In this document: positions 1 to 64,000 of the stretch, piece by piece
Numbering within the stretch: position 1 is the first letter of the stretch
How the letters are laid out: each line of letters begins with the position of its first letter
Translations under genes and position numbers: made by a program
Notes under the pieces: generated by a model
Told to the model about the DNA's origin: nothing
Seen by the model: only the letters and a program-made list of their open reading frames with translations
Database searches by the model: none
Origin: Chromobacterium sp. IIBBL 290-4
GTDB lineage: Bacteria; Pseudomonadota; Gammaproteobacteria; Burkholderiales; Chromobacteriaceae
Assembly (NCBI RefSeq): GCF_024207115.1
Contig: NZ_CP100128.1
Location: forward strand, 4,216,001-4,280,000
Direction: 5' to 3'
DNA: 64,000 nucleotides

Positions 1-723
1 GGCCTGCGGATCAGCATTGCCCAGCACCGCGCATTCGATTTCGCGGCCGACGATGGCTTGCTCGACCAACACTTTGTTGTCGTAGCGGAAAGCTTCGGCC
101 AGAGCGGCTTCAAATTCCTGCTCGCTCCGCGCCTTTCCCACGCCCACCGACGAGCCCTGATTGGCTGGTTTGACGAATAAGGGCAAACCCAATTGAGCGA
201 CAATCTCGGCATAGGAGATTTTCGCGGCCCGGGCGCGTGTCAGCGTCACAAACGGCGCGACCTTGAGCCCGGCATCGCGCAGCAAGCGCTTGGCCACGTC
301 CTTGTCCATGCAGATGGCCGAACCCAGCACGCCGGCGCCGACAAAGGGGATATTGGCCATGCGCAGCAAGCCCTGCAGCGAGCCATCCTCGCCCAGCGTG
401 CCGTGCACGATGGGAAATGCCACATCGATCTGGCCCAAGGGGTGCGCGTCGGCCGCTTTCACCAGTTGGCCATGCCGCTGGCCCGGCACCATGGCCAGTC
501 CCTCGCCCGACTGGCGCAGCGCGATGCGCGCCGGATCGTCGGCATGCTGCAGGAAACTGGAGGGCTGATTGACATGCCAATGGCCCTGCTTGTCCACGCC
601 TATCAGCGTGACCTCGAACTTATCGCCGTCTATCGCATCCAGAATGTTTCGCGCCGACTGCAGCGAAACCTCGTGCTCTGATGACTGGCCGCCAAAAATC
701 AAACCTACCCGGATTTTGCTCAT
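1..723 (-). CDS. ddlA: D-alanine--D-alanine ligase, 5' part (cut by window edge)
   Basis: Cytoplasmic ATP-grasp ligase that joins two D-alanines for peptidoglycan precursor synthesis. The minus strand reads without a stop for 241 codons from ATG at 723-721 to the window edge. The N-terminus has the family signature [20 protein letters not shown], followed by [16 protein letters not shown] and the ATP-grasp segment [17 protein letters not shown]. The run closely resembles the DdlA type (E. coli DdlA as remembered) rather than shorter DdlB. The C-terminal third with the Mg-binding residues lies outside the window. It diverges from the RlmN-like gene. Confidence 0.93.
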
Positions 724-904
724 TGCATTTCAGCGTGAAAGTGGGAGCGGCTATGATATTGCAATAGCGCATCCCGGGCGAGCGCCTGGCGTGGGAGAGC
801 CAAACGATGGGCTGTCGTTTTTCTTCCCCGCGACACACCAGCTTGTTGTACCCTAGCCGCCTTTGACCACGCCGCCTGCCGGCCTCTCCCCGCTTCAGAC
901 TCTC

Positions 905-1954
905 ATGCGCATCCTGGATCTTCACCAAGCTCTTGCCGACATCGGCGCCCGTTCCTGTCATATAGGCCGCATCCAGCGCGCCTGGCTAAAGGGTTTGCCC
1001 CTGGATGCAGGCACCAAGCACCAGAAAAGCGAAGACTATTTCCCGCTGTCGGTGCGGCAAGGCTTGCCGCCCATCGCCGCGCGGGTTGACGGTTTGGCGC
1101 GCGTCCACACCAGCCATCCCGGCGCGGATGGCTCGCTCAGGCTACTGGTGGAGTTGAGCGACGGCCAGATGGTGGAAAGCGTTTTGTTGCCGCGCGATGG
1201 CCTATGCGTCTCCAGCCAGGTGGGCTGCGCGGTAGGCTGCACCTTTTGCATGACCGGCAAAACCGGCCTGCTGCGCCAGGTGGGCAGTGCCGAAATCGTG
1301 GCCCAGGTGGCGCTGGCCCGCCGCATCCGCCCTGTCAAAAAAGTCGTTTTCATGGGCATGGGCGAACCAGCCCACAATCTGGACAATGTGCTGGAGGCGA
1401 TTGAGCTGCTGGGAACGGATGGCAATATCGGGCACAAGAATCTGGTGTTCTCCACGGTTGGCGATCCGCGGGTGTTCGAGCGGCTGCCGCAAATGGCCGT
1501 CAAGCCGGCGCTGGCTCTGTCGCTGCATACCAGCCGCGCCGATTTGCGCGAGCAATTGCTGCCGCGGGCGCCCAAAATCGCGCCGGCCGAGCTGGTGGCG
1601 CTGGGCGAGGCCTACGCCCGGCGCGTGGGCTACCCCATTCAATACCAATGGACCTTGCTGGCCGGCGTCAACGACAGTCTGGAGGAATTGGACGCGGCCA
1701 TCGGCTTGCTGAAAGGCAAATACGGCGTGCTCAATATCATTCCGTACAACAGCGTCGAGGGCGACCACTATCAGCGGCCCACGCCGGAGCGCGTCGAGTT
1801 CATCAAGCGCTATCTGCACGGCAAGGGCGTGCTGACCAAGGTGCGGGACTCCGCCGGGCAAGACGTGGACGGCGGTTGCGGACAGCTGCGGGCGCGCGCT
1901 GCCGACAAAATAGACATCAGCAGGATCCAGCGCCGCGCTCAAGGCAAAACCTGA
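905..1954 (+). CDS. RlmN/Cfr-like radical-SAM RNA methyltransferase, divergent
   Basis: Predicted radical-SAM enzyme of the RlmN/Cfr family, which methylates C2 or C8 of adenine in RNA. The radical-SAM cluster motif is CAVGCTFC, inside CVSSQVGCAVGCTFCMTGKT. MGMGEP follows, and a C-terminal GGCGQL supplies the second catalytic Cys typical of the family. At about 349 residues it is slightly short. It departs from housekeeping RlmN in the segment after MGMGEP (AHNLDN, where LLNL is usual) and in its N-terminal domain, so it is probably a paralogue. A TTG at 863 would add 14 residues; ATG 905 is preferred because MRILDLHQAL begins the recognisable domain. No strong ribosome site is visible for either. 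Confidence 0.8.
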   Translation: MRILDLHQALADIGARSCHIGRIQRAWLKGLPLDAGTKHQKSEDYFPLSVRQGLPPIAARVDGLARVHTSHPGADGSLRLLVELSDGQMVESVLLPRDGLCVSSQVGCAVGCTFCMTGKTGLLRQVGSAEIVAQVALARRIRPVKKVVFMGMGEPAHNLDNVLEAIELLGTDGNIGHKNLVFSTVGDPRVFERLPQMAVKPALALSLHTSRADLREQLLPRAPKIAPAELVALGEAYARRVGYPIQYQWTLLAGVNDSLEELDAAIGLLKGKYGVLNIIPYNSVEGDHYQRPTPERVEFIKRYLHGKGVLTKVRDSAGQDVDGGCGQLRARAADKIDISRIQRRAQGKT

Positions 1955-2446
1955 GCATGCGCGCAGTGCAATCTTTAGGCGGATGATTCCGCCGCCTCCG
2001 TATATCGCCCGGCATTTGAAACCACGCCGAGCGGCAGCTCATCAGGCGCTCTCAAGCTATTAAGGCGCTCAGCCTCCTCGCCTGATTCGCCAATCAGGAT
2101 GCGCCCAGCGCGCAAACATGAGCAGGCCGTCTTTGTCTTCCTCCTCAAACCCATCGCATGATCCGGCATGAATTATCTATTCGCATATAGCTATATACGC
2201 TTCCTTTTCTGGGCATAAGAAAATAAAGCAAAGTGTCTTCCAAGACCCGAGCGCAAAAACATATTCAAACAATATTGATTATTGTTAAATATAAGATCGG
2301 CGACTCTGCCGCGCGCGGCTTTCAAGAGAAATCAGTCAAGCCTTACAATGGAAGTAAATTTTACAAATTGACTGATCAAATTTAAACAAATAATATAAAT
2401 TAGGAAATTAAAATACTTACTGATACTATTTTTATTAGTAATATTC
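1955..2446. other. gene-free, increasingly AT-rich stretch
   Basis: About 490 bases without a convincing gene. A 64-codon minus-strand reading frame (1975-2169) shows no domain, signal or ribosome site. From about 2160 the DNA becomes clearly AT-rich relative to its surroundings, probably the promoter region of the next gene. A short GC palindrome, GCCGCGCGCGGC, sits near 2309. I see no RNA gene. Confidence 0.5.
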
Positions 2447-3175
2447 ATGAAAAAACTCTGGCTCTGCGCATGCCTTTTTATCGCATTCACCAGCCTTGCG
2501 CATACCACGCTGGCGCAGACGCCGATCTTGGTCGACGCGGGCGATATTCCGCCGTTTTCCCATGAGCTGGAGGGGCAGGCCTCAGGCATCGCCGTCGAAT
2601 TGCTGACCGCCGCCGCGCGCTCAAAAAAGCTGCCTATCGAATTCCGATTTCTGCCCTGGCTTCGCGCCCAGAACGACGTCATCACCAATCCAAACCGCCT
2701 CATCATTCCGCTGACCCGCGCGCCGGAGCGGGAGACGCAATACAACTGGCTGACCGAGCTGTTTCGCTATCGCTTTGTGCTGATCGGCCTGGACGCGCAG
2801 CCACCGCGCAGCCTGCAGACAGCCAAGAATCTGCGCATAGGCGTATTGCGAGGCAACCCTGCCGAGGGAATGCTGCGGGCTCAGGGTTTCAAACTATTGG
2901 ATGTGGGTACGTCGGAACAGATCAACGCCCGCAAACTGCTTGCCCATCGCATTGACCTATGGGTGGCGGCGGATCTGGCCGCGCCCTCCATCTTCAAGCA
3001 AATCGGCGGAGATCCCGCCCGGCTGAGAGTCGGCCAGTCCATCGGGCCTACCCGGAAAATCTATCTGGCCGCGTCCCCGACGCTGAGCGACCCCGCCATT
3101 CTGGACTTGGCCCAAGCCATCGACAAACTCAAGTCCACAGGCGAGGCGCAGCGCATCGTCAACCGCTATCGCTGA
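2447..3175 (+). CDS. periplasmic solute-binding protein, family 3, orphan
   Basis: Predicted secreted amino-acid-type solute-binding protein (SBP_bac_3 fold). Residues 1-23 form a signal peptide (MKKLWLCACLFIAFTSLAHTTLA, cleaved near LAQ). The mature protein begins with the two-lobe pattern: ILVDAGDIPPFSHELEG, then GIAVELLTAA, and later NLRIGVLRGNPAEGML. Length (242 aa) is normal. No permease or ATPase gene is next to it, so it may act as a sensor-associated or stand-alone binding protein. The region upstream of the ATG is AT-rich and lacks an obvious Shine-Dalgarno sequence. Ligand unknown. Confidence 0.8.
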   Translation: MKKLWLCACLFIAFTSLAHTTLAQTPILVDAGDIPPFSHELEGQASGIAVELLTAAARSKKLPIEFRFLPWLRAQNDVITNPNRLIIPLTRAPERETQYNWLTELFRYRFVLIGLDAQPPRSLQTAKNLRIGVLRGNPAEGMLRAQGFKLLDVGTSEQINARKLLAHRIDLWVAADLAAPSIFKQIGGDPARLRVGQSIGPTRKIYLAASPTLSDPAILDLAQAIDKLKSTGEAQRIVNRYR

Positions 3176-3239
3176 GCGCATGGCTTCGTCAAGCAGGCGG
3201 CCTGCGTGCTATAGTGGCGTCCCTTCACCCTACGCTGAA

Positions 3240-3581
3240 ATGAAATCGATGAAGCGCCCTCTCCGACTGCTTGCCGCCCCGATGATCCTGGCCGCGCTCA
3301 GCGCCTGCCAGCAGCAAAGCCTCCAGGCCAGCTACCATTGCGACAAGCAAGTCGAATTCCGCTATGACCGCCAGACGCAATCCGTGACGCTGACTCAGGC
3401 GGGGCAGCGCTATCAGGGCTTTATGGATGAGCGGGGATTGCTGACCTGGCCGGGGCGCAAGGCAGACCAGGCGCTGCCGGACAGCTTCTTCATTTCACGC
3501 AAGACGCCCGACCAGATGAAGCTATACGGCGGACTGGCCGGCACGGGCCTGGCTTGCCGGCTCGACAAGCCACAGCCCTGA
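3240..3581 (+). CDS. small putative lipoprotein, unknown function
   Basis: I do not recognise the family. The protein begins MKSMKRPLRLLAAPMILAAL and continues into a lipobox, LSAC, so it is probably lipidated at that Cys. The mature part of about 90 residues has a central YDRQTQSVTLTQAGQRYQG segment resembling the MliC-type pattern of small cell-wall or lysozyme-inhibitor lipoproteins, with a possible disulfide pair (Cys in YHCDK and in LACRL). The reading frame runs upstream to 3180, but only the ATG at 3240 or 3249 gives a clean signal peptide. Its stop abuts the stop of the convergent AraC gene. Confidence 0.7.
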   Translation: MKSMKRPLRLLAAPMILAALSACQQQSLQASYHCDKQVEFRYDRQTQSVTLTQAGQRYQGFMDERGLLTWPGRKADQALPDSFFISRKTPDQMKLYGGLAGTGLACRLDKPQP

Positions 3582-4523
3582 TCACTTTGCCGCGTCTCGT
3601 TTCAGCCGGGAGGGCATGACGCCCAGCGTGCGCATGAAGCTGCGCCGCATTCTTTCCGCATCGCCAAAGCCGCATTCGCGCGCCACGATTTGCAAGGAGG
3701 ACGTGCCGCTTTCCAGCCGCGCCCTCGCCTCCTCCACCCGCAGCCTCTCCACCGCTTTGGCCGGCGGCACGCCCGCCTCGGCTTGAAACAACCTGGAAAA
3801 ATGCCTGGGACTCAGATTGCAGAACGCCGCCATCTCCTCGACATCCAGTTTGGCGGCCAGATTTTGCCTGGCGTGATCCAGCAAGGCTGAGAATCGCCCG
3901 CCGCTGGCCTGCATCTCCAGCATCGAAGAATGTTGCGACTGCCCCCCGGGGCGCTGATAGTAAACCACCAGCCGCTGCGCGCACTGCCGCGCGATGTCGG
4001 CGCCAAGATCCGCCGCGATCATCGCCAGCGCCAGATCTATGCCCGCCGTCACGCCGGCGGAAGTCCATATGCTTCCCTCCCGGATATAAATCGGACGTGT
4101 ATCCAGCGCCACCTTAGGGTAGCGGCGCGCAAATTCGGCCTCGTGCGCCCAATGCGTGGTGGCGCGCTTGCCATCCAACAAACCGGCCTCCGCCAGCATG
4201 AAGGCGCCCGTGCATACGCTGGCCACGCGGCAAGCGCCGGCGGCGGCGCCCAGCCATGCCAGCAAGGCTGGATTCTCGCACGCCTCGATGACGCCGATGC
4301 CGCCAGCCACTATCAGCGTGTCCGGTTCGGGCCCGGCAGTTAGCGCCTGTGCTTGCATGGGAATGCCGGCGGAGCAAACCACCGCGCCGGGCTTGGCTGC
4401 GCGCAACGATACGCTATAGGCGCCGGATCTAAAGCGGTTCGCCGCTTCAAATGCGGCGATGGGGCCGGCGACATCCAGCAGCTGAAAACCAGGATACGCC
4501 AGCATGGCGATATGAAGAGTCAT
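3582..4523 (-). CDS. GlxA-type AraC-family regulator with DJ-1/PfpI domain
   Basis: Predicted transcription regulator of 313 aa. An N-terminal DJ-1/PfpI-like domain (about residues 1-170: IAMLAYPGFQLLDVAGP, VASVCTGAFMLAEAGLLDGK) is joined to a C-terminal double AraC helix-turn-helix (about 210-310: MAAFCNLSPRHFSRLFQAEA and VARECGFGDAERMRRSF). Such proteins resemble GlxA and ArgR/CdhR regulators; the PfpI domain is a sensor rather than an enzyme in the studied cases. It diverges from a stand-alone DJ-1/PfpI gene only about 80 bp away, which suggests that gene is its target. Confidence 0.88.
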   Translation of the reverse strand: MTLHIAMLAYPGFQLLDVAGPIAAFEAANRFRSGAYSVSLRAAKPGAVVCSAGIPMQAQALTAGPEPDTLIVAGGIGVIEACENPALLAWLGAAAGACRVASVCTGAFMLAEAGLLDGKRATTHWAHEAEFARRYPKVALDTRPIYIREGSIWTSAGVTAGIDLALAMIAADLGADIARQCAQRLVVYYQRPGGQSQHSSMLEMQASGGRFSALLDHARQNLAAKLDVEEMAAFCNLSPRHFSRLFQAEAGVPPAKAVERLRVEEARARLESGTSSLQIVARECGFGDAERMRRSFMRTLGVMPSRLKRDAAK

Positions 4524-4604
4524 GTCATGAATTGCCGGAATATTGTCATTTACGCCAAAACTCTAGCCCGCCATGATGACGGGGTCAATCCACTGGAGAT
4601 GGCC

Positions 4605-5297
4605 ATGAACCCTGATTTGCATATGGTGTTTGTGCTTTACCCCGGCGTCACGCAACTCGATTTCACCGGACCGCTGGAAGTTTTGTCGCGATTGCCTGGC
4701 GCTCAATGCTCCTTGGTTTCCACCGCTGGCGGAGAGTTGCAATGCGATGGCGGTTTCTGGGTAAGCCGTGTTCTAAAACTGAGTGAAATTGAGGGCTGCG
4801 ATGTGCTGTGCGTCCCTGGCGGGCTAGGCACCATTCAAGCGATGGAGGATGGCGAGCTGCTGAGCGACATCCGCCGCTTGGCAGGTTCCGCGCGATATGT
4901 CAGTTCAGTCTGCACGGGCTCGCTGCTATTGGGCGCGGCCGGCTTGCTGCGAGGAAAACGCGCGGCCTGCCATTGGGCATGGCGCGAGCATCTGGCCGCC
5001 TTTGGCGCCGAGCCCGACGCATCCCGCGTGGTTCGCGACGGCAATTGTTTTACCGGCGGCGGCGTGACGGCAGGGATTGACATGGCCCTGGCCATGGCGG
5101 CGGAAATCGCCGGCGATGAGTTCGCCCAATCGCTGCAGCTAGGTTTGGAGTACGCGCCGCAGCCGCCGTTCCAGTGCGGCCGTCCCGAGCTGGCTCCGCC
5201 TGCCGTTCTGGCTCGCGTCCAGGCAAGGCTTGATGCGATGAGAGAGCAAAGAGAGTCGGCCATTGTCCGCGCCGCCGCGCAGATGAGCCGAATCTGA
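4605..5297 (+). CDS. DJ-1/PfpI family protein (isonitrile hydratase-like)
   Basis: Stand-alone class I glutamine-amidotransferase-like protein of about 230 aa. It carries LYPGVTQLDFTGPLEVLSRL near the start and the nucleophile elbow SSVCTGSLLLGAAGLL with its conserved Cys. The pattern CHWAWREHL with GGGVTAGIDMALAMAAE is typical of the isonitrile hydratase (InhA)/ThiJ branch. ATG 4605 is chosen because GGAG ends six bases upstream; ATG 4599 would place that GGAG directly against the start. It lies divergently beside a GlxA-type regulator that shares the same domain, so regulation by that neighbour is likely. Actual substrate unknown. Confidence 0.82.
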   Translation: MNPDLHMVFVLYPGVTQLDFTGPLEVLSRLPGAQCSLVSTAGGELQCDGGFWVSRVLKLSEIEGCDVLCVPGGLGTIQAMEDGELLSDIRRLAGSARYVSSVCTGSLLLGAAGLLRGKRAACHWAWREHLAAFGAEPDASRVVRDGNCFTGGGVTAGIDMALAMAAEIAGDEFAQSLQLGLEYAPQPPFQCGRPELAPPAVLARVQARLDAMREQRESAIVRAAAQMSRI

Positions 5298-5303
5298 GCA
5301 ACC

Positions 5304-6047
5304 CTATTCCGGCACGCCATATCCAAAGTCGCGCCAGACCTTCTGCGCATCCTTGCTGAGCAGGAAGCCGAACAGCTGCCACGCTTCCGGGCGCTTGTCC
5401 GCCGGCTTGAGCAAAACCATGGTTTGCCGTATCGGCGGATAGCTGTCGGCGGGCATTTCCACCCAACGTCCTTTATTGCGGAACGCCGATTGCCGCACCA
5501 TGGACTTGGAAACAAAACCCGCGCTGGCTTTGCCGCTGGCGACCCTGTCGAAGACATGCGCGATGTCCGGCGCTTTTTCAATACGCGGCCTCAGGGACTC
5601 GACCAGTTGGTAATGATTCAGGATGAACAAAACCGGCTGGCCGTAGATGGAAGTTTCGGGATTGGGCACCGCGATGCGCCCTTTGGATGACTTCAACCAC
5701 AGCAGCCAATTTTTGCTCGAAAAATCGTTCGATAACGACCACAGCGCCACCCGGCCCAGTGCGTATACCTTTGGCTTGCCTATGCATCGCCCCTGGGAAA
5801 GCAAACGTTTGGGAAATTCCTCGTTTGACGAGAGATAAATCTGATCCGGCGAGCCTTTGGCGATACTGGCAGCCAAAGACACGCCGGGCCCGTAACGCAC
5901 CTCCACCGGTATGCCTGTCGAGGCGGTAAAGCGATCCAGCAATGTCTTCAGCGCCGGCTCGACATTGCTGACCGCCGCGACCCTGACCGGTTCGCCATAC
6001 GCCTGAGATATCAGGCAGCACCAGGCCGCCATTAGCCACTTCGCCAT
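5304..6047 (-). CDS. molybdate-type ABC transporter substrate-binding protein (ModA-like)
   Basis: Secreted binding protein of 247 aa with a signal peptide (MAKWLMAAWCCLISQAYG). Its mature start, VRVAAVSNVEPALKTLLDRF, is the ModA/tungstate-binding pattern, followed by GPGVSLAASIAKGSPDQIYL and the C-terminal AWQLFGFLLSKDAQKVWRDFGYGVP. The usual ADVFLSA element is replaced by DQIYLSS. No modB or modC is adjacent, so the anion specificity and the transporter partner are uncertain. It is convergent with the DJ-1 gene (6 bp between stops). Confidence 0.8.
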   Translation of the reverse strand: MAKWLMAAWCCLISQAYGEPVRVAAVSNVEPALKTLLDRFTASTGIPVEVRYGPGVSLAASIAKGSPDQIYLSSNEEFPKRLLSQGRCIGKPKVYALGRVALWSLSNDFSSKNWLLWLKSSKGRIAVPNPETSIYGQPVLFILNHYQLVESLRPRIEKAPDIAHVFDRVASGKASAGFVSKSMVRQSAFRNKGRWVEMPADSYPPIRQTMVLLKPADKRPEAWQLFGFLLSKDAQKVWRDFGYGVPE

Positions 6048-6164
6048 AGCTCGCCCCGCGCGCCATGTGTTCTAGCTCTGGTTATCGCACAGCCGAGCAC
6101 CCCCTGCCACTTTCCGAGTCCTGGCCACCCCAGACTGCTTGAAGTGGCCAGGGTCTATCGTCCA

Positions 6165-7259
6165 TCAATGGGTTTGCATGAACGGCGGCGCGGCCACCAG
6201 ATTGGAGCGGTTGCCGCTCACCGTGCATTGCGCCACCTGCTGGGCTTGCAATTTGAGCTGATACATCAAGCCCAGCGCGCTATCCAACTGGTTTGGCTGC
6301 CCGTTGAACACCTTGTTCAGGCTGGCCAGCAAGACCTGGTAAGTGCCATAAAAGCGTTGCGCGGCCAAGGAGGCCGGCGTGCCTGGAATGTAATCGCTCA
6401 GCGCGGCATTAGGCAGGAAGTTGTAAATGCGCTCCTGCTCCAAAGGCACCGGCGCGCCGGCATAGGACCAGCCGGACACCGCCTCAGGATCCGGCACCAG
6501 CCGCCGCTCATGGAAAATCTCGCCGAATTTGTAATAGTGGGCGTAACTGCCGTCTCCATCCACCGGCAGGGTGGCTCGCGCCATATCGATGCCCTCGCCT
6601 TGCAGAATGATGGTGTCGATGGCTTGCCGCACGGTCTTGAGATCAACGATATAGCCATTTTCCGGCGCGGTGCGGACCGGCGGGAACCACTTGCTGATGT
6701 CGACCTGTTGCTCCAGCCGCGGATGGGCGAACAGCTCCGGATTGCGCCCGTTTACCGCCTCCATCGCCGCCCAGATCGCCTCGTAGAATTCGCCGATGGA
6801 GCCGAATTCGCCCGGCACGACCGGCGTAGGCTCGGACACCGTCTCGCCGGGAAGAATCTCTCCGGGCTTGGTGACAGGCCGCTCTATCGCCATGAACACG
6901 TTTTTGACCTGGGACGGCGTCAGCGCCGCAAGATCGACCTGCAGATCATTGCCTATCTTGTCCGGCAGCGGTCCTGGGTATTTCAGCGACTGCCCGAGCG
7001 CCACGATGTCCGGATTGCCGCCGATAGCGATCAGCATATTCGCCGCCAGCGTCATGTGCAGCATTTCCTCGGTGACGATGGACTGGATCAGCGCAGCGGC
7101 AACGCGGTTGCTGTCCGCCACAATGGAAAACAAGCCGGTCAAATAAGGCGGGATGGTGGAGAATTCCAGCTCGACCGCCGTGGTCAAGGCGGCTTTCAAG
7201 GCGGCGACATCCGGGCTTTGCCGCAGCGGAGCGATGATGTTCTGTTTGATGCGCAGCAT
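6165..7259 (-). CDS. ferritin-like protein related to the C-terminal half of VioB
   Basis: Predicted di-iron-type ferritin-like protein of 364 aa. The N-terminal helices read LKAALTTAVELEFSTIPPYL and, about 45 residues on, IVTEEMLHMTLAANMLIAIG. These supply the Glu and Glu-x-x-His ligands, and closely parallel the ferritin-like region of VioB (the iminophenylpyruvate dimer synthase of violacein synthesis, recalled from C. violaceum). It begins 29 bp after the gene for the VioB N-terminal-like protein, so both are probably co-transcribed. An AAGGAA sits just upstream of the ATG. The substrate is unknown; violacein enzymes VioA, C, D and E are not in the window. Confidence 0.8.
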   Translation of the reverse strand: MLRIKQNIIAPLRQSPDVAALKAALTTAVELEFSTIPPYLTGLFSIVADSNRVAAALIQSIVTEEMLHMTLAANMLIAIGGNPDIVALGQSLKYPGPLPDKIGNDLQVDLAALTPSQVKNVFMAIERPVTKPGEILPGETVSEPTPVVPGEFGSIGEFYEAIWAAMEAVNGRNPELFAHPRLEQQVDISKWFPPVRTAPENGYIVDLKTVRQAIDTIILQGEGIDMARATLPVDGDGSYAHYYKFGEIFHERRLVPDPEAVSGWSYAGAPVPLEQERIYNFLPNAALSDYIPGTPASLAAQRFYGTYQVLLASLNKVFNGQPNQLDSALGLMYQLKLQAQQVAQCTVSGNRSNLVAAPPFMQTH

Positions 7260-7288
7260 GGTGCTTCCTTTTCAAGAGTCGAGAGCGC

Positions 7289-9358
7289 TTACTTCGCCGG
7301 GCAATCGCCTTTGCCGCCATGGAAATGAGTCAGGCTTTCCTGTTGCTCAGGGCAGGCCTGCCGCTCTCCGCCGCCGCGGGTCGGGCAGCGCTTGCCGAAC
7401 ATGTCCAACATGCTCTTGGGCCGCCCCTGCCCTTCTATCACCTGATTGAAATAAGCGATCAGCGCCCTGCGCTTGCTGCTGGACAGATCGCGCGTCACCG
7501 GCATCTGGTCCGGATCGTCCATCGGCTTTTCCAGCACGAACTTCAAGATGAAGGCGTTGGCGTCGGCCTGTTCTTTCTTGGAAAAATCAAACAAGCCCTG
7601 GCTCATCACCGGGTAGAGATTGGCGTACTGCTGCAGGATGGGCTGCACATCCTCCCAGGTCACCGGATTGGGGACGACATAGGTGGAACGGACCACGATG
7701 GCGTATTGGTCGAACTGCTGCTGCACCGTCGCCGCGCCATTGGGCGAACTGGGCGCGAAGTTGTAGTTGTAATTGAACAGCTGGCCGTCCATGTAATACC
7801 GCGGATAACCCATCTGCGACGGGCCGCTGACGCGTAGGTCCACCCGTCCCCATTCGGAAGTTTCGCCAGCCAGCTGCGCGAAACGGACCTGCTCCGCCGG
7901 CGCGTTGGTGGTGGGCGGCGCGGCCTTGGGCGTGGTTTGCGGCGGATTGTCGGTGGGGCAATCGCCGGTATCCACTTGCGGCGGCTGGGCGGTCGCCTGC
8001 ACGGATACAGGCTGCTTGGCCAAAGGCACGCCGTATTGGGCGACGTAGACCGCCGATACCGTCTCATTGGCGTTGACGTTCGCGTCGGGATAGCCGCCAT
8101 TGGGGTCCAGCCGCAGCGCGAACTCCTCGGCGCGCACTTCCCAGCCGCCCGCGCCTTCGCAGCACAACAACAGCGCGATGCCGGTATTGGGATTGCCGGA
8201 GGTGATCAGCGCCAGAGGCAGCTGCTTAATGGTGGCCTTCAAGGAGTCGGGAATCGGCACCGCGGCGATGCCGCTGCGGCTGAGCAGGCTGGCATTGCTG
8301 ATATCGACGGTAGCGAGCGGCTGATACTGATCAGGCTGCAGATAAGGACTGGTCGGCAGCTCGGTCGAGTTCAGTTGCGCGATGATGAAGGGCTGCTGCC
8401 AGTATTGCTGGTTGGGATCGCCGCTGCTGACCGCATTGGGGTTGCCGCTGCCGCTCCCGCTGGTGACATTCACCTGGTACGAAGTTTCCAGCGTGCTGCC
8501 GGCGGAGTAAGCCAAGGGCAGCGCATTGCTCAGATCGACATACAAGGTGTCGTCGGCGATTTGCGCGCTGAACCAACCGACATTGGGAAAGTAATCCTGC
8601 GCGTTTGGATAGGCCGAGGCCGGCAACAGGCTGGCGGCCGGAATGAAGCGGCGGCCCAGCACGAAGGACGCCGGCTCCCGCTCCGGATAGGCCGGGCCGA
8701 TGGCGCCCAGCACCAGTCCATAGGAGAAAAAACTGTCGCCCAGACTGGCATCGTAGCCATAGGTGCTCATCCGCAGCGACAAGGCATTGCCCTGGCTTTC
8801 GCTGATGGCTTTCAGTTCTTGCAGCAAAGGGCTGTTGATCGCGTCCAGATTCCAGCTCACATTGGTGAGAATGGTCTGCCAGATGGCCGAGGCGGCGCTA
8901 TCGCCGCGCAGATTGCCGACGCGGTTGAACCATAGGTCGCGAAATGGATTGGGCGCGTAATCGCCGCGCATCAGCACCTGGCCATTGGCGGCGCGCAGGG
9001 TGATGGTCTGGCCGTAAATACAGGAGGCCAACTGCCAATCCGGGTCCAGGTCCACCATTTTGCCGGATGGCTGATCGTCGGTATTGCCGACAATCAGCCC
9101 TATGGCCGCGTCTTCGCCCGCGCTGCGGACTTCTTTGCCGTCCGGCCCCAGCGCGGACTGCACGATGCAATTCTTCAATCCGAAAATGCCGGTGCCCAAT
9201 GGATTCCACCAACCATTGAACTGCTGCCCTTCCTCCGGTTTCTGGAAGTAAGGCTCAAAGGTTTGATTGTCGAAATGACGAGGGTCGTTGTTGACGGTGG
9301 AGACATCCGCCTGAAACAGGCCGGAAAACGCCAGGCGCGGATAGTGCAGATAGCTCAT
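7289..9358 (-). CDS. VioB N-terminal-domain-like protein
   Basis: Protein of about 689 aa matching the N-terminal two thirds of VioB in pattern. It starts MSYLHYPRLAFSGLFQADVS (VioB starts with a comparable SILDFPRIHFRG) and ends with YANLYPVMSQGLFDFSKKEQ and MPVTRDLSSSKRRALIAYF, which correspond to the VioB segment just before its ferritin-like domain. In VioB both parts are one chain of about 1000 aa; here they are two adjacent genes. A low-complexity PPQTTPKAAPPTTNAPAEQ linker lies near residue 495. ATG 9358 is chosen because AAGGAG (9366-9371 complement) precedes it by seven bases; the frame runs open upstream to 9505 without such support. Confidence 0.78.
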   Translation of the reverse strand: MSYLHYPRLAFSGLFQADVSTVNNDPRHFDNQTFEPYFQKPEEGQQFNGWWNPLGTGIFGLKNCIVQSALGPDGKEVRSAGEDAAIGLIVGNTDDQPSGKMVDLDPDWQLASCIYGQTITLRAANGQVLMRGDYAPNPFRDLWFNRVGNLRGDSAASAIWQTILTNVSWNLDAINSPLLQELKAISESQGNALSLRMSTYGYDASLGDSFFSYGLVLGAIGPAYPEREPASFVLGRRFIPAASLLPASAYPNAQDYFPNVGWFSAQIADDTLYVDLSNALPLAYSAGSTLETSYQVNVTSGSGSGNPNAVSSGDPNQQYWQQPFIIAQLNSTELPTSPYLQPDQYQPLATVDISNASLLSRSGIAAVPIPDSLKATIKQLPLALITSGNPNTGIALLLCCEGAGGWEVRAEEFALRLDPNGGYPDANVNANETVSAVYVAQYGVPLAKQPVSVQATAQPPQVDTGDCPTDNPPQTTPKAAPPTTNAPAEQVRFAQLAGETSEWGRVDLRVSGPSQMGYPRYYMDGQLFNYNYNFAPSSPNGAATVQQQFDQYAIVVRSTYVVPNPVTWEDVQPILQQYANLYPVMSQGLFDFSKKEQADANAFILKFVLEKPMDDPDQMPVTRDLSSSKRRALIAYFNQVIEGQGRPKSMLDMFGKRCPTRGGGERQACPEQQESLTHFHGGKGDCPAK

Positions 9359-9467
9359 AGACAAGCTCCTTGGTGGGACAGCTTCCATTCGGGCGACTGC
9401 GGCTGCGGCGACATGCTGACAAGCGGTAAGCGCGCGGGACGAAAAGGGACGCGTGGTCAAACAGCAA

Positions 9468-9492
9468 ACGGCCAGCGATTGGCGCTGGCCGT
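9468..9492 (-). promoter_or_regulatory. perfect 10-bp hairpin in the leader of the VioB-like operon
   Basis: ACGGCCAGCG (9468-9477) and CGCTGGCCGT (9483-9492) are perfectly complementary around a 5-base loop. Read on the minus strand the stem is followed by TTTGCTGTTTG, so it resembles a weak intrinsic terminator or attenuator. It lies about 110 bp upstream of the 9358 start, and no minus-strand gene lies immediately upstream that would need terminating. Confidence 0.45.
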
Positions 9493-9702
9493 CGCGGACT
9501 GACATCCGTCAGCTTGCCGTTTCAAACTAGCCCATTGGCCAGGCAAGCCGACCTGTACCGATGGACAGTCCTCGCCGCTCGCCTTTGCCCTCCGCCCGGA
9601 ACGGCAAATCATCATCCACTTCGCGTCCGCCTATACTGAGTTGCAAGCTTTGCATGCGACGGCTACGGAAATGTCTGGGCGGCGAATTGACTATCGGATG
9701 GA

Positions 9703-10602
9703 TTGGGCGTGGAAAATCTGCTCAAAAAGATGTGCTGGCTGGCGGCCCTACTGCTTGCTGTCCGCGCAGGCGCAGTGGAAGTGGACACGAAAAACATCAC
9801 CTGGGTTTTGTCCGATTGGCCGCCTAATTTCATCGTGGTCAATGGACTGCCCACCGTCGGACAAAACGATGTCTATCTCAAGCTGCTGATGGCCAGGTGG
9901 CCGGAAGCCCGGCACCGCTTTGAGGTCATGAGCACGGCGCGCAGCATATTGGCGCTGCAGAAAGGCAGCCAGGTCTGCCGGCCCAATCTGATTCCCACGC
10001 CCGAGCGTGAAAGATTCGCCTATTTCACGCTAACCCACCTGCAGATGCCGCTGCGAGTAATCATCCGGAGTGACAAGGCCGCCATGGCGCCGCGGGATGC
10101 GCGGGGCGATGTCCTGCTGGGAAAACTGATCGCGCAGCCTGCCTTGAGGGGTATCGCCGCGGCAGGCCGCAGCTATACGGCCGAGATTGACAAGCTATTG
10201 GCGGGCCCGCGCAACGCCAACGTCAAGATGCAGCCCAACCTGCCCTCCAACGAAGGCTTGTTCAAGCTGCTGGAGCTGGGCCGCGCCGACTACACGCTGG
10301 ACTACGAACCCAATTTCAATTACCGGGCCGAGCAGGTCCTCCAGGCCGGCCTGACCAACCTGCCCTTGGCCGGCTCTAAACTGATACCTGTCGGCATTGC
10401 CTGTCCTCGCACGCCATGGGGAAGACAAGCCATCGTCAAGATAGACTCACTGCTGGCGGAAGCCGTGAAAGATCCCGCTTACAGAGAAGCGCAGACGCGC
10501 TGGCTCTCCACCGCCACCATGAGCCGCTACAAGGCTGAGCTGGACCGCTTTTACCGCTGGCGGACCCACCCGGCGCCGCCGGGTGAGTATCCGCCGCCCT
10601 AG
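9703..10602 (+). CDS. periplasmic solute-binding-like protein (TIGR02285 type), orphan
   Basis: Predicted secreted protein of about 299 aa, related to family 3 solute-binding proteins and resembling the TIGR02285 group. The signal peptide is hydrophobic at CWLAALLLAVRAGA, and the mature chain starts ITWVLSDWPPNFIVVNGLPT. A central stretch, SQVCRPNLIPTPERERFAYF, is characteristic of this subgroup. The start is uncertain: the 9703 codon is TTG, GTG 9709 and ATG 9730 are in frame, and none has a strong ribosome site. No transporter partner is adjacent. It diverges from the VioB-like operon and converges with a chemoreceptor. Confidence 0.72.
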   Translation: MGVENLLKKMCWLAALLLAVRAGAVEVDTKNITWVLSDWPPNFIVVNGLPTVGQNDVYLKLLMARWPEARHRFEVMSTARSILALQKGSQVCRPNLIPTPERERFAYFTLTHLQMPLRVIIRSDKAAMAPRDARGDVLLGKLIAQPALRGIAAAGRSYTAEIDKLLAGPRNANVKMQPNLPSNEGLFKLLELGRADYTLDYEPNFNYRAEQVLQAGLTNLPLAGSKLIPVGIACPRTPWGRQAIVKIDSLLAEAVKDPAYREAQTRWLSTATMSRYKAELDRFYRWRTHPAPPGEYPPP

Positions 10603-10615
10603 CGGCGTCAGGGGG

Positions 10616-12250
10616 CTAAACCTGGAACTGGGACACCGACTGTCTCAAATTGCCAGTCACTTCCTCTATCCGCACGATGCTTTCCGAAGCCTGGGTGGCC
10701 GCCACCGCGTTGCCGGACGCCACTTGCGCGATCTGCTCCACATGGCGGGCGATGTCCTGGCTGGCGATGCCCTGCTCTTGCAAGGCGTGCGAGATATCAT
10801 TGACCACCTGCACCACCTGGCTCGCGCTGCCGTGGATCTGCTGAATCAGCTCCCCGCCTTGCTCGGCCAGTTGCAGGCCGGTTTTCACCTTGGCCACGGT
10901 TTCGCTCATGTTCTGCCGCGACAGGTCGGAGCTGGCTTGTATCTCGGCGATCATGTCTGCGGTTTGCTCGGTGGCCTTGGCGGTGCGTTCCGACAGCTTG
11001 CGCACCTCGTCGGCCACCACTGCGAATCCGCGGCCGCTTTCCCCCGCGCGCGCCGCTTCGATGGCGGCATTCAGCGCCAGCAGATTGGTTTGGTCCGCTA
11101 TGTCCTTGATCACCTGCATGATGTTGGAGATGGTGGCGGTTTTGGTCGCCAGATCGGCGATGGCGGATTCGGTGACATCCACCGTCTGGCTGATGTGCTG
11201 CATCTCGGCCACCGCTTTGGCGATGACCTCGCTGCCGGAGGCGGATAACTGGCCGGAGTCCTGCGAAACGGAACGCGCATCTTTGGCGTGCTGGGCGATG
11301 TGATTGATGCTGACGGTGAGCTGCTCCACCGATGCCGCCATCGCCGCCGCGCCTTCGCTCTGGCCTTGAGAGTTGTCAGCCACCATCCTGGCGCCATCCA
11401 CCACATCGGCATTCAAGCGGCCCAGCTCATCGGCGTCGCGGATGATGTCGCCGACCAATTGGCGCAGCTCAAGCTGCATCTGGCGGATATGCTCCAGCAG
11501 GCTGCCGCGTTGCGCGGCGCCGACCTGGATTTCCCGGTCCAGCTTGCCTTCGGCGATCTCGCGCACGATTTGCACCGCCTCGGCCGGCTCCACCCCCAGT
11601 TCGCGCATCACGCTGCGGTACACCCACCACCCCAGCGACAAGGTCACCACCACAAACAGCAGCAACTGCCCGCCCACGCTCAATAACTGCGCCATCAGGA
11701 TCGCATTGATGTCGTCAACGAACAGGCCGGTCCCCACCACCCAGCCCCAGCGCGGCGTGAGCTGGGCGTAAGCGATCTTTTCCTGCGGCTGATCCGAACC
11801 CGGTTTGTCCCACATGTAGCGCGTAAAGCCCTTGCCGCCGCCTTCGCGCAACATCTTGTCGAAAAGATCGCCCAGGTTTTGCCCCTTGGCGTCCTTCACG
11901 CTGTGCATGTCCTTGCCGATCAGCTTGGGATTGGCGCCGTGCGCCAACCATTTCAAATCTTTGTCGAGCGTAAAAAAATACTCTTTGCCGTCAAAGCGCA
12001 GCTTGCTCAGCTCCTGCATCGCCACCCGTTTGGCCTCCGCCTCGGGAACCAGGCCCGCGGCGGCTTGCTCCTCGTGCATGGCGATCAGGCTCGCCGCGTT
12101 TTCCACTTGGCTGCGCACCAAGTCCTGCCTGTCCGAAAACAGCTGCCGTTGCAGAGCATGAATCAACAAGGCGCCCAACACGCAAACCAGCAAGATGGCG
12201 CTGACCGTTTGCAGCAGCAAGCGCATTTTCAGAGAAATGGTTTTCGCCAT
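10616..12250 (-). CDS. methyl-accepting chemotaxis protein with single Cache sensor
   Basis: Inner-membrane chemoreceptor of 544 aa. TM1 is near residues 9-30 ([20 protein letters not shown]). The periplasmic part (about 35-185) has the sCache_2 pattern [20 protein letters not shown] and [15 protein letters not shown]2 follows near 188-212 and then HAMP. The cytoplasmic signalling domain holds the conserved hairpin tip [20 protein letters not shown] and [13 protein letters not shown]. Ligands of this sensor class are often small organic acids, but nothing here identifies one. No pentapeptide CheR tether is seen at the C-terminus. Confidence 0.92.
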
Positions 12251-12303
12251 TCAAGTCACACCGGCTGAAATAAAGCTCTAACAATAGCGCATATATTTAT
12301 GTT

Positions 12304-12319
12304 GATTCAATATTGAATC
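12304..12319. promoter_or_regulatory. perfect 16-bp palindrome GATTCAATATTGAATC
   Basis: A perfect palindrome in the AT-rich interval (12251-12519) between the divergent chemoreceptor and the dimethylformamidase-like gene. A related CAATATTGA occurs again about 40 bp to the right. It could be a regulator site serving either gene. It does not fit the FNR consensus spacing. The rest of the interval shows no gene. Confidence 0.4.
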
Positions 12320-12519
12320 TTGACTTTATTGACATTGGTCATTTGCACCAATATTGACTATCTAGACGAAAACAAATAATTGGCGGCAAGAAGGGTTAAA
12401 CCAGGCAAAAGTCGCAAATAACAAAGCCTGCCTTTTGCCAAGCCTGCCGCTGGCGTGCTTGAATCACGTCATCTGCCTGTCACACGCGCTTTTGCGCCAC
12501 TGCACTCCGAGATCAAGCT

Positions 12520-14952
12520 TTGAAAAACTACAATCGCCGGACCGTCCTGTCCGGAATGATCGCCGCCGCGCTGGGCGCGAAAACCTCATTGGCCGTTGCC
12601 AACACCGCAAGCCGCAGCCTGCAGCTCGAAATGTACACCGACGCCAGTTCGGTCGAGCAAGGCGAGACGCTCACTTTCTTTGTCAGGGCCAGCTATGCCG
12701 TTGCGGTTAAGTTGGACCTGTACCTGATCGGCAGCGCGGAAACGCATGTCGCCAGCTTCCACTTGAACGCCGAGGCGCAAGCCACCCGGGCCCGCCCCTA
12801 TCGATACGGCGCGGCCTGGTCGCCAAGCGCCGCCATCTCCACCAGCGCTTACGCGCCTGGCCTGTACATGGCGAAAGTCCATGCCGACCCGCTTCATCGC
12901 GCGAGCGCCTACGTCAGCTACTTCCTGATCCGGCCCCGCGAGCCCGGAGCGCTGTCGAAAATCCTCTTCCTGTGGCCCTTCGCCACCTCGGAGGCCTACA
13001 ACAACTGGGGAGGCCGCTGCCTGTATTCCGACATCTCCCGCGACGGCCTCGCCTCGCCGGTGATTTCCAATCAGCGCCCCAATCCTACGCTGGCGGCCGA
13101 CGTGGCCAGCAATCTCCCGCTGCTGCAGTTCACCCTGAAGCATGGCCTGCCTGTCGAGCATTGCTCCAGCTACGATCTGCACTTCAATCCGGCCTTGCTG
13201 AGCCATTACCGTTTGCTGGTGATTTTTGGGCATGATGAATACTGGTCCTGGGAGATGCGCCAGGCGGTCGAAGCGTTCAAACAGGCTGGCGGCAATATCG
13301 CCAACTTCAGCGGCAATACCTGCTGGTGGCAGGCCCGATTCGCCAAGACCGGCCAAGGCCTGCAGATGACCTGCTACCGCACCGTCGCCGGCATCGATAC
13401 CAAAAGCTATCCGAATGAGGACAATTACGCCCAGGATCCGATCTACAACGACGGCAGCGGGAGAAACCATCTGGCCAGCATCGAGTGGTATCGGGTGCCG
13501 GTGTCCGGGTCGGCAGCCGCCGCCACCTATAAAGAAAGCCGGGATAACAATCTGCCCACCAGCGGAGATCAGGCTTTCTACCCGGAAAACATCATGCTGG
13601 GCGTCAGCTTCCGCTGCGGCTTCATCGCCGGCGCCAATAAGACCCTGCCCAAACCCTTGCCCTACTCCCTGGCCGACGGCGCCTTCCGGCACTGGATTTT
13701 CGCCAACTGCGAGCTCCCTGACGGCGCGACCTTCGGCGAACTTGCCCGGGTGATAGAAAACGAGTGCGAGGTCGATGGCGGCCGGCCCGGCCAAGGCGGC
13801 AGCCCCCGCAACTTCCAAGTGCTGGCGAACTGCCCTTCAACCGATAATTCGCATCATGAGGGCGGCTGGTTCTCAGAGGCCACCATGGGCATCATGGTGG
13901 GCAAGGGCAGCGTATTCAGCGCATCGACCAATCATTGGGCGCGCAACTTCCAGCGGGAAGCGACAACCCGCCACATCACCCTCAATGTCATGCGGCGTCT
14001 GAGCGCCCAGCGCCGCATCCATTCGCTGACCTCGCTGGGCAATGCGGTGATCGCTCTGTTTTCCGACGGCGGCGCCATGATCACTCGCCGGCCCGCGGCG
14101 CTGGCGTCGCAGGATGCCAGAATCTGGTATGACGGCGCCAAGCCCATGCTGTCGGCGCTGAGCGCTCCGCACGGGGTTTACACCGAGCTTGCCGGTGGCA
14201 GAATTTATTTCACCCCCGCCTCGGCAATCGCCGCTCAGCTAAGCGCGGTCTCAGGCCCAGCCGCGCCGCTTGATTTCTGGGATAGCGAACTGGTCTATGC
14301 CGATGGCCGGCCGGTGCTGGCTTGGGCGTCTTGGGCTGACGGCGTCTTGACCGCTTTCAGCGACGACCGCGTCTGCTGGAGCCCGGACGGCCTCAATCTG
14401 GGCGGCGGCGGAAATACCATCGCCGTCGACGCCGGCCCTTCGCCCATCAAGCATATCTGGATAGCCGCCGGCGCGATTTATATCGCCTGCGCCGATCACA
14501 GCTGCTACCGCGCCACAGATCCGGCCAATTTGCGCCAGACGCTGGTTTACCAGGGCAAGGTTCCAATTCTCAATATTGTCGGCTGGAGCCATGGCGCCGT
14601 TTGCGTCCACTTTGCCGATGGACGCATCGCATACAGTCCGGATGGCGTCCGGCTTGATGCGGGCCGCTTGCTAGCCGACAGCCTGGCTCTCAAACCGCTG
14701 GCGATATCGGCTTCGCCAACCGGCTTGCGCGTCTGCTTCGACGGATTGGTTACCGACAGCCCCGACTTGAAGAACCTAGGCGGAGGCGGCAGCACCCGAG
14801 TGCTCTATCAAGGCAACACTTCCGCCGCCAGCATCCAGGCCCTCCACGGCGGGCTGCTGACCCTGTTCAGCGACGGCCGCGCTTACTGGAGCCCCGATGG
14901 CCTGCACCTGGGCGGCGGCGGCAATAGCGTGCTTGCCTATCTCCCCAAATAA
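12520..14952 (+). CDS. secreted N,N-dimethylformamidase beta-subunit-like protein with C-terminal repeats
   Basis: Protein of 810 aa. Residues 5-30 carry a twin-arginine signal (NRRTVLSGMIAAALGAKTSL), which requires the TTG start at 12520. Residues about 145-500 match the large subunit of dimethylformamidase (DMFA2_C type): SEAYNNWGGRCLYSD, VIFGHDEYWSWEMRQAVEAF and GGNIANFSGNTCWWQARF. The C-terminal 300 residues hold a recurring unit, with SPDGLNLGGGG near 617, SPDGVRLD near 703, SPDLKNLGGGG near 745 and SPDGLHLGGGG near 787, suggesting a beta-propeller-like binding module. No small-subunit (DmfA1) gene is adjacent. DMF-family enzymes are usually cytoplasmic, so export is unusual. Actual substrate unknown. 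Confidence 0.75.
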   Translation: MKNYNRRTVLSGMIAAALGAKTSLAVANTASRSLQLEMYTDASSVEQGETLTFFVRASYAVAVKLDLYLIGSAETHVASFHLNAEAQATRARPYRYGAAWSPSAAISTSAYAPGLYMAKVHADPLHRASAYVSYFLIRPREPGALSKILFLWPFATSEAYNNWGGRCLYSDISRDGLASPVISNQRPNPTLAADVASNLPLLQFTLKHGLPVEHCSSYDLHFNPALLSHYRLLVIFGHDEYWSWEMRQAVEAFKQAGGNIANFSGNTCWWQARFAKTGQGLQMTCYRTVAGIDTKSYPNEDNYAQDPIYNDGSGRNHLASIEWYRVPVSGSAAAATYKESRDNNLPTSGDQAFYPENIMLGVSFRCGFIAGANKTLPKPLPYSLADGAFRHWIFANCELPDGATFGELARVIENECEVDGGRPGQGGSPRNFQVLANCPSTDNSHHEGGWFSEATMGIMVGKGSVFSASTNHWARNFQREATTRHITLNVMRRLSAQRRIHSLTSLGNAVIALFSDGGAMITRRPAALASQDARIWYDGAKPMLSALSAPHGVYTELAGGRIYFTPASAIAAQLSAVSGPAAPLDFWDSELVYADGRPVLAWASWADGVLTAFSDDRVCWSPDGLNLGGGGNTIAVDAGPSPIKHIWIAAGAIYIACADHSCYRATDPANLRQTLVYQGKVPILNIVGWSHGAVCVHFADGRIAYSPDGVRLDAGRLLADSLALKPLAISASPTGLRVCFDGLVTDSPDLKNLGGGGSTRVLYQGNTSAASIQALHGGLLTLFSDGRAYWSPDGLHLGGGGNSVLAYLPK

Positions 14953-14984
14953 CGCGTTCGCCATCCGTCTGTGCGGAAATGCGC

Positions 14985-15013
14985 TTGACAACATATCTTA
15001 CGATATATATCTT
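14985..15013 (+). promoter_or_regulatory. promoter for the YqjI-like gene, embedded in palindrome
   Basis: TTGACA at 14985-14990, 17-bp spacer, then TATCTT at 15008-15013 (4 of 6 to consensus). The spacer and -10 lie inside the 58-bp palindrome, so a bound repressor would block RNA polymerase. Confidence 0.6.
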
Positions 15014-15049
15014 ACGATACGTATCGTAAGATATATATCGTAAGATATG
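14992..15049. repeat. 58-bp perfect palindrome, probable operator
   Basis: The bases 14992-15020 are the exact reverse complement of 15021-15049, centred on GATAC/GTATC. Each arm contains two copies of a unit reading ATATCTTACGAT (left) or ATCGTAAGATAT (right), so the site could accept two or more dimers. It overlaps the promoter and reaches the first base of the GGAGG ribosome site (15049-15053) of the PadR/YqjI-like gene. Confidence 0.85.
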
Positions 15050-15058
15050 GAGGCAATG

Positions 15059-15685
15059 ATGAAGCATAGACACATCTGCAATATGTGGACGCACCCCTTG
15101 GCCTGGCTGCGCGCCAACGGCATGGAGAGGCGGCGCGGCGGCCATCGCGGCGGCGGCGACGGCGAAATGACGCGCGGACGCAAGTTCGGCGCCGAGGATC
15201 TGCAACTGCTGCTGCTCGCATTGATCAGCGAGCGTCCCGCGCACGGCTATGAGCTGATCAAGGAGCTGGCCGCCCGCTCCAATGGCTACTACAGCCCCAG
15301 CCCGGGCATGGTCTATCCCGCCTTGACCTATCTGGAAGAACTGTCCCAAGTCACCGTCGAGGCGCATGGCAACCGCAAAAGCTACTCCCTCGCGCCGGAG
15401 GGAATGTCCAGGCTGGATAGTCAGCGCGAGCATGTGGATCTAATGCTGGCCAAGCTGCGCCATGTCGGCCGCAAGATGGAATTGGCGCGCCGCGCCTACG
15501 CCGGCGAGGAGATCGGCGAGCAAGGCGCGGCCGGATGGACCAAGGAAATGATAGAGGCCCGCCGCGCGCTCAAGCATGCCTTGCTGCTGCGGGACGACGC
15601 CGACGAGGCTGAACAACAGCGCATCGCCGCTATTTTGCGCCGGGCGACAGCGGAAATCATCGGCGAAGCCATGCCGGGCTGTTGA
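15059..15685 (+). CDS. yqjI: PadR-family metal-responsive repressor, YqjI-like
   Basis: Predicted repressor of about 208 aa. The winged helix (about residues 45-125) contains LLLLALISERPAHGYELIKE and YYSPSPGMVYPALTYLEE, the PadR core most like E. coli YqjI. The N-terminal extension has His and Cys residues (MKHRHICNMWTH, then GGHRGGG), a reduced version of the His/Cys-rich nickel-binding tail of YqjI. The next gene encodes a siderophore-interacting reductase, the partner that YqjI represses in E. coli. ATG 15059 is chosen: GGAGG at 15049-15053 is five bases upstream. Codons at 15047 and 15056 are in frame but poorly spaced. Autoregulation through the 58-bp palindrome is likely. Confidence 0.85.
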   Translation: MKHRHICNMWTHPLAWLRANGMERRRGGHRGGGDGEMTRGRKFGAEDLQLLLLALISERPAHGYELIKELAARSNGYYSPSPGMVYPALTYLEELSQVTVEAHGNRKSYSLAPEGMSRLDSQREHVDLMLAKLRHVGRKMELARRAYAGEEIGEQGAAGWTKEMIEARRALKHALLLRDDADEAEQQRIAAILRRATAEIIGEAMPGC

Positions 15686-15755
15686 CATACAAACGGCGCG
15701 CCGCCCGGCCAGGCCGGACTCGCCGGCGAAGCCAAACCAATCAAAGGAGCTGGTT

Positions 15756-16550
15756 TTGAAACCCGATCTCACTGTGCAAAAACTGCGCCATCCGCTGCGC
15801 TTCCGCCTGCTGCAGGTAAAGCGGATCCAAACGCTGTCCCCCTCCATGCTGCGCATCACGCTGAGCGGCGCGGAGCTGGAAGGTTTTGTTTCCGCCTCTT
15901 TCGACGATCACGTCAAACTGTTCTTCCCCGCTCCCGGCGAAGCCAAACCCGCCGCGCCGCAGGTGAGCGAAAGCGGTATCAGCTTCCCAGCCGACCAAGC
16001 CAAGCCGGCCATGCGCGACTACACGCCTCGCCGCTATGACCCGCAAGCGGGCGAGCTGGACATCGACTTTGTCATCCACGACGGCGGCGTGGCCGCCGAA
16101 TGGGCCAAAGCCGCTCAAGCCGGCGACTATCTGGGCCTGGGCGGCCCGCGCGGTTCCCGCGTAGTGCCGACTGGCTTTGATTGGCATTGGTTGATAGGCG
16201 ATGAAAGCGCGGCGCCGGCGATTGCCCGCCGTCTGGAAGAGCTGCCGGCAGATGCGCGCGGACAGGCTTGGATTCTGGTTGAGAATGAGGACAACCGGCT
16301 TCCCATGGCCGGGCCGGCCGGCATGGAAATCATCTGGCGCTACCGCCAGAAAGATCAGACGCTGCTGCAAGCCGTTGAAAACGCCGGCTTGCCGAGCGGC
16401 GAGGGCTATGTCTGGGCCGCCGGAGAAAGCGGCGAGATGCGCCCGCTGCACAAGCACCTGCTGGCGCGAGGGCTGGACAAAGAAAACATGCGGGTGGCGG
16501 GTTACTGGAAACGCGGCGACGCCGGCGCGCATGAGAGCATTTCCGATTAA
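15756..16550 (+). CDS. yqjH: siderophore-interacting FAD protein / ferric-chelate reductase, YqjH-like
   Basis: Predicted cytoplasmic NADPH-dependent reductase of 264 aa that releases iron from siderophores. The FAD-binding half includes RITLSGAELEGF and the signature MRDYTPRRYD, followed by FVIHDGGVAAEWA and GPRGSR. The C-terminal half binds NAD(P)H and ends GYVWAAGESGEMRPLHKHL and VAGYWKRGD, as in SIP/ViuB proteins. The start is TTG 15756: AAAGGAG lies six bases upstream, and no ATG fits. It follows the YqjI-like gene on the same strand by 70 bp, so the two probably share the palindrome-controlled promoter. Confidence 0.88.
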   Translation: MKPDLTVQKLRHPLRFRLLQVKRIQTLSPSMLRITLSGAELEGFVSASFDDHVKLFFPAPGEAKPAAPQVSESGISFPADQAKPAMRDYTPRRYDPQAGELDIDFVIHDGGVAAEWAKAAQAGDYLGLGGPRGSRVVPTGFDWHWLIGDESAAPAIARRLEELPADARGQAWILVENEDNRLPMAGPAGMEIIWRYRQKDQTLLQAVENAGLPSGEGYVWAAGESGEMRPLHKHLLARGLDKENMRVAGYWKRGDAGAHESISD

Positions 16551-16656
16551 TCGTCAATTCGCCTAAGCTTCTTCGCCCACCGCGGCATTCAACTGGATGT
16601 CGCGGGCATCGCGCGCCGCGTAACGTCCACGCCCTGCTCCAGCCTCACAGGGCATA

Positions 16657-17790
16657 TCACGCCTTTACGCCAGACGGAAACCACCGCGCCCGCGCGTTCA
16701 TGAACGGGGTTTCCACCAAACGGAAAAGCACCCAACCCGCGCCGATGCCGGCAGACATGATGAGCATGATGCCCAGATTGGATTTCGGCGAAACGCCGGC
16801 GTTTTGCAACGGCGCGAGCACCAGCTTGAATACCGGCTTATGGGCAAGATAAATGGCATAAGACCACGCCGCGAGCTGTCCTGCGCCGGGAATCATCAGT
16901 TGATTCAGCAAGGAAGATGGTTGAAGGCAGCTGAACATGACCAGAGCAAAGCCCCAGGCCAGCATAGGATACGCCAGAATGGCCGAGGGCATGGTTGTGG
17001 GTATCTGGTTTCCTATCCAAAGCAAGCCCAATATGACCAAGCCGGCTCCGCTTATCAGCAGCCAGATGGATTGCTTCGCCATCTTGGCGAAAGCCTTGGG
17101 ATGGAAATGCTGTAAAAGGGCAATCAGGACGCCAGGCAATAACTCGTCAAATCGCGTAAAGCTGGAATAATAGAATGGCGCCCCGTAGGCGTCTGCGCCG
17201 AGTCGCTGCCAGCAAATCGCGCGCGCCAGCATGCCGCCCGCTATCGCTAAAACAGCTAAAACCCACATGGCCAGCACCGGCCTTGGCATGCGCCATGCTA
17301 ACAACAGCGCAAGCGGCAGGGCCAGATAGAATTGCTCTTCAATGCACAAAGACCAAGAGTGGGAGAAGGTGTGGTTCCATTGCAAGAAAGAGAAATTCTG
17401 CGTAAAGGTCAAGAATTGCCAGACAGAAGCCGTTGTCGATCCGCCAAGGGTTTGGCCCAACAATAAATAAAGCGCAAGAATCACATAGTAATTGGGCAGG
17501 GTGCGCAGAAAGCGTCTTGCCATAAAGTTGCGCCATGAAAAAACCTGGCCCGTGGCAAGCGGCGCCATGATCTGGCTGCCGATCAGATAGCCGCTCAACA
17601 CAAAGAACAGATCAACCCCCGCCCAGCCCCAGCGGGTGAAATAACCGAAAGTAGGCTCGCGGGAGACTACAACCGCATAATGGGTGCACAGCACCAGCAC
17701 GATGGCTAATGCGCGCAGCGTGTCCAGCCCCGCAATACGCCCTTTTGCGACAAGCGGCACTTCCGGTGCGCAAGCATGCACAACTATCAT
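16657..17790 (-). CDS. OafA/YrhL-type membrane acyltransferase
   Basis: Polytopic inner-membrane acyltransferase (acyltransferase_3 family), about 377 aa from ATG 17790. The typical N-terminal block is GLDTLRALAIVLVLCTHYAV, then GVDLFFVLSGYLIGSQI and ARRFLRTLPNYYVILALYL. Roughly ten hydrophobic helices follow, with HTFSHSWSLCIEEQFYL as the other family signature. Such enzymes O-acylate polysaccharides or other envelope glycans; the acceptor cannot be told here. The frame extends to a GTG at 17868, but the domain begins after residue 15 of the chosen start. No clear ribosome site is visible. Confidence 0.85.
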   Translation of the reverse strand: MIVVHACAPEVPLVAKGRIAGLDTLRALAIVLVLCTHYAVVVSREPTFGYFTRWGWAGVDLFFVLSGYLIGSQIMAPLATGQVFSWRNFMARRFLRTLPNYYVILALYLLLGQTLGGSTTASVWQFLTFTQNFSFLQWNHTFSHSWSLCIEEQFYLALPLALLLAWRMPRPVLAMWVLAVLAIAGGMLARAICWQRLGADAYGAPFYYSSFTRFDELLPGVLIALLQHFHPKAFAKMAKQSIWLLISGAGLVILGLLWIGNQIPTTMPSAILAYPMLAWGFALVMFSCLQPSSLLNQLMIPGAGQLAAWSYAIYLAHKPVFKLVLAPLQNAGVSPKSNLGIMLIMSAGIGAGWVLFRLVETPFMNARARWFPSGVKA

Positions 17791-17887
17791 AAATAGATTT
17801 TTTATAAGGTTGGATATCAAGCAAGGGCCGTTGCCCATCACCCTGGAGGCCAGGGTGATCGTGCCCACCGCTTCATCGCAAGATGCT

Positions 17888-18868
17888 TTATTCGGATGAT
17901 TTCACCGCGGCTTTTAATTCCTGCTGAAAGAAAGCCAGCACCGCCGCATTCATTTCTTGATGAAACGCCGCGCGGTCGAAACCTGGGGCATCCTGGCAAA
18001 TTTCCGGCTCTTCCTTGGCGACCGCCGCCGCGCACGGCGCCAGAAAAGCGAAATGCCCTGAGTTCGGAACCATCCGGTAGTTTTTCAAGGTTGGCAGCAT
18101 GGACGGAAGCCTGGCCTCGACTTCAGGCACCACGCCCTCACCACCATTTTCGGAAATCCATAGCAGCAAGGGAATGTGAACTCCCTTCAAGCTGGCTGCG
18201 GTGGGAAAAGCATTCAGCGGATCGACAGCGGCGGCCGCCCGAACGCGAGCATCATGCGCCCAGCGGCGCGCATTCGCGCCCTCCTGTTTGATTTGGCGGC
18301 ACAGTAAACGCTGCTGCGGGCATGGTATGCCTGAACCGGCGAAATCCGGCTCGGCTCCGGCAACGACCAGGGAGGTGAAGCCGCCGCGGGAGAAGCCGAA
18401 TACGCCTATCCGGGACGCATCGATCTGCCCCGCCAAAGGCGACCCCTTCAACATGTAATCAATGACGCGGCTGATATCGGCGGGTCTGCGTTCGAATGCC
18501 TTCATATCCCAGGGATAGCGCATGCTCATGCCGCTGTCGCCGGGATGATTCAACGACACCACCAGGAAGCCATTATCCGCCAGCGTCTGAGCGGTGTCGT
18601 GATGGCCGTAAATCGTGCCGCCCAGCCCGTGCGAGATCACGATGAGAGGCAGCTTGTCTTTTGTGACCGGGCAATCCTGCTTGGCCGTCACCAAAAAAGC
18701 GGCGACTTGCTTGGTTTCCGGCTGCTGCTCGCATGGCGACCAGATAGCCGCCTTCAACGCCTCGGCTTCGCCGGAGGCCGGGATATCGATCAGGCGCAAG
18801 CCCGCAGCTGAAGCCATCGAAGCGGCTCCACAGAAAATCAGCGCCAACACCAACCTGACCAAGCTCAT
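17888..18868 (-). CDS. secreted alpha/beta hydrolase (dienelactone-hydrolase / PAF-acetylhydrolase-like)
   Basis: Predicted exported hydrolase of 326 aa. The signal peptide is MSLVRLVLALIFCGAASMAS, cleaved near ASA. The oxyanion region LPLIVISHGLGGTIYGHHDT and nucleophile elbow VFGFSRGGFTSLV (Ser in GFSRG) mark an alpha/beta hydrolase. A His in MVPNSGHFAFLAPC is the likely catalytic base. ATG 18868 is chosen because AGAGGAG lies just upstream; the frame is open to 18898. Substrate unknown; a short-chain ester or phospholipid is possible by family. Confidence 0.82.
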   Translation of the reverse strand: MSLVRLVLALIFCGAASMASAAGLRLIDIPASGEAEALKAAIWSPCEQQPETKQVAAFLVTAKQDCPVTKDKLPLIVISHGLGGTIYGHHDTAQTLADNGFLVVSLNHPGDSGMSMRYPWDMKAFERRPADISRVIDYMLKGSPLAGQIDASRIGVFGFSRGGFTSLVVAGAEPDFAGSGIPCPQQRLLCRQIKQEGANARRWAHDARVRAAAAVDPLNAFPTAASLKGVHIPLLLWISENGGEGVVPEVEARLPSMLPTLKNYRMVPNSGHFAFLAPCAAAVAKEEPEICQDAPGFDRAAFHQEMNAAVLAFFQQELKAAVKSSE

Positions 18869-18902
18869 GACCTCTCCTCTATTTAAGATGCGCAACAAAT
18901 CG

Positions 18903-19362
18903 TCAGCACGGCCCGCCTTCAGCTGACACTATCAAGAATTTTCTTTGCATGAATGCCCGCTCCGCCGTCGTTTCCATCGCCTCGCAAGCCAATCGCTGAT
19001 AAAAGCGCACGGCAGGGCATTGACGCGCAACACCCGCAATCTCAAAGGCTTGTCTGAGCTTGGGCCATTCCAAACAATTGCGTCCCGATTCCCTGAGCCC
19101 GGTATTCCGGCAGTAAATAGAGTTTTTCCAACTGGATATCCGTTGAAAACTCCGCCACGGCGATGACACCCGCCGGCTGTCCATCCATCAAGACAATGCA
19201 GTGCGTGGCAAGATCGAAAGATTGCCGGTGATGATGAAACCGAAACACCGGCTCCCACGCTCCCCAGGTCGGGATGAAATGATCGCGCATCGCCGTCTCT
19301 GTGACATGAAAAGCGAAATCCAGATCGTCGCCGACAGCCGGGCGCGTACTTGCCATAGGCAT
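18903..19362 (-). pseudogene. GNAT N-acetyltransferase, reading frame broken twice
   Basis: The first frame gives an acetyltransferase start (FAFHVTETAMRDHFIPTWGA, then IQLEKLYLLPEYRAQGIGTQ, the acetyl-CoA loop) and stops after MAQAQTSL. The next frame continues PLRLRVLRVNA, and the third continues PAVRFYQRLACEAMETTAE to the stop at 18903. Read together the three pieces form a complete GNAT of about 150 residues. Each frame change is repaired by one extra C in a short C run of the coding strand, near 19047 (AGCC) and near 19019 (GCCC). It is either a recent pseudogene or a sequence error. Confidence 0.75.
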
Positions 19363-19438
19363 CCCCACCCATGAAAATGCAAATGGCATTCATATTGATG
19401 CATAAAGCTGAGAATAACAAGCCCGCTGAACCCGGCAT

Positions 19439-19475
19439 AAAAAAACGCCGCCCGCCCATCAGGGCGAACGGCGCT
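19439..19475 (-). terminator. intrinsic terminator of acnB
   Basis: Stem CGCCG..CGCCC (19446-19457) pairs with GGGCG..CGGCG (19462-19473) around ATCA, with an internal 2-base mismatch. On the minus strand it is followed by a run of seven Ts. It lies just after the acnB stop. Confidence 0.8.
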
Positions 19476-19497
19476 ACCAAGGTAAGCAGTTGGGCTA

Positions 19498-22086
19498 TCA
19501 GGCCTTGCTGGCGGCCAGCTCCTGATATTCAGCGATCTGGTCGAAGTTCAAATACTTGTAAACCTCGGCGCCCTTCTCGTTGATGATGCCGATATTGGCC
19601 TGATATTCCTCCACGGTCGGGATCTTGCCCAGCTTGGAGCAAATCGCGGCCAGTTCCGCCGAACCCAGGTACACGTTGGAGTTCTTGCCCAGACGGTTGG
19701 GGAAGTTGCGGGTGGAGGTGGACATCACGGTCGCGCCTTCGCGCACCTGCGCCTGGTTGCCCATGCACAGCGAGCAGCCCGGCATTTCCAGGCGGGCGCC
19801 GGCGCGGCCCAGCACGCCGTAGTGGCCTTCCTCGGTCAGTTGCTTGGCGTCCATCTTGGTCGGCGGCGCCACCCACAGGCGTACCGGGATGTCAGCCTTG
19901 CCTTCCAGCAGCTTGGATGCGGCGCGGAAGTGGCCGATATTGGTCATGCACGAGCCGATGAACACTTCGTCGATCTTGGTGCCGGCCACTTCGGACATGA
20001 ACTTCACGTCGTCCGGGTCGTTCGGGCAGGCGACGATCGGTTCCTTGACGTCGGCCAGGTCGATATCGATCACGGCGGCGTACTCGGCGTCGGCGTCGGC
20101 CTTCAACAGCTGGCCCTTGGCGATCCACTCTTCCATGCCCTTGATGCGGCGTTCCAGCGTGCGCGCGTCCTGATAGCCGTCGGCGATCATGGTCTTCATC
20201 AGCGTGATGTTGGAACGCATGTACTCGACGATGGGCTCCTTGTTCAGGTGCACGGTGCAACCGGCGGCGGAGCGCTCGGCGGATGCGTCGGTCAATTCAA
20301 AAGCTTGTTCAACCTTCAGGTCCGGCAGGCCTTCGATTTCCAGGATGCGGCCGGAGAAGATGTTCTTCTTGCCAGCCTTGGCCACGGTCAGCAGGCCTTG
20401 CTTGATCGCGTACAGCGGGATGGCGTTGACCAGGTCGCGCAGGGTCACCCCCGGCTGCAGCTTGCCCTTGAAACGCACCAGCACCGATTCCGGCATGTCC
20501 AGCGGCATCACGCCGGTGGCGGCGGCGAAAGCCACCAGACCGGAGCCAGCCGGGAAGGAAATGCCGATCGGGAAGCGGGTGTGGCTGTCGCCGCCGGTGC
20601 CGACGGTGTCCGGCAGCAGCAGGCGGTTCAGCCAGCTGTGGATCACGCCGTCGCCCGGACGCAGCGAAACGCCGCCGCGGGTGGAGATGAAGGCCGGCAG
20701 TTCCTTGTGCATCTTCACATCCACCGGCTTCGGATAAGCGGCGGTGTGGCAGAACGACTGCATCACCAGGTCGGCGGAGAAGCCCAGACAGGCCAGATCT
20801 TTCAGCTCGTCGCGAGTCATCGGGCCGGTGGTGTCCTGCGAGCCGACGGTGGTCATCTTCGGTTCGCAGTAGGTGCCCGGGCGCACGCCCTTGCCTTCCG
20901 GCAGGCCACAGGCGCGGCCAACCATCTTCTGGCCCAGGCTGAAGCCCTTGCCGGAATCAACCGGGGCCTTGGGCAGGCGGAATTCGGTGGAAGCCGGCAG
21001 GCCCAGCGCTTCGCGCGCCTTGGAGGTCAGGCCGCGGCCGATGATCAAGTTGATGCGGCCGCCGGCGCGCACTTCGTCCAGGATCACTTCGGACTTCAGC
21101 TTGAACTCCGCCACCAGGGCGCCGTTCTTCTCAATCTTGCCGGCGTAAGGGTAAACGTCGATCACGTCGCCCATTTCCAGCTTGGACACGTCCACTTCGA
21201 TCGGCAGCGAGCCGGAGTCTTCCTGGGTATTGAAGAAGATAGGCGCGATCTTGCCGCCCAGGGTCACGCCGCCGAAGCGCTTGTTCGGCACAAACGGGAT
21301 GTCCTGGCCGGTGGCCCACACCACGGAGTTGGTGGCGGACTTGCGCGAGGAGCCGGTGCCAACCACGTCGCCGACGTAGGCCACCAGATTGCCCTTGGCT
21401 TTCAGATCGTCGATGAACTGCATCGGGCCGCGTTTGCCGTCTTCTTCCGGCTTGAAGGCCGCGTCGGCACGGGTGTTCTTCAGCATGGCCAGATAGTGCA
21501 GCGGGATGTCCGGGCGGCTCCAGGCGTCCGGCGCCGGGGACAGATCGTCGGTATTGGTTTCGCCCGGCACCTTGAACACGGTGACGGTGATTTTTTGCGC
21601 CACTTCCGGACGGCTGGTGAACCACTCGGCATTGGCCCAGGATTCGACCACTTCCTTGGCGACGGCGTTGCCCTTGTCCATTTTCTCCTTCACGTCATGG
21701 AAGGAGTCGAACATCAGCAGGGTTTTCTTCAGGCCCGCGGCGGCGATCTTGGCGACGGAGGCGTCATCCAGCAGGTCGACCAGCGGCTTGATGTTGTAGC
21801 CGCCCAGCATGGTGCCCAGCAGCTCGGTGGCCAGTTCGCGCGAAACCAGCGGCGACTTCACGCTGCCTTCGGCCACGGCGGCCAGGAAGGAGGCCTTGAC
21901 CTTGGCGGCATCGTCCACGCCCGGCGGCACGCGGTGGGTGATCAGGTCGACCAGAACGCTTTCCTCGCCGGCCGGCGGGTTCTTCAGCAGTTCGACCAGT
22001 TCTTCAACCTGCTTGGCGGACAGCGGCAGGGGCGGAATGCCCAGCGCGGCGCGCTCGGCAACGTGCTGACGGTAAGCTTGCAACAT
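19498..22086 (-). CDS. acnB: bifunctional aconitate hydratase 2 / 2-methylisocitrate dehydratase
   Basis: TCA-cycle aconitase of the B type, 862 aa (E. coli AcnB about 865). It starts [20 protein letters not shown], the typical HEAT-like N-terminal domain, followed by the swivel domain and the three [4Fe-4S] domains. Cluster ligands are visible in [13 protein letters not shown] and [10 protein letters not shown] near the C-terminus. ATG 22086 fits the conserved AcnB N-terminus; the frame is open for 11 further codons. The gene is divergent from a LysR regulator and ends at a strong terminator. Confidence 0.97.
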
Positions 22087-22262
22087 GACTTGGGACCTTC
22101 TTCGCTTGGTTGTCGGCAAGTCTGCCGGGCCTCGTGGGCGCGCCGGCAGCCTCTACTCGGTAATTCTGCGCATCCGCGGCCAAGGCCGGGATATGCTCTT
22201 TGTAGTGAGTGAAGGTTACGCTTTTCCGCGGCTGCATACAAACGAGTAATGGCAACATGGAT

Positions 22263-22279
22263 TGTGAGTTAAAATCACA
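22263..22279. promoter_or_regulatory. 17-bp inverted repeat TGTGA-N7-TCACA before the LysR gene
   Basis: Arms TGTGA (22263-22267) and TCACA (22275-22279) are perfect inverted repeats, ending two bases before the ATG of the LysR gene. This fits a T-N11-A-type autoregulatory site for a LysR protein. The Crp consensus would need a 6-base spacer, so Crp is less likely. Confidence 0.45.
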
Positions 22280-22281
22280 GC

Positions 22282-23181
22282 ATGAGCACTTACCCTCCTC
22301 TTAATTCATTGCGCATTTTCGAGGCCGCAGCGCGGCTGGAGAGCTTTTCGGCGGCAGCGGGCGAGCTTTTCGTCACCCATGGCGCTGTGAGCAAACAGAT
22401 AAAGCAGCTGGAGGACTGGCTAGGCGTGCAGCTATTCGAGCGCAGCGGCGGCCGCGTCAAGCTGACCGACGCCGGCTGGCGCTATCTGGTGCAAGTGCAG
22501 GATGGCCTGGACCTGATCGCCAACGCCACCGCCCAGCTGCTGCAACCCAACCGCCAACGCCGGCTCAGCATCAATTCCACGCCGACGTTCGCCAGCTATT
22601 GGCTGCTGCCGCGGCTGGCCGGCTTTCGCGCCCGATTTCCCGATCTGGAGCTGCATTTGGTGACTTCGGACCGCGATCTGTCGCGGCTGGATGCGCCATT
22701 CGATCTGGCCATCCGCCGCGGCCCCGGCGACTGGCCCGGCCACATCGCCAAGCCTTTCCTGAAGGAATGGGAACTGCCGCTGTGCAGCCCGGCGCTGCTG
22801 GCGCGCCAGCCATTGGCGCAGCCGGCAGACCTCACCGAACACACGCTGCTGCATGCCGACACCCGCCCCACCGCCTGGCCGCGCTGGCTGACCTTGGCCG
22901 GCGTGCCTGAACTCAAGCCCGCCTGCAGTTTGCATTTCGACAAGTTCTCGCTGGCCTTGCAGGCCGCCGTGGATGGTTTGGGCGTGGTGCTGGGTCCGCT
23001 GCCGATGGCGCAAGGGCTGATAGACGCCGGCCAATTGGTTTCTCCGCTGCCGGCGCCGGTGGTGACCGTGAGGGATTACTGCTGGGTAGTGCCGCGCATG
23101 TCGGCGGAGGACGCCACCGTCGCGGCCTTCTGCCGCTGGCTGGAAAGCGAAGCCGGCAAAACCGGGCAGCCGCCGCGCTGA
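22282..23181 (+). CDS. LysR-family regulator, GcvA-like
   Basis: DNA-binding regulator of 299 aa. The N-terminal winged helix-turn-helix reads LNSLRIFEAAARLESFSAAA and VTHGAVSKQIKQLEDWLG (residues about 8-65). The C-terminal effector domain begins RRLSINSTPTFASYWLLPRL, the pattern of the GcvA/AmpR branch. It diverges from acnB across 195 bp, so aconitase may be among its targets, but the effector cannot be told. An inverted repeat just upstream of its ATG suggests autoregulation. Confidence 0.9.
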   Translation: MSTYPPLNSLRIFEAAARLESFSAAAGELFVTHGAVSKQIKQLEDWLGVQLFERSGGRVKLTDAGWRYLVQVQDGLDLIANATAQLLQPNRQRRLSINSTPTFASYWLLPRLAGFRARFPDLELHLVTSDRDLSRLDAPFDLAIRRGPGDWPGHIAKPFLKEWELPLCSPALLARQPLAQPADLTEHTLLHADTRPTAWPRWLTLAGVPELKPACSLHFDKFSLALQAAVDGLGVVLGPLPMAQGLIDAGQLVSPLPAPVVTVRDYCWVVPRMSAEDATVAAFCRWLESEAGKTGQPPR

Positions 23182-23190
23182 TCCCGCCGC

Positions 23191-23220
23191 TTGCGCCCAA
23201 ATGCTTTCGCCCCGTACAAT
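23191..23220 (+). promoter_or_regulatory. promoter of the fluoride riboswitch transcript
   Basis: TTGCGC (23191-23196), 18-bp spacer, TACAAT (23215-23220; 5 of 6 to consensus). Transcription would start near 23227, just before the aptamer at 23231. Confidence 0.6.
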
Positions 23221-23230
23221 CGGGCAAAGC

Positions 23231-23333
23231 GGAGATGGCATGCCTCCCGTAACCGCCTCGCCAGAGGCTGATGATGCCTACAGTATTCCTGGACGGAAGC
23301 TGTAGGCGCACCCTTCAAGCATGCCCGTCCAGG
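23231..23333 (+). promoter_or_regulatory. fluoride riboswitch (crcB motif) with expression platform
   Basis: The aptamer reads GGAGATGGCATGCCTCCCGT from 23231, then AACCGCC, a short loop and GGCTGATGATGCCTACAG to 23283. These are the invariant blocks of the fluoride (crcB) riboswitch. The last block, GCCTACAG (23276-23283), is complementary to CTGTAGGC (23300-23307). A second stem, CCTGGACGG (23288-23296) with CCGTCCAGG (23325-23333), cannot form simply at the same time as the first. No U-run follows either stem, so control may be at translation. The next gene is a CLC-F fluoride antiporter, which supports the call independently. Confidence 0.9.
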
Positions 23334-23364
23334 CGATTTGCAATTCGAAACGCATTGGACGCCC

Positions 23365-24669
23365 ATGAAATACCGCATCCTCCCGGAAAGACTCTCCGCC
23401 CTGCCCTATATCGGCAAATGGCTGCTTTTGTCAGCTTTGCTCGCCGCCCTCGCAGGCAGCGCGTCCGCCTTGTTCCTGTTTTCACTGGATTGGGCCACGC
23501 AGACGCGCGCGCACCATCGCTGGCTGATCTGGCTGCTGCCCTTGGCCGGCTTTGCAGTCGGCATGGCTTATTACCATTGGGGCCGCGAGGTGGAGGCCGG
23601 CAACAACCTGCTGATCGACGAAATCCACGATCCCAAGAAAACCATCCCGCTGCGCATGGCGCCGCTGGTGCTGATCGGCACCGTGGCCACCCATTTGTGC
23701 GGTGGCTCCGCCGGCCGCGAAGGCACGGCGGTGCAGATGGGCGGCGCGCTGGCGGATCAGATGCATAAGCGTTTGCCCCTGCGGCCGGAAGACAGGTGTC
23801 TGCTGCTGATGGCCGGCATCAGCGCCGGCTTCGCCTCGGTGTTCGGCACGCCATTGGCCGGCGCGATCTTCGGCCTGGAAGTGCTGGCCATAGGCCGCCT
23901 GCGTTACGACGCCATATTGCCCTGCTTGGCCGCAGCCATACTTGGCGACCAAGTCGGCTTGCTATGGGGCGTGCATCACACCCATTACCGCATTCCCTTC
24001 ATTCCGCAGCCGACGGTTTGGGGACTGAGCGCCGCCGTGCTGGCGGGCGCGGCCTTCGGTCTGACCGGCAGGCTTTTTGCCGAATCCGTCCATGCCCTGT
24101 CCGGCGGACTCAAGCGCCTGATCGCTTTCGCGCCCTTGCGTCCGCTGCTCGGCGGCGCGGCCATCGCGCTGGCCGCCGCGCTGCTCAATGTCGACGCCTA
24201 CCTGGGCCTGGGCGTGCCGACCATAGTCTCGGCCTTCCAGCAGCCGCTGCCGGCTTATGACTTTGCCGGCAAGCTGGCGTTCACGGTGGCGACCCTGGGC
24301 TCCGGCTTCAAGGGCGGCGAGGTGACGCCCTTGTTCTATATCGGCGCGACGCTGGGCAACGCGCTCTCGCCCATTCTGCAGCTACCCTTCCCGTTGCTGG
24401 CGGGCATGGGCTTTGTCGCGGTGTTCGCCGGCGCGGCCAATACGCCCCTGGCTTCCACTGTCATGGCGATGGAACTGTTCGGACCGGAAATCGGCGTTTA
24501 TGCGGGTTTGGCCTGCGTGATCAGCTATCTCTGCTCCGGCCACTCCGGCATCTACCGCGCGCAGCGCGTGGGCGTGGCCAAGCGGCGCGGCGTGCCGGAA
24601 AACATCCGTCTGGCCGAGTGGCCGGCCTTGCGCCGCAAGGCCAAAACAGCTGAAAACAGTGTGGATTAG
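23365..24669 (+). CDS. CLC-F type fluoride/proton antiporter
   Basis: Inner-membrane CLC protein of 434 aa that exports fluoride. It differs from chloride CLCs in the ways that mark the CLC-F clade: GNNLL at residues 79-83 in place of the GSGIP filter, GREGT at 117-121, and FKGGEVTPLFYIGATLG in the second half. Hydrophobic helices cover residues about 15-400. ATG 23365 is chosen since MKYRILPERL leads directly into TM1; only a weak TGGA lies upstream and it may be occluded by the leader RNA. Expression should be induced by fluoride through the riboswitch at 23231-23333. Its stop overlaps that of the convergent gene by four bases. Confidence 0.92.
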   Translation: MKYRILPERLSALPYIGKWLLLSALLAALAGSASALFLFSLDWATQTRAHHRWLIWLLPLAGFAVGMAYYHWGREVEAGNNLLIDEIHDPKKTIPLRMAPLVLIGTVATHLCGGSAGREGTAVQMGGALADQMHKRLPLRPEDRCLLLMAGISAGFASVFGTPLAGAIFGLEVLAIGRLRYDAILPCLAAAILGDQVGLLWGVHHTHYRIPFIPQPTVWGLSAAVLAGAAFGLTGRLFAESVHALSGGLKRLIAFAPLRPLLGGAAIALAAALLNVDAYLGLGVPTIVSAFQQPLPAYDFAGKLAFTVATLGSGFKGGEVTPLFYIGATLGNALSPILQLPFPLLAGMGFVAVFAGAANTPLASTVMAMELFGPEIGVYAGLACVISYLCSGHSGIYRAQRVGVAKRRGVPENIRLAEWPALRRKAKTAENSVD

Positions 24670-25442
24670 CGAACCGGACCAGGCGGCACGCCAAGCAGCT
24701 TCAGCTCCAGCGGCGCCGCGTCGCGCGGCAGCCATTTGTTGTAGATGCGCTTGAAGGTGCCGTCTTTCTTGATCGCGGCGAAAGCATCTTGCCAACGCTT
24801 CACCTCGTCCGCCGAAGTGCCGCGGGAGAAAGCCAAGTACAACTCCAGCGATTCCAGCACCCGCACCAGTTCCACCGCATCGGCCGGCTGGTGGATATCC
24901 TTGAGCACCGAAGCCACCACGAAGCCGCCCTCCACCCACATATCGTAGCGGCCAAGCAGCAACTTCTGCGCCGTCACCTGCGGCGTGGGGGCCAGATCCA
25001 CCTCGACAAAGCCGGCGGCCGATGCCGCGTCGGCGAAAATGCTGCCGCGGTAGGCGCCTACCGGCCGCTGGTAAATGCCCGCGCCCAACGCCAGCAGCTT
25101 GGCCGCCTCCCCCTTGCGCGCCAGCAATACCGTTTGCGACACGGCGATGGGCCCCAGCAAGCTCATCTGCTTTTCCCGCGCTTCGCTGCGTCCCACGGTG
25201 AACAGCATCACGCCCGGCGTGGTCAGCAGCTCCTTATAGCCCCGCGCCCAGGGCACCACCTCGATGGGCGCGTTGTCGCGAATGCGCGCCTGGATCTCGC
25301 GCACCACTTCCACCGCCATGCCGTCCGCCACGCCGTTGCGCTGGAAGGTGATGGGCGGCCAATCCTCGGTGTAGATGGTCAAGCTCCAGGCCGGCGCGCA
25401 GGCCAGCCCCAAAAACAGGAAAAGCAGCGCTCGCATCGCCAT
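24666..25442 (-). CDS. periplasmic solute-binding protein, family 3, orphan
   Basis: Predicted secreted binding protein of about 258 aa. The signal peptide is MAMRALLFLFLGLACAPAWS, and the mature chain starts LTIYTEDWPPITFQRNGVAD, a common start in family 3 proteins. VEVVREIQARI and GAYRGSIFADAASAAGF follow in the expected order. It has no neighbouring permease, like the other two family 3 proteins in this window. ATG 25442 and 25436 are both possible starts. It is convergent with the CLC-F gene and divergent from fbp. Confidence 0.82.
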   Translation of the reverse strand: MAMRALLFLFLGLACAPAWSLTIYTEDWPPITFQRNGVADGMAVEVVREIQARIRDNAPIEVVPWARGYKELLTTPGVMLFTVGRSEAREKQMSLLGPIAVSQTVLLARKGEAAKLLALGAGIYQRPVGAYRGSIFADAASAAGFVEVDLAPTPQVTAQKLLLGRYDMWVEGGFVVASVLKDIHQPADAVELVRVLESLELYLAFSRGTSADEVKRWQDAFAAIKKDGTFKRIYNKWLPRDAAPLELKLLGVPPGPVR

Positions 25443-25512
25443 GGCAGGCCCACCCTGAAGCATTCTATGATTATTGATAGCCGCTGCGCCTGCCCTGCGC
25501 CGCGTATTTGGT

Positions 25513-25518
25513 TATAAT
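25513..25518 (+). promoter_or_regulatory. candidate -10 box of fbp
   Basis: A perfect TATAAT, preceded by TTGGT, lies 64 bp upstream of the fbp start. A recognisable -35 box at the right distance is missing. Confidence 0.4.
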
Positions 25519-25581
25519 GCCGCGTTGTATCGGCAACCCGCCGGCATTATCATCCGCGCATACCCATTCCGAAGGAACGTC

Positions 25582-26592
25582 ATGAGCCGCATCACCCTCT
25601 CCCGCTTTCTGATCGAACAGCAACGCAAGGCCGGCACGCTGCCGCCGGAGCTGCGCCTGCTGATCGAGACTGTTGGCCGCGCCTGCAAGGCCATCAGTTA
25701 CTCGGTGAACAAGGGCGCGCTGGCTGGCGTGCTGGGCGAAGCCGGCACCGGCAATGTTCAGGGCGAGGCGCAGAAAAAGCTGGACGTGATCGCCAACGAT
25801 TTCCTGCTGGACGCCAATGAATGGGGCGGCAGCCTGGCCGCGATGGCGTCGGAAGAAATGGAACTGCCCTACCATATCCCTGGCGAATACCCTAAGGGCG
25901 AATACCTGCTGATGTTCGATCCGCTGGACGGCTCGTCCAATATCGACGTCAACATCTCGGTGGGCACCATTTTCTCCATCCTGCGCTGCCCGGACGGCGT
26001 GACGCAGCCGTCCGAACAAGACTTCCTGCAGCCCGGCACCCACCAGGTGGCCGCCGGCTACACCGTTTACGGCCCGCAAACCATGCTGGTGCTGACCTTC
26101 GGCTCCGGCGTGCACGGCTTCACGCTGGATCGCGAGCACGGTTCCTTCGTGCTGACCCACCCGGACATGAAGGTGCCGGAGCGCACTGCCGAATTCGCCA
26201 TCAATATGTCCAATATGCGCCACTGGGAGGCGCCGGTGCGCCGCTATGTGGAGGAAATGCTGGCCGGCGCGACCGGTCCGCGCGGCCGCGATTTCAATAT
26301 GCGCTGGGTGGCCTCGATGGTGGCCGAAGTACATCGCATCATCACCCGCGGCGGCATCTTCATGTACCCGAAAGACGCTCGCGACCCGTCCAAGGCCGGC
26401 AAGCTGCGCCTGATGTACGAAGGCAACCCGATGGCCTTCGTGATTGAGCAAGCCGGCGGTTCGGCCACCAACGGCCATCAACGCATCATGGACATCGTGC
26501 CGAGCAAGCTGCACGAGCGCGTGGCGGTCTTCCTCGGCTCCAAGGAGGAAGTAGAGCTGGTGACCCGCTACCATCGCGAACAGAACAGCTAA
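25582..26592 (+). CDS. fbp: fructose-1,6-bisphosphatase class I
   Basis: Gluconeogenic phosphatase converting fructose-1,6-bisphosphate to fructose-6-phosphate, 336 aa. It starts [20 protein letters not shown]. The metal-binding signature is [20 protein letters not shown], and [20 protein letters not shown] is the substrate-site block near the C-terminus. GAAGGAA with good spacing precedes ATG 25582; upstream codons in the frame have no such support. It stands alone and ends at a strong terminator. Confidence 0.96.
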
Positions 26593-26615
26593 ACACAGCG
26601 TTCTCCATCATGACG

Positions 26616-26640
26616 AACCGCCGGCTTGCCGGCGGTTTTA
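26616..26640 (+). terminator. intrinsic terminator of fbp
   Basis: AACCGCCGG (26616-26624) pairs perfectly with CCGGCGGTT (26629-26637) around CTTG, followed by a short T-rich tail. Confidence 0.85.
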
Positions 26641-26659
26641 TATATCAACCAACAAGCGA

Positions 26660-27352
26660 TCACCTCATCTCCCACTTTTCATTCAAAAATTCCCACAATT
26701 GAACCGCGGGAATAGAAGCCCTTGATGTAGACCTCTTCGTCCCTTTCAGAACTGACAGGCCGAATTTTTTTATTAGCTGTGATTTTAATCTATCAACTTC
26801 CTCGCGACCAACCTTAAGCACAACCTTACTATTAACATCGTTTTGATTCTCAGCCATCACCAAACCAAACGATACGCTATTACCTCCCATTGCATATATC
26901 ATCCAGGCTTTATCATAGCCTATTTTGAACTCATCAATCTCCCTAACAACCGTTCCACTTTCCCTCAAGATACGATCTGTATCATTCAAGTCGTTTTCAA
27001 TCAAGCTTACCCCATCCTGCACTTTTTCCTTAAGAATCAATATCTGCCCATGCAAAAGCGTAGATGACGCTCTAATTTCCGGATCCTCATCCTTCTCATA
27101 CCCCTTAACCAAACCTTCAAATTCATCTAGCTGCGACCTTAACACTACAAGTCGTGACATAAGGCTATAAAACTGCCCAAGCTCCTCCGGCACATCGCTG
27201 TCTTTCTTTACAGAAATTGAATACACTTCAGAAAACTGATTGATCATATCCCGAGCATACAAATATGCTCGAGAGTATGCTGGGGCAGCCAGCAGCGGCG
27301 CAGCAAAAATCAACATATAACAAGCAACAAGCCTTGCCTGCCAAGCAATCAT
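26660..27352 (-). CDS. AT-rich orphan gene, secreted coiled protein of unknown function
   Basis: I do not recognise this protein (about 230 aa). Residues 1-25 look like a signal peptide (MIAWQARLVACYMLIFAAPL then LAAPA). The rest is charged and probably helical, with heptad-like stretches such as YSLMSRLVVLRSQLDEFEGL and ILKEKVQDGVSLIENDL. Its base composition is markedly richer in A and T than all neighbours, suggesting acquisition from elsewhere. ATG 27352 is preceded by GGAG. An IS5-type element sits about 70 bp upstream and may have separated the gene from its promoter. Confidence 0.6.
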   Translation of the reverse strand: MIAWQARLVACYMLIFAAPLLAAPAYSRAYLYARDMINQFSEVYSISVKKDSDVPEELGQFYSLMSRLVVLRSQLDEFEGLVKGYEKDEDPEIRASSTLLHGQILILKEKVQDGVSLIENDLNDTDRILRESGTVVREIDEFKIGYDKAWMIYAMGGNSVSFGLVMAENQNDVNSKVVLKVGREEVDRLKSQLIKKFGLSVLKGTKRSTSRASIPAVQLWEFLNEKWEMR

Positions 27353-27415
27353 ATTACTCACTCCGACCAATACTCAAACCATACATTTCCTTTACTTCTA
27401 TAGAAGCAACAATCA

Positions 27416-27424
27416 GTTCCGTCA
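27416..27424. repeat. 9-bp target-site duplication, left copy
   Basis: GTTCCGTCA directly before the left end of the insertion sequence, identical to 28461-28469. Confidence 0.93.
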
Positions 27425-28460
27425 GGCTTTGTTGCACAAATCACCCTCCCAGCAGGCGGGGTAGAATGACGGCATGAGCAAGCCCGCCCCGCCCAAGTAC
27501 AAGACCACCAACTGGAAGACCTACAATGCTGCGCTCAAGGCGCGTGGGTCGCTGATGATCTGGTTGGACCGTGACATGCGCTGGCATGGCTCTGCAGTCG
27601 GCAAACGTGGACGGACACCGACTTTCAGCGATGCCGCCATTCAGTTCTGCCTGACGATCAAATGCCTGTTCAATCTTGCGCTCCGACAGGCCGTGGGTAT
27701 GGTGCAAAGCCTGCTCAAACTGGCGGGGCTGGACTGGCTGACGCCGGACTACAGCACCGTGTGCCGGCGGCAAAAGCATTTGCAGGTGGCCATTCCTTGC
27801 CGTCCAACCACGACCGGGCTGCACCTGTTGATCGACAGCACCGGCATCAAGATGCTGGGTGAAGGCGAATGGAAAACGAAGAAACACGGCGCGGAGTACC
27901 GCCGTCAGTGGCGCAAGGTGCATTTGGGCATTGATGCGCAGACGCTGGAAATCCGGGCGATTGAAGTGACCGACAACGCGGTGGGCGATGCGCCAATGTT
28001 GCCGGAGTTGCTGGACCAGATTTCCGCGGGGGAAAGGATTGCTGCAGTAAGTGGCGATGGTGCCTACGACACCAAAGGCTGCCATGAAGCGATTGCCAAG
28101 CGAAAAGCCGAGGCGGTGATTCCTACCCGAAAGAATGCCAAGCCGTGGAAGGAAAATCGGTTGGGCGCCCATGTCCGAAACGAGATACTGCGTGCTACCC
28201 GGCTCCTGGGTCGAGCGATCTGGAGGAAATGGAGCGGTTACCATCGCCGCAGCCTGGTGGAAACCAAGATGCGCTGTTTCAAGCTGCTGGGCGAGCGGGT
28301 AATGGCAAGGGACTTCGACCGTCAAGTCGCAGAGCTCCAAGTGCGAGCGGCGATCTTGAACCGCTTCACGCGGCTCGGGACGCCGATGACGGTGCGCATG
28401 CCATAAATCCGTCCGGGGAAAGGGGCTTTGCATGCCGAAGCCTATTTATGCAACAAAGCC
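27425..28460 (+). mobile_element. IS5-family insertion sequence (IS903-like group), 1,036 bp
   Basis: Complete element with terminal inverted repeats: left GGCTTTGTTGCACAAAT and right (complement) GGCTTTGTTGCATAAAT, 16 of 17 identical. It is flanked by perfect 9-bp duplications, and encodes one intact transposase. The 9-bp duplication matches the IS903 group. Intact ends and an uninterrupted gene point to a recent, possibly active insertion. Confidence 0.93.
27474..28406 (+). CDS. IS5-family transposase
   Basis: DDE transposase of 310 aa filling the insertion sequence. The N-terminal part reads NWKTYNAALKARGSLMIWLD, typical of IS903-group enzymes. Catalytic residues are visible as Asp in LLIDSTGIKMLGEG, Asp in SGDGAYDTKGCHEAI and Glu in RRSLVETKMRCFKLLGER, the Y-R-E type block. 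The length is complete and no frameshift is present, so the protein is probably functional. Confidence 0.95.
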   Translation: MSKPAPPKYKTTNWKTYNAALKARGSLMIWLDRDMRWHGSAVGKRGRTPTFSDAAIQFCLTIKCLFNLALRQAVGMVQSLLKLAGLDWLTPDYSTVCRRQKHLQVAIPCRPTTTGLHLLIDSTGIKMLGEGEWKTKKHGAEYRRQWRKVHLGIDAQTLEIRAIEVTDNAVGDAPMLPELLDQISAGERIAAVSGDGAYDTKGCHEAIAKRKAEAVIPTRKNAKPWKENRLGAHVRNEILRATRLLGRAIWRKWSGYHRRSLVETKMRCFKLLGERVMARDFDRQVAELQVRAAILNRFTRLGTPMTVRMP

Positions 28461-28469
28461 GTTCCGTCA
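28461..28469. repeat. 9-bp target-site duplication, right copy
   Basis: GTTCCGTCA directly after the right terminal repeat, identical to 27416-27424. Confidence 0.93.
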
Positions 28470-28486
28470 ATAAAATTAAATACCAT

Positions 28487-28523
28487 AAAAAAAACCCTCC
28501 CAGATCATATGATCGAGAGGGCT
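28487..28523 (-). terminator. intrinsic terminator of purL
   Basis: On the minus strand CCCTC, an inner palindrome GATCATATGATC and GAGGG form a long stem followed by eight Ts (28487-28494 complement). It lies about 80 bp after the purL stop and right beside the insertion sequence. Confidence 0.8.
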
Positions 28524-28604
28524 TCTAGCGACGCTATTCAACAGCCAGTTAATACTTCAACTATGACAATGAATCCAACCTAAAATAGAAACAGGTTATC
28601 TCCC

Positions 28605-33027
<4,423 letters not shown>

Positions 33028-33052
33028 GCCGCTTCCCTCCAGACGATCAGAC

Positions 33053-33081
33053 AAAAGCGCCGACGACTCCCGGCGCTTTTT
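33053..33081 (+). terminator. intrinsic terminator of glnB
   Basis: AAAAGCGCCG (33053-33062) and CGGCGCTTTT (33071-33080) pair perfectly around an 8-base loop, ending in a T run. Confidence 0.88.
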
Positions 33082-33110
33082 CGCAGGCGCGTTCCGCGCG
33101 CGCCTGCAGC

Positions 33111-33725
33111 CTAGGCCGCGCTTTGCAACTCTAGCAGGTAGGGACGCACTTTCGCGGCAGTCATTTTCTGCACGCGGCACAGCAGCCCATGGTCCGCGCT
33201 CACGCCATATTGTGACGCCAGCCCGCCATGCAGGTGCAGCAACAAATTGGCCGCCATCTCCGCATCCGCCAGCGCGCGGTGCGCACGCCCGGTGCTGGGC
33301 AAGCCCGCCCAGCGCGTCAAGGTGCCAAGCTTGTGATCCGGCGCGTCCGGCTGCAAGCGCCGCGACAACAACAAGGTGCAGGCAAAATCCTGGCGGCGGG
33401 CGCGGCCAAGCAAGGCCAGCTCGTAATCCCAGAATTTACGGTCAAAGCTGGCGTTATGCGCGACCAGCGGGGCATCCCCGACAAACTCGGCCGCCCCGCG
33501 CATCGCTTGCGCGGCGCTTGGCGCATCGCGCAGCATGGCGTTGGTGATGCCGGTCAGCCGCTCTATCATCGGCGGCACCCATACCCCGGCGTTCATCAGG
33601 CTCTGATAGCGGTCGACGATCCGCCCCTCCTCCAGCAACACAATGCCGATTTCGGTGGCGCGGCAGTCGCGGCCCGGCGTGATGCCGTTGGTTTCAAAGT
33701 CGATGACCGCGACGCGCTGCCTCAT
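33111..33725 (-). CDS. DnaQ-like 3'-5' exonuclease
   Basis: Predicted DEDDh exonuclease of 204 aa. Motif I is VIDFETNG near residue 8, motif II HNASFDRKFWDYEL near 95, and motif III AHRALADAEMAANLLLHL near 150 with the His and final Asp. It resembles the DNA polymerase III epsilon/ExoX group, but lacks the polymerase-binding tail, so a repair or RNA-trimming role is possible. Its ATG overlaps the stop of the small upstream gene by four bases, implying translational coupling. Confidence 0.88.
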   Translation of the reverse strand: MRQRVAVIDFETNGITPGRDCRATEIGIVLLEEGRIVDRYQSLMNAGVWVPPMIERLTGITNAMLRDAPSAAQAMRGAAEFVGDAPLVAHNASFDRKFWDYELALLGRARRQDFACTLLLSRRLQPDAPDHKLGTLTRWAGLPSTGRAHRALADAEMAANLLLHLHGGLASQYGVSADHGLLCRVQKMTAAKVRPYLLELQSAA

Positions 33726-33925
33726 GCCAGCGCTGCCTTGGCGGCCTCTTCCGGCGTCAGTCCGTCAAAAAACTGATCGGTATACCATTCTGCCTGCTCT
33801 TCGATGTGCTCCTGCGCCTCGGCCTCGGTAGCGCCGGCCGCTACCAGATGGGTTTCCACCTCCGCGCACCAGGCCAGCAAGGCCAGCGTTTCCTCATCCA
33901 GTTTTTCCTGCGGCTTTTTCGACAT
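33722..33925 (-). CDS. small conserved acidic protein, unknown function
   Basis: Protein of about 67 aa starting MSKKPQEKLDEETLALLAWC. It is acidic and helical, ends FDGLTPEEAAKAALA, and has no recognisable motif. AAGGAA precedes ATG 33925; the frame begins 21 bases earlier without a ribosome site. It overlaps the exonuclease start by four bases, so the pair is surely one operon, and the small protein might be an accessory of that enzyme. Confidence 0.65.
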   Translation of the reverse strand: MSKKPQEKLDEETLALLAWCAEVETHLVAAGATEAEAQEHIEEQAEWYTDQFFDGLTPEEAAKAALA

Positions 33926-33999
33926 CGGGATTTCCTTGCGATTCAATACATTATCGAGCCGGGCATTGTACTCGGCTTTGCGCGGCGCGCAAGCGCGGT

Positions 34000-34407
34000 C
34001 TAATCATCCACTCGGCCGCGCAGCGATTTGATGGCCGAGCGCTGCGATTTGCCGGCCAGCCGGCGTTGCTGCGAGCCGTAAGTCGGCTTGGTGGCGCGGC
34101 GCGCTTTGGGCGTATGGCTGGCGCCGTCTATCAAGGCCTGCAGCCGCAGCAGCGCGTCGGCCCGGTTCTGCTCCTGGGTGCGGTATTGCTGCGCCTTGAT
34201 GATGATCACGCCGTCCTTGCTGATGCGCTGGTCACTCAAGTTCAACAGCCTCTCGCGCAGCCAATCCGGCAGCGACGAGGCGGCGATGTCGAAGCGCAGA
34301 TGAATGGCGGACGAGACCTTGTTGACGTTCTGCCCGCCCGCGCCCTGGGCGCGCATCGCGGTGATCGTCAGCTCGTCCTCTTTGACGGGATAGCGGGAAA
34401 CAGACAT
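34000..34407 (-). CDS. arfB: alternative ribosome-rescue factor B (peptidyl-tRNA hydrolase)
   Basis: YaeJ/ArfB protein of 135 aa that frees ribosomes stalled at mRNA ends by hydrolysing peptidyl-tRNA. The catalytic GGQ is at residues 24-26 (TAMRAQGAGGQNVNKVSSAI), as in class I release factors without the codon-recognition domains. The basic C-terminal tail (RRLAGKSQRSAIKSLRGR) is the part that enters the empty mRNA channel. ATG 34407 is favoured; a TTG four codons upstream has no support. Confidence 0.94.
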   Translation of the reverse strand: MSVSRYPVKEDELTITAMRAQGAGGQNVNKVSSAIHLRFDIAASSLPDWLRERLLNLSDQRISKDGVIIIKAQQYRTQEQNRADALLRLQALIDGASHTPKARRATKPTYGSQQRRLAGKSQRSAIKSLRGRVDD

Positions 34408-34631
34408 GGGGAAAAACAATTTCTTAAAAGCGCATTATAAGCCGCAGCCGCCTGGGCGCTCAAAAGAATGCCGCTGTCGCAGAGCGGAGCCTCGCCAATC
34501 ATCAACGGCTGACGGCCAGAAACGCCCCCAATTCCCAATTTTCATTTCAAAATCAAAATCTAAAAACATCACATTAGCATTCTTGCAAGAAAACGCTGCC
34601 AGACCCATGCCCGGCAAGACGGGCCATAGCA

Positions 34632-34661
34632 TTGTCATTACCGCCGAGGCTAACCTATAAA
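34632..34661 (+). promoter_or_regulatory. sigma-70-type promoter of the chemoreceptor-PilZ gene
   Basis: TTGTCA (34632-34637), 18-bp spacer, TATAAA (34656-34661), 35 bp before the ATG. The 290-bp interval from arfB to this gene is otherwise empty. Confidence 0.6.
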
Positions 34662-34695
34662 GCCTGTGAAGCGCCCACTTTCCACGGAGGGTTTC

Positions 34696-36704
34696 ATGCG
34701 GCAACTGACCGTCAAGCAGTTACTGATCATCGGAACTATCATCGTCGCGGTGCCGCTGTTATTCGGCAATGCCATGATCTGGCTGAGCAACACCGCGCTG
34801 TTGCGAGCCGAGGCCGAAAAGCAGAAATTCGTCGCCGCCACCATCGCCTTCAAAAACGCCCGCTACAACGTGGTGCAGATTCAGCAGTTTCTGACCGACG
34901 CGGCCGCCACCGGCGAAACCGCCGACGATTATCGCGACGCCGAAAGCAACCGCCAGCAGGCGCAGCAGGAATTGGACAAGTTGATGGGGTTATTGCCCGA
35001 TCTTTCCCCAGCCCTGCAGCCGCTCAAACAACAGATAGACCATCTGCACGAAGTAGGCCGCAAAATGGCGGAAGCTTATGTCCACCAGGGACGCGAGGCC
35101 GGCAATGCCATCATGAAGCAAAAAGACAGCGGTTTCGACGATTCGACAGACGCCATCGACAAAGCGCTGGAGCAAGTATCAAAGAAGCTGGAGCAGCGCA
35201 GCGCCGTTGCCAGCACCAGCCAGCAAGACATTCTGGACGACGCCTTCTTGGTCAACGTCACCGTCGCCGCGGTGGCCATGCTGCTGGTTTTCGTCGGCAA
35301 CTATTACCAGTACCGCCGCCTCAACCGCATTCTCGGCGGCGAACCCGCCTATGCGTCGCAAGTCGCCCGCCGCATCGCCGAAGGCGATCTGGCCCTGCAG
35401 GTGATCAATCGCTCGCCGGACCCGCAAAGCCTGCTGGGCACCATGAAGGACATGGCCGCCACCTTGGCCGACTATATGCGGCAGCTGGATCTGGAATCCA
35501 AGCAAGTGGCGCAGTCGTCGTATCAAATTTCCGATATTTCCAAGCACATCACGGGCACGTCTCAACAAGAGCAGGGCCACTCCTCTGAAGTGCGGCAGGC
35601 CACTGCGGATTTGAGCGAAACCGCCGAATCGGTGCGGGAAATCGCGCAAAAGGTTAGCGAGCATGCCGACCAGGCCAGGCAAAGCGCCACGCAAGGCATG
35701 AACACCATGCGCAGCAATATCCAGGAAATGGGCCATGCGGTGGAGGAAGCCAGGACCGCCGAAACCAAGATTCTGGCGCTGTCAGAAGCCAATAAGAAGA
35801 TACAGCTGATTACCCAAACCATCGCCAGCATCACCGAGCAGACCAATCTGTTGGCGCTGAACGCAGCCATTGAAGCCGCCAGGGCTGGCGAAGCCGGGCG
35901 CGGTTTCGCCGTGGTGGCCGACGAGGTGCGCAAGCTGGCCTATCACGCCGGCCAGGCCACCGGCGAAATCACCGACATCATCGGCAATCTCAATCAGTTG
36001 ATCGAAGAAAACACCCTTCGGTGCAAGGCATCATTGAGCGCACTCGGGTCGGGATGGAGCGCGCGGAGCAAGCCAGCGATGCGATCTCCAGCCTGGTGCA
36101 GGATATAGACAATAACGTGGCGGCCGCGCATCAAATCAGCGATGTCAGCGGCGAGCAGATGAGCCGGCTGGAAACCTTGCGCAGCCAGTTGGACACCTTG
36201 CTGGACACCTTGAGCGAAAACTCGCTCAAGGTCCACACCACCGGCGCCATCAGCCTGGATCTGTACCGCGTGACGGAAAATCTGCGCGACATCATGAAGC
36301 AGTTTCAGTTCGACCCCAACTGGACAGCCAAGCCGGCCGACAACGAGAGCCGCCGCGTCCCGCGCGTCAGCAAGAACATGCTGGTGCAAGTGCGCGAAGG
36401 CGAACGCTTGCGCGACGCCATCACCGTGGATTTCAGCATGACCGGCCTGCAATTGCGCACCCCGCTGCCCTTGGCGGACGCTAAAGTCGGCAGCTTGCTC
36501 AAGCTGCAGATGCAGCTGCCTCACGACTCCATCGAGCAATACACGCGGCAAGACCCTCTGGAGATACAGGCCAAACTGCTATGGGAACGCGCAGGCAAAG
36601 AGGGTCAACTCTATGGCATGGAGTTCAGCCGCCCCAGCCCTGAGCAGCAGGAGCGGCTGCGCCAATGCTTCGCGTTTTACAGCCAGAGTCCGTCTTATCG
36701 ATAA
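34696..36704 (+). pseudogene. methyl-accepting chemotaxis protein with C-terminal PilZ domain, frame broken near 36015
   Basis: The first frame (34696-36108) encodes TM1 ([20 protein letters not shown]), a helical periplasmic part, TM2 ([17 protein letters not shown]), HAMP and the signalling tip [20 protein letters not shown], then runs out of frame after LIEENT. The other frame continues [20 protein letters not shown] to 36704 and ends in a PilZ domain, with the c-di-GMP motifs RRVPR and DFSMTG. Adding one C to ACCC at 36013-36016 restores a single protein of about 670 aa. GGAGGG five bases before ATG 34696 fixes the start. A sequence error is as likely as a true mutation. Confidence 0.82.
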
Positions 36705-36717
36705 GCCAAGGCGGGCA

Positions 36718-37431
36718 TCAAGCCTCCAGGCTCAGCCCGCCATCGCAAACCAGAACCTGGCCGGTCATGAAGCCATTGCCGATCAGGAATCGCGCCGCAT
36801 CGGCGATGTCCTCGGGCCTACCCACCCGTCCAGCCGGGCTTTGCGCCGCATAATCAGCGAACAATCGCTGCTTGTCCTGGCTGGGCAGGAAATTCCACCA
36901 ATCGGTATCAACCACGCCCGGCGCAATGCCGTTGACGCGCACCGGCTTCCACTCCCTCGCCAATACCGGCACCAGCGCCGAAATGGCGGCATTGGCAGAA
37001 GCCAGTCCCGCGGTGCCCGGTAAAGACGCATGCGCGCTCACCGCGGAGATAAAGGTGAGGCTGCCGCCCGGCCGTATCCAAGGCCGCGCCGCTTGAGCGC
37101 AAGCCAGTTGAGGAAACACTTTTTCCTCAAACCCCTTGATTACCGACGCCATCGACACCTCGGCGAAGGCGCCGCCGCCTTGATTGCTGCCAAACGCCAA
37201 CAGCAGATGATCTACCCCGCCCTGGCGCTGCAGCGCGTCGGCCAATCCCTTTGCGTCGGCGGCGTTCACGCACAGGCAAGCAGCGCCCGCGCCCAGCGTC
37301 TGCTGCGCAAGACGCAATCGCTCGGGGTTTCTGCCGGCAATCGTCACCTGATAGTCATGCGTCAGCAACAGACGGGCGCAAGCCAAGCCCATGCCGGCGG
37401 AACCGCCCAAGATGAATACTCTTTCAGACAT
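36718..37431 (-). CDS. short-chain dehydrogenase/reductase-like protein without the usual catalytic Tyr-Lys
   Basis: Rossmann-fold protein of 237 aa. The cofactor loop is VFILGGSAGMGLACARLL and the C-terminal block is NGFMTGQVLVCDGGLSLEA, both standard SDR features. The expected Tyr-x-x-x-Lys is absent: the matching segment reads GLASANAAISALV. The Ser of FISAVSAHAS remains. It may be a cofactor-binding sensor or a divergent enzyme. GGGAG six bases upstream supports ATG 37431. It is divergent from an MmyB-type regulator that may control it. Confidence 0.85.
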   Translation of the reverse strand: MSERVFILGGSAGMGLACARLLLTHDYQVTIAGRNPERLRLAQQTLGAGAACLCVNAADAKGLADALQRQGGVDHLLLAFGSNQGGGAFAEVSMASVIKGFEEKVFPQLACAQAARPWIRPGGSLTFISAVSAHASLPGTAGLASANAAISALVPVLAREWKPVRVNGIAPGVVDTDWWNFLPSQDKQRLFADYAAQSPAGRVGRPEDIADAARFLIGNGFMTGQVLVCDGGLSLEA

Positions 37432-37543
37432 GATGAACTCCCTTTTCGAAGAGAACCGGCCTGGATTCCGGCCGGATGGCGATCGCCACATGCTCATCAT
37501 TGCGGTTTCGGAATATGATAAACAGTTGCCAACTCATCCTGGT

Positions 37544-38392
37544 ATGCCCGCTACCATGCTACAGCCCGATGCTTGCGCACGCCCCGAACAACTCGGCGAC
37601 TTCCTGCGCTCACGACGCGAAAACCTGCGCCCCGATCAAGTGGGCTTGCCGACCGGCATGCGCCGACGCACGCCGGGCTTGAGGAGAGAAGAAGTCGCCA
37701 TGCTGGCGGATGTCGGCACGGCCTGGTACACCTGGCTGGAACAAGGCCGAGACATCCGCGCCTCCGCTGGCGTGTTGGCTTCATTGGCCGAAGCGTTGCG
37801 CCTGGATGACGCCGAACGCCGCCATCTGTTTTTGCTTGGCGGCCATGAGCCTCCGCTTAAACCGGGAGCGGAAGCGGACTGGATAGAACCGCCATTGCAA
37901 AGAATGCTGGATCAGATGGGGAGACAAGCGGCCTACATCACCGGCCGGCGCTGGGATGTGCTGGCTTGGAACCGAAACGCGGCCGCCTTGTTCTGCGATT
38001 ACGGCCAGTTGCCGCGCGAGCGGCGCAACCTGATGCGGCTGGTTTTCACCGATGCCGCGCACAAGCGGCTGCTGCTGGACTGGGAAACCTTGGCGCGTTC
38101 AGCCTTAGCCATGTTCCGCGCGGATTTCGCTCGCTACGCCGGCGACGAATCATTTGCCAAACTGATTCATGATATCTCGTCCCAGAGCGAAGACTTCCGG
38201 CGCTGGTGGCCTCTGCACGAGGTGCTGGCGCCGCTCTCGCACATCAAACGCATCCGCCATCCAGACGCCGGCGATCTGTCCTTCGAATACTGCAGTTTCG
38301 CCCTGATGGATGGTTCAGACCGCCGGCTGACGATTTACACCCCGGTTGACGAGGATGGCAGCGCGGACAAGCTGGCCCGCCTGGCAAGCTGA
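37544..38392 (+). CDS. XRE-family regulator with MmyB-like ligand domain
   Basis: Regulator of about 282 aa. An N-terminal helix-turn-helix (LGDFLRSRRENLRPDQVGLP, then [20 protein letters not shown] and YTWLEQGRD) is followed by the MmyB-like domain (about residues 110-275: YITGRRWDVLAWNRNAAALF, SFEYCSFALMD). Related proteins often sit beside and repress an adjacent SDR gene, which fits the divergent neighbour here. The frame extends far upstream into that neighbour, so ATG 37544 or 37556 is chosen; neither has a clear ribosome site. A second member of the family lies at 62,499. Confidence 0.88.
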   Translation: MPATMLQPDACARPEQLGDFLRSRRENLRPDQVGLPTGMRRRTPGLRREEVAMLADVGTAWYTWLEQGRDIRASAGVLASLAEALRLDDAERRHLFLLGGHEPPLKPGAEADWIEPPLQRMLDQMGRQAAYITGRRWDVLAWNRNAAALFCDYGQLPRERRNLMRLVFTDAAHKRLLLDWETLARSALAMFRADFARYAGDESFAKLIHDISSQSEDFRRWWPLHEVLAPLSHIKRIRHPDAGDLSFEYCSFALMDGSDRRLTIYTPVDEDGSADKLARLAS

Positions 38393-38429
38393 ACCAAAAC
38401 AACAGCCCTGCCGGCAAGGGGCAGGGCTG
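38390..38429 (-). terminator. intrinsic terminator after the thioredoxin-like gene
   Basis: CAGCCCTGCC (38403-38412) pairs with GGCAGGGCTG (38420-38429). On the minus strand it is followed by TTGTTTTGGTT, so it suits the 38450-39985 gene. Confidence 0.72.
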
Positions 38430-38449
38430 CGTCGCCAAACAGGACATGC

Positions 38450-39985
38450 TTAGGATTTGAGCGATTTCACCAAACCATCGCAAATCGGCTTTTGCGCGTC
38501 CTCAGCCGGCAGCTTGCCGCACACGCCGTCCAGCTGGCCGGCCAGGCGGTCGATCTGCGCCCGGTGCGCGCCGCCTTGATTCCAAGCCTGCAGACGCTTG
38601 GCCACCTTCTCCAGCGAGCGGCGGCTGCGCTCATAGAAAGCGCCGCTGGACTTGCCGGCATCGGCAAACACCTCGCTGGCCGCGGTTTCAATGCGGCTGG
38701 CGTCTTGCGGCGCCAAATCTACCGCGCCGGCGACATAGCTGGCGCCCCACTGCAAGCGCGTGGCCTGTCCTTCCGCAGCCTGGTAGGCCTTTTGATACCA
38801 GTCCAGCGCCGCTGCCTTATCGCCGCGCTCCTTGGCGTTCGAGGCCAGGATCAGCATGTGATAATAAGGGGCATGCGAGGTTTTCAATTCGCCCTTGAGC
38901 AGCGAGTCGGACTCATCCAGCAGACCTGCATCGCTCAGCACCTCGCCTGCGGCGGTAATCACCGCTTGCCGTTGATAGGGATTGGCGCTGGCCTTGTCCG
39001 CCGCCGCTACCTGCTTGCGCACTTTGTCTTGCAATTCAGCGGAAACGGTTTGCTTGGGATGCGCTTGCTTGTACAGCGCCAGCAATCCGCTGGTGGCGTC
39101 CAGGCGGCTGCCCCATGACAAGGAGGCATCGTTCTCCAGCTTGGCCAGCTGCGTTTCCAGGGCTTGGTTCAACTTGTCGCGCTCCTGGCCGTCGCTCAAT
39201 TGCTTGATGGCGTCTGCCGCGTTGTACAGCACAAAGTCCGCGTTATCGCGGCTCAGCTTGTCGCTGGACAACACGCTCTCGACCCGCGCGCGCGCCAGGC
39301 TCTTATCGAAAGCCGGCGCATCCTTGTCCGACACCGCCGCTGCCAATGCTTTCAGTTGCAAGCGCAAAGCCACCGCCTGCGTGGACGGCACTTTTTGCGC
39401 CAGTTTCAGCAAGGTGGCGGTGTTTTCGCTCTCCGGCACCAGTTGGCCTTGATCCTGATCCCAGGAATAGTCCGCCAGCAACTGCCAGTCCGCCTCAGCC
39501 AGCTTTTTGCCTGCCAGAGCATCCGCCAGCAGCGCCTTCACCGGTTTGGCCGTCAGCAAGCCCAGTTGCAAGGTGCGCAGATAACGCTCCGGATCCACCT
39601 CGCCCGGCAAGCGGACGATTTCAGTGCCGTCCGGCTTGAACAGAATCATGGTGGGGTAGCCGCGGACCTTGAACTTCTCGCCCCATTGCTGCGCGTTGTC
39701 GCTGTCGCCGTCCAGGTACACCGGCACGAACTGGCGGGTGGCGGCGATGAAATCGGGGCGATTGAAGATGGTGGACTTCACCTGATTGCAAGGCGGGCAC
39801 CACACCGCGCCCCAATACAGGAACAAAGGCTTGTTCTCAGCGCGGGCCTGGGTGAATGCGGCTTCAACATTGCCCTGCTGCCAGCTGATGCCTGGCGGCA
39901 AGGCATGGCCATCTTTCACATCGGCATGGGCCAGCGGCATCAGGCCCGCCAGCGCCAGGGACAATACCAGCAAAGTGCGCTTCAT
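38450..39985 (-). CDS. large secreted thioredoxin-fold protein with helical repeat tail
   Basis: Predicted periplasmic protein of 511 aa. Signal peptide MKRTLLVLSLALAGLMPLAH, cleaved after AHA. Residues about 30-150 form a thioredoxin domain with the redox pair WCPPC (LFLYWGAVWCPPCNQVKSTI) and the cis-Pro segment VRGYPTMILFKPDG. The remaining 350 residues are alanine-rich and helical, resembling TPR-like repeats (AKERGDKAAALDWYQKAYQA). This large two-part layout is much longer than TlpA or DsbE. It may reduce or isomerise disulfides in a bound partner; the partner is unknown. It stands alone. Confidence 0.8.
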   Translation of the reverse strand: MKRTLLVLSLALAGLMPLAHADVKDGHALPPGISWQQGNVEAAFTQARAENKPLFLYWGAVWCPPCNQVKSTIFNRPDFIAATRQFVPVYLDGDSDNAQQWGEKFKVRGYPTMILFKPDGTEIVRLPGEVDPERYLRTLQLGLLTAKPVKALLADALAGKKLAEADWQLLADYSWDQDQGQLVPESENTATLLKLAQKVPSTQAVALRLQLKALAAAVSDKDAPAFDKSLARARVESVLSSDKLSRDNADFVLYNAADAIKQLSDGQERDKLNQALETQLAKLENDASLSWGSRLDATSGLLALYKQAHPKQTVSAELQDKVRKQVAAADKASANPYQRQAVITAAGEVLSDAGLLDESDSLLKGELKTSHAPYYHMLILASNAKERGDKAAALDWYQKAYQAAEGQATRLQWGASYVAGAVDLAPQDASRIETAASEVFADAGKSSGAFYERSRRSLEKVAKRLQAWNQGGAHRAQIDRLAGQLDGVCGKLPAEDAQKPICDGLVKSLKS

Positions 39986-40168
39986 CTTCGAATTCTCCTT
40001 TGTGTTTTATGCTCACATGCTAAACCAGAAGACTGCGAAATATAAAGCACAAGCCGTGATTTGCTTAGCGTCATCCGCGAAAAGCCGGCTCGCCATGTCG
40101 TTTCGATACAAGACGGCGAGCCGCGGAACCGCGAGGATAAGCCCATCACCAGCCACTGGAGACGGTTT

Positions 40169-40693
40169 ATGGATCACCCTTCGCTAGAACGCGACGGTTT
40201 CATGCTCGCCACAATCGATGGCCTGTTCGGCCGCGCCCAGGAGGGCAGCTTGTGGTATTTGTCGTTTGGCCTGGCCTGCTGCGCGGTGGAAATGATGCAG
40301 GCCGCCGCCTCGCGCTACGATATGGAGCGCTTCGGCTGGATGCCGCGGGCCTCGCCGCGGCAGGCGGATCTGATGATCGTGGCCGGCACGCTGACCAATA
40401 AGATGGCGCCGGCCATGCGCAAGGTCTACGACCAGATGGCCGAGCCGCGCTATGTGCTGTCCATGGGCTCCTGTGCCAACGGCGGCGGCTATTACCATTA
40501 CAGCTATTCGGTGGTGCGCGGCTGCGACCGCATCGTGCCGGTGGACATCTACGTTCCGGGCTGTCCGCCCACCGCCGAGGCCCTGCTCTATGGCCTGATG
40601 CAACTGCAGGCCAAGGTCCGCCGCAACGATACCGACAGCAAACGGACGACGCTGGATCGCAGCAGCATCCGCCTGCCATCACCCATCGTTTGA
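40169..40693 (+). CDS. orphan NADH-quinone oxidoreductase subunit B paralogue
   Basis: NuoB-family [4Fe-4S] protein of 174 aa. All four ligands of cluster N2 are kept: the tandem Cys in LACCAVEMM, the Cys in [10 protein letters not shown] and the Cys in [21 protein letters not shown] and [13 protein letters not shown] are typical of true NuoB. No other nuo gene is nearby, so this is a stand-alone copy whose role (spare complex I subunit, or another complex) is open. GGAG seven bases upstream supports ATG 40169. Flanking genes encode a thioredoxin-like protein and an OsmC protein. Confidence 0.9.
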
Positions 40694-40696
40694 CGC

Positions 40697-41113
40697 TCAG
40701 TCTTCGCGCAGCTCGAAATCATGGCTGATGTCAGCGGTCTTGGCCAACATGATGGAGGCGGAACAATACTTTTCCGCCGACAGCTTGATCGCCCGCTCCA
40801 CCGCGTCCGGCTTCAGCGCCCTGCCCGTCACTACAAAATGGAAATGAATGCGGGTGAATACCTTGGGGTCGGCATCGGCGCGGTCTGCCTCTATCTCCAC
40901 CCAACAGTCGTGCACATCCTGGCGCGATTTTTTCAGGATGGAGAGCACGTCATAACTGGTGCAGCCGGCGGTGCCCAGCAAAACCAGCTCCATCGGCCGC
41001 GGCCCCAGATTGCGGCCGCCGCCTTCGGGCGCACCGTCCATCACCACCGCGTGGCCGCTGCCGGTTTCGCCCATGAAACACACGCCGTCCACCCATTTCA
41101 GTCTCGCCTGCAT
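40697..41113 (-). CDS. OsmC-family protein (YhfA-like)
   Basis: Small redox-type protein of 138 aa. It contains GGRNLGPRPMELVLLGTAGC and TSYDVLSILKKSRQDVHDCW, then ERAIKLSAEKYCSASIML. The two conserved cysteines (in TAGCT and EKYCS) are those used by OsmC/Ohr proteins to reduce organic hydroperoxides. It fits the YhfA branch better than Ohr, where activity is less sure. ATG 41113 (MQARLKWVDG) is chosen; an ATG eleven codons earlier has no ribosome site. Convergent with the nuoB paralogue (3 bp between stops), divergent from tsaD. Confidence 0.88.
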   Translation of the reverse strand: MQARLKWVDGVCFMGETGSGHAVVMDGAPEGGGRNLGPRPMELVLLGTAGCTSYDVLSILKKSRQDVHDCWVEIEADRADADPKVFTRIHFHFVVTGRALKPDAVERAIKLSAEKYCSASIMLAKTADISHDFELRED

Positions 41114-41164
41114 CGTTTCGCACCCTTTTTGATCGAAAAACCTCATCAGACTAACACTGCCGAT

Positions 41165-41193
41165 TTGGGCGGACAAAGATTCACCGGTAGAAT
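41165..41193 (+). promoter_or_regulatory. candidate tsaD promoter
   Basis: TTGGGC (41165-41170), 17-bp spacer, TAGAAT (41188-41193), 33 bp before the tsaD ATG. Confidence 0.5.
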
Positions 41194-41226
41194 AGAAAGA
41201 TTGTTCCGTTATTTTGAGCCTCACCC

Positions 41227-42252
41227 ATGCTGGTACTTGGTATTGAATCCTCCTGCGACGAAACCGGCGTCGCGCTGTATGACACCGAACAGGGCCTTCT
41301 GGCGCATCAGTTGCACACCCAGATGGCGATGCATGCCGAGTACGGCGGCGTGGTGCCCGAGCTGGCCAGCCGCGACCACATCCGCCGCGCCATCCCGCTG
41401 ACCGAAGCCTGCCTGGCGGAAGCCGGCAAAAAGCTGGCTGACCTGGACGCCATCGCCTATACCCAAGGGCCGGGCCTGGGCGGCGCGTTGATGGTGGGCG
41501 CCAGCCTGGCCAACTCGATGGCTTTCGGCCTGAACATCCCCGTCATCCCGGTGCACCACCTGGAAGGTCACCTGCTGTCGCCACTGCTGGCGGAGCCCAA
41601 GCCCGAGTTTCCCTTCCTGGCGCTGCTGGTGTCCGGCGGCCATACCCAGCTGATGGCGGTGCGCGGCGTGGGCAACTATGAAATCCTCGGCGAAACGGTG
41701 GACGACGCCGCCGGCGAAGCCTTCGACAAAACCGCCAAACTGCTGGGCCTGCCCTACCCCGGCGGCCCGCTGCTGTCCAAGCTGGCGGAATCCGGCAGCC
41801 CGGACCGCTTCACCCTGCCCCGCCCGATGCTGCACTCCGGCAATCTGGACATGAGCTTTTCCGGCCTGAAAACCGCGGTGCTCACGCTGGCGAAGCAAGT
41901 AGAGGCCGAAAACGGCGCAATTGACGAACAAGCGCGGATGGACATTTGCCGCGCCTTCCAGGAAGCCATCGTCGAAGTACTAGTGAAAAAGTCGCTGGCG
42001 GCGATGAAGCTGGCCGGCATGAAACGGCTGGTGGTGGCCGGCGGCGTCGGCGCCAACCAGCAATTGCGCGCCGCGCTGAACGACGCCGCCGCGCGCAAGC
42101 GCTTTGAAGTCTTCTATCCGCCGCTGGCGCTATGCACCGACAACGGCGCGATGATCGCCTTCGCCGGCGCCATGCGCGCCAAATACGCCGAGGAAGCCAA
42201 GAGCTTCATGATCAAGCCGCGCTGGGACTTGTCCAGCCTGCCGGCGGTTTAA
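41227..42252 (+). CDS. tsaD: tRNA N6-adenosine threonylcarbamoyltransferase
   Basis: Essential TsaD (Gcp/YgjD) of 341 aa, which with TsaB and TsaE transfers the threonylcarbamoyl group to A37 of ANN-decoding tRNAs. It starts [19 protein letters not shown]. The metal-binding His pair is in [11 protein letters not shown], and the ASKHA fold shows in [13 protein letters not shown] and [13 protein letters not shown]. Length is normal. An ABC-F gene follows 44 bp later on the same strand and is probably co-transcribed. Confidence 0.97.
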
Positions 42253-42296
42253 CCCGAACTCACCCGCCGCCCGGCCAAACGGGCGGCCAGAATAAT

Positions 42297-44195
42297 ATGA
42301 TCCAACTGAAAAACCTGAGTCTGCGCCGCGGCCTGAAAGAGCTGCTGGTCGGCGCCAACCTGACGCTGAACCCCGGCTACAAGGCCGGCCTGACCGGCGC
42401 CAACGGCGTGGGCAAATCCAGCTTGTTCGCCATGCTGCTGGGCGAATTGCACGCCGACGGCGGCGACACGCTGATTCCGCCCAACTGGACCCTGGCCCAC
42501 GTGGCGCAGGAAACCCCGGCGCTGGAGCGCAGCGCGCTCGACTACGTGTTGGACGGCGACAAGGAGCTGCGTTCGCTGGAGGCCCAGCTGGCCAGCGCCG
42601 AAGACAAGCACGACGGCAACGCCATCGGCCATCTGCACGGCGAGCTGGCCAATATCGACGCTTACTCCGCGCCGGCCCGCGCCGCCAAGCTGCTGACCGG
42701 CCTGGGCTTCGACGAGGCCGGCCAGCAGCGCCCGGTTGCCAGCTTCTCCGGCGGCTGGCGCATGCGGCTGAACCTGGCGCAGGCGCTGATGTGCCGCTCC
42801 GACCTGCTGCTGCTGGACGAACCGACCAACCACCTGGACCTGGAAACGGTGCTGTGGCTGGAGGATTGGCTGCAGTCTTACCCCGGCACGCTGCTGATGA
42901 TCTCGCACGACCGCGACTTCCTCGACAGCATCTGCAGCCACATCGTGGAAGTGGCCAATCAGAGCCTGACGCTGTACACCGGCAACTACAGCCAGTTCGA
43001 AACCATGCGCGCCGAAAAACTGGCGCGCCAGCAGGGCGAATTCGAAAAACAGCAGCGCCAGATCGCCCACCTGGAATCGTTCATCAACCGCTTCAAGGCC
43101 AAAGCCAGCAAAGCCACCCAGGCACAAAGCCGGATCAAGGCGCTGGAAAAGCTGGAACGCATCGCCCCGGCGCACGTGTCCTCGCCGTTCGACTTCCATT
43201 TCGACAGCCCGGACAACCTGCCCAACCCTCTGCTGAAGCTGGAATCGGCCAATGCCGGCTATGGCGACAAAATCATCCTGTCGCAGATCAGCCTGTCGGT
43301 GGAATCCGGCGCGCGCATCGGCCTGTTGGGCGTCAACGGCGCCGGCAAGTCCACGCTGGTGAAGCTGCTGTCCGGCGACCTGGATCCGCTGTCCGGCGAA
43401 CGCGTCAACGCGCAGACGCTGAAAATAGGCTACTTCGCCCAGCACACGCTGGAGACGCTGCGGCCGGACGAGTCGCCGCTGCAGCATATGCAGCGGCTGG
43501 CGCCGACCGCGCGCGAGCTGGAGCTGCGCAGCTTCCTCGGCGGCTTCAACTTCCGCGGCGACAACGCCACCGCCCCCTGCGGCCCGATGTCCGGCGGCGA
43601 GAAGGCGCGGCTGGCGCTGGCGATGATAGTCTGGCAAAAGCCCAATCTCTTGCTGCTGGACGAACCGACCAACCACTTGGATCTGGAAATGCGCCACGCG
43701 CTGACGCTGGCCTTGCAGGACTTCAGCGGCGCGCTGATCGTGGTATCGCACGACCGCAGCCTGCTGGAATCCACCACCGACGTGTTCTGGCTGGTCAGCG
43801 GCGGCAAGGTTCAAGCGTTTGACGGCGATCTGGAGGACTACCGCCAGTGGCGCATCGCCCAACTGGCCGAAGCCGACAAACCCTCCGACGGCGATGCCCA
43901 AGGCGTCAACCGCAAGGAGCAGAAGCGCCAGGAAGCGGAGGCCCGCCAGCAGCTGGCCAAGCAGCGCAAACCGCTGCAGAACCGCCTGTCCAAGCTGGAG
44001 CAGGAAATGGACAAGCTGACCCAGGAGAAGACGCAACTGGAGACCTTTTTGTCCTCCAGCGAAGCTTACGACGACGCCAATCGCCAGAAAATGGCCGACA
44101 GCGTCAAGCGCCAGGGCGAGGTGGCCAGCCGCCTGGAAACGGTGGAGGAAGAGTGGATGGAGGTGCAGGAACAGCTGGAAGCGCTGGAGGCATAA
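42297..44195 (+). CDS. ABC-F family ATPase, YheS-like
   Basis: Soluble twin-ATPase of 632 aa that acts on ribosomes rather than as a transporter. Domain 1 has GANGVGKSSLFAMLLG, the signature FSGGWRMRLNLAQAL and LLLLDEPTNHLD. Domain 2 has GVNGAGKSTLVKLLSG, MSGGEKARLALAM and a second LLLDEPTNHLD. Between them lies the ABC-F linker (FEKQQRQIAHLESFINRFKA), and a coiled coil ends the protein (LSKLEQEMDKLTQEKTQLET). There are no membrane segments. It resembles YheS more than Uup or EttA. Confidence 0.92.
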   Translation: MIQLKNLSLRRGLKELLVGANLTLNPGYKAGLTGANGVGKSSLFAMLLGELHADGGDTLIPPNWTLAHVAQETPALERSALDYVLDGDKELRSLEAQLASAEDKHDGNAIGHLHGELANIDAYSAPARAAKLLTGLGFDEAGQQRPVASFSGGWRMRLNLAQALMCRSDLLLLDEPTNHLDLETVLWLEDWLQSYPGTLLMISHDRDFLDSICSHIVEVANQSLTLYTGNYSQFETMRAEKLARQQGEFEKQQRQIAHLESFINRFKAKASKATQAQSRIKALEKLERIAPAHVSSPFDFHFDSPDNLPNPLLKLESANAGYGDKIILSQISLSVESGARIGLLGVNGAGKSTLVKLLSGDLDPLSGERVNAQTLKIGYFAQHTLETLRPDESPLQHMQRLAPTARELELRSFLGGFNFRGDNATAPCGPMSGGEKARLALAMIVWQKPNLLLLDEPTNHLDLEMRHALTLALQDFSGALIVVSHDRSLLESTTDVFWLVSGGKVQAFDGDLEDYRQWRIAQLAEADKPSDGDAQGVNRKEQKRQEAEARQQLAKQRKPLQNRLSKLEQEMDKLTQEKTQLETFLSSSEAYDDANRQKMADSVKRQGEVASRLETVEEEWMEVQEQLEALEA

Positions 44196-44219
44196 GCCGC
44201 GCGCCTCGCTCTTTCGACA

Positions 44220-44246
44220 GCCCAAGCCTGGCGCTTGGGCTTTTTT
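44220..44246 (+). terminator. intrinsic terminator of the tsaD-ABC-F unit
   Basis: GCCCAAGC (44220-44227) pairs perfectly with GCTTGGGC (44233-44240) and is followed by six Ts. Confidence 0.9.
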
Positions 44247-44529
44247 CTGGGCGGCGCTTGCCTTTGCCCTTGGGTCCTGGCCCTGCTCAAATCTGGGTAA
44301 ATATTTTCGATATCAAACAAAATCCACATCAAAAGGGAACAAAGCTGTGGACAAGCCGGGGATAGCGGGAGATTTATCTTTACTTATAACAACTTGCGCG
44401 CATTGATTAAAATTTACTCAACCGGCGGAACTATTCACGCCAAGCAAGGACAAGCCTGCTGATAAAGTGTGGATAAGGTTAGCAAAAGCATGATCTGAAA
44501 GGAAAATTCCAAGCTGTTCAATATTTAAG
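44247..44529. other. AT-rich gene-free interval with DnaA-box-like sites
   Basis: About 280 bp between two terminators, with no gene. TGTGGATAA at 44468-44476 is a perfect DnaA box (complement TTATCCACA). TGTGGACAA at 44346-44354 differs by one base, and AATCCACA near 44321 is a weaker match. The DNA between them is AT-rich (TTTATCTTTACTTATAAC). No convergent gene needs this spacing. The chromosomal origin normally lies next to dnaA, which is not here. Confidence 0.5.
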
Positions 44530-44566
44530 CAAAAACGCCGCGACTCAGACGAGCGCGGCGTTTAAT
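44530..44566. terminator. bidirectional hairpin terminator, mainly for accD
   Basis: AACGCCGCG (44534-44542) pairs with CGCGGCGTT (44554-44562). The minus-strand transcript from accD ends the stem with TTTTT; the plus strand has TAATTTTT. Confidence 0.8.
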
Positions 44567-44584
44567 TTTTGAGCCTGGCGACAA

Positions 44585-45454
44585 TTACACGATCGCCGGC
44601 TCTTTCATCAGCAAGGTAATCATGCCGGCGATCTTGCGCTTCAGCTCGCGACGATCGACAACCATGTCCACCGCGCCCTTTTCCAGCAGGAACTCGGCGC
44701 GCTGGAAACCTTCCGGCAGCGTTTCGCGCACGGTCTGCTCGATCACGCGCGCGCCGGCGAAGCCGATGCGCGCCTTGGGCTCAGCCACCACCACATCGCC
44801 CAGGAAGGCGAAGGAAGCGGACACGCCGCCCATGGTCGGATCGGTCAGCACCGAAATAAACGGCAACTGATGCTCGGTCAGCAATTGCAGCGCGGCGCTG
44901 GTCTTGGCCATCTGCATCAGCGAGTTCAGGCCTTCCTGCATCCGCGCGCCGCCCGAGGCCGCCACGCAGATGAACGGGGCCTTGGCCTCCACCGCGGCTT
45001 GCACGCCGCGCACGAAGCGTTCGCCCACCACAGATCCCATCGAGCCGCCGATGAACTTGAATTCGAATGCGGCCACCACGGCCGGCAGCGAATGGATGCT
45101 GCCTTGCATCACCACCAGCGCGTCGTCCTCGCCGGTGTCGCTCTTGGCCGCGCTCAGGCGGTCCGGATACTTCTTGTTGTCCTTGAACTTGAGGATGTCG
45201 ACCGGCTTGACCTCCTCGCCCAGCTCGCGGCGGCCTTCCGCATCCAGCAGCAAATTCAGACGCTCGCGCGCTGTCAGCGGATGGTGATGATTGCACTTCG
45301 GGCAGACCTGCAAATTGCTTTCCAGATCGGTGTAATACAGTACGGCTTCACATTCCGGGCACTTGCTCCACAGCCCCTCGGGCACCGTCGAAGGTTTGTC
45401 GGCGCGGTTCTCGCGCTTGATCTTCGGCGGGAGGAGCTTGTTCAACCAGCTCAT
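44585..45454 (-). CDS. accD: acetyl-CoA carboxylase, carboxyltransferase subunit beta
   Basis: Beta subunit of the carboxyltransferase making malonyl-CoA for fatty-acid synthesis, 289 aa. It starts [20 protein letters not shown]. The N-terminal zinc ribbon has [20 protein letters not shown] followed by PKC, giving the four cysteines. The crotonase-like domain contains [12 protein letters not shown] and [23 protein letters not shown] 45454 starts the conserved N-terminus. It follows trpA by 76 bp, at the end of the long minus-strand cluster; folC, often next to accD, is not there. Confidence 0.97.
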
Positions 45455-45530
45455 GCTGACTCCTTGAATCTTGGCCGCCGGACGATAACGCTCCGACGGC
45501 ATGGCGACGGGGCAAGCCCCGTCTATTGTT

Positions 45531-46319
45531 CTAGCGGATGGCGGCCTTCAGTTCGGCCACCAGTTGGGTTAACTGCTCTTTGGCAGTTTCGGGTGTCGCC
45601 GCCTCGATCTCCTGAACCAGCCTGCTGCCCACCACCACCGCGTCGGCGGCGGCGGAGATGGCCTTCGCGGTCGCGGCGTCGCGAATCCCGAAGCCCACGC
45701 CTATCGGCAGAGGCAGTTTCTGTCTGAGGGCTGCAATTCTACGCGCTACATCCTCAATGTCCAGATGTCCGGCGCCGGTTACGCCCTTCAATGAAACATA
45801 ATAGACGTAACCACGGGCCAATTTAGCAATTTGTTCCACGCGTTCCGGCGGCGTGGTGGGCGCGATCAAGAAAACGGTATCCAATCCTTGTGCATCCAGC
45901 GCGGACTGCAGCCCCGCCGCCTCTTCCGGCGGACAGTCCACCGTCAGCACGCCATCCACGCCGGCCGCCTTGGCTTTTTGCGCGAAAGTTTCGAAACCCA
46001 TCGCGCACAGCGGATTGAGATAGCCCATCAGCACCACCGGCGTGACGGCGTCGTCGCGACGGAATTCGGCCACCATTTCCAGCACATGGCGCAAGCCCAC
46101 CTTGTGCTTGAGCGCGCGTTCGGAGGCGCGCTGGATCACCGGGCCATCGGCCATCGGATCGGAAAACGGCACGCCCAGCTCGATGATGTCGGCGCCGCCT
46201 TCCACCAGCCCATGCATCAGGGACACGGTCAGGCCCGGCTGCGGATCGCCGGCGGTGATGAACGGAATCAGGGCCTTCTTGCCCGCCAGTTCGGCAAAAC
46301 GTTTTTCTATGCGTGACAT
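45531..46319 (-). CDS. trpA: tryptophan synthase alpha chain
   Basis: TIM-barrel enzyme of 262 aa that splits indole-3-glycerol phosphate and passes indole to TrpB. It starts [20 protein letters not shown]. The catalytic Glu is in [20 protein letters not shown], and the second acid in the block [14 protein letters not shown]. The phosphate site is seen at [16 protein letters not shown]. It begins 11 bp after the trpB stop, as expected for coupled subunits. Confidence 0.97.
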
Positions 46320-46330
46320 GCGGCCTCCCC

Positions 46331-47533
46331 TTACAGCGTAATGCCGGCAAGACCGGCCACAGTATTGATGTCCTTGTCGCCGCGGCCGGACAAGTTGACC
46401 AGGATGACCTGATCCTTGCTCATGGTCGGAGCGACCTTGGCGGCCCAAGCCAAGGCGTGGCTGGACTCCAGCGCCGGGATGATGCCTTCCAGGTGACAGC
46501 AGTCGTGGAAAGCGCTCAAGGCCTCGTCATCGTTGATCGCCACATACTCGGCGCGGCCGATGTCCTTCAGATGGCAATGCTCCGGGCCCACGCCCGGGTA
46601 ATCCAGGCCGGCGGACACCGAATGGGTTTCGATGATCTGGCCGTCCTCGTCCTGCATCAGATAGCTCTTGGAGCCGTGCAGCACGCCCACTTTCGCGCCG
46701 GCGGTAATCGGCGCGGCATGCTTGCCGCTGGCGATGCCGTAGCCGCCCGCTTCTACGCCCACCATGCGCACGCCGGGCACGTCGATATAGGGATAGAACA
46801 TGCCGATGGCGTTGGAGCCGCCGCCCACGCAAGCCACCACCACATCCGGCTGACGGCCGATCACTTCGGGCATCTGCACCTTGGCCTCGTCGCCGATCAC
46901 CGATACGAAATCGCGCACCAGCATCGGATAAGGATGCGGGCCGGCGGCGGTGCCGAGAATATAGAAGGTGGAGTCGACATTGGTCACCCAGTCGCGCATC
47001 GCTTCGTTCAGCGCGTCCTTCAGGGTTTTGGAGCCGGACTCCACCGGCACCACGGTGGCGCCCAGCAGTTTCATCCGGAACACATTGGGCGATTGGCGCT
47101 TCACGTCCTCCGCGCCCATGTACACCACGCACTCCATGCCGTAGCGCGCCGCCACCGTGGCGGTGGCCACGCCATGCTGGCCAGCGCCGGTTTCGGCGAT
47201 GACGCGCTTCTTGCCCATGCGGCGGGCCAGCAGGGCCTGGCCGATGGCGTTGTTGATCTTGTGCGCGCCGGTATGGTTCAAGTCTTCGCGCTTGAGCCAG
47301 ATCTGCGCCCCGCCCAGCTGTTCGGACCAGCGCTTGGCGTGATAAACCGGGCTCGGGCGGCCTACGTAATGCTTCAGTTCGTGATGGAACTCCCGCCAGA
47401 ATGTGGGATCGGCCTTCACGCGAGCGTATTCTTGTTTCAACTGGTCCAGCGCCACCATCAAGGTTTCGGCGACGTAGACTCCGCCGTAAGGGCCGAAATG
47501 CCCTTGCGCATCCGGAAAATCATACCGATCCAT
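46331..47533 (-). CDS. trpB: tryptophan synthase beta chain
   Basis: PLP enzyme of 400 aa joining indole and serine. It starts [20 protein letters not shown]. The PLP-binding Lys is in [20 protein letters not shown], the substrate-binding block is [20 protein letters not shown], and the phosphate loop is [16 protein letters not shown]. Its ATG lies inside the end of trpF (14-bp overlap), so translation of the two is coupled. trpF-trpB-trpA is the usual order where trp genes are split into two clusters. Confidence 0.97.
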
Positions 47534-48140
47534 GCTTTGCTCCTGATATGAAGGCCGCCATTCTGGCGGCGACTTTGATCCCTTTTGACGCTTCCACACC
47601 GCTGGAAACGTCTACCGCCGCCGGCTTCACCCGGCGTACGGCTTCGATAATATTGTGTTCGTCCAGGCCGCCGGACAAGATCAGCGGCAAGGACAGGCCC
47701 TCGGGCAACAGCGTCCAGTCGAAGGTCGCGCCGGTGCCGCCGTGCGCGCCTTCGACAAAAGCGTCGGTCAACAAGCCACGGGCATCCGGGTATTGGCCAG
47801 CCCACTCGAGCAGATCGACGCCAGGCTTGACCCGCACCGCCTTGAGATAAGGCCGATGAAAGGAGCGGCAAAACTCCGCGCTCTCTTCGCCATGGAATTG
47901 CAGCATGTCGATGGCGCAGGCCGACAAGACCTCGTCCACCCATTCGCGAGCCGGATTGACGAACAAGGCCACTACGCTGACAAATGGCGGCAGCGCGGCG
48001 ATGACCGCGCGCGCCTGCTCGATGGAGACGCTGCGCGGGCTTTTGTCGTAGAACACCAAGCCTATCGCATCCGCGCCCAGGCGAGCCGCTTCGACGCCGT
48101 CATCGGGACGGGTAATGCCGCAAATCTTGACCCTGATCAC
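47520..48140 (-). CDS. trpF: phosphoribosylanthranilate isomerase
   Basis: TIM-barrel isomerase of 206 aa for the third specific step of tryptophan synthesis. It starts [20 protein letters not shown], where the Cys is the general base; the general acid Asp is in [29 protein letters not shown] and [15 protein letters not shown] form the phosphate site. It overlaps the trpB start by 14 bases and follows truA by 24 bp. Confidence 0.96.
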
Positions 48141-48164
48141 CCTCGCTCCTTGTGTTTCCGCCGC

Positions 48165-48953
48165 TCAGCGCAGGCGCAGCCTGCCAGGCTCGCATTGCGT
48201 CGGCAGGCCAAAATGTTCCGGATAACCCACGCCGGTCAGATAAAGACCATCCGGCATGAAGGTGGGCGGCGCGCTGGTTCTGTCCCGCGCGCCAAGCAGC
48301 GCCTGCATGTCATCCGCGCTCAATGCGCCTTTGCCGACATACAGCAATGCGCCGACGATATTGCGCACCATATGGTGCAGAAATGCGTCCGCTTTCAGAT
48401 CGAAGCGCAGCAGGCCGTGCTCCTCCACGATATCCAGCTGCTGCAGATCCTTGACCGGCGATTTGGCCTGGCACTCCGAGGCGCGGAAGCTGGAAAAATC
48501 GTGCCGGCCCAGCAGGCGCGACGCCGCCTCGCGCATCGCCTCCACATCCAGCGCCTGGTGATACCAGCCCACCTTCCCGGCCAGCAGACAGGAACGCACC
48601 GGATGCGTCAGCAGGAAATAACTGTAGCTGCGAGAAAACGCGGAAAAACGCGCATGAAAGTCCTGCTCCACCTGCCTGGCCCACACCACGGCGATTTCCG
48701 GCGGCAGCAAGGCGTTGACGCCCCGTACCCAGGCATTCAGCGGGCGCGTAGCATCGGTATCGAAGTGGACCACTTGCATCGCGGCATGCACGCCCGCATC
48801 GGTGCGGCCCGCCGCCAGCGTGACAATTGCCTTATTGCCCGCGATGCGCCCCAAGGCCTGATTCAGGATGTCCTGCACCGTGTTGCCGTGCGGCTGCGAC
48901 TGCCAGCCCGCGAAAGCCCGGCCATCATACTCGATGCCGAGCGCGATTCTCAT
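48165..48953 (-). CDS. truA: tRNA pseudouridine(38-40) synthase
   Basis: TruA of 262 aa, isomerising uridines 38-40 in the tRNA anticodon arm. It starts [20 protein letters not shown]. The catalytic Asp is in [20 protein letters not shown], and [19 protein letters not shown] is the other family block. ATG 48953 is chosen because it starts the conserved strand; the frame is open upstream to 49100. It follows fimV across 167 bp with a hairpin, so it may have its own promoter as first gene of truA-trpFBA. Confidence 0.96.
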
Positions 48954-49067
48954 TCCTGCGTGTTCCAATCTGCATTCCTCTCCAGAGTCATCGGCTCCGG
49001 AGCCGTAAAACGCCCACTTTATCCTATCCGGCCCGGTTTGCGCCACGCCCTTGGCAATACAAAAGCA

Positions 49068-49097
49068 AATGGCGCCGCCCGATCGGACAGCGCCATT
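49068..49097 (-). terminator. probable terminator or attenuator after the first fimV paralogue
   Basis: AATGGCGC (49068-49075) pairs with GCGCCATT (49090-49097) around a 14-base loop. On the minus strand the stem is followed by TGCTTTTG. Confidence 0.5.
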
Positions 49098-49120
49098 CAA
49101 TAGTCAGGCTTGAATTCGAC

Positions 49121-51706
49121 TCATCGCCCCTGCCTTGCCTCCCGCATCAGCGTTTCAGCGGTTTCCTTGTCGCCCATTTCCATATACAGCTTGGCCAAGG
49201 CCATTTTCTCCTCATCCTCCCCTCCCACAGGCGCGCTGGGCGCGGCGGCAGGGGCCGATAAGGGCGCAGCCAACTCCGCCTCCAGCACCGGTTCCGGCCG
49301 GCGAGCCGGCGCAGTCAATATCGGAGCGGGCTCAGGCGCAAGAGAGCGCGATGGCGCCGCAGGCTCAAGCGCGTCGAACAAGGGGTGGCCGGGCACTTCA
49401 TTGCGGCCCAGCTCGCACACCCTCATCCACATCGTGCTGTCCTTATTGAACATGCCCTTGGTAACGGCAACCTCTTTCAGGAACTCTTCCTTGTCGGGTT
49501 GCGAGGCCAGCACCTCCAGCAGCTTGTAGCGCAAATCCTGCCGCATCGGCTCCTTGTCCAGCCCCTCGCGCAATATCAGTATGGCCTGATCGTCGCGGCC
49601 GTATGCCAGATAGACCTCCGCCTCCGCCATGACGTCCACCGACCCCAGATCGATGCCATCACTTTTCTTCAGCGAACTCATCAGGGAAGTCAGCGGCCCC
49701 AGGGAAAGGCGCGCGGCTTTCTTCGCCTCGCCCCCGGCCTCGCCCGTCGCGCCGCCCTCATCATCGGCGACCGCCGCGCCGCGCTTGCGCCGCATCAGCA
49801 GCAATGCCACCAAGGCGACCGCGGCGGCGCCGCCGCCCAGCTTGATCAGCACGTCCTTGTCGCTCAGCACTGCCAACGCGTCATCCACCACGCCGCTGGC
49901 CGGCTGCGGTTTGACCTCATGCTTCATCGCGGCCGGATGCGTCTCCATAGGCGGCGCGATCGGTTTGGCGACAGGCACGACCACCGGCGGCGCGGAAGCG
50001 AGCTGCTCCTTGGCCATGGCCGGGGCCTTGGCTTGCTCTTCTTTCTTCATCGGCAGGGTAGCCGGCAACGAAGCCGCCGGTTTCGGTTCCGGCCTGGCAG
50101 GCGGCGCCGCGGGCTTCTGCTCGGCGGCGATCTTGCTGGCCAAGGCATTCACCGGCGCGGACTGCGCGGTCGATGCCATCGCGGCAGGCGCCGGCGCGGC
50201 TTGCGGCGCCGCGGGCTTGCTCTGCTGCATGGCGCGGATTTGATCCTCCAGCGCCTTGGTGCGCTGCTCCGTGTCCTTCAATGCCTGATCCTGCTTGGCC
50301 AGTTTGTCCCGCATCTGCTTTTCCGCAGCCAAGGCTGCCGGAGAGGACGCGGACGGCTTGGCCGGCACAGCCGCCGCAACCGGCTTGGCTTCCATTTTGA
50401 CGGCGGGCTTGGCCTCTTTTTTGGCGGGCGCATGCGTTTCCGCAGGTTTCGCCTCATCCGCGGCGCTTAAACCAGCCTCCTTGCCCCCCTCCGCCAACAG
50501 CTTGGCCATATTGCCCGGCTTCGCCTCGGCCTTGCCTGCCTTTGCCTCGCCGGCAGGCTTGACTTGCTCGCGGGCTGCTTCTTTCAACTGCCAACGCGCC
50601 GGGTAGCTCAGCTTCGCGCCTGCAAGCAAGCGATTGGGGTTGCCATTGATAAAAGCGTCAGGATTGTCCTTGAGCAGCTTGCCAGCCACATCTTCGCCTT
50701 TATCGTGCCCGTGCACGCGCATGGCGATGGCCGACAGGCTATCCCCCGCGCGCACTTGATAGGCCTTGACCGGCTCAGTCGAAGCGGCGGACGGCTGCCC
50801 GCTCGATTTAGGAGCCTCGGCCGTCGCCGCCTTGGGCGCCGCGGCCTGAACGGTTTTGCTTTCCTCCTGCGCGGCCGGCGCGGATGCGCTGGCCAAACGA
50901 TCGGAAGAGCCATCCAGCATCAGGCGATAGGATTTCTGCGCTTGCACATTCCCTGAACGGACTTCGATCCTGAAGCCCAGGTTGGCCAAGGTGATCGGGA
51001 CGGTCGAAACCAGCTGCAAGACTCTGCGGCCGTCAATGCCGCGGTCAATCTGGTAACCGATGGAAGCAACCTGGCGCAGCAAATCCTTGCCGCCGCCGGC
51101 CGAGGTGTCCGGCACGATGTTGATTTGCAGTTGTTCGGCCAGATCGAAGCTATTGCCCAGCAAAGACAGCTCGGCCAATAAAGGCTCGCCCAAGCGGGAG
51201 CTCACCCGCAAATCGCTCAATGCCGAACCGTCCAGGCGGCTGGTCTGATCGGGCGTCGCGACATGCTGCTTGCTCTCGCCGTCGCCTTGAGGTTGCGGGG
51301 ACTTGTTGCGCGGGCCATCGCGACGGTAGTCCACCTCGAATTCGCGCACCAGCTTGCCGCCAGGCCAATTCACCTCAACCGCGAACTTCAGCAGCGGCTC
51401 CGAAAAGCTGGCGGGGCCTTTGACCAGCACTTTCTGAATATGGCCATCGCCGCGCTTGATCACGCTGAAACGCAGCGCCTCGGCGGAGCCGCTATAAGGA
51501 GACAGCAAGGGGTAATTGTTTCTATCCGCCAGACCGGCAAGCGCGTAATCATCGATGTTTTCATCGACTATCGGGATTTCCGCGGCAAAAGCCTCGCCAT
51601 CCGCGGACAATACTTTGATGGCCCCCAGCCCCGCATGGGCGATGGATACCCCTCCCAAGCTAGCCAGAAGCAAGGCCAGATTTGCCAAGCGAAAATTTGC
51701 AGCCAT
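49121..51706 (-). CDS. FimV/HubP-type polar protein, first paralogue
   Basis: Inner-membrane peptidoglycan-binding protein of 861 aa that in relatives organises the cell pole and type IV pilus assembly. Signal peptide MAANFRLANLALLLASLGGV, then the FimV start GLGAIKVLSADGEAFAAEIP. A LysM domain lies near 320-370 (YQVRAGDSLSAIAMRVHGHD). A coiled coil (KLAKQDQALKDTEQRTKALE) and Ala/Pro/Lys-rich linkers follow, then TM VLIKLGGGAAAVALVALLLM. The cytoplasmic part has TPR-like AEAEVYLAYGRDDQAILILR and ends KMALAKLYMEMGDKETAETL. ATG 51706 has GGGGAAG upstream. Confidence 0.88.
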   Translation of the reverse strand: MAANFRLANLALLLASLGGVSIAHAGLGAIKVLSADGEAFAAEIPIVDENIDDYALAGLADRNNYPLLSPYSGSAEALRFSVIKRGDGHIQKVLVKGPASFSEPLLKFAVEVNWPGGKLVREFEVDYRRDGPRNKSPQPQGDGESKQHVATPDQTSRLDGSALSDLRVSSRLGEPLLAELSLLGNSFDLAEQLQINIVPDTSAGGGKDLLRQVASIGYQIDRGIDGRRVLQLVSTVPITLANLGFRIEVRSGNVQAQKSYRLMLDGSSDRLASASAPAAQEESKTVQAAAPKAATAEAPKSSGQPSAASTEPVKAYQVRAGDSLSAIAMRVHGHDKGEDVAGKLLKDNPDAFINGNPNRLLAGAKLSYPARWQLKEAAREQVKPAGEAKAGKAEAKPGNMAKLLAEGGKEAGLSAADEAKPAETHAPAKKEAKPAVKMEAKPVAAAVPAKPSASSPAALAAEKQMRDKLAKQDQALKDTEQRTKALEDQIRAMQQSKPAAPQAAPAPAAMASTAQSAPVNALASKIAAEQKPAAPPARPEPKPAASLPATLPMKKEEQAKAPAMAKEQLASAPPVVVPVAKPIAPPMETHPAAMKHEVKPQPASGVVDDALAVLSDKDVLIKLGGGAAAVALVALLLMRRKRGAAVADDEGGATGEAGGEAKKAARLSLGPLTSLMSSLKKSDGIDLGSVDVMAEAEVYLAYGRDDQAILILREGLDKEPMRQDLRYKLLEVLASQPDKEEFLKEVAVTKGMFNKDSTMWMRVCELGRNEVPGHPLFDALEPAAPSRSLAPEPAPILTAPARRPEPVLEAELAAPLSAPAAAPSAPVGGEDEEKMALAKLYMEMGDKETAETLMREARQGR

Positions 51707-52010
51707 CGTGGACTTCCCCAACCAGAATTTGCTTGAATGTTTTACTGCCGCTCAGCCACATCCGCGCCGGCGACGGCCATTCATTGCCATCGTCCGCGCT
51801 TCGCATCCGAATAAAGACAAGCGCGCGCCTATCTCTCACTCACTGCGATTTAACCCGCGACGCTTTAAATTGACAAGCGGTTCCACCAGCCAAACCACTC
51901 ATATCATTTATTAAGATAGGTTGCAAAATCAAGAAAGCAAAACATGCGGCATACCGAAACCCTGCCCAGCAGAGCGTCTTGGCCATAGCCGCATGCCCGC
52001 CCGCGCGAAA
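51707..52010. other. interval between the two fimV paralogues
   Basis: About 300 bp without a gene. It holds the candidate promoter described separately and otherwise no recognisable element. Its presence argues against simple read-through as the only source of the downstream paralogue. Confidence 0.5.
51898..51926 (-). promoter_or_regulatory. candidate promoter of the first fimV paralogue
   Basis: On the minus strand TTGCAA (51921-51926), 17-bp spacer, TATGAG (51898-51903). It lies about 190 bp before the gene. Confidence 0.4.
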
Positions 52011-54245
52011 TCAAACGCCTATCTTGTCAAGCAAAGCCTGCGCCTCTTGCTTGAGCGCGCCCTGCGCTTCTCCTAGCAAATCTTGCAAGACCTCACTCGC
52101 GCCTTCTCTATCTCCCATGTCCAGATAGACTTTCGCGAGGTCCAGCTTAGTGGAGAGCGGATCATCCATCGATCCCGGCGGCGCGCTCTGCAAACCAGCG
52201 TCATCCGCCGGCGGGTTGTCGACCGAAGCCATGTCCTCGTACAAAGACTCCAACCCTCCCGCCTCCGCGGCTTCAGCCGGTTTGGCCTCCGCCGCTGGCT
52301 CATCCAGATTGAAATCAAAATCCAACAGATTGGTTTCGGCAGCCTCTGCGGCCGGGGCTGGCGCGGGCGCCGCCTCAATCGCGTTTTGCAAGGCTGACTC
52401 CAGATCGAAGTCGAGCGCTGGCGGCTCGGCCGACGCGCCGCCCGTCTCTCCGACAGGCGTATCGAACAGCGCAGCCAAAGGATCCTCTTCTTGAGGCATC
52501 TCCGCGGCCGGCGGCGGCTCGGCGGCTTCGCCGGAAAGCAGCATTTCGGCATCGGAGCCGAACAACTCGCGATCCAGATCGATGGAGCGCGCCTCCACCG
52601 GCTGCAGCTCCTCTTCGGACACTTGATACAGCGGATTTTCCGGATCGATGCCGCGACCCAGCGATGCCGTCTTGGCCCACAACACGCCCTGGCCATCGAA
52701 GGCTGCGTGCATTTCCTTCGCCAAGCGTTCGAAATTGCCGACATCCGCGCGCGTCGCGTAAATCTCCAGCAACTTCATCCGCACCTCATGGCGGGATGGG
52801 TCTTTTTGCAATGCGTCCTTGAGGATTTCCTCAGCCTGCTGGTCGCGGCCATACGCGATGTAGACCTCGGCCTCCGCGACCGGATCGACCTCGCCCGCAT
52901 CGATGGCGCCTGCCGCCTGAGTGAAATTGCTCATGAAGGAATGGGAGCCGCCCACCGTGTTGGGGCCATGCCCGGTCACGGTCGAGCGGCTGAGCGTCGC
53001 ACTGGCCAGATCGGACGCGGCAGAAGATTTGCGACGACGAGCGATCATGAAGCCCAGCAGGCCAAGCAATCCCACCGCGGCCGTGCCGCCGCCGACCAGC
53101 GGCAGATTGTCCATCAGCTTGTCCAGCATGGACTGCCGTGGGGGCTGCAAGGGCGGCACCACGTGCGCGGGCTTGGGCGCGGCGCGCGGCGGCTCGACCT
53201 TGGGTTTGGGCGCGGGAATCGGCGCGCTGGCGGCCGGAGCCGGGGCGCTGGCCGCCATTTTCACCTCCGGCATGGGCGCGGATGCCGGCATCGCTGCCGG
53301 ACGCGGCGCCATGCCGGATTGTTGCATCGCTTTCAGTTGCTGCTCCAGCGCGCTTATCCGGCTGGTCGCATCCTGCAGCGCCTTTTCGCGGTCATTGATT
53401 TGTTTTTGCAAGTCGTTGAGACGAGCGTTGTCGCCATCGCCCGGAGGCAGCTTGAGGACATCGCCGCCCTTGCCGGGCTGGGCGCCGTCGGCCGGCTGCT
53501 GCGCGGGCGCCGGCTCGCCCAGGATGCCGGCCACTTGCTGAGCGCTCAAGGCGCGGGTCTTGCGCGCGGAAGGCACCTTCAGCACGCTGCCCGCCTGCGG
53601 ATGATTGAGATCGCCGGAGAATGCGTCCGGATTGGCCTGCACCAGCGCGGCCATGGTTTGGCGCAGCGTCGCGCCTTTGGGTTTGACGCGCATCGCCAAA
53701 GCGCGCAGCGTGGCGCCGGCCTTGACTGTCAACGTCGCAGGCGTTGCCGGCGCTGCTTTCGCTGTGCTGGCGGATGCCTGATATCGTCCGGTCTGATTGT
53801 CATCGGCGTAGCTGGGCACATCCTGCACGATGCGCTGCCCGTTGGGACCGTAATTGGCAGGGTCAAGCAGAACGGTATACTCGCGCACAGAGCGGCCGGA
53901 CGGCGCCTTCGCCTCCACGACAAAACGCAGATACGGGTCGTTGATAGGCTGCACCGAGCTCACCCGGATCAACGCGCCCTTGGCGTTGGGGCTGAGCGCA
54001 AAACGCAGCGAAGATAAAATGGCGCTGTATTCGACATTCAGATTCTGAAACGTCTCGATACCGGCCAAGCCGACGCGCACCGCGTCCATTTCCCCCGCCG
54101 GCACACCCGTCATTTCAATGTCCGCCTTCAGGAATTCTCCAAGATTGGAGCGGACATAAATCTTCCCCAAGCCAGCCAACGCCTGCGCAGAACACGCCAA
54201 CGCGACCAGAAAAACGCCAATCTTGAGCTTTCCCAGATTTATCAC
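52011..54245 (-). CDS. fimV: FimV/HubP-type polar protein, second paralogue
   Basis: Second FimV-like protein, 744 aa. Signal peptide MINLGKLKIGVFLVALACSA, then GLGKIYVRSNLGEFLKADIE, the classic FimV start. A LysM-like part lies near 170-225 (LTVKAGATLRALAMRVKPKG). A coiled coil (LNDLQKQINDREKALQDATS) and a TM (LVGGGTAAVGLLGLLGFMIA) follow. The acidic cytoplasmic half has AEAEVYIAYGRDQQAEEILK and the conserved FimV C-terminus KLDLAKVYLDMGDREGASEV. The intact C-terminal domain makes this the better candidate for orthologous FimV. It sits after the asd pair, as fimV does in many gammaproteobacteria and betaproteobacteria. Confidence 0.9.
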   Translation of the reverse strand: MINLGKLKIGVFLVALACSAQALAGLGKIYVRSNLGEFLKADIEMTGVPAGEMDAVRVGLAGIETFQNLNVEYSAILSSLRFALSPNAKGALIRVSSVQPINDPYLRFVVEAKAPSGRSVREYTVLLDPANYGPNGQRIVQDVPSYADDNQTGRYQASASTAKAAPATPATLTVKAGATLRALAMRVKPKGATLRQTMAALVQANPDAFSGDLNHPQAGSVLKVPSARKTRALSAQQVAGILGEPAPAQQPADGAQPGKGGDVLKLPPGDGDNARLNDLQKQINDREKALQDATSRISALEQQLKAMQQSGMAPRPAAMPASAPMPEVKMAASAPAPAASAPIPAPKPKVEPPRAAPKPAHVVPPLQPPRQSMLDKLMDNLPLVGGGTAAVGLLGLLGFMIARRRKSSAASDLASATLSRSTVTGHGPNTVGGSHSFMSNFTQAAGAIDAGEVDPVAEAEVYIAYGRDQQAEEILKDALQKDPSRHEVRMKLLEIYATRADVGNFERLAKEMHAAFDGQGVLWAKTASLGRGIDPENPLYQVSEEELQPVEARSIDLDRELFGSDAEMLLSGEAAEPPPAAEMPQEEDPLAALFDTPVGETGGASAEPPALDFDLESALQNAIEAAPAPAPAAEAAETNLLDFDFNLDEPAAEAKPAEAAEAGGLESLYEDMASVDNPPADDAGLQSAPPGSMDDPLSTKLDLAKVYLDMGDREGASEVLQDLLGEAQGALKQEAQALLDKIGV

Positions 54246-54389
54246 TCTCTACCTTCCGGCATTGTGTCGTTGTTTTTTTGCGCGAACCGGCGAAAGGCCG
54301 ATGGGCAACTGTTCCAATCTTAGGCGTTCTCTACCCGCATAGCTAGATTTCATACAATTGCCAAGCGGCCTTTGCGCCGGCCTTTTCCA

Positions 54390-55400
54390 TCAATTCAAAG
54401 CGCTGGGATTCGCCAACAATTCGGCGATGCGCACGCAATGAATCGCCGCGCCGGCTTTTACGTTATCCGCCGAAATCCAGAAACTCGCCACTTGGCCGCG
54501 GCAACGCAAACGGCTGATCCAGACACTCTCATTGCCGGTGGCCTCCATCGGCGAAACATAACCGCCGTGCTGGTCTTTGCCGACGACTTGCAATCCTGCG
54601 GCCTTGAGGCGATTTTTCAATTGCTCGAGATCAAACTCGCCATGCAGTTCGACTTGAACCGACCAGCTATGGCCAAAGAATACCGGCACGCGGGCGCAGG
54701 ACGCCTCGATAATGTCGGCCGGAATATCCAGCAGACGCGCGGTTTCTTCGCGCACCGATTTTTCTTCCTCGGATTCGCCGTTTTCATCGATTTCGCCGAT
54801 CAGCGGCAGCACGTTGAAAGCGATGCGCTTGGAGTACACATGAGTTTCGGCGTCGCGCTGGGAGAACAGCGCGGTGGTCTGGTCCGCCATTTCCTCCATC
54901 GCCTTCTGGCCGCTGCCGGACACAGCCTGGTAAGTGGAAACCGACACCCGTTTCACGCCCAGCGGCAGCAGCGGCGCCAGGGCCAGCGCCAGCGGCGTCA
55001 CCGTGCAATTGGGCACCGAAACCAGCGGCGCGCGGCCGAGATCTTCCAGCGCCGCCGCGTTGATGGCGGGCGCCACCAGCGGCACGCCCTCGGTATTGCG
55101 GAAGGCGGAGCTGAAATCCACCACCGCGGCGCCGGCGTCGCGCGCTTGCGGAACATACTGGCGCGAAATGTCGCCGCCGGCGGCGAAGATGGCCAGGCCG
55201 ACGTTCTCGAAATTGAACTCGTCCACCAGGTGCACATCTAGCTCCAGATTGCCCAGCGAAACGGTGCTGCCGTCCTGCTCGGCGCTATCCACCGCGAACA
55301 CGCGGGCCGCCGGGAAGTTGCGTTCGGCCAGCAGTTCCAGCACGGCCTGGCCTACCAGGCTGGTTGCGCCCACCACGGCGATTTGCAGAGAAGTCGACAT
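54390..55400 (-). CDS. aspartate-semialdehyde dehydrogenase-like protein (Usg type)
   Basis: Paralogue of Asd, 336 aa. The Rossmann start is LQIAVVGATSLVGQAVLELL, followed by DFSSAFRNTEGVPLVAPAIN. An active-site-type Cys is present in SVPNCTVTPLALALAPLL, and a GSGQKAMEEM block follows. In many proteobacteria such a gene (usg) lies beside true asd and fimV, as here, with unproven enzymatic activity. The kept Cys means a dehydrogenase role is possible. It starts 128 bp after asd, with two hairpins in the gap. Confidence 0.86.
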   Translation of the reverse strand: MSTSLQIAVVGATSLVGQAVLELLAERNFPAARVFAVDSAEQDGSTVSLGNLELDVHLVDEFNFENVGLAIFAAGGDISRQYVPQARDAGAAVVDFSSAFRNTEGVPLVAPAINAAALEDLGRAPLVSVPNCTVTPLALALAPLLPLGVKRVSVSTYQAVSGSGQKAMEEMADQTTALFSQRDAETHVYSKRIAFNVLPLIGEIDENGESEEEKSVREETARLLDIPADIIEASCARVPVFFGHSWSVQVELHGEFDLEQLKNRLKAAGLQVVGKDQHGGYVSPMEATGNESVWISRLRCRGQVASFWISADNVKAGAAIHCVRIAELLANPSALN

Positions 55401-55454
55401 ATCTTGTTCCTATCGTTACCGCCGGCCGCATCGGCGCGCCGGCATTGCAATGCA

Positions 55455-55505
55455 AAAGGGCACCGAGGTGCCCTTTGATTCTGTCAGACCCGGCTGTGCC
55501 GGGTC
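55455..55505 (-). promoter_or_regulatory. two hairpins in the asd-usg gap
   Basis: AAAGGGCACC (55455-55464) pairs with GGTGCCCTTT (55467-55476), and GACCCGGC (55487-55494) with GCCGGGTC (55498-55505). On the minus strand the first of these two to leave the polymerase is the GC stem, and the second ends with CCCTTTTGC, similar to a terminator. They may reduce read-through from asd into the Usg-like gene. Confidence 0.5.
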
Positions 55506-55528
55506 CAGGCTTGGCGCTATTCTACCCG

Positions 55529-56635
55529 TCAACGGGCGATCAGGATACGCAGCATGCGGCGCAGCGGTTCGGCCGCGCCCCACAGCAGTTGGTCACCGAT
55601 CACGAAGGCGGAAAGATACTCGCCGCCCATATTCAGTTTGCGCACGCGGCCGACGCCGACTTCCAAGCCGCCGGTGATGGCGGCCGGGGTCAGCTCCTTC
55701 ACCGAGATGTCGCGCTCGTTCGGCACCCACTTCACCCAGTCGTTGCCGGACTTGATGATGGCTTCGATCTCTTCCAGCGGCAGGTCTTGCTTCAGCTTCA
55801 CGGTCAGCGCCAGGCTGTGGCAGCGCATCGCGCCGATGCGGACACAGAGGCCGTCCACCGGAATCACGCTGGCGGTGCCGAGAATCTTGTTGACCTCGGC
55901 CTGGCCCTTCCACTCTTCCTTGGATTGGCCATTGTCCAGCTGCTTGTCTATCCACGGGATCAGGCCGCCAGCCAGCGGCGCGCCGAAGAATTCGGTCGGC
56001 ACATCCTCGCGGATGGACTCGGCCACCTTGCGATCGATTTCCAGAATGGCCGAAGACGGCGTAGCCAGCTCTTCCGAAACCGACGCGTGAATCGCGCCCA
56101 TGCCCTTGAGCAGTTCGCGCATGTGGTTGGCGCCGCCGCCGGAAGCCGCCTGGTAGGTCATCGACGACACCCAGTCGACCAAGCCTTCGCGGAACAAGCC
56201 GTTCATGCCCATCAGCATGATGGAGTTGGTGCAGTTGCCGCCGATGAAGTCTTTGACGCCATTGGCGAGCCCCTGGTCTATCAGCTCGCGGTTGACCGGG
56301 TCCAGAATGATGATGGAGTCGTCCTGCATGCGCAGCGTGGAAGCGGCGTCGATCCAGTAGCCCTTCCAGCCGGCGGCGCGCAGCTTGCCGTAGACCTCGG
56401 TGGTGTAGTCGCCGCCCTGGCAGGTGATGATGACATCCATCGCCTTCAGCTCGTCGATGCTGGAAGCATCTTTCAACGGCGGCACGTCGCGGCCGATATC
56501 CGGCGCTTTGCCGCCGACATTGGACGTGGTGAAGAACACCGGTTCGTCGATCACGGCAAAGTCGTTTTCTTCGCGCATCCGTTGCATCAGCACGGAACCG
56601 ACCATGCCGCGCCAACCTACAAAGCCTACTCTCAC
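55529..56635 (-). CDS. asd: aspartate-semialdehyde dehydrogenase
   Basis: Enzyme of 368 aa making aspartate semialdehyde for lysine/diaminopimelate, methionine and threonine. It starts [20 protein letters not shown], the long Asd type of Gram-negative bacteria. The catalytic Cys is in [19 protein letters not shown], and [19 protein letters not shown] follows. The C-terminal half has [15 protein letters not shown] sequence (seen as [20 protein letters not shown]) with the catalytic His. It is upstream of the Usg-like paralogue in the same direction. Confidence 0.97.
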
Positions 56636-56836
56636 TGGAATTCTCCCGAGTCTGTCCTAAGTCCGATTCGTGAATCGCGCCTCGTCTTGCGCAAGGCAAC
56701 GATTAAATTTTTCTTACCCCATTGTGCAGCGCGGCACGATGTCAGGCAATGGGGCTTATCGTTTTTATTGTGAAATTCATCAGAACAACAGATTTAGCGC
56801 GGCTGCACACTGCCGCGCCATGGGCAAGCCAAGGCC

Positions 56837-57358
56837 TCACACGGCAGGGATCAGCTCAAGATGACTCAACTGCCGCTCAAGCTCCGCGATGGAAGCCCAG
56901 GGCAGAATCGGCGAATTGCGCCGCTCATCGGGCGGATTCGACGGCAAGCGGTCGGACCAGCCGCCGCAACCCACCAGCGGCAACAAAGGGCGTTTATGCA
57001 GCCAGGCCAGGCACACCTCGGAAATGGTGCCCGCGCGGCCGCCTATCACGATGCAGGCATCGCCGGCCAAGGCCATCAGCAGGTTGCGCGCATCGCCCAT
57101 GCCGCAGGGAATCACAACCGTCGCCGGCCAGTCGGACGAAGGCATCTGATCTTGAGGAGTGATGCTCACGACCTGCCCGCCTGCCTGCACGGCGCGTTCC
57201 GCGGCGACGCGGGTCGCCGGGCTGCCGCAGCCGCTGATCAAGGTCACGCCAAGCGCGGCCAGCCTCTCGCCGGCCGCCGCGGCCAAATCGTATGCCGGTG
57301 ATCCCGGCTCGGCGCTGCCCAATATGCACACTTGCGAAGAACGAACTCCCTGCGTCAC
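56837..57358 (-). CDS. LOG-family / TIGR00725-type protein
   Basis: Rossmann-like protein of 173 aa. It begins MTQGVRSSQVCILGSAEPGS, and has LISGCGSPATRVAAERAVQA and the nucleotide-binding CIVIGGRAGTISEVCLAWL, in which GGxGTxxE is the LOG (lysine decarboxylase-like) signature. LOG proteins hydrolyse cytokinin or purine nucleotides; this branch (TIGR00725/YvdD-like) is not well defined. GTG 57358 is chosen because GGAG lies seven bases upstream; the frame runs on to a GTG at 57427. It separates asd from leuB. Confidence 0.78.
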   Translation of the reverse strand: MTQGVRSSQVCILGSAEPGSPAYDLAAAAGERLAALGVTLISGCGSPATRVAAERAVQAGGQVVSITPQDQMPSSDWPATVVIPCGMGDARNLLMALAGDACIVIGGRAGTISEVCLAWLHKRPLLPLVGCGGWSDRLPSNPPDERRNSPILPWASIAELERQLSHLELIPAV

Positions 57359-57474
57359 AGTTTTCTCCCCATCCGTGATTAGGCGGTCAAGCCGCCGCCC
57401 AGCCAAGAAATACCACAAGCATATCACTATTAAGGAAAAGATTGCTTAGCACTGAGAATTCCGAGAAGAAAAGC

Positions 57475-57501
57475 AAAACGGGCAGGTCCAAGACCCGCCC
57501 G
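57475..57501 (-). terminator. intrinsic terminator of leuB
   Basis: CGGGCAGGTC (57479-57488) pairs with GACCCGCCCG (57492-57501), one mismatch. On the minus strand TTTTGCTTTT follows. It lies 25-50 bp after the leuB stop. Confidence 0.75.
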
Positions 57502-57525
57502 CTTTCATGTCGAACCGCCGCAAAT

Positions 57526-58590
57526 TTACAGCGCGGCGATCACCGCGTCGCCCATCCTGGAGCAGCTGACCTTCTCGCAACCCGCCTCGTAGATGTCGCC
57601 GGTGCGATAGCCCTGGGCCAGCACCTTCTTCACCGCATTTTCCACGCGCTGGGCAGCGGCTTCCTGACCAAAGCTGTAACGCAGCATCATGGCGGTGGAC
57701 AGGATGGTGGCCAGCGGGTTGGCCAGGTTCTGGCCGGCAATATCCGGCGCCGAGCCGTGGCTGGGCTCGTACAGGCCCTTGTTGTTCTGGTCGAGCGATG
57801 CAGACGGCAGCATGCCGATGGAGCCGGTCAGCATGGAAGCCTCGTCGGACAGGATGTCGCCGAAGATATTGCCGGTGACCATCACGTCGAACTGCTTCGG
57901 ATTGCGCACCAGCTGCATCGCGGCGTTGTCGACATACATGTGCGACAGCTCCACCTGCGGGTACTCGCGCGCCACGTCTATCATGATTTCTTTCCAGAAC
58001 TCGGTGGTCTCCAGCACATTGGCCTTGTCCACCGAACACAGCTTCTTGCCCCGCTTCATGGCGATGCCGAAAGCCACATGGGCGATCCGGCACACCTCGC
58101 TTTCGCTATAGCGCATGGTGTTGTAGGCCTCGCGCTCGCCCAGCTCATTGACGGCGATGCCGCGCGGCTGGCCGAAATAGATGTCGCCGGTCAGTTCGCG
58201 CACGATCATGATGTCCAGCCCGGCCACGACTTCCGGCTTCAAGGTAGAGGCATTGGCCAGTTCCGGGTACAGGATGGCTGGGCGCAGATTGGCGAACAGG
58301 CCCAGGTCCTTGCGGATGGCCAGCAGACCGCGCTCAGGCCGCAGCGGACGGTCCAGCTTGTCGTATTGCGGTCCGCCCACCGCGCCCAGCAGCACCGCGT
58401 CGGCCTCGCGCGCCAGCTTCTGCGTGGCTTCCGGATACGGCGCGCCGTATTGGTCGTAAGCGGCGCCGCCCAGGGGCGCGTGCTCGGTCTCGATTTTCAG
58501 GCCGTCTTGGCGCAGCACGTCCAGCACGCGCTCGGCCTGGGCGATGATTTCCGGACCGATGCCGTCACCGGGCAGAATGGCGATCTTCAT
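57526..58590 (-). CDS. leuB: 3-isopropylmalate dehydrogenase
   Basis: NAD enzyme of 354 aa for the third step of leucine synthesis. It starts [20 protein letters not shown]. The substrate arginines lie in [20 protein letters not shown] and [11 protein letters not shown], and the metal Asp residues in the C-terminal half follow [20 protein letters not shown] and [18 protein letters not shown]. It has its own terminator and lies apart from leuD by three short genes. Confidence 0.97.
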
Positions 58591-58646
58591 GATTTATCCT
58601 TTGCAAACATGCATCCCTTGCGCTCGCGCCAGGCTTGCAGTCTCTT

Positions 58647-58985
58647 TTATGCATGTGGTCCCTGCCAATTCAGCACAGCCACGCCAATTACGATCAAACT
58701 CAAGCCCAGCAGGCGACTCACTGCATAAGGCTCGTTGTACAGCCACATTCCCATCACAGCGGTTCCCGCCGTGCCGCCGGCGGCCCAAACCGCGTAGGTC
58801 ACACCCACATCCAACCGCCGCAACGCGATACCCATCAACCAAACAGCTGCCACATAGCACGCGCCGCAATACACCGCTGGAACCATGCGACTAAAACCTT
58901 GGCTTTGACGCAAGGCAAGCGTGCCGGCGATCTCGACGGCGATGCTGGCTGACAAAACCAGCCAGGCCCATGCATATGAGTTCAT
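58647..58985 (-). CDS. small multidrug resistance (SMR) family exporter
   Basis: Four-helix membrane protein of 112 aa, dimeric proton-coupled exporter of cationic compounds in the EmrE/QacE group. The key acid is in VLSASIAVEIAGTLALRQSQ (Glu18, matching Glu14 of EmrE). LDVGVTYAVWAAGGTAGTAV is the conserved third-helix region, and GLSLIVIGVAVLNWQG the fourth. Substrate could be quaternary ammonium compounds or guanidinium; the sequence does not decide. It lies 56 bp before leuB on the same strand. Confidence 0.88.
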   Translation of the reverse strand: MNSYAWAWLVLSASIAVEIAGTLALRQSQGFSRMVPAVYCGACYVAAVWLMGIALRRLDVGVTYAVWAAGGTAGTAVMGMWLYNEPYAVSRLLGLSLIVIGVAVLNWQGPHA

Positions 58986-59103
58986 ACCCTCTCCAGGCGA
59001 TGCGTTTATACCGAACGCGCCGCAAAACTGAAAAGGACGGTACCCATGTGTTTAATAATGAAGCCTCACTGCTCTGCTAAATGCCGGCACGCTCACTCAG
59101 CCT

Positions 59104-59430
59104 TCACTTCTGTCGTGTCAGCCGCTCGACCAGCGCCTTTTCGCAACATTTGAACACGATGTAGGCCGCCATCGCGGCGTAGCCGGACAGCAGCAATTCG
59201 CCCAGCTGGCGCAGCGCGCCATCCATCGCCGCCAGCCAGCCCACATCCAGCCATAATTTCAAATTCAGCTGCAGCAGCAGGGCCAGGTTGACCGTGCCCG
59301 CGCCGAACAGCAAAAAACTCAGCCCCAGCAGCGAGAACGCCGCCAGCGGATGGCGATGCAGCCAGGCCATCCAGCCGCTCCGAGCCGCGGCTACCGGCCC
59401 TCGTCCATCCTCACGACTGGCTGGTTTCAT
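59104..59430 (-). CDS. small membrane protein, unknown function
   Basis: I do not recognise this protein of 108 aa. It starts MKPASREDGRGPVAAARSGW and has two likely transmembrane helices (AAFSLLGLSFLLFGAGTVNL and LLLSGYAAMAAYIVFKCCEK). The start codon overlaps the end of the PPOX-like gene by 20 bp, so the two are translationally linked. It may anchor or partner that protein. Start 59430 avoids a longer overlap with the upstream gene. Confidence 0.62.
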   Translation of the reverse strand: MKPASREDGRGPVAAARSGWMAWLHRHPLAAFSLLGLSFLLFGAGTVNLALLLQLNLKLWLDVGWLAAMDGALRQLGELLLSGYAAMAAYIVFKCCEKALVERLTRQK

Positions 59431-59992
59431 CCACGCTTGCCCATCCGCTTTTTTCCAGGATGCCGGTCGGCAGGCCATCCAGGCTCACGCCATTGCGGTT
59501 TCGCCAATAGTCGCGAATACCGGCCTCGCCTTTGGCGCGGGCCCAGTCGTTCAACTGCTCCCGCTCACCCAGATATTGATAGCAAGGCACCGACATGCCG
59601 CAAGAAGACTGCACCAGCTCGACATCCAGCAGAAATATTTGCCGCGCGCCGGGCAAGGGCTCGAACAGGCCGTAATAATCGGGCCAATCCGGGTCTCCGT
59701 GATGAATTGCCCGCGCCTGTCCATACAGGCGCAGGATCAACGGTTTGCCTTCGAACGCGCAGAACATCAAAGTCATGCGCGGGCTGTGTTCGATATGGCA
59801 GGCCGTCTCGTTGCCGCTGCCGGTGACATTCAGCCAAGCCACTTGCCGCGGCCCCAGCACCCGCAATGAATCCATACCCTTGGGCGACAGGCTCACCAAA
59901 CCATCCTGCATGGCGGTGGCGACGAAAAACAGTTTCTGCCCGGCAATAAACTCGCGATGCGAATCCTTGAGCTCCAGATAACGCTGTCCCAT
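59411..59992 (-). CDS. pyridoxamine-5'-phosphate-oxidase-like flavin protein
   Basis: Split-barrel protein of 193 aa (PPOX putative FMN-binding family). It starts MGQRYLELKDSHREFIAGQK, then FFVATAMQDGLVSLSPKGMD and VLGPRQVAWLNVTGSGNETA, which is typical of a family often named pyridoxamine 5-phosphate oxidase-related. GLFEPLPGARQIFLLDVELV lies in the C-terminal half. The enzyme's substrate is unknown. It lies 27 bp after leuD on the same strand and overlaps the small membrane protein, so it is probably transcribed with the leu genes. Confidence 0.82.
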   Translation of the reverse strand: MGQRYLELKDSHREFIAGQKLFFVATAMQDGLVSLSPKGMDSLRVLGPRQVAWLNVTGSGNETACHIEHSPRMTLMFCAFEGKPLILRLYGQARAIHHGDPDWPDYYGLFEPLPGARQIFLLDVELVQSSCGMSVPCYQYLGEREQLNDWARAKGEAGIRDYWRNRNGVSLDGLPTGILEKSGWASVDETSQS

Positions 59993-60019
59993 TTCGCAAC
60001 CTCCTATGCATGAACCCTA

Positions 60020-60658
60020 TCAGGCAAATAGCCAGGGCTGTTCTGCGCGCCGCTTGGCTTCGAAAGCTTTGATCTCATCCGCATGCTGCAAGGTCAGGCC
60101 GATTTCGTCCAGGCCGCCCAGCAGGCAGTGCTTGCGATGCTCGGTGATATCGAACAGGAAGGCCTGGCCTGACGGCGTGAACACCGTCTGCGCCGCCAGG
60201 TCCACTTTCAGACTGTAGCCCGGCGTCGCCTCGCACTCCTGAAACAATTGGTCGACAATGTCAGCCGCCAGCACAATGGGCAGCAGGCCGTTCTTGTAGC
60301 AGTTGTTGAAGAAGATGTCGGCGAAGCTGGGAGCGATCACCACGCGAAAGCCTTGATCGTCCAGCGCCCACGGCGCGTGCTCGCGGCTGGAGCCGCAGCC
60401 GAAGTTCTCGCGCGCCAGCAATACCTGCGCGCCCTGATAGCGCGGCTGATTCAACACAAAGTCCGGGTTCAGCGGGCGTTGGCTGTTGTCCATGCCCGGC
60501 TCGCCGTGGTCCAGATAACGCCATTCGTCGAACAGATTGGGGCCGAAGCCGGATCGCTTGATCGACTTCAGAAACTGCTTGGGGATAATGGCGTCGGTGT
60601 CGACATTGGCCCGGTCCAAGGGACAGGCCAGGCCCTGCAAAGTGGTGAATGCTTTCAT
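60020..60658 (-). CDS. leuD: 3-isopropylmalate dehydratase small subunit
   Basis: Swivel subunit of isopropylmalate isomerase, 212 aa. It starts [20 protein letters not shown], then [20 protein letters not shown]; the substrate loop is [20 protein letters not shown]. It works with LeuC, upstream on the same strand. An entericidin-like gene separates the two. Confidence 0.97.
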
Positions 60659-60688
60659 ATTGCGCTCCCTGTTCAGGATAACGCGGGG

Positions 60689-60874
60689 TTACTCGGCGGT
60701 GCGCTTGATCGCTTCGCCGCCTTTTTCCACCGCGTTGCCGATCGCCTGTCCAGCCTTCTGCAAACCGTGGCCCACCGCCTGCCCGCCTTCCTTGGCGTCG
60801 GCCTTGATGCCTTGCACGGTATTGCAGCCGCCCAGCAGCAGGGCCAGGCTCAGACAAACCATCTCTTTTCTCAT
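60689..60874 (-). CDS. entericidin-like small lipoprotein
   Basis: Protein of 61 aa with a lipoprotein signal, MRKEMVCLSLALLLGGCNTV (lipobox LGGC). The short mature part has the GIKADAKEGGQAVGHGLQKA repeats, resembling entericidin A/B. Entericidins are small envelope toxins/antidotes induced in stationary phase; roles elsewhere are unknown. It sits alone between leuC and leuD (107 bp from leuC, 30 bp to leuD). The frame is open upstream to 60925, but ATG 60874 gives the lipoprotein signal. Confidence 0.8.
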   Translation of the reverse strand: MRKEMVCLSLALLLGGCNTVQGIKADAKEGGQAVGHGLQKAGQAIGNAVEKGGEAIKRTAE

Positions 60875-60981
60875 GTGATGCGCTCCATTCGGGTGGCAGC
60901 CGAGCTGCCGATCTGACAAAAACACATTCTAAGCAATCCCAGCGTTTTCGTCAGACCCATGCCCCGATGCGCGCGACCGAC

Positions 60982-62397
<1,416 letters not shown>

Positions 62398-62442
62398 ATT
62401 GCGTGTCCTCGGGTCGTCGTTGCACCCATCTTTGACCAGCTT

Positions 62443-62494
62443 TGATCCTGTTACAAGATAAGCCGTTATACTGGTATAAAAACCAACAGGATCA
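62443..62494. promoter_or_regulatory. 10-bp inverted repeat flanking the regulator promoter in the leuC upstream region
   Basis: TGATCCTGTT (62443-62452) and AACAGGATCA (62485-62494) are perfect inverted repeats 32 bp apart. Between them lie promoter-like TTACAA (62451-62456), 18-bp spacer and TATAAA (62475-62480). The right arm ends five bases before the regulator ATG at 62499. The placement suits autoregulation by the MmyB-type regulator and possible control of leuC. Confidence 0.6.
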
Positions 62495-62498
62495 GAAC

Positions 62499-63275
62499 AT
62501 GGAATCGACCGCCTCCACCCCGCTCGGCGCCTTCCTGCGAGCGCATAGAGAACGGCTGACCCCGCAGCAGGCCGGCCTGCCTAGCGGCGCGCGTCGGCGC
62601 GCCAAGGGCCTGCGCCGCGAGGAAGTCGCGCAGCTGGCCGGCATCAGCCCGACTTGGCTGACCTGGCTGGAGCAAGGCCGCACCGAGTCAGTTTCCGCCC
62701 ACACCCTGGGCCATCTGGCCGCCGCATTGCAGCTGTCCGGCGCGGAAACCGATTATTTGTTTGATCTGGCAGGGCTGAAAAACCCCAAGGACAAGCGCGC
62801 CGAGGACAATCCGCAAGCGCGGGAGATATTGGCGGAGATGCTGCCGCACATCGCCATTCCGGCTTATGTGCTGGACCGCCGCTGGACAGCCGCCGCCTGG
62901 AATGAGGCCGCGGCGGAACTGTTTTGCGACTGGCTGGGCAAGCCGGACGCCAGCCGCAGCCAGCTCGACTTCATTTTCCTGACGCCTGAGGCTCGGACCT
63001 TCCTCGACAACTGGCCGGAACGGGCGCGGCGCATCGTGGCGGAGCTGCGGGCCGACCTGGGCCAGCAACTGGACGATGCGGAAACAGCGGAGATGCTGCT
63101 GCGGCTGCGCCGCGACAGCGCGGAGTTCGACCGGCTATGGCAACAGCAAGACGTGCTGGAGCGAGAAGGCGGCGAGCGCGCCTTCCATCACCCGACGCTA
63201 GGCCGGCTTCACAAGCGGCAGATCACGCTGCGGCCGGCCAACGCGCCGGAACTCAAGCTGGTGATGCTGCTATGA
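62499..63275 (+). CDS. XRE-family regulator with MmyB-like ligand domain
   Basis: Regulator of 258 aa with the same layout as the protein at 37,544. The helix-turn-helix is [20 protein letters not shown], then [20 protein letters not shown] and LEQGR. The MmyB-like part begins near residue 100 ([20 protein letters not shown]) and ends [20 protein letters not shown]. Start ATG 62499 lies just past the inverted repeat, though no good ribosome site is seen. Its stop overlaps the convergent SnoaL-like gene by six bases. Effector unknown. Confidence 0.9.
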
Positions 63276-63650
63276 CTCGGCCGGCGGCCCCAGGTGCTCC
63301 TGCAACAGCCGCCAACCCTGCTCATCCTTGATCAACGCGCAGCTGCCGCGCCCGCGCCCCTCCGCGGGCCGCCCATCGACCAGCCCGCGCCAGGAAAACG
63401 CGTAGACGCAGGCGGCGAAATCCTCTCCCACATGGGTCCAGTGCAGATCGGAAATGCGATAGTCCTCGCCGCGTATCCATTCAAAGGTCTGGCGGATGGC
63501 CTCGCACACCGCCGCCTTGCCCTTGAAGGTGCCATCGGAAAACACGAAACAAGCGTTCTCATGCAGCCACGGCGCCACTTGGCGCCAATCATGCGTAGCC
63601 AAGGCTTGCTTGTAACCATCCAGCGCCTGTTGCGGCGTATCGTTCATCAT
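63270..63650 (-). CDS. SnoaL/NTF2-like protein
   Basis: Small alpha-beta barrel protein of about 126 aa in the SnoaL/NTF2-like superfamily. It begins MMNDTPQQALDGYKQALATH, then VAPWLHENACFVFSDGTFKG, FEWIRGEDYRISDLHW and GRGSCALIKDEQGWRLLQEH, the usual order for ketosteroid-isomerase-like proteins and DUF4440-type proteins. No catalytic role can be given. ATG at 63650 shares its A-base region with the MFS stop, so the two are coupled. Confidence 0.78.
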   Translation of the reverse strand: MMNDTPQQALDGYKQALATHDWRQVAPWLHENACFVFSDGTFKGKAAVCEAIRQTFEWIRGEDYRISDLHWTHVGEDFAACVYAFSWRGLVDGRPAEGRGRGSCALIKDEQGWRLLQEHLGPPAES

Positions 63651-64000
63651 CACTTGCTCTTCTGATATCCAGGCTTCAACCACCGCAAACAAACAAGCAC
63701 GCCAATCAAGGCTGCGCAGGCAGACATGGCGAAGGTAGGCAGCACGCCGCCGTGCGGCCAGACCAGGCCGCCGATCAGGCCGCCGCCGCTGCCGCCCAAG
63801 CCAAAGGAAGCGATGATGTACAGGCCCTGGGCGCGACCGTGGTGCTGCTCGTCGAACATGCGGTTGATCAGACCGATAGACGCCGCGTGGTGCAGCGCGT
63901 AAGTGAGCGCGTGCAGCGCTTGCGCGGCGGCGGCCAGCGCCGGCACCGGCAAACAGGTGGCGATCACGCCAAAACGCAGCACGGCGGCCAACAATGAAAC
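63650..64000 (-). CDS. MFS transporter (3-phenylpropionate-permease-like), C-terminal fragment cut by window edge
   Basis: The minus-strand frame is open to the window edge and ends at 63650. About 116 residues of a membrane transporter are visible, with helices at FGVIATCLPVPALAAAAQAL, IASFGLGGSGGGLIGGLVW and FAMSACAALIGVLVCLRWL. The block LHALTYALHHAASIGLINRM with HHGRAQGLYI resembles the MFS_1-like group that includes HcaT. The first part, with the start, lies beyond the window. Confidence 0.75.
   Translation of the reverse strand, partial: VSLLAAVLRFGVIATCLPVPALAAAAQALHALTYALHHAASIGLINRMFDEQHHGRAQGLYIIASFGLGGSGGGLIGGLVWPHGGVLPTFAMSACAALIGVLVCLRWLKPGYQKSK

Follow-up and report, generated by a model that had tools for sequence, protein, structure and literature searches.

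Two adjacent genes of Chromobacterium sp. IIBBL 290-4 resemble the two halves of VioB, and the question that this locus raises is what a VioB-like protein divided between two genes does. VioB, the iminophenyl-pyruvate dimer synthase, joins two tryptophan units in the synthesis of a purple pigment. The two genes, P0002 and P0001, lie in a 64,000-nucleotide stretch of contig NZ_CP100128.1 that was analyzed whole and is called the window here (Table 1). A preliminary description had given the coordinates of the pair, a 689-aa protein, and a next gene 29 bp on, and all of these are right.

Table 1. Positions of the two genes and of the candidate metal ligand codons in the window
Feature	Position	Strand	Description
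P0002, first gene of pair	7289..9358	(-)	689 aa, homologue of VioB N half, "type I" in tree
P0001, second gene of pair	6165..7259	(-)	364 aa, PF12902 ferritin-like partner
Intergenic gap P0002/P0001	7260..7288	(-)	29 bp; AAGGAAG ahead of P0001 ATG (by eye)
E32 codon of P0001	7164..7166	(-)	candidate metal ligand, corresponds to VioB E611
E65 to H68 codons (ExxH) of P0001	7056..7067	(-)	candidate ligands E65 and H68, correspond to VioB E671 and H674
E126 codon of P0001	6882..6884	(-)	candidate metal ligand, corresponds to VioB E727
E222 codon of P0001, in QGEG	6594..6596	(-)	candidate metal ligand, corresponds to VioB E805
H241 codon of P0001	6537..6539	(-)	candidate metal ligand, corresponds to VioB H818

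The longest open reading frame of P0002 runs from 7289 to 9505, which gives an earlier start than the ATG at 9358. This ATG has AAGGAG upstream of it by eye, and the methionine it encodes, M1, is invariant in a 40-row family alignment. Shine-Dalgarno-like sequences are visible by eye ahead of both genes. A terminator-like hairpin 3' of P0001 was not supported (z = -1.5). The neighbors in the window seem unrelated to the pair: a gene for a solute-binding protein follows on the same strand, and a divergent, weakly SBP-like gene and an MCP gene lie upstream. Within positions 1 to 20000 of the window, phmmer with VioA found no VioA-like oxidase near the pair, and no proteins of the ebo gene cluster, whose presumed role is the export of small molecules, were found there either. 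The sole EboE of this genome is encoded about 0.3 Mb from the window pair.

The preliminary description had placed the pair outside a violacein cluster. This holds for the window, where no vio genes are nearby, but not for the genome, which has a complete vioABCDE about 0.6 Mb away. The violacein cluster there is intact and includes a full VioB (1,596 bits); VioC, VioD, and VioE each pass the NCBIfam cut-off, and VioA, with a cut-off of 600, reaches 531. Also present in the genome are a second split pair (L024), which is followed by an ebo cluster, and a VioB-like paralogue of 906 aa in fused form (L023); PF12902 occurs at eight places in all.

As a single sequence, P0002 matched the NCBIfam VioB model (TIGR04492) weakly, at 20.3 bits (E = 1e-4), under the curated cut-off of 1,250 bits, and P0001 gave no match to this model. 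The model describes a single chain of about 1,000 aa with both regions, a layout that the pair, at 689 plus 364 aa, does not have. P0002 belongs to no Pfam family and no relative of it was found in the PDB, either by sequence or as a profile. Single-sequence comparison to VioB was too weak alone, and profiles were used instead. A 40-row profile of P0002 and 39 homologues (120 were listed of 210) was compared with a VioB-side profile made from 30 of 92 matches to VioB. The two aligned with a probability of 99.8 and an E value of 6.9e-29 over P0002 residues 1 to 648 and VioB residues 1 to 585, at 18% identity. Decoys were negative, with E values of 0.8 for the reversed profile and 0.03 to 0.74 for five column shuffles. 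The P0002 profile matched the N part of VioB alone at 3.6e-30 versus 0.35 for the C part, and the profile of the ferritin-like partners matched the C part at 1.4e-28; therefore, the halves are ordered as in VioB. Profile searches thus bear out the earlier assignment of the 689-aa protein to the N-terminal part of VioB and of the next gene to its ferritin-like part. The pair falls within a broad VioB superfamily, having a homologous N half and a ferritin-like C half with common ligand-type residues.

P0001 is a clear PF12902 protein (E = 1.3e-51; 176 bits against a gathering score of 22.3). In the PDB it matched 3hl1 at an E value of 5e-12, and the search returned two ferritin-type chains in all plus one chance-level match. 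Six ligand-type Glu and His residues (Table 1) are invariant in all 60 pair or fused rows (58 + 2) and in 10/10 VioB-side rows, and the same six are found in all four solo PF12902 rows of this genome. Two divergent rows stand outside the 60. All six residues are present in L055_13310; L041_3 is a fragment cut by the end of its contig and retains the last three residues, with gaps in place of the first three. Ferritin-type diiron sites are made up of four Glu and two His, and a diiron centre that would activate O2 is most likely bound at the P0001 site. The available portions of two papers call VioB and the chromopyrrolic acid synthases heme proteins (PMC12114271, PMC10851217). None of the His and Cys residues conserved at 90% in the VioB N domain (H89, H123, H194, and C532) is kept in the P0002 family, so the pair would be without heme if heme is bound through those residues, and its chemistry may differ from that of VioB.

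The conservation of the two-gene unit was assessed by scanning GTDB genomes for two conserved motifs and keeping the best 80 of 132 matches. A ferritin-like gene adjoins the N-half gene in 78 of these 80 relatives; the other two are L088, which is fused (936 aa) and is with L023 one of two natural fusions, and L050, which runs off its contig. The rows of the N-domain tree come from Pseudomonadota, Bacteroidota, Cyanobacteriota, Myxococcota, Actinomycetota, Acidobacteriota, Planctomycetota, and Chloroflexota. Eight plasmid records were also matched, and in all seven that were inspected the pair is present, annotated as a hypothetical protein and a ferritin-like protein. Across 87 pairs the median intergenic gap is 21 bp, and the distances for one half track those for the other with an r of 0.885 (raw, kinship uncorrected) versus at most 0.09 in 500 permutations; much of this correlation comes from shared ancestry alone. 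The two halves agree in type in 6/6 comparisons. Conserved pairing, matched divergence, and natural fusions together make a two-subunit enzyme likely, as the preliminary description had suggested. The pair is a real and widespread variant of the VioB type, encoded by two genes and as yet unnamed, and at the level of search listings we found no paper on such a pair in the literature on VioB-like or PF12902 proteins.

A linked amino acid oxidase, for which the preliminary description had proposed a neighborhood survey, did not emerge as a rule. By phmmer, LodA-like proteins are encoded in 2 of the 87 relative loci (L016 and L100) and VioA-like proteins in 2 (L095 and L100), three loci in all, and such an oxidase was rejected as a general partner. 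Among 137 neighbors from 27 of the 53 loci without ebo linkage, no common third partner was found; Amino_oxidase (Pfam) occurs in two of these neighbors, one of them at L100. The commonest neighbor family, among 25 of 116 families listed, is glyoxalase-like with six members, and recurring neighbors carry VOC/glyoxalase and ABM domains.

Both by position and by statistics, the pair is linked to ebo. At least three ebo proteins are encoded beside 27 of the 80 relatives within fetched flanks of up to 10 kb, and all six in 25 loci; grouped by names, ebo-linked pairs occur in 17 of 43 genera or MAG groups. The nearest relatives of the window pair, in C. vaccinii (L031) and Jeongeupia (L032), are 70% and 74% identical and have all six of eboA-F alongside, so that membership in an ebo cluster, which the window pair lacks, is found for its closest kin. 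Fewer than three ebo genes lie near the remaining 53 relatives, as in the window, and 39 of these come from loci 20 kb or longer.

Within the genus, 15 of 19 genomes match the pair-family profile, and in three of them (G371, G375, and G376) the match is only VioB itself at 34 to 36 bits. Matches above 500 bits occur in 12 genomes, and EboE is encoded in the same 12 (Fisher P = 2e-5, relatedness ignored). In 18 stretches from the other 11 of these genomes, one per match above 500 bits, the N half adjoins a ferritin gene every time, and 11 of the 18, one per genome, continue into ebo genes. With L024 included, a pair is contiguous with ebo in 12/12 genomes. The window type, defined by a score above 830 bits, is found in 11 genus genomes; it lies inside the ebo cluster in three and elsewhere in eight, the window included, which have another pair in their ebo cluster. 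VioB scores over its cut-off in 6 of the 12 genomes with pair and ebo and in 3 of the 7 others. Several genus genomes also contribute to the 80 loci, which makes the two surveys interdependent.

Wider samples define the limits of this link. In the class sample, EboE was found in 15/369 genomes and the pair family in 5/369, with three in common including this genome (Fisher P = 5e-4); the other two (G174 and G233) have weak pair-family matches on contigs other than that of EboE. G233 carries a divergent N half and a nearby PF12902 gene on a contig of their own, 3.9 kb long, and these may be linked to the ebo genes of that genome. In the phylum sample, EboE and the pair family were each found in 3/398 genomes, with two in common including this genome, and G555 has ebo without the pair. 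The pair is absent from all 14 ebo stretches taken one per other EboE genome of the class sample, seven of which are at least 19.5 kb long and the rest cut by contig ends. It was therefore rejected as a core ebo gene and is an accessory module. The genome already encodes vioABCDE, and the links of the pair are to ebo; a substrate other than that of VioB, as had been proposed for the pair, is therefore likely.

Phylogenetic analysis relates the window pair to the second pair in its genome. The N-domain tree has 78 rows, 32 redundant loci having been dropped before tree building; this tree and the ferritin tree are unrooted quick searches with SH-aLRT support only and with long branches. Ebo clusters of Solimicrobium, Pseudoduganella, and Massilia contain tandem pairs; their downstream copies group with the window protein in an 11-row N-tree clade (support 100), and their upstream copies group with L024 in a 5-row clade (support 99). 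Both groupings recur in the ferritin tree (supports 100 and 98). In three Oxalobacteraceae, a single ebo cluster holds the two pair types in tandem. These groupings suggest that the two-pair ebo cluster is represented in this genome in dispersed form, by the window pair and L024. In the unrooted trees, a long branch separates the pairs from the VioB side, forms of split length occur at either end of it, and the fewest fused/split changes number four in the N tree and two in the ferritin tree. On these trees the pair may be an ancestral form of VioB, the other option in the preliminary description, or the product of a later split. P0210 to P0212 are N halves inside the VioB side and are split by appearance.

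VioB-N-like proteins also occur without a ferritin-like partner. In a draft genome (G500), a Pseudomonas by the matches of its protein, one cluster encodes all six ebo proteins together with a pair of divergent VioB-N-like proteins, of 602 and 789 aa. No PF12902 match was found in this genome, so the N domain does not have to act with a ferritin-like partner. Relatives of the 602-aa protein number 229; of the 120 listed, those with names come from Pseudomonas species and one Azomonas, and they are annotated as hypothetical or, in two cases, Ig-like. Two open reading frames of locus L151 begin in a leader-like way by eye. The G500 cluster resembles EDB, which contains the full ebo cluster together with signal-peptide open reading frames according to the portion of PMC6282210 available. 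The accessible part of a review reports that EDB turns external tryptophan into indoles that are repellents (PMC9655573). In the literature that we found, as far as those two sources extend, ebo function is shown in scytonemin producers only and, less directly, in EDB (PMC6282210, PMC9655573). No paper joining an ebo term with "ferritin-like" or "VioB" was found at the level of listings, and the word "ferritin" is absent from the available text of ebo papers, PMC6282210 and PMC9235831 among them.

Each of the known systems shares part of this arrangement. VioB has the same two regions in the same order and all six ligand-type Glu and His residues; unlike the pair, it is one chain, its N half is 18% identical, and it has its specific His and Cys residues. 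The chromopyrrolic acid synthases (RebD/StaD type) and Tjp2 were likened to the pair only through the EspD-like P0196 and the Tjp2 protein P0186, which sit in the VioB-side profile. They differ from the pair in being fused chains of about 1,000 to 1,150 aa across a long branch. The ebo/EDB cluster holds the nearest relatives of the pair and the other split pair of this genome, whereas the window copy is unlinked to ebo and the sampled ebo clusters of the class have no pair. P0001 is a member of the PF12902 proteins, as is 3hl1; unlike P0001, fungal members are reported beside lodA-like genes and are described in the accessible part of PMC4417212 as partners of LodA-like oxidases.

We favor, with moderate confidence, the explanation that the pair is a two-subunit, O2-using diiron enzyme of the VioB type that would oxidize or couple a precursor, handled by ebo, that is aromatic and perhaps indolic. 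In favor of such a precursor, EDB reportedly converts tryptophan to indoles (PMC9655573), and quinolines are prenylated by an EboC homologue (PMC9235831). The two genes would encode the subunits of a VioB-type oxidase that was either never fused or later split. O2 would most likely be activated by P0001, at its site of four Glu and two His, and P0002, as the VioB N domain, most likely packs on P0001 and binds the substrate. Because the pair is often beside ebo, it probably helps to make an aromatic compound; the metabolite derived from the oxidized or coupled precursor would probably be processed or exported by the ebo machinery, which is encoded elsewhere in the genome with the second pair. 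From sequence comparison we infer complex formation, the diiron centre, the type of substrate, the coupling chemistry, and the dependence on ebo.

To our knowledge, all characterized relatives with the whole two-domain layout are dimerizing enzymes, which makes it rather unlikely that the pair instead carries out an O2-dependent modification of an aromatic compound (as a hydroxylase, a desaturase, a ring-cleaving enzyme, or by oxidative rearrangement) in which no dimer is formed. A site of this generic composition would suit such an enzyme, as would the VOC/glyoxalase and ABM domains among the recurring neighbors, which are common in aromatic tailoring. In the same direction point the prenylation of quinolines by an EboC homologue, as given in the available portion of PMC9235831, and the EDB products named in the accessible part of the review, which are not dimers (PMC9655573). 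We consider it improbable that the pair is a heme-dependent imine-coupling enzyme that acts like VioB on tryptophan-derived imines and is only split in two. Both halves are homologous to those of VioB over their full length, and LodA- or VioA-like oxidases do occur near the pair in 3/87 loci, but such linkage is rare, the four His and Cys residues of the VioB N domain are not kept, and the genome already has VioA and VioB. A fission relic, that is, a nonfunctional or iron-storage remnant of a VioB-like gene, would account for the lack of recognizable pathway genes beside the window copy; it is very improbable, given that the frames are intact, the ligand-type residues are conserved, and the pairing extends across several phyla with matched divergence of the halves.

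A broader and more speculative proposal, which we advance tentatively as a possibility of fairly low probability, is that the VioB N domain and its ferritin-like partner would constitute an extensive family, as yet unnamed, of diiron enzymes with two subunits and no heme. These would make the scaffolds of undiscovered aromatic (indole-derived) ebo-cluster metabolites, including EDB-type nematode repellents, where the ferritin-less N-domain branch would be found, and VioB and the chromopyrrolic acid synthases would be a fused side branch. A conserved two-gene oxidase beside ebo in 17/43 genera or MAG groups is a concrete gene set for deletion and assay. The split form offers a route, through two separately purified subunits, to the reaction of VioB, an enzyme for whose N half no relative of solved structure was found. 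It also predicts that the metal site common to the pair and VioB is diiron.

Both parts of the split pair, the VioB N-half homologue (P0002) and its PF12902 ferritin-like partner (P0001), also occur naturally fused in the same genome, where the single-chain protein of L023 is found alongside two split pairs and VioB. In the ferritin tree, this fusion groups as the sister of a Chloroflexi fusion (L088).

Coordinates of genes in the window and at related loci
Feature	Location	Genome or setting	Detail
DMFA2_C-domain protein	window 12520-14952	window	810 aa; DMFA2_C E 3e-55
Two DJ-1/PfpI proteins	window 3582-5297	window	divergent orientation
PF12902 protein, then LodA-like CTQ oxidase and LodB-like flavoprotein genes	L027:5661-9843	own genome	
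PF12902 protein next to GMC oxidoreductase	L025:1493-12128	own genome	PF12902 protein of 415 aa
Fused VioB-like protein, both parts in one chain	L023:8830-11550 (C1:665829-668549)	own genome	906 aa
Pair with flavin amine oxidase and LodA/LodB-like genes	L100:8179-17998	Hymenobacter	
Two VioB-N-domain-like proteins	L151:4642-11127	Pseudomonas	inside ebo cluster
ABM + glyoxalase/VOC two-domain protein	L031:18961-19773	edge of ebo-pair cluster	
ABM + glyoxalase/VOC two-domain protein	L042:9115-9909	edge of ebo-pair cluster	

Within the window, the DMFA2_C protein appears by eye to carry an RR-type leader and C-terminal repeats, and one DJ-1/PfpI protein is fused to an AraC-type regulator domain. 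In several Bacteroidota, a single glyoxalase-like protein immediately follows the pair.

The ebo cluster of the Pseudomonas genome is possibly of the EDB type, and a PF12902 search of that genome returned no match.

At L027, the PF12902 protein is encoded immediately upstream of the oxidase and flavoprotein genes, an arrangement like the neighboring lodA and PF12902 genes that PMC4417212 reports for fungi. At L025, a LodA-like oxidase is found 5 kb from the PF12902 protein and GMC oxidoreductase. In Hymenobacter, the flavin amine oxidase is immediately upstream of the pair and the LodA/LodB-like genes are downstream, making this locus a candidate for encoding an oxidase-coupled pathway.
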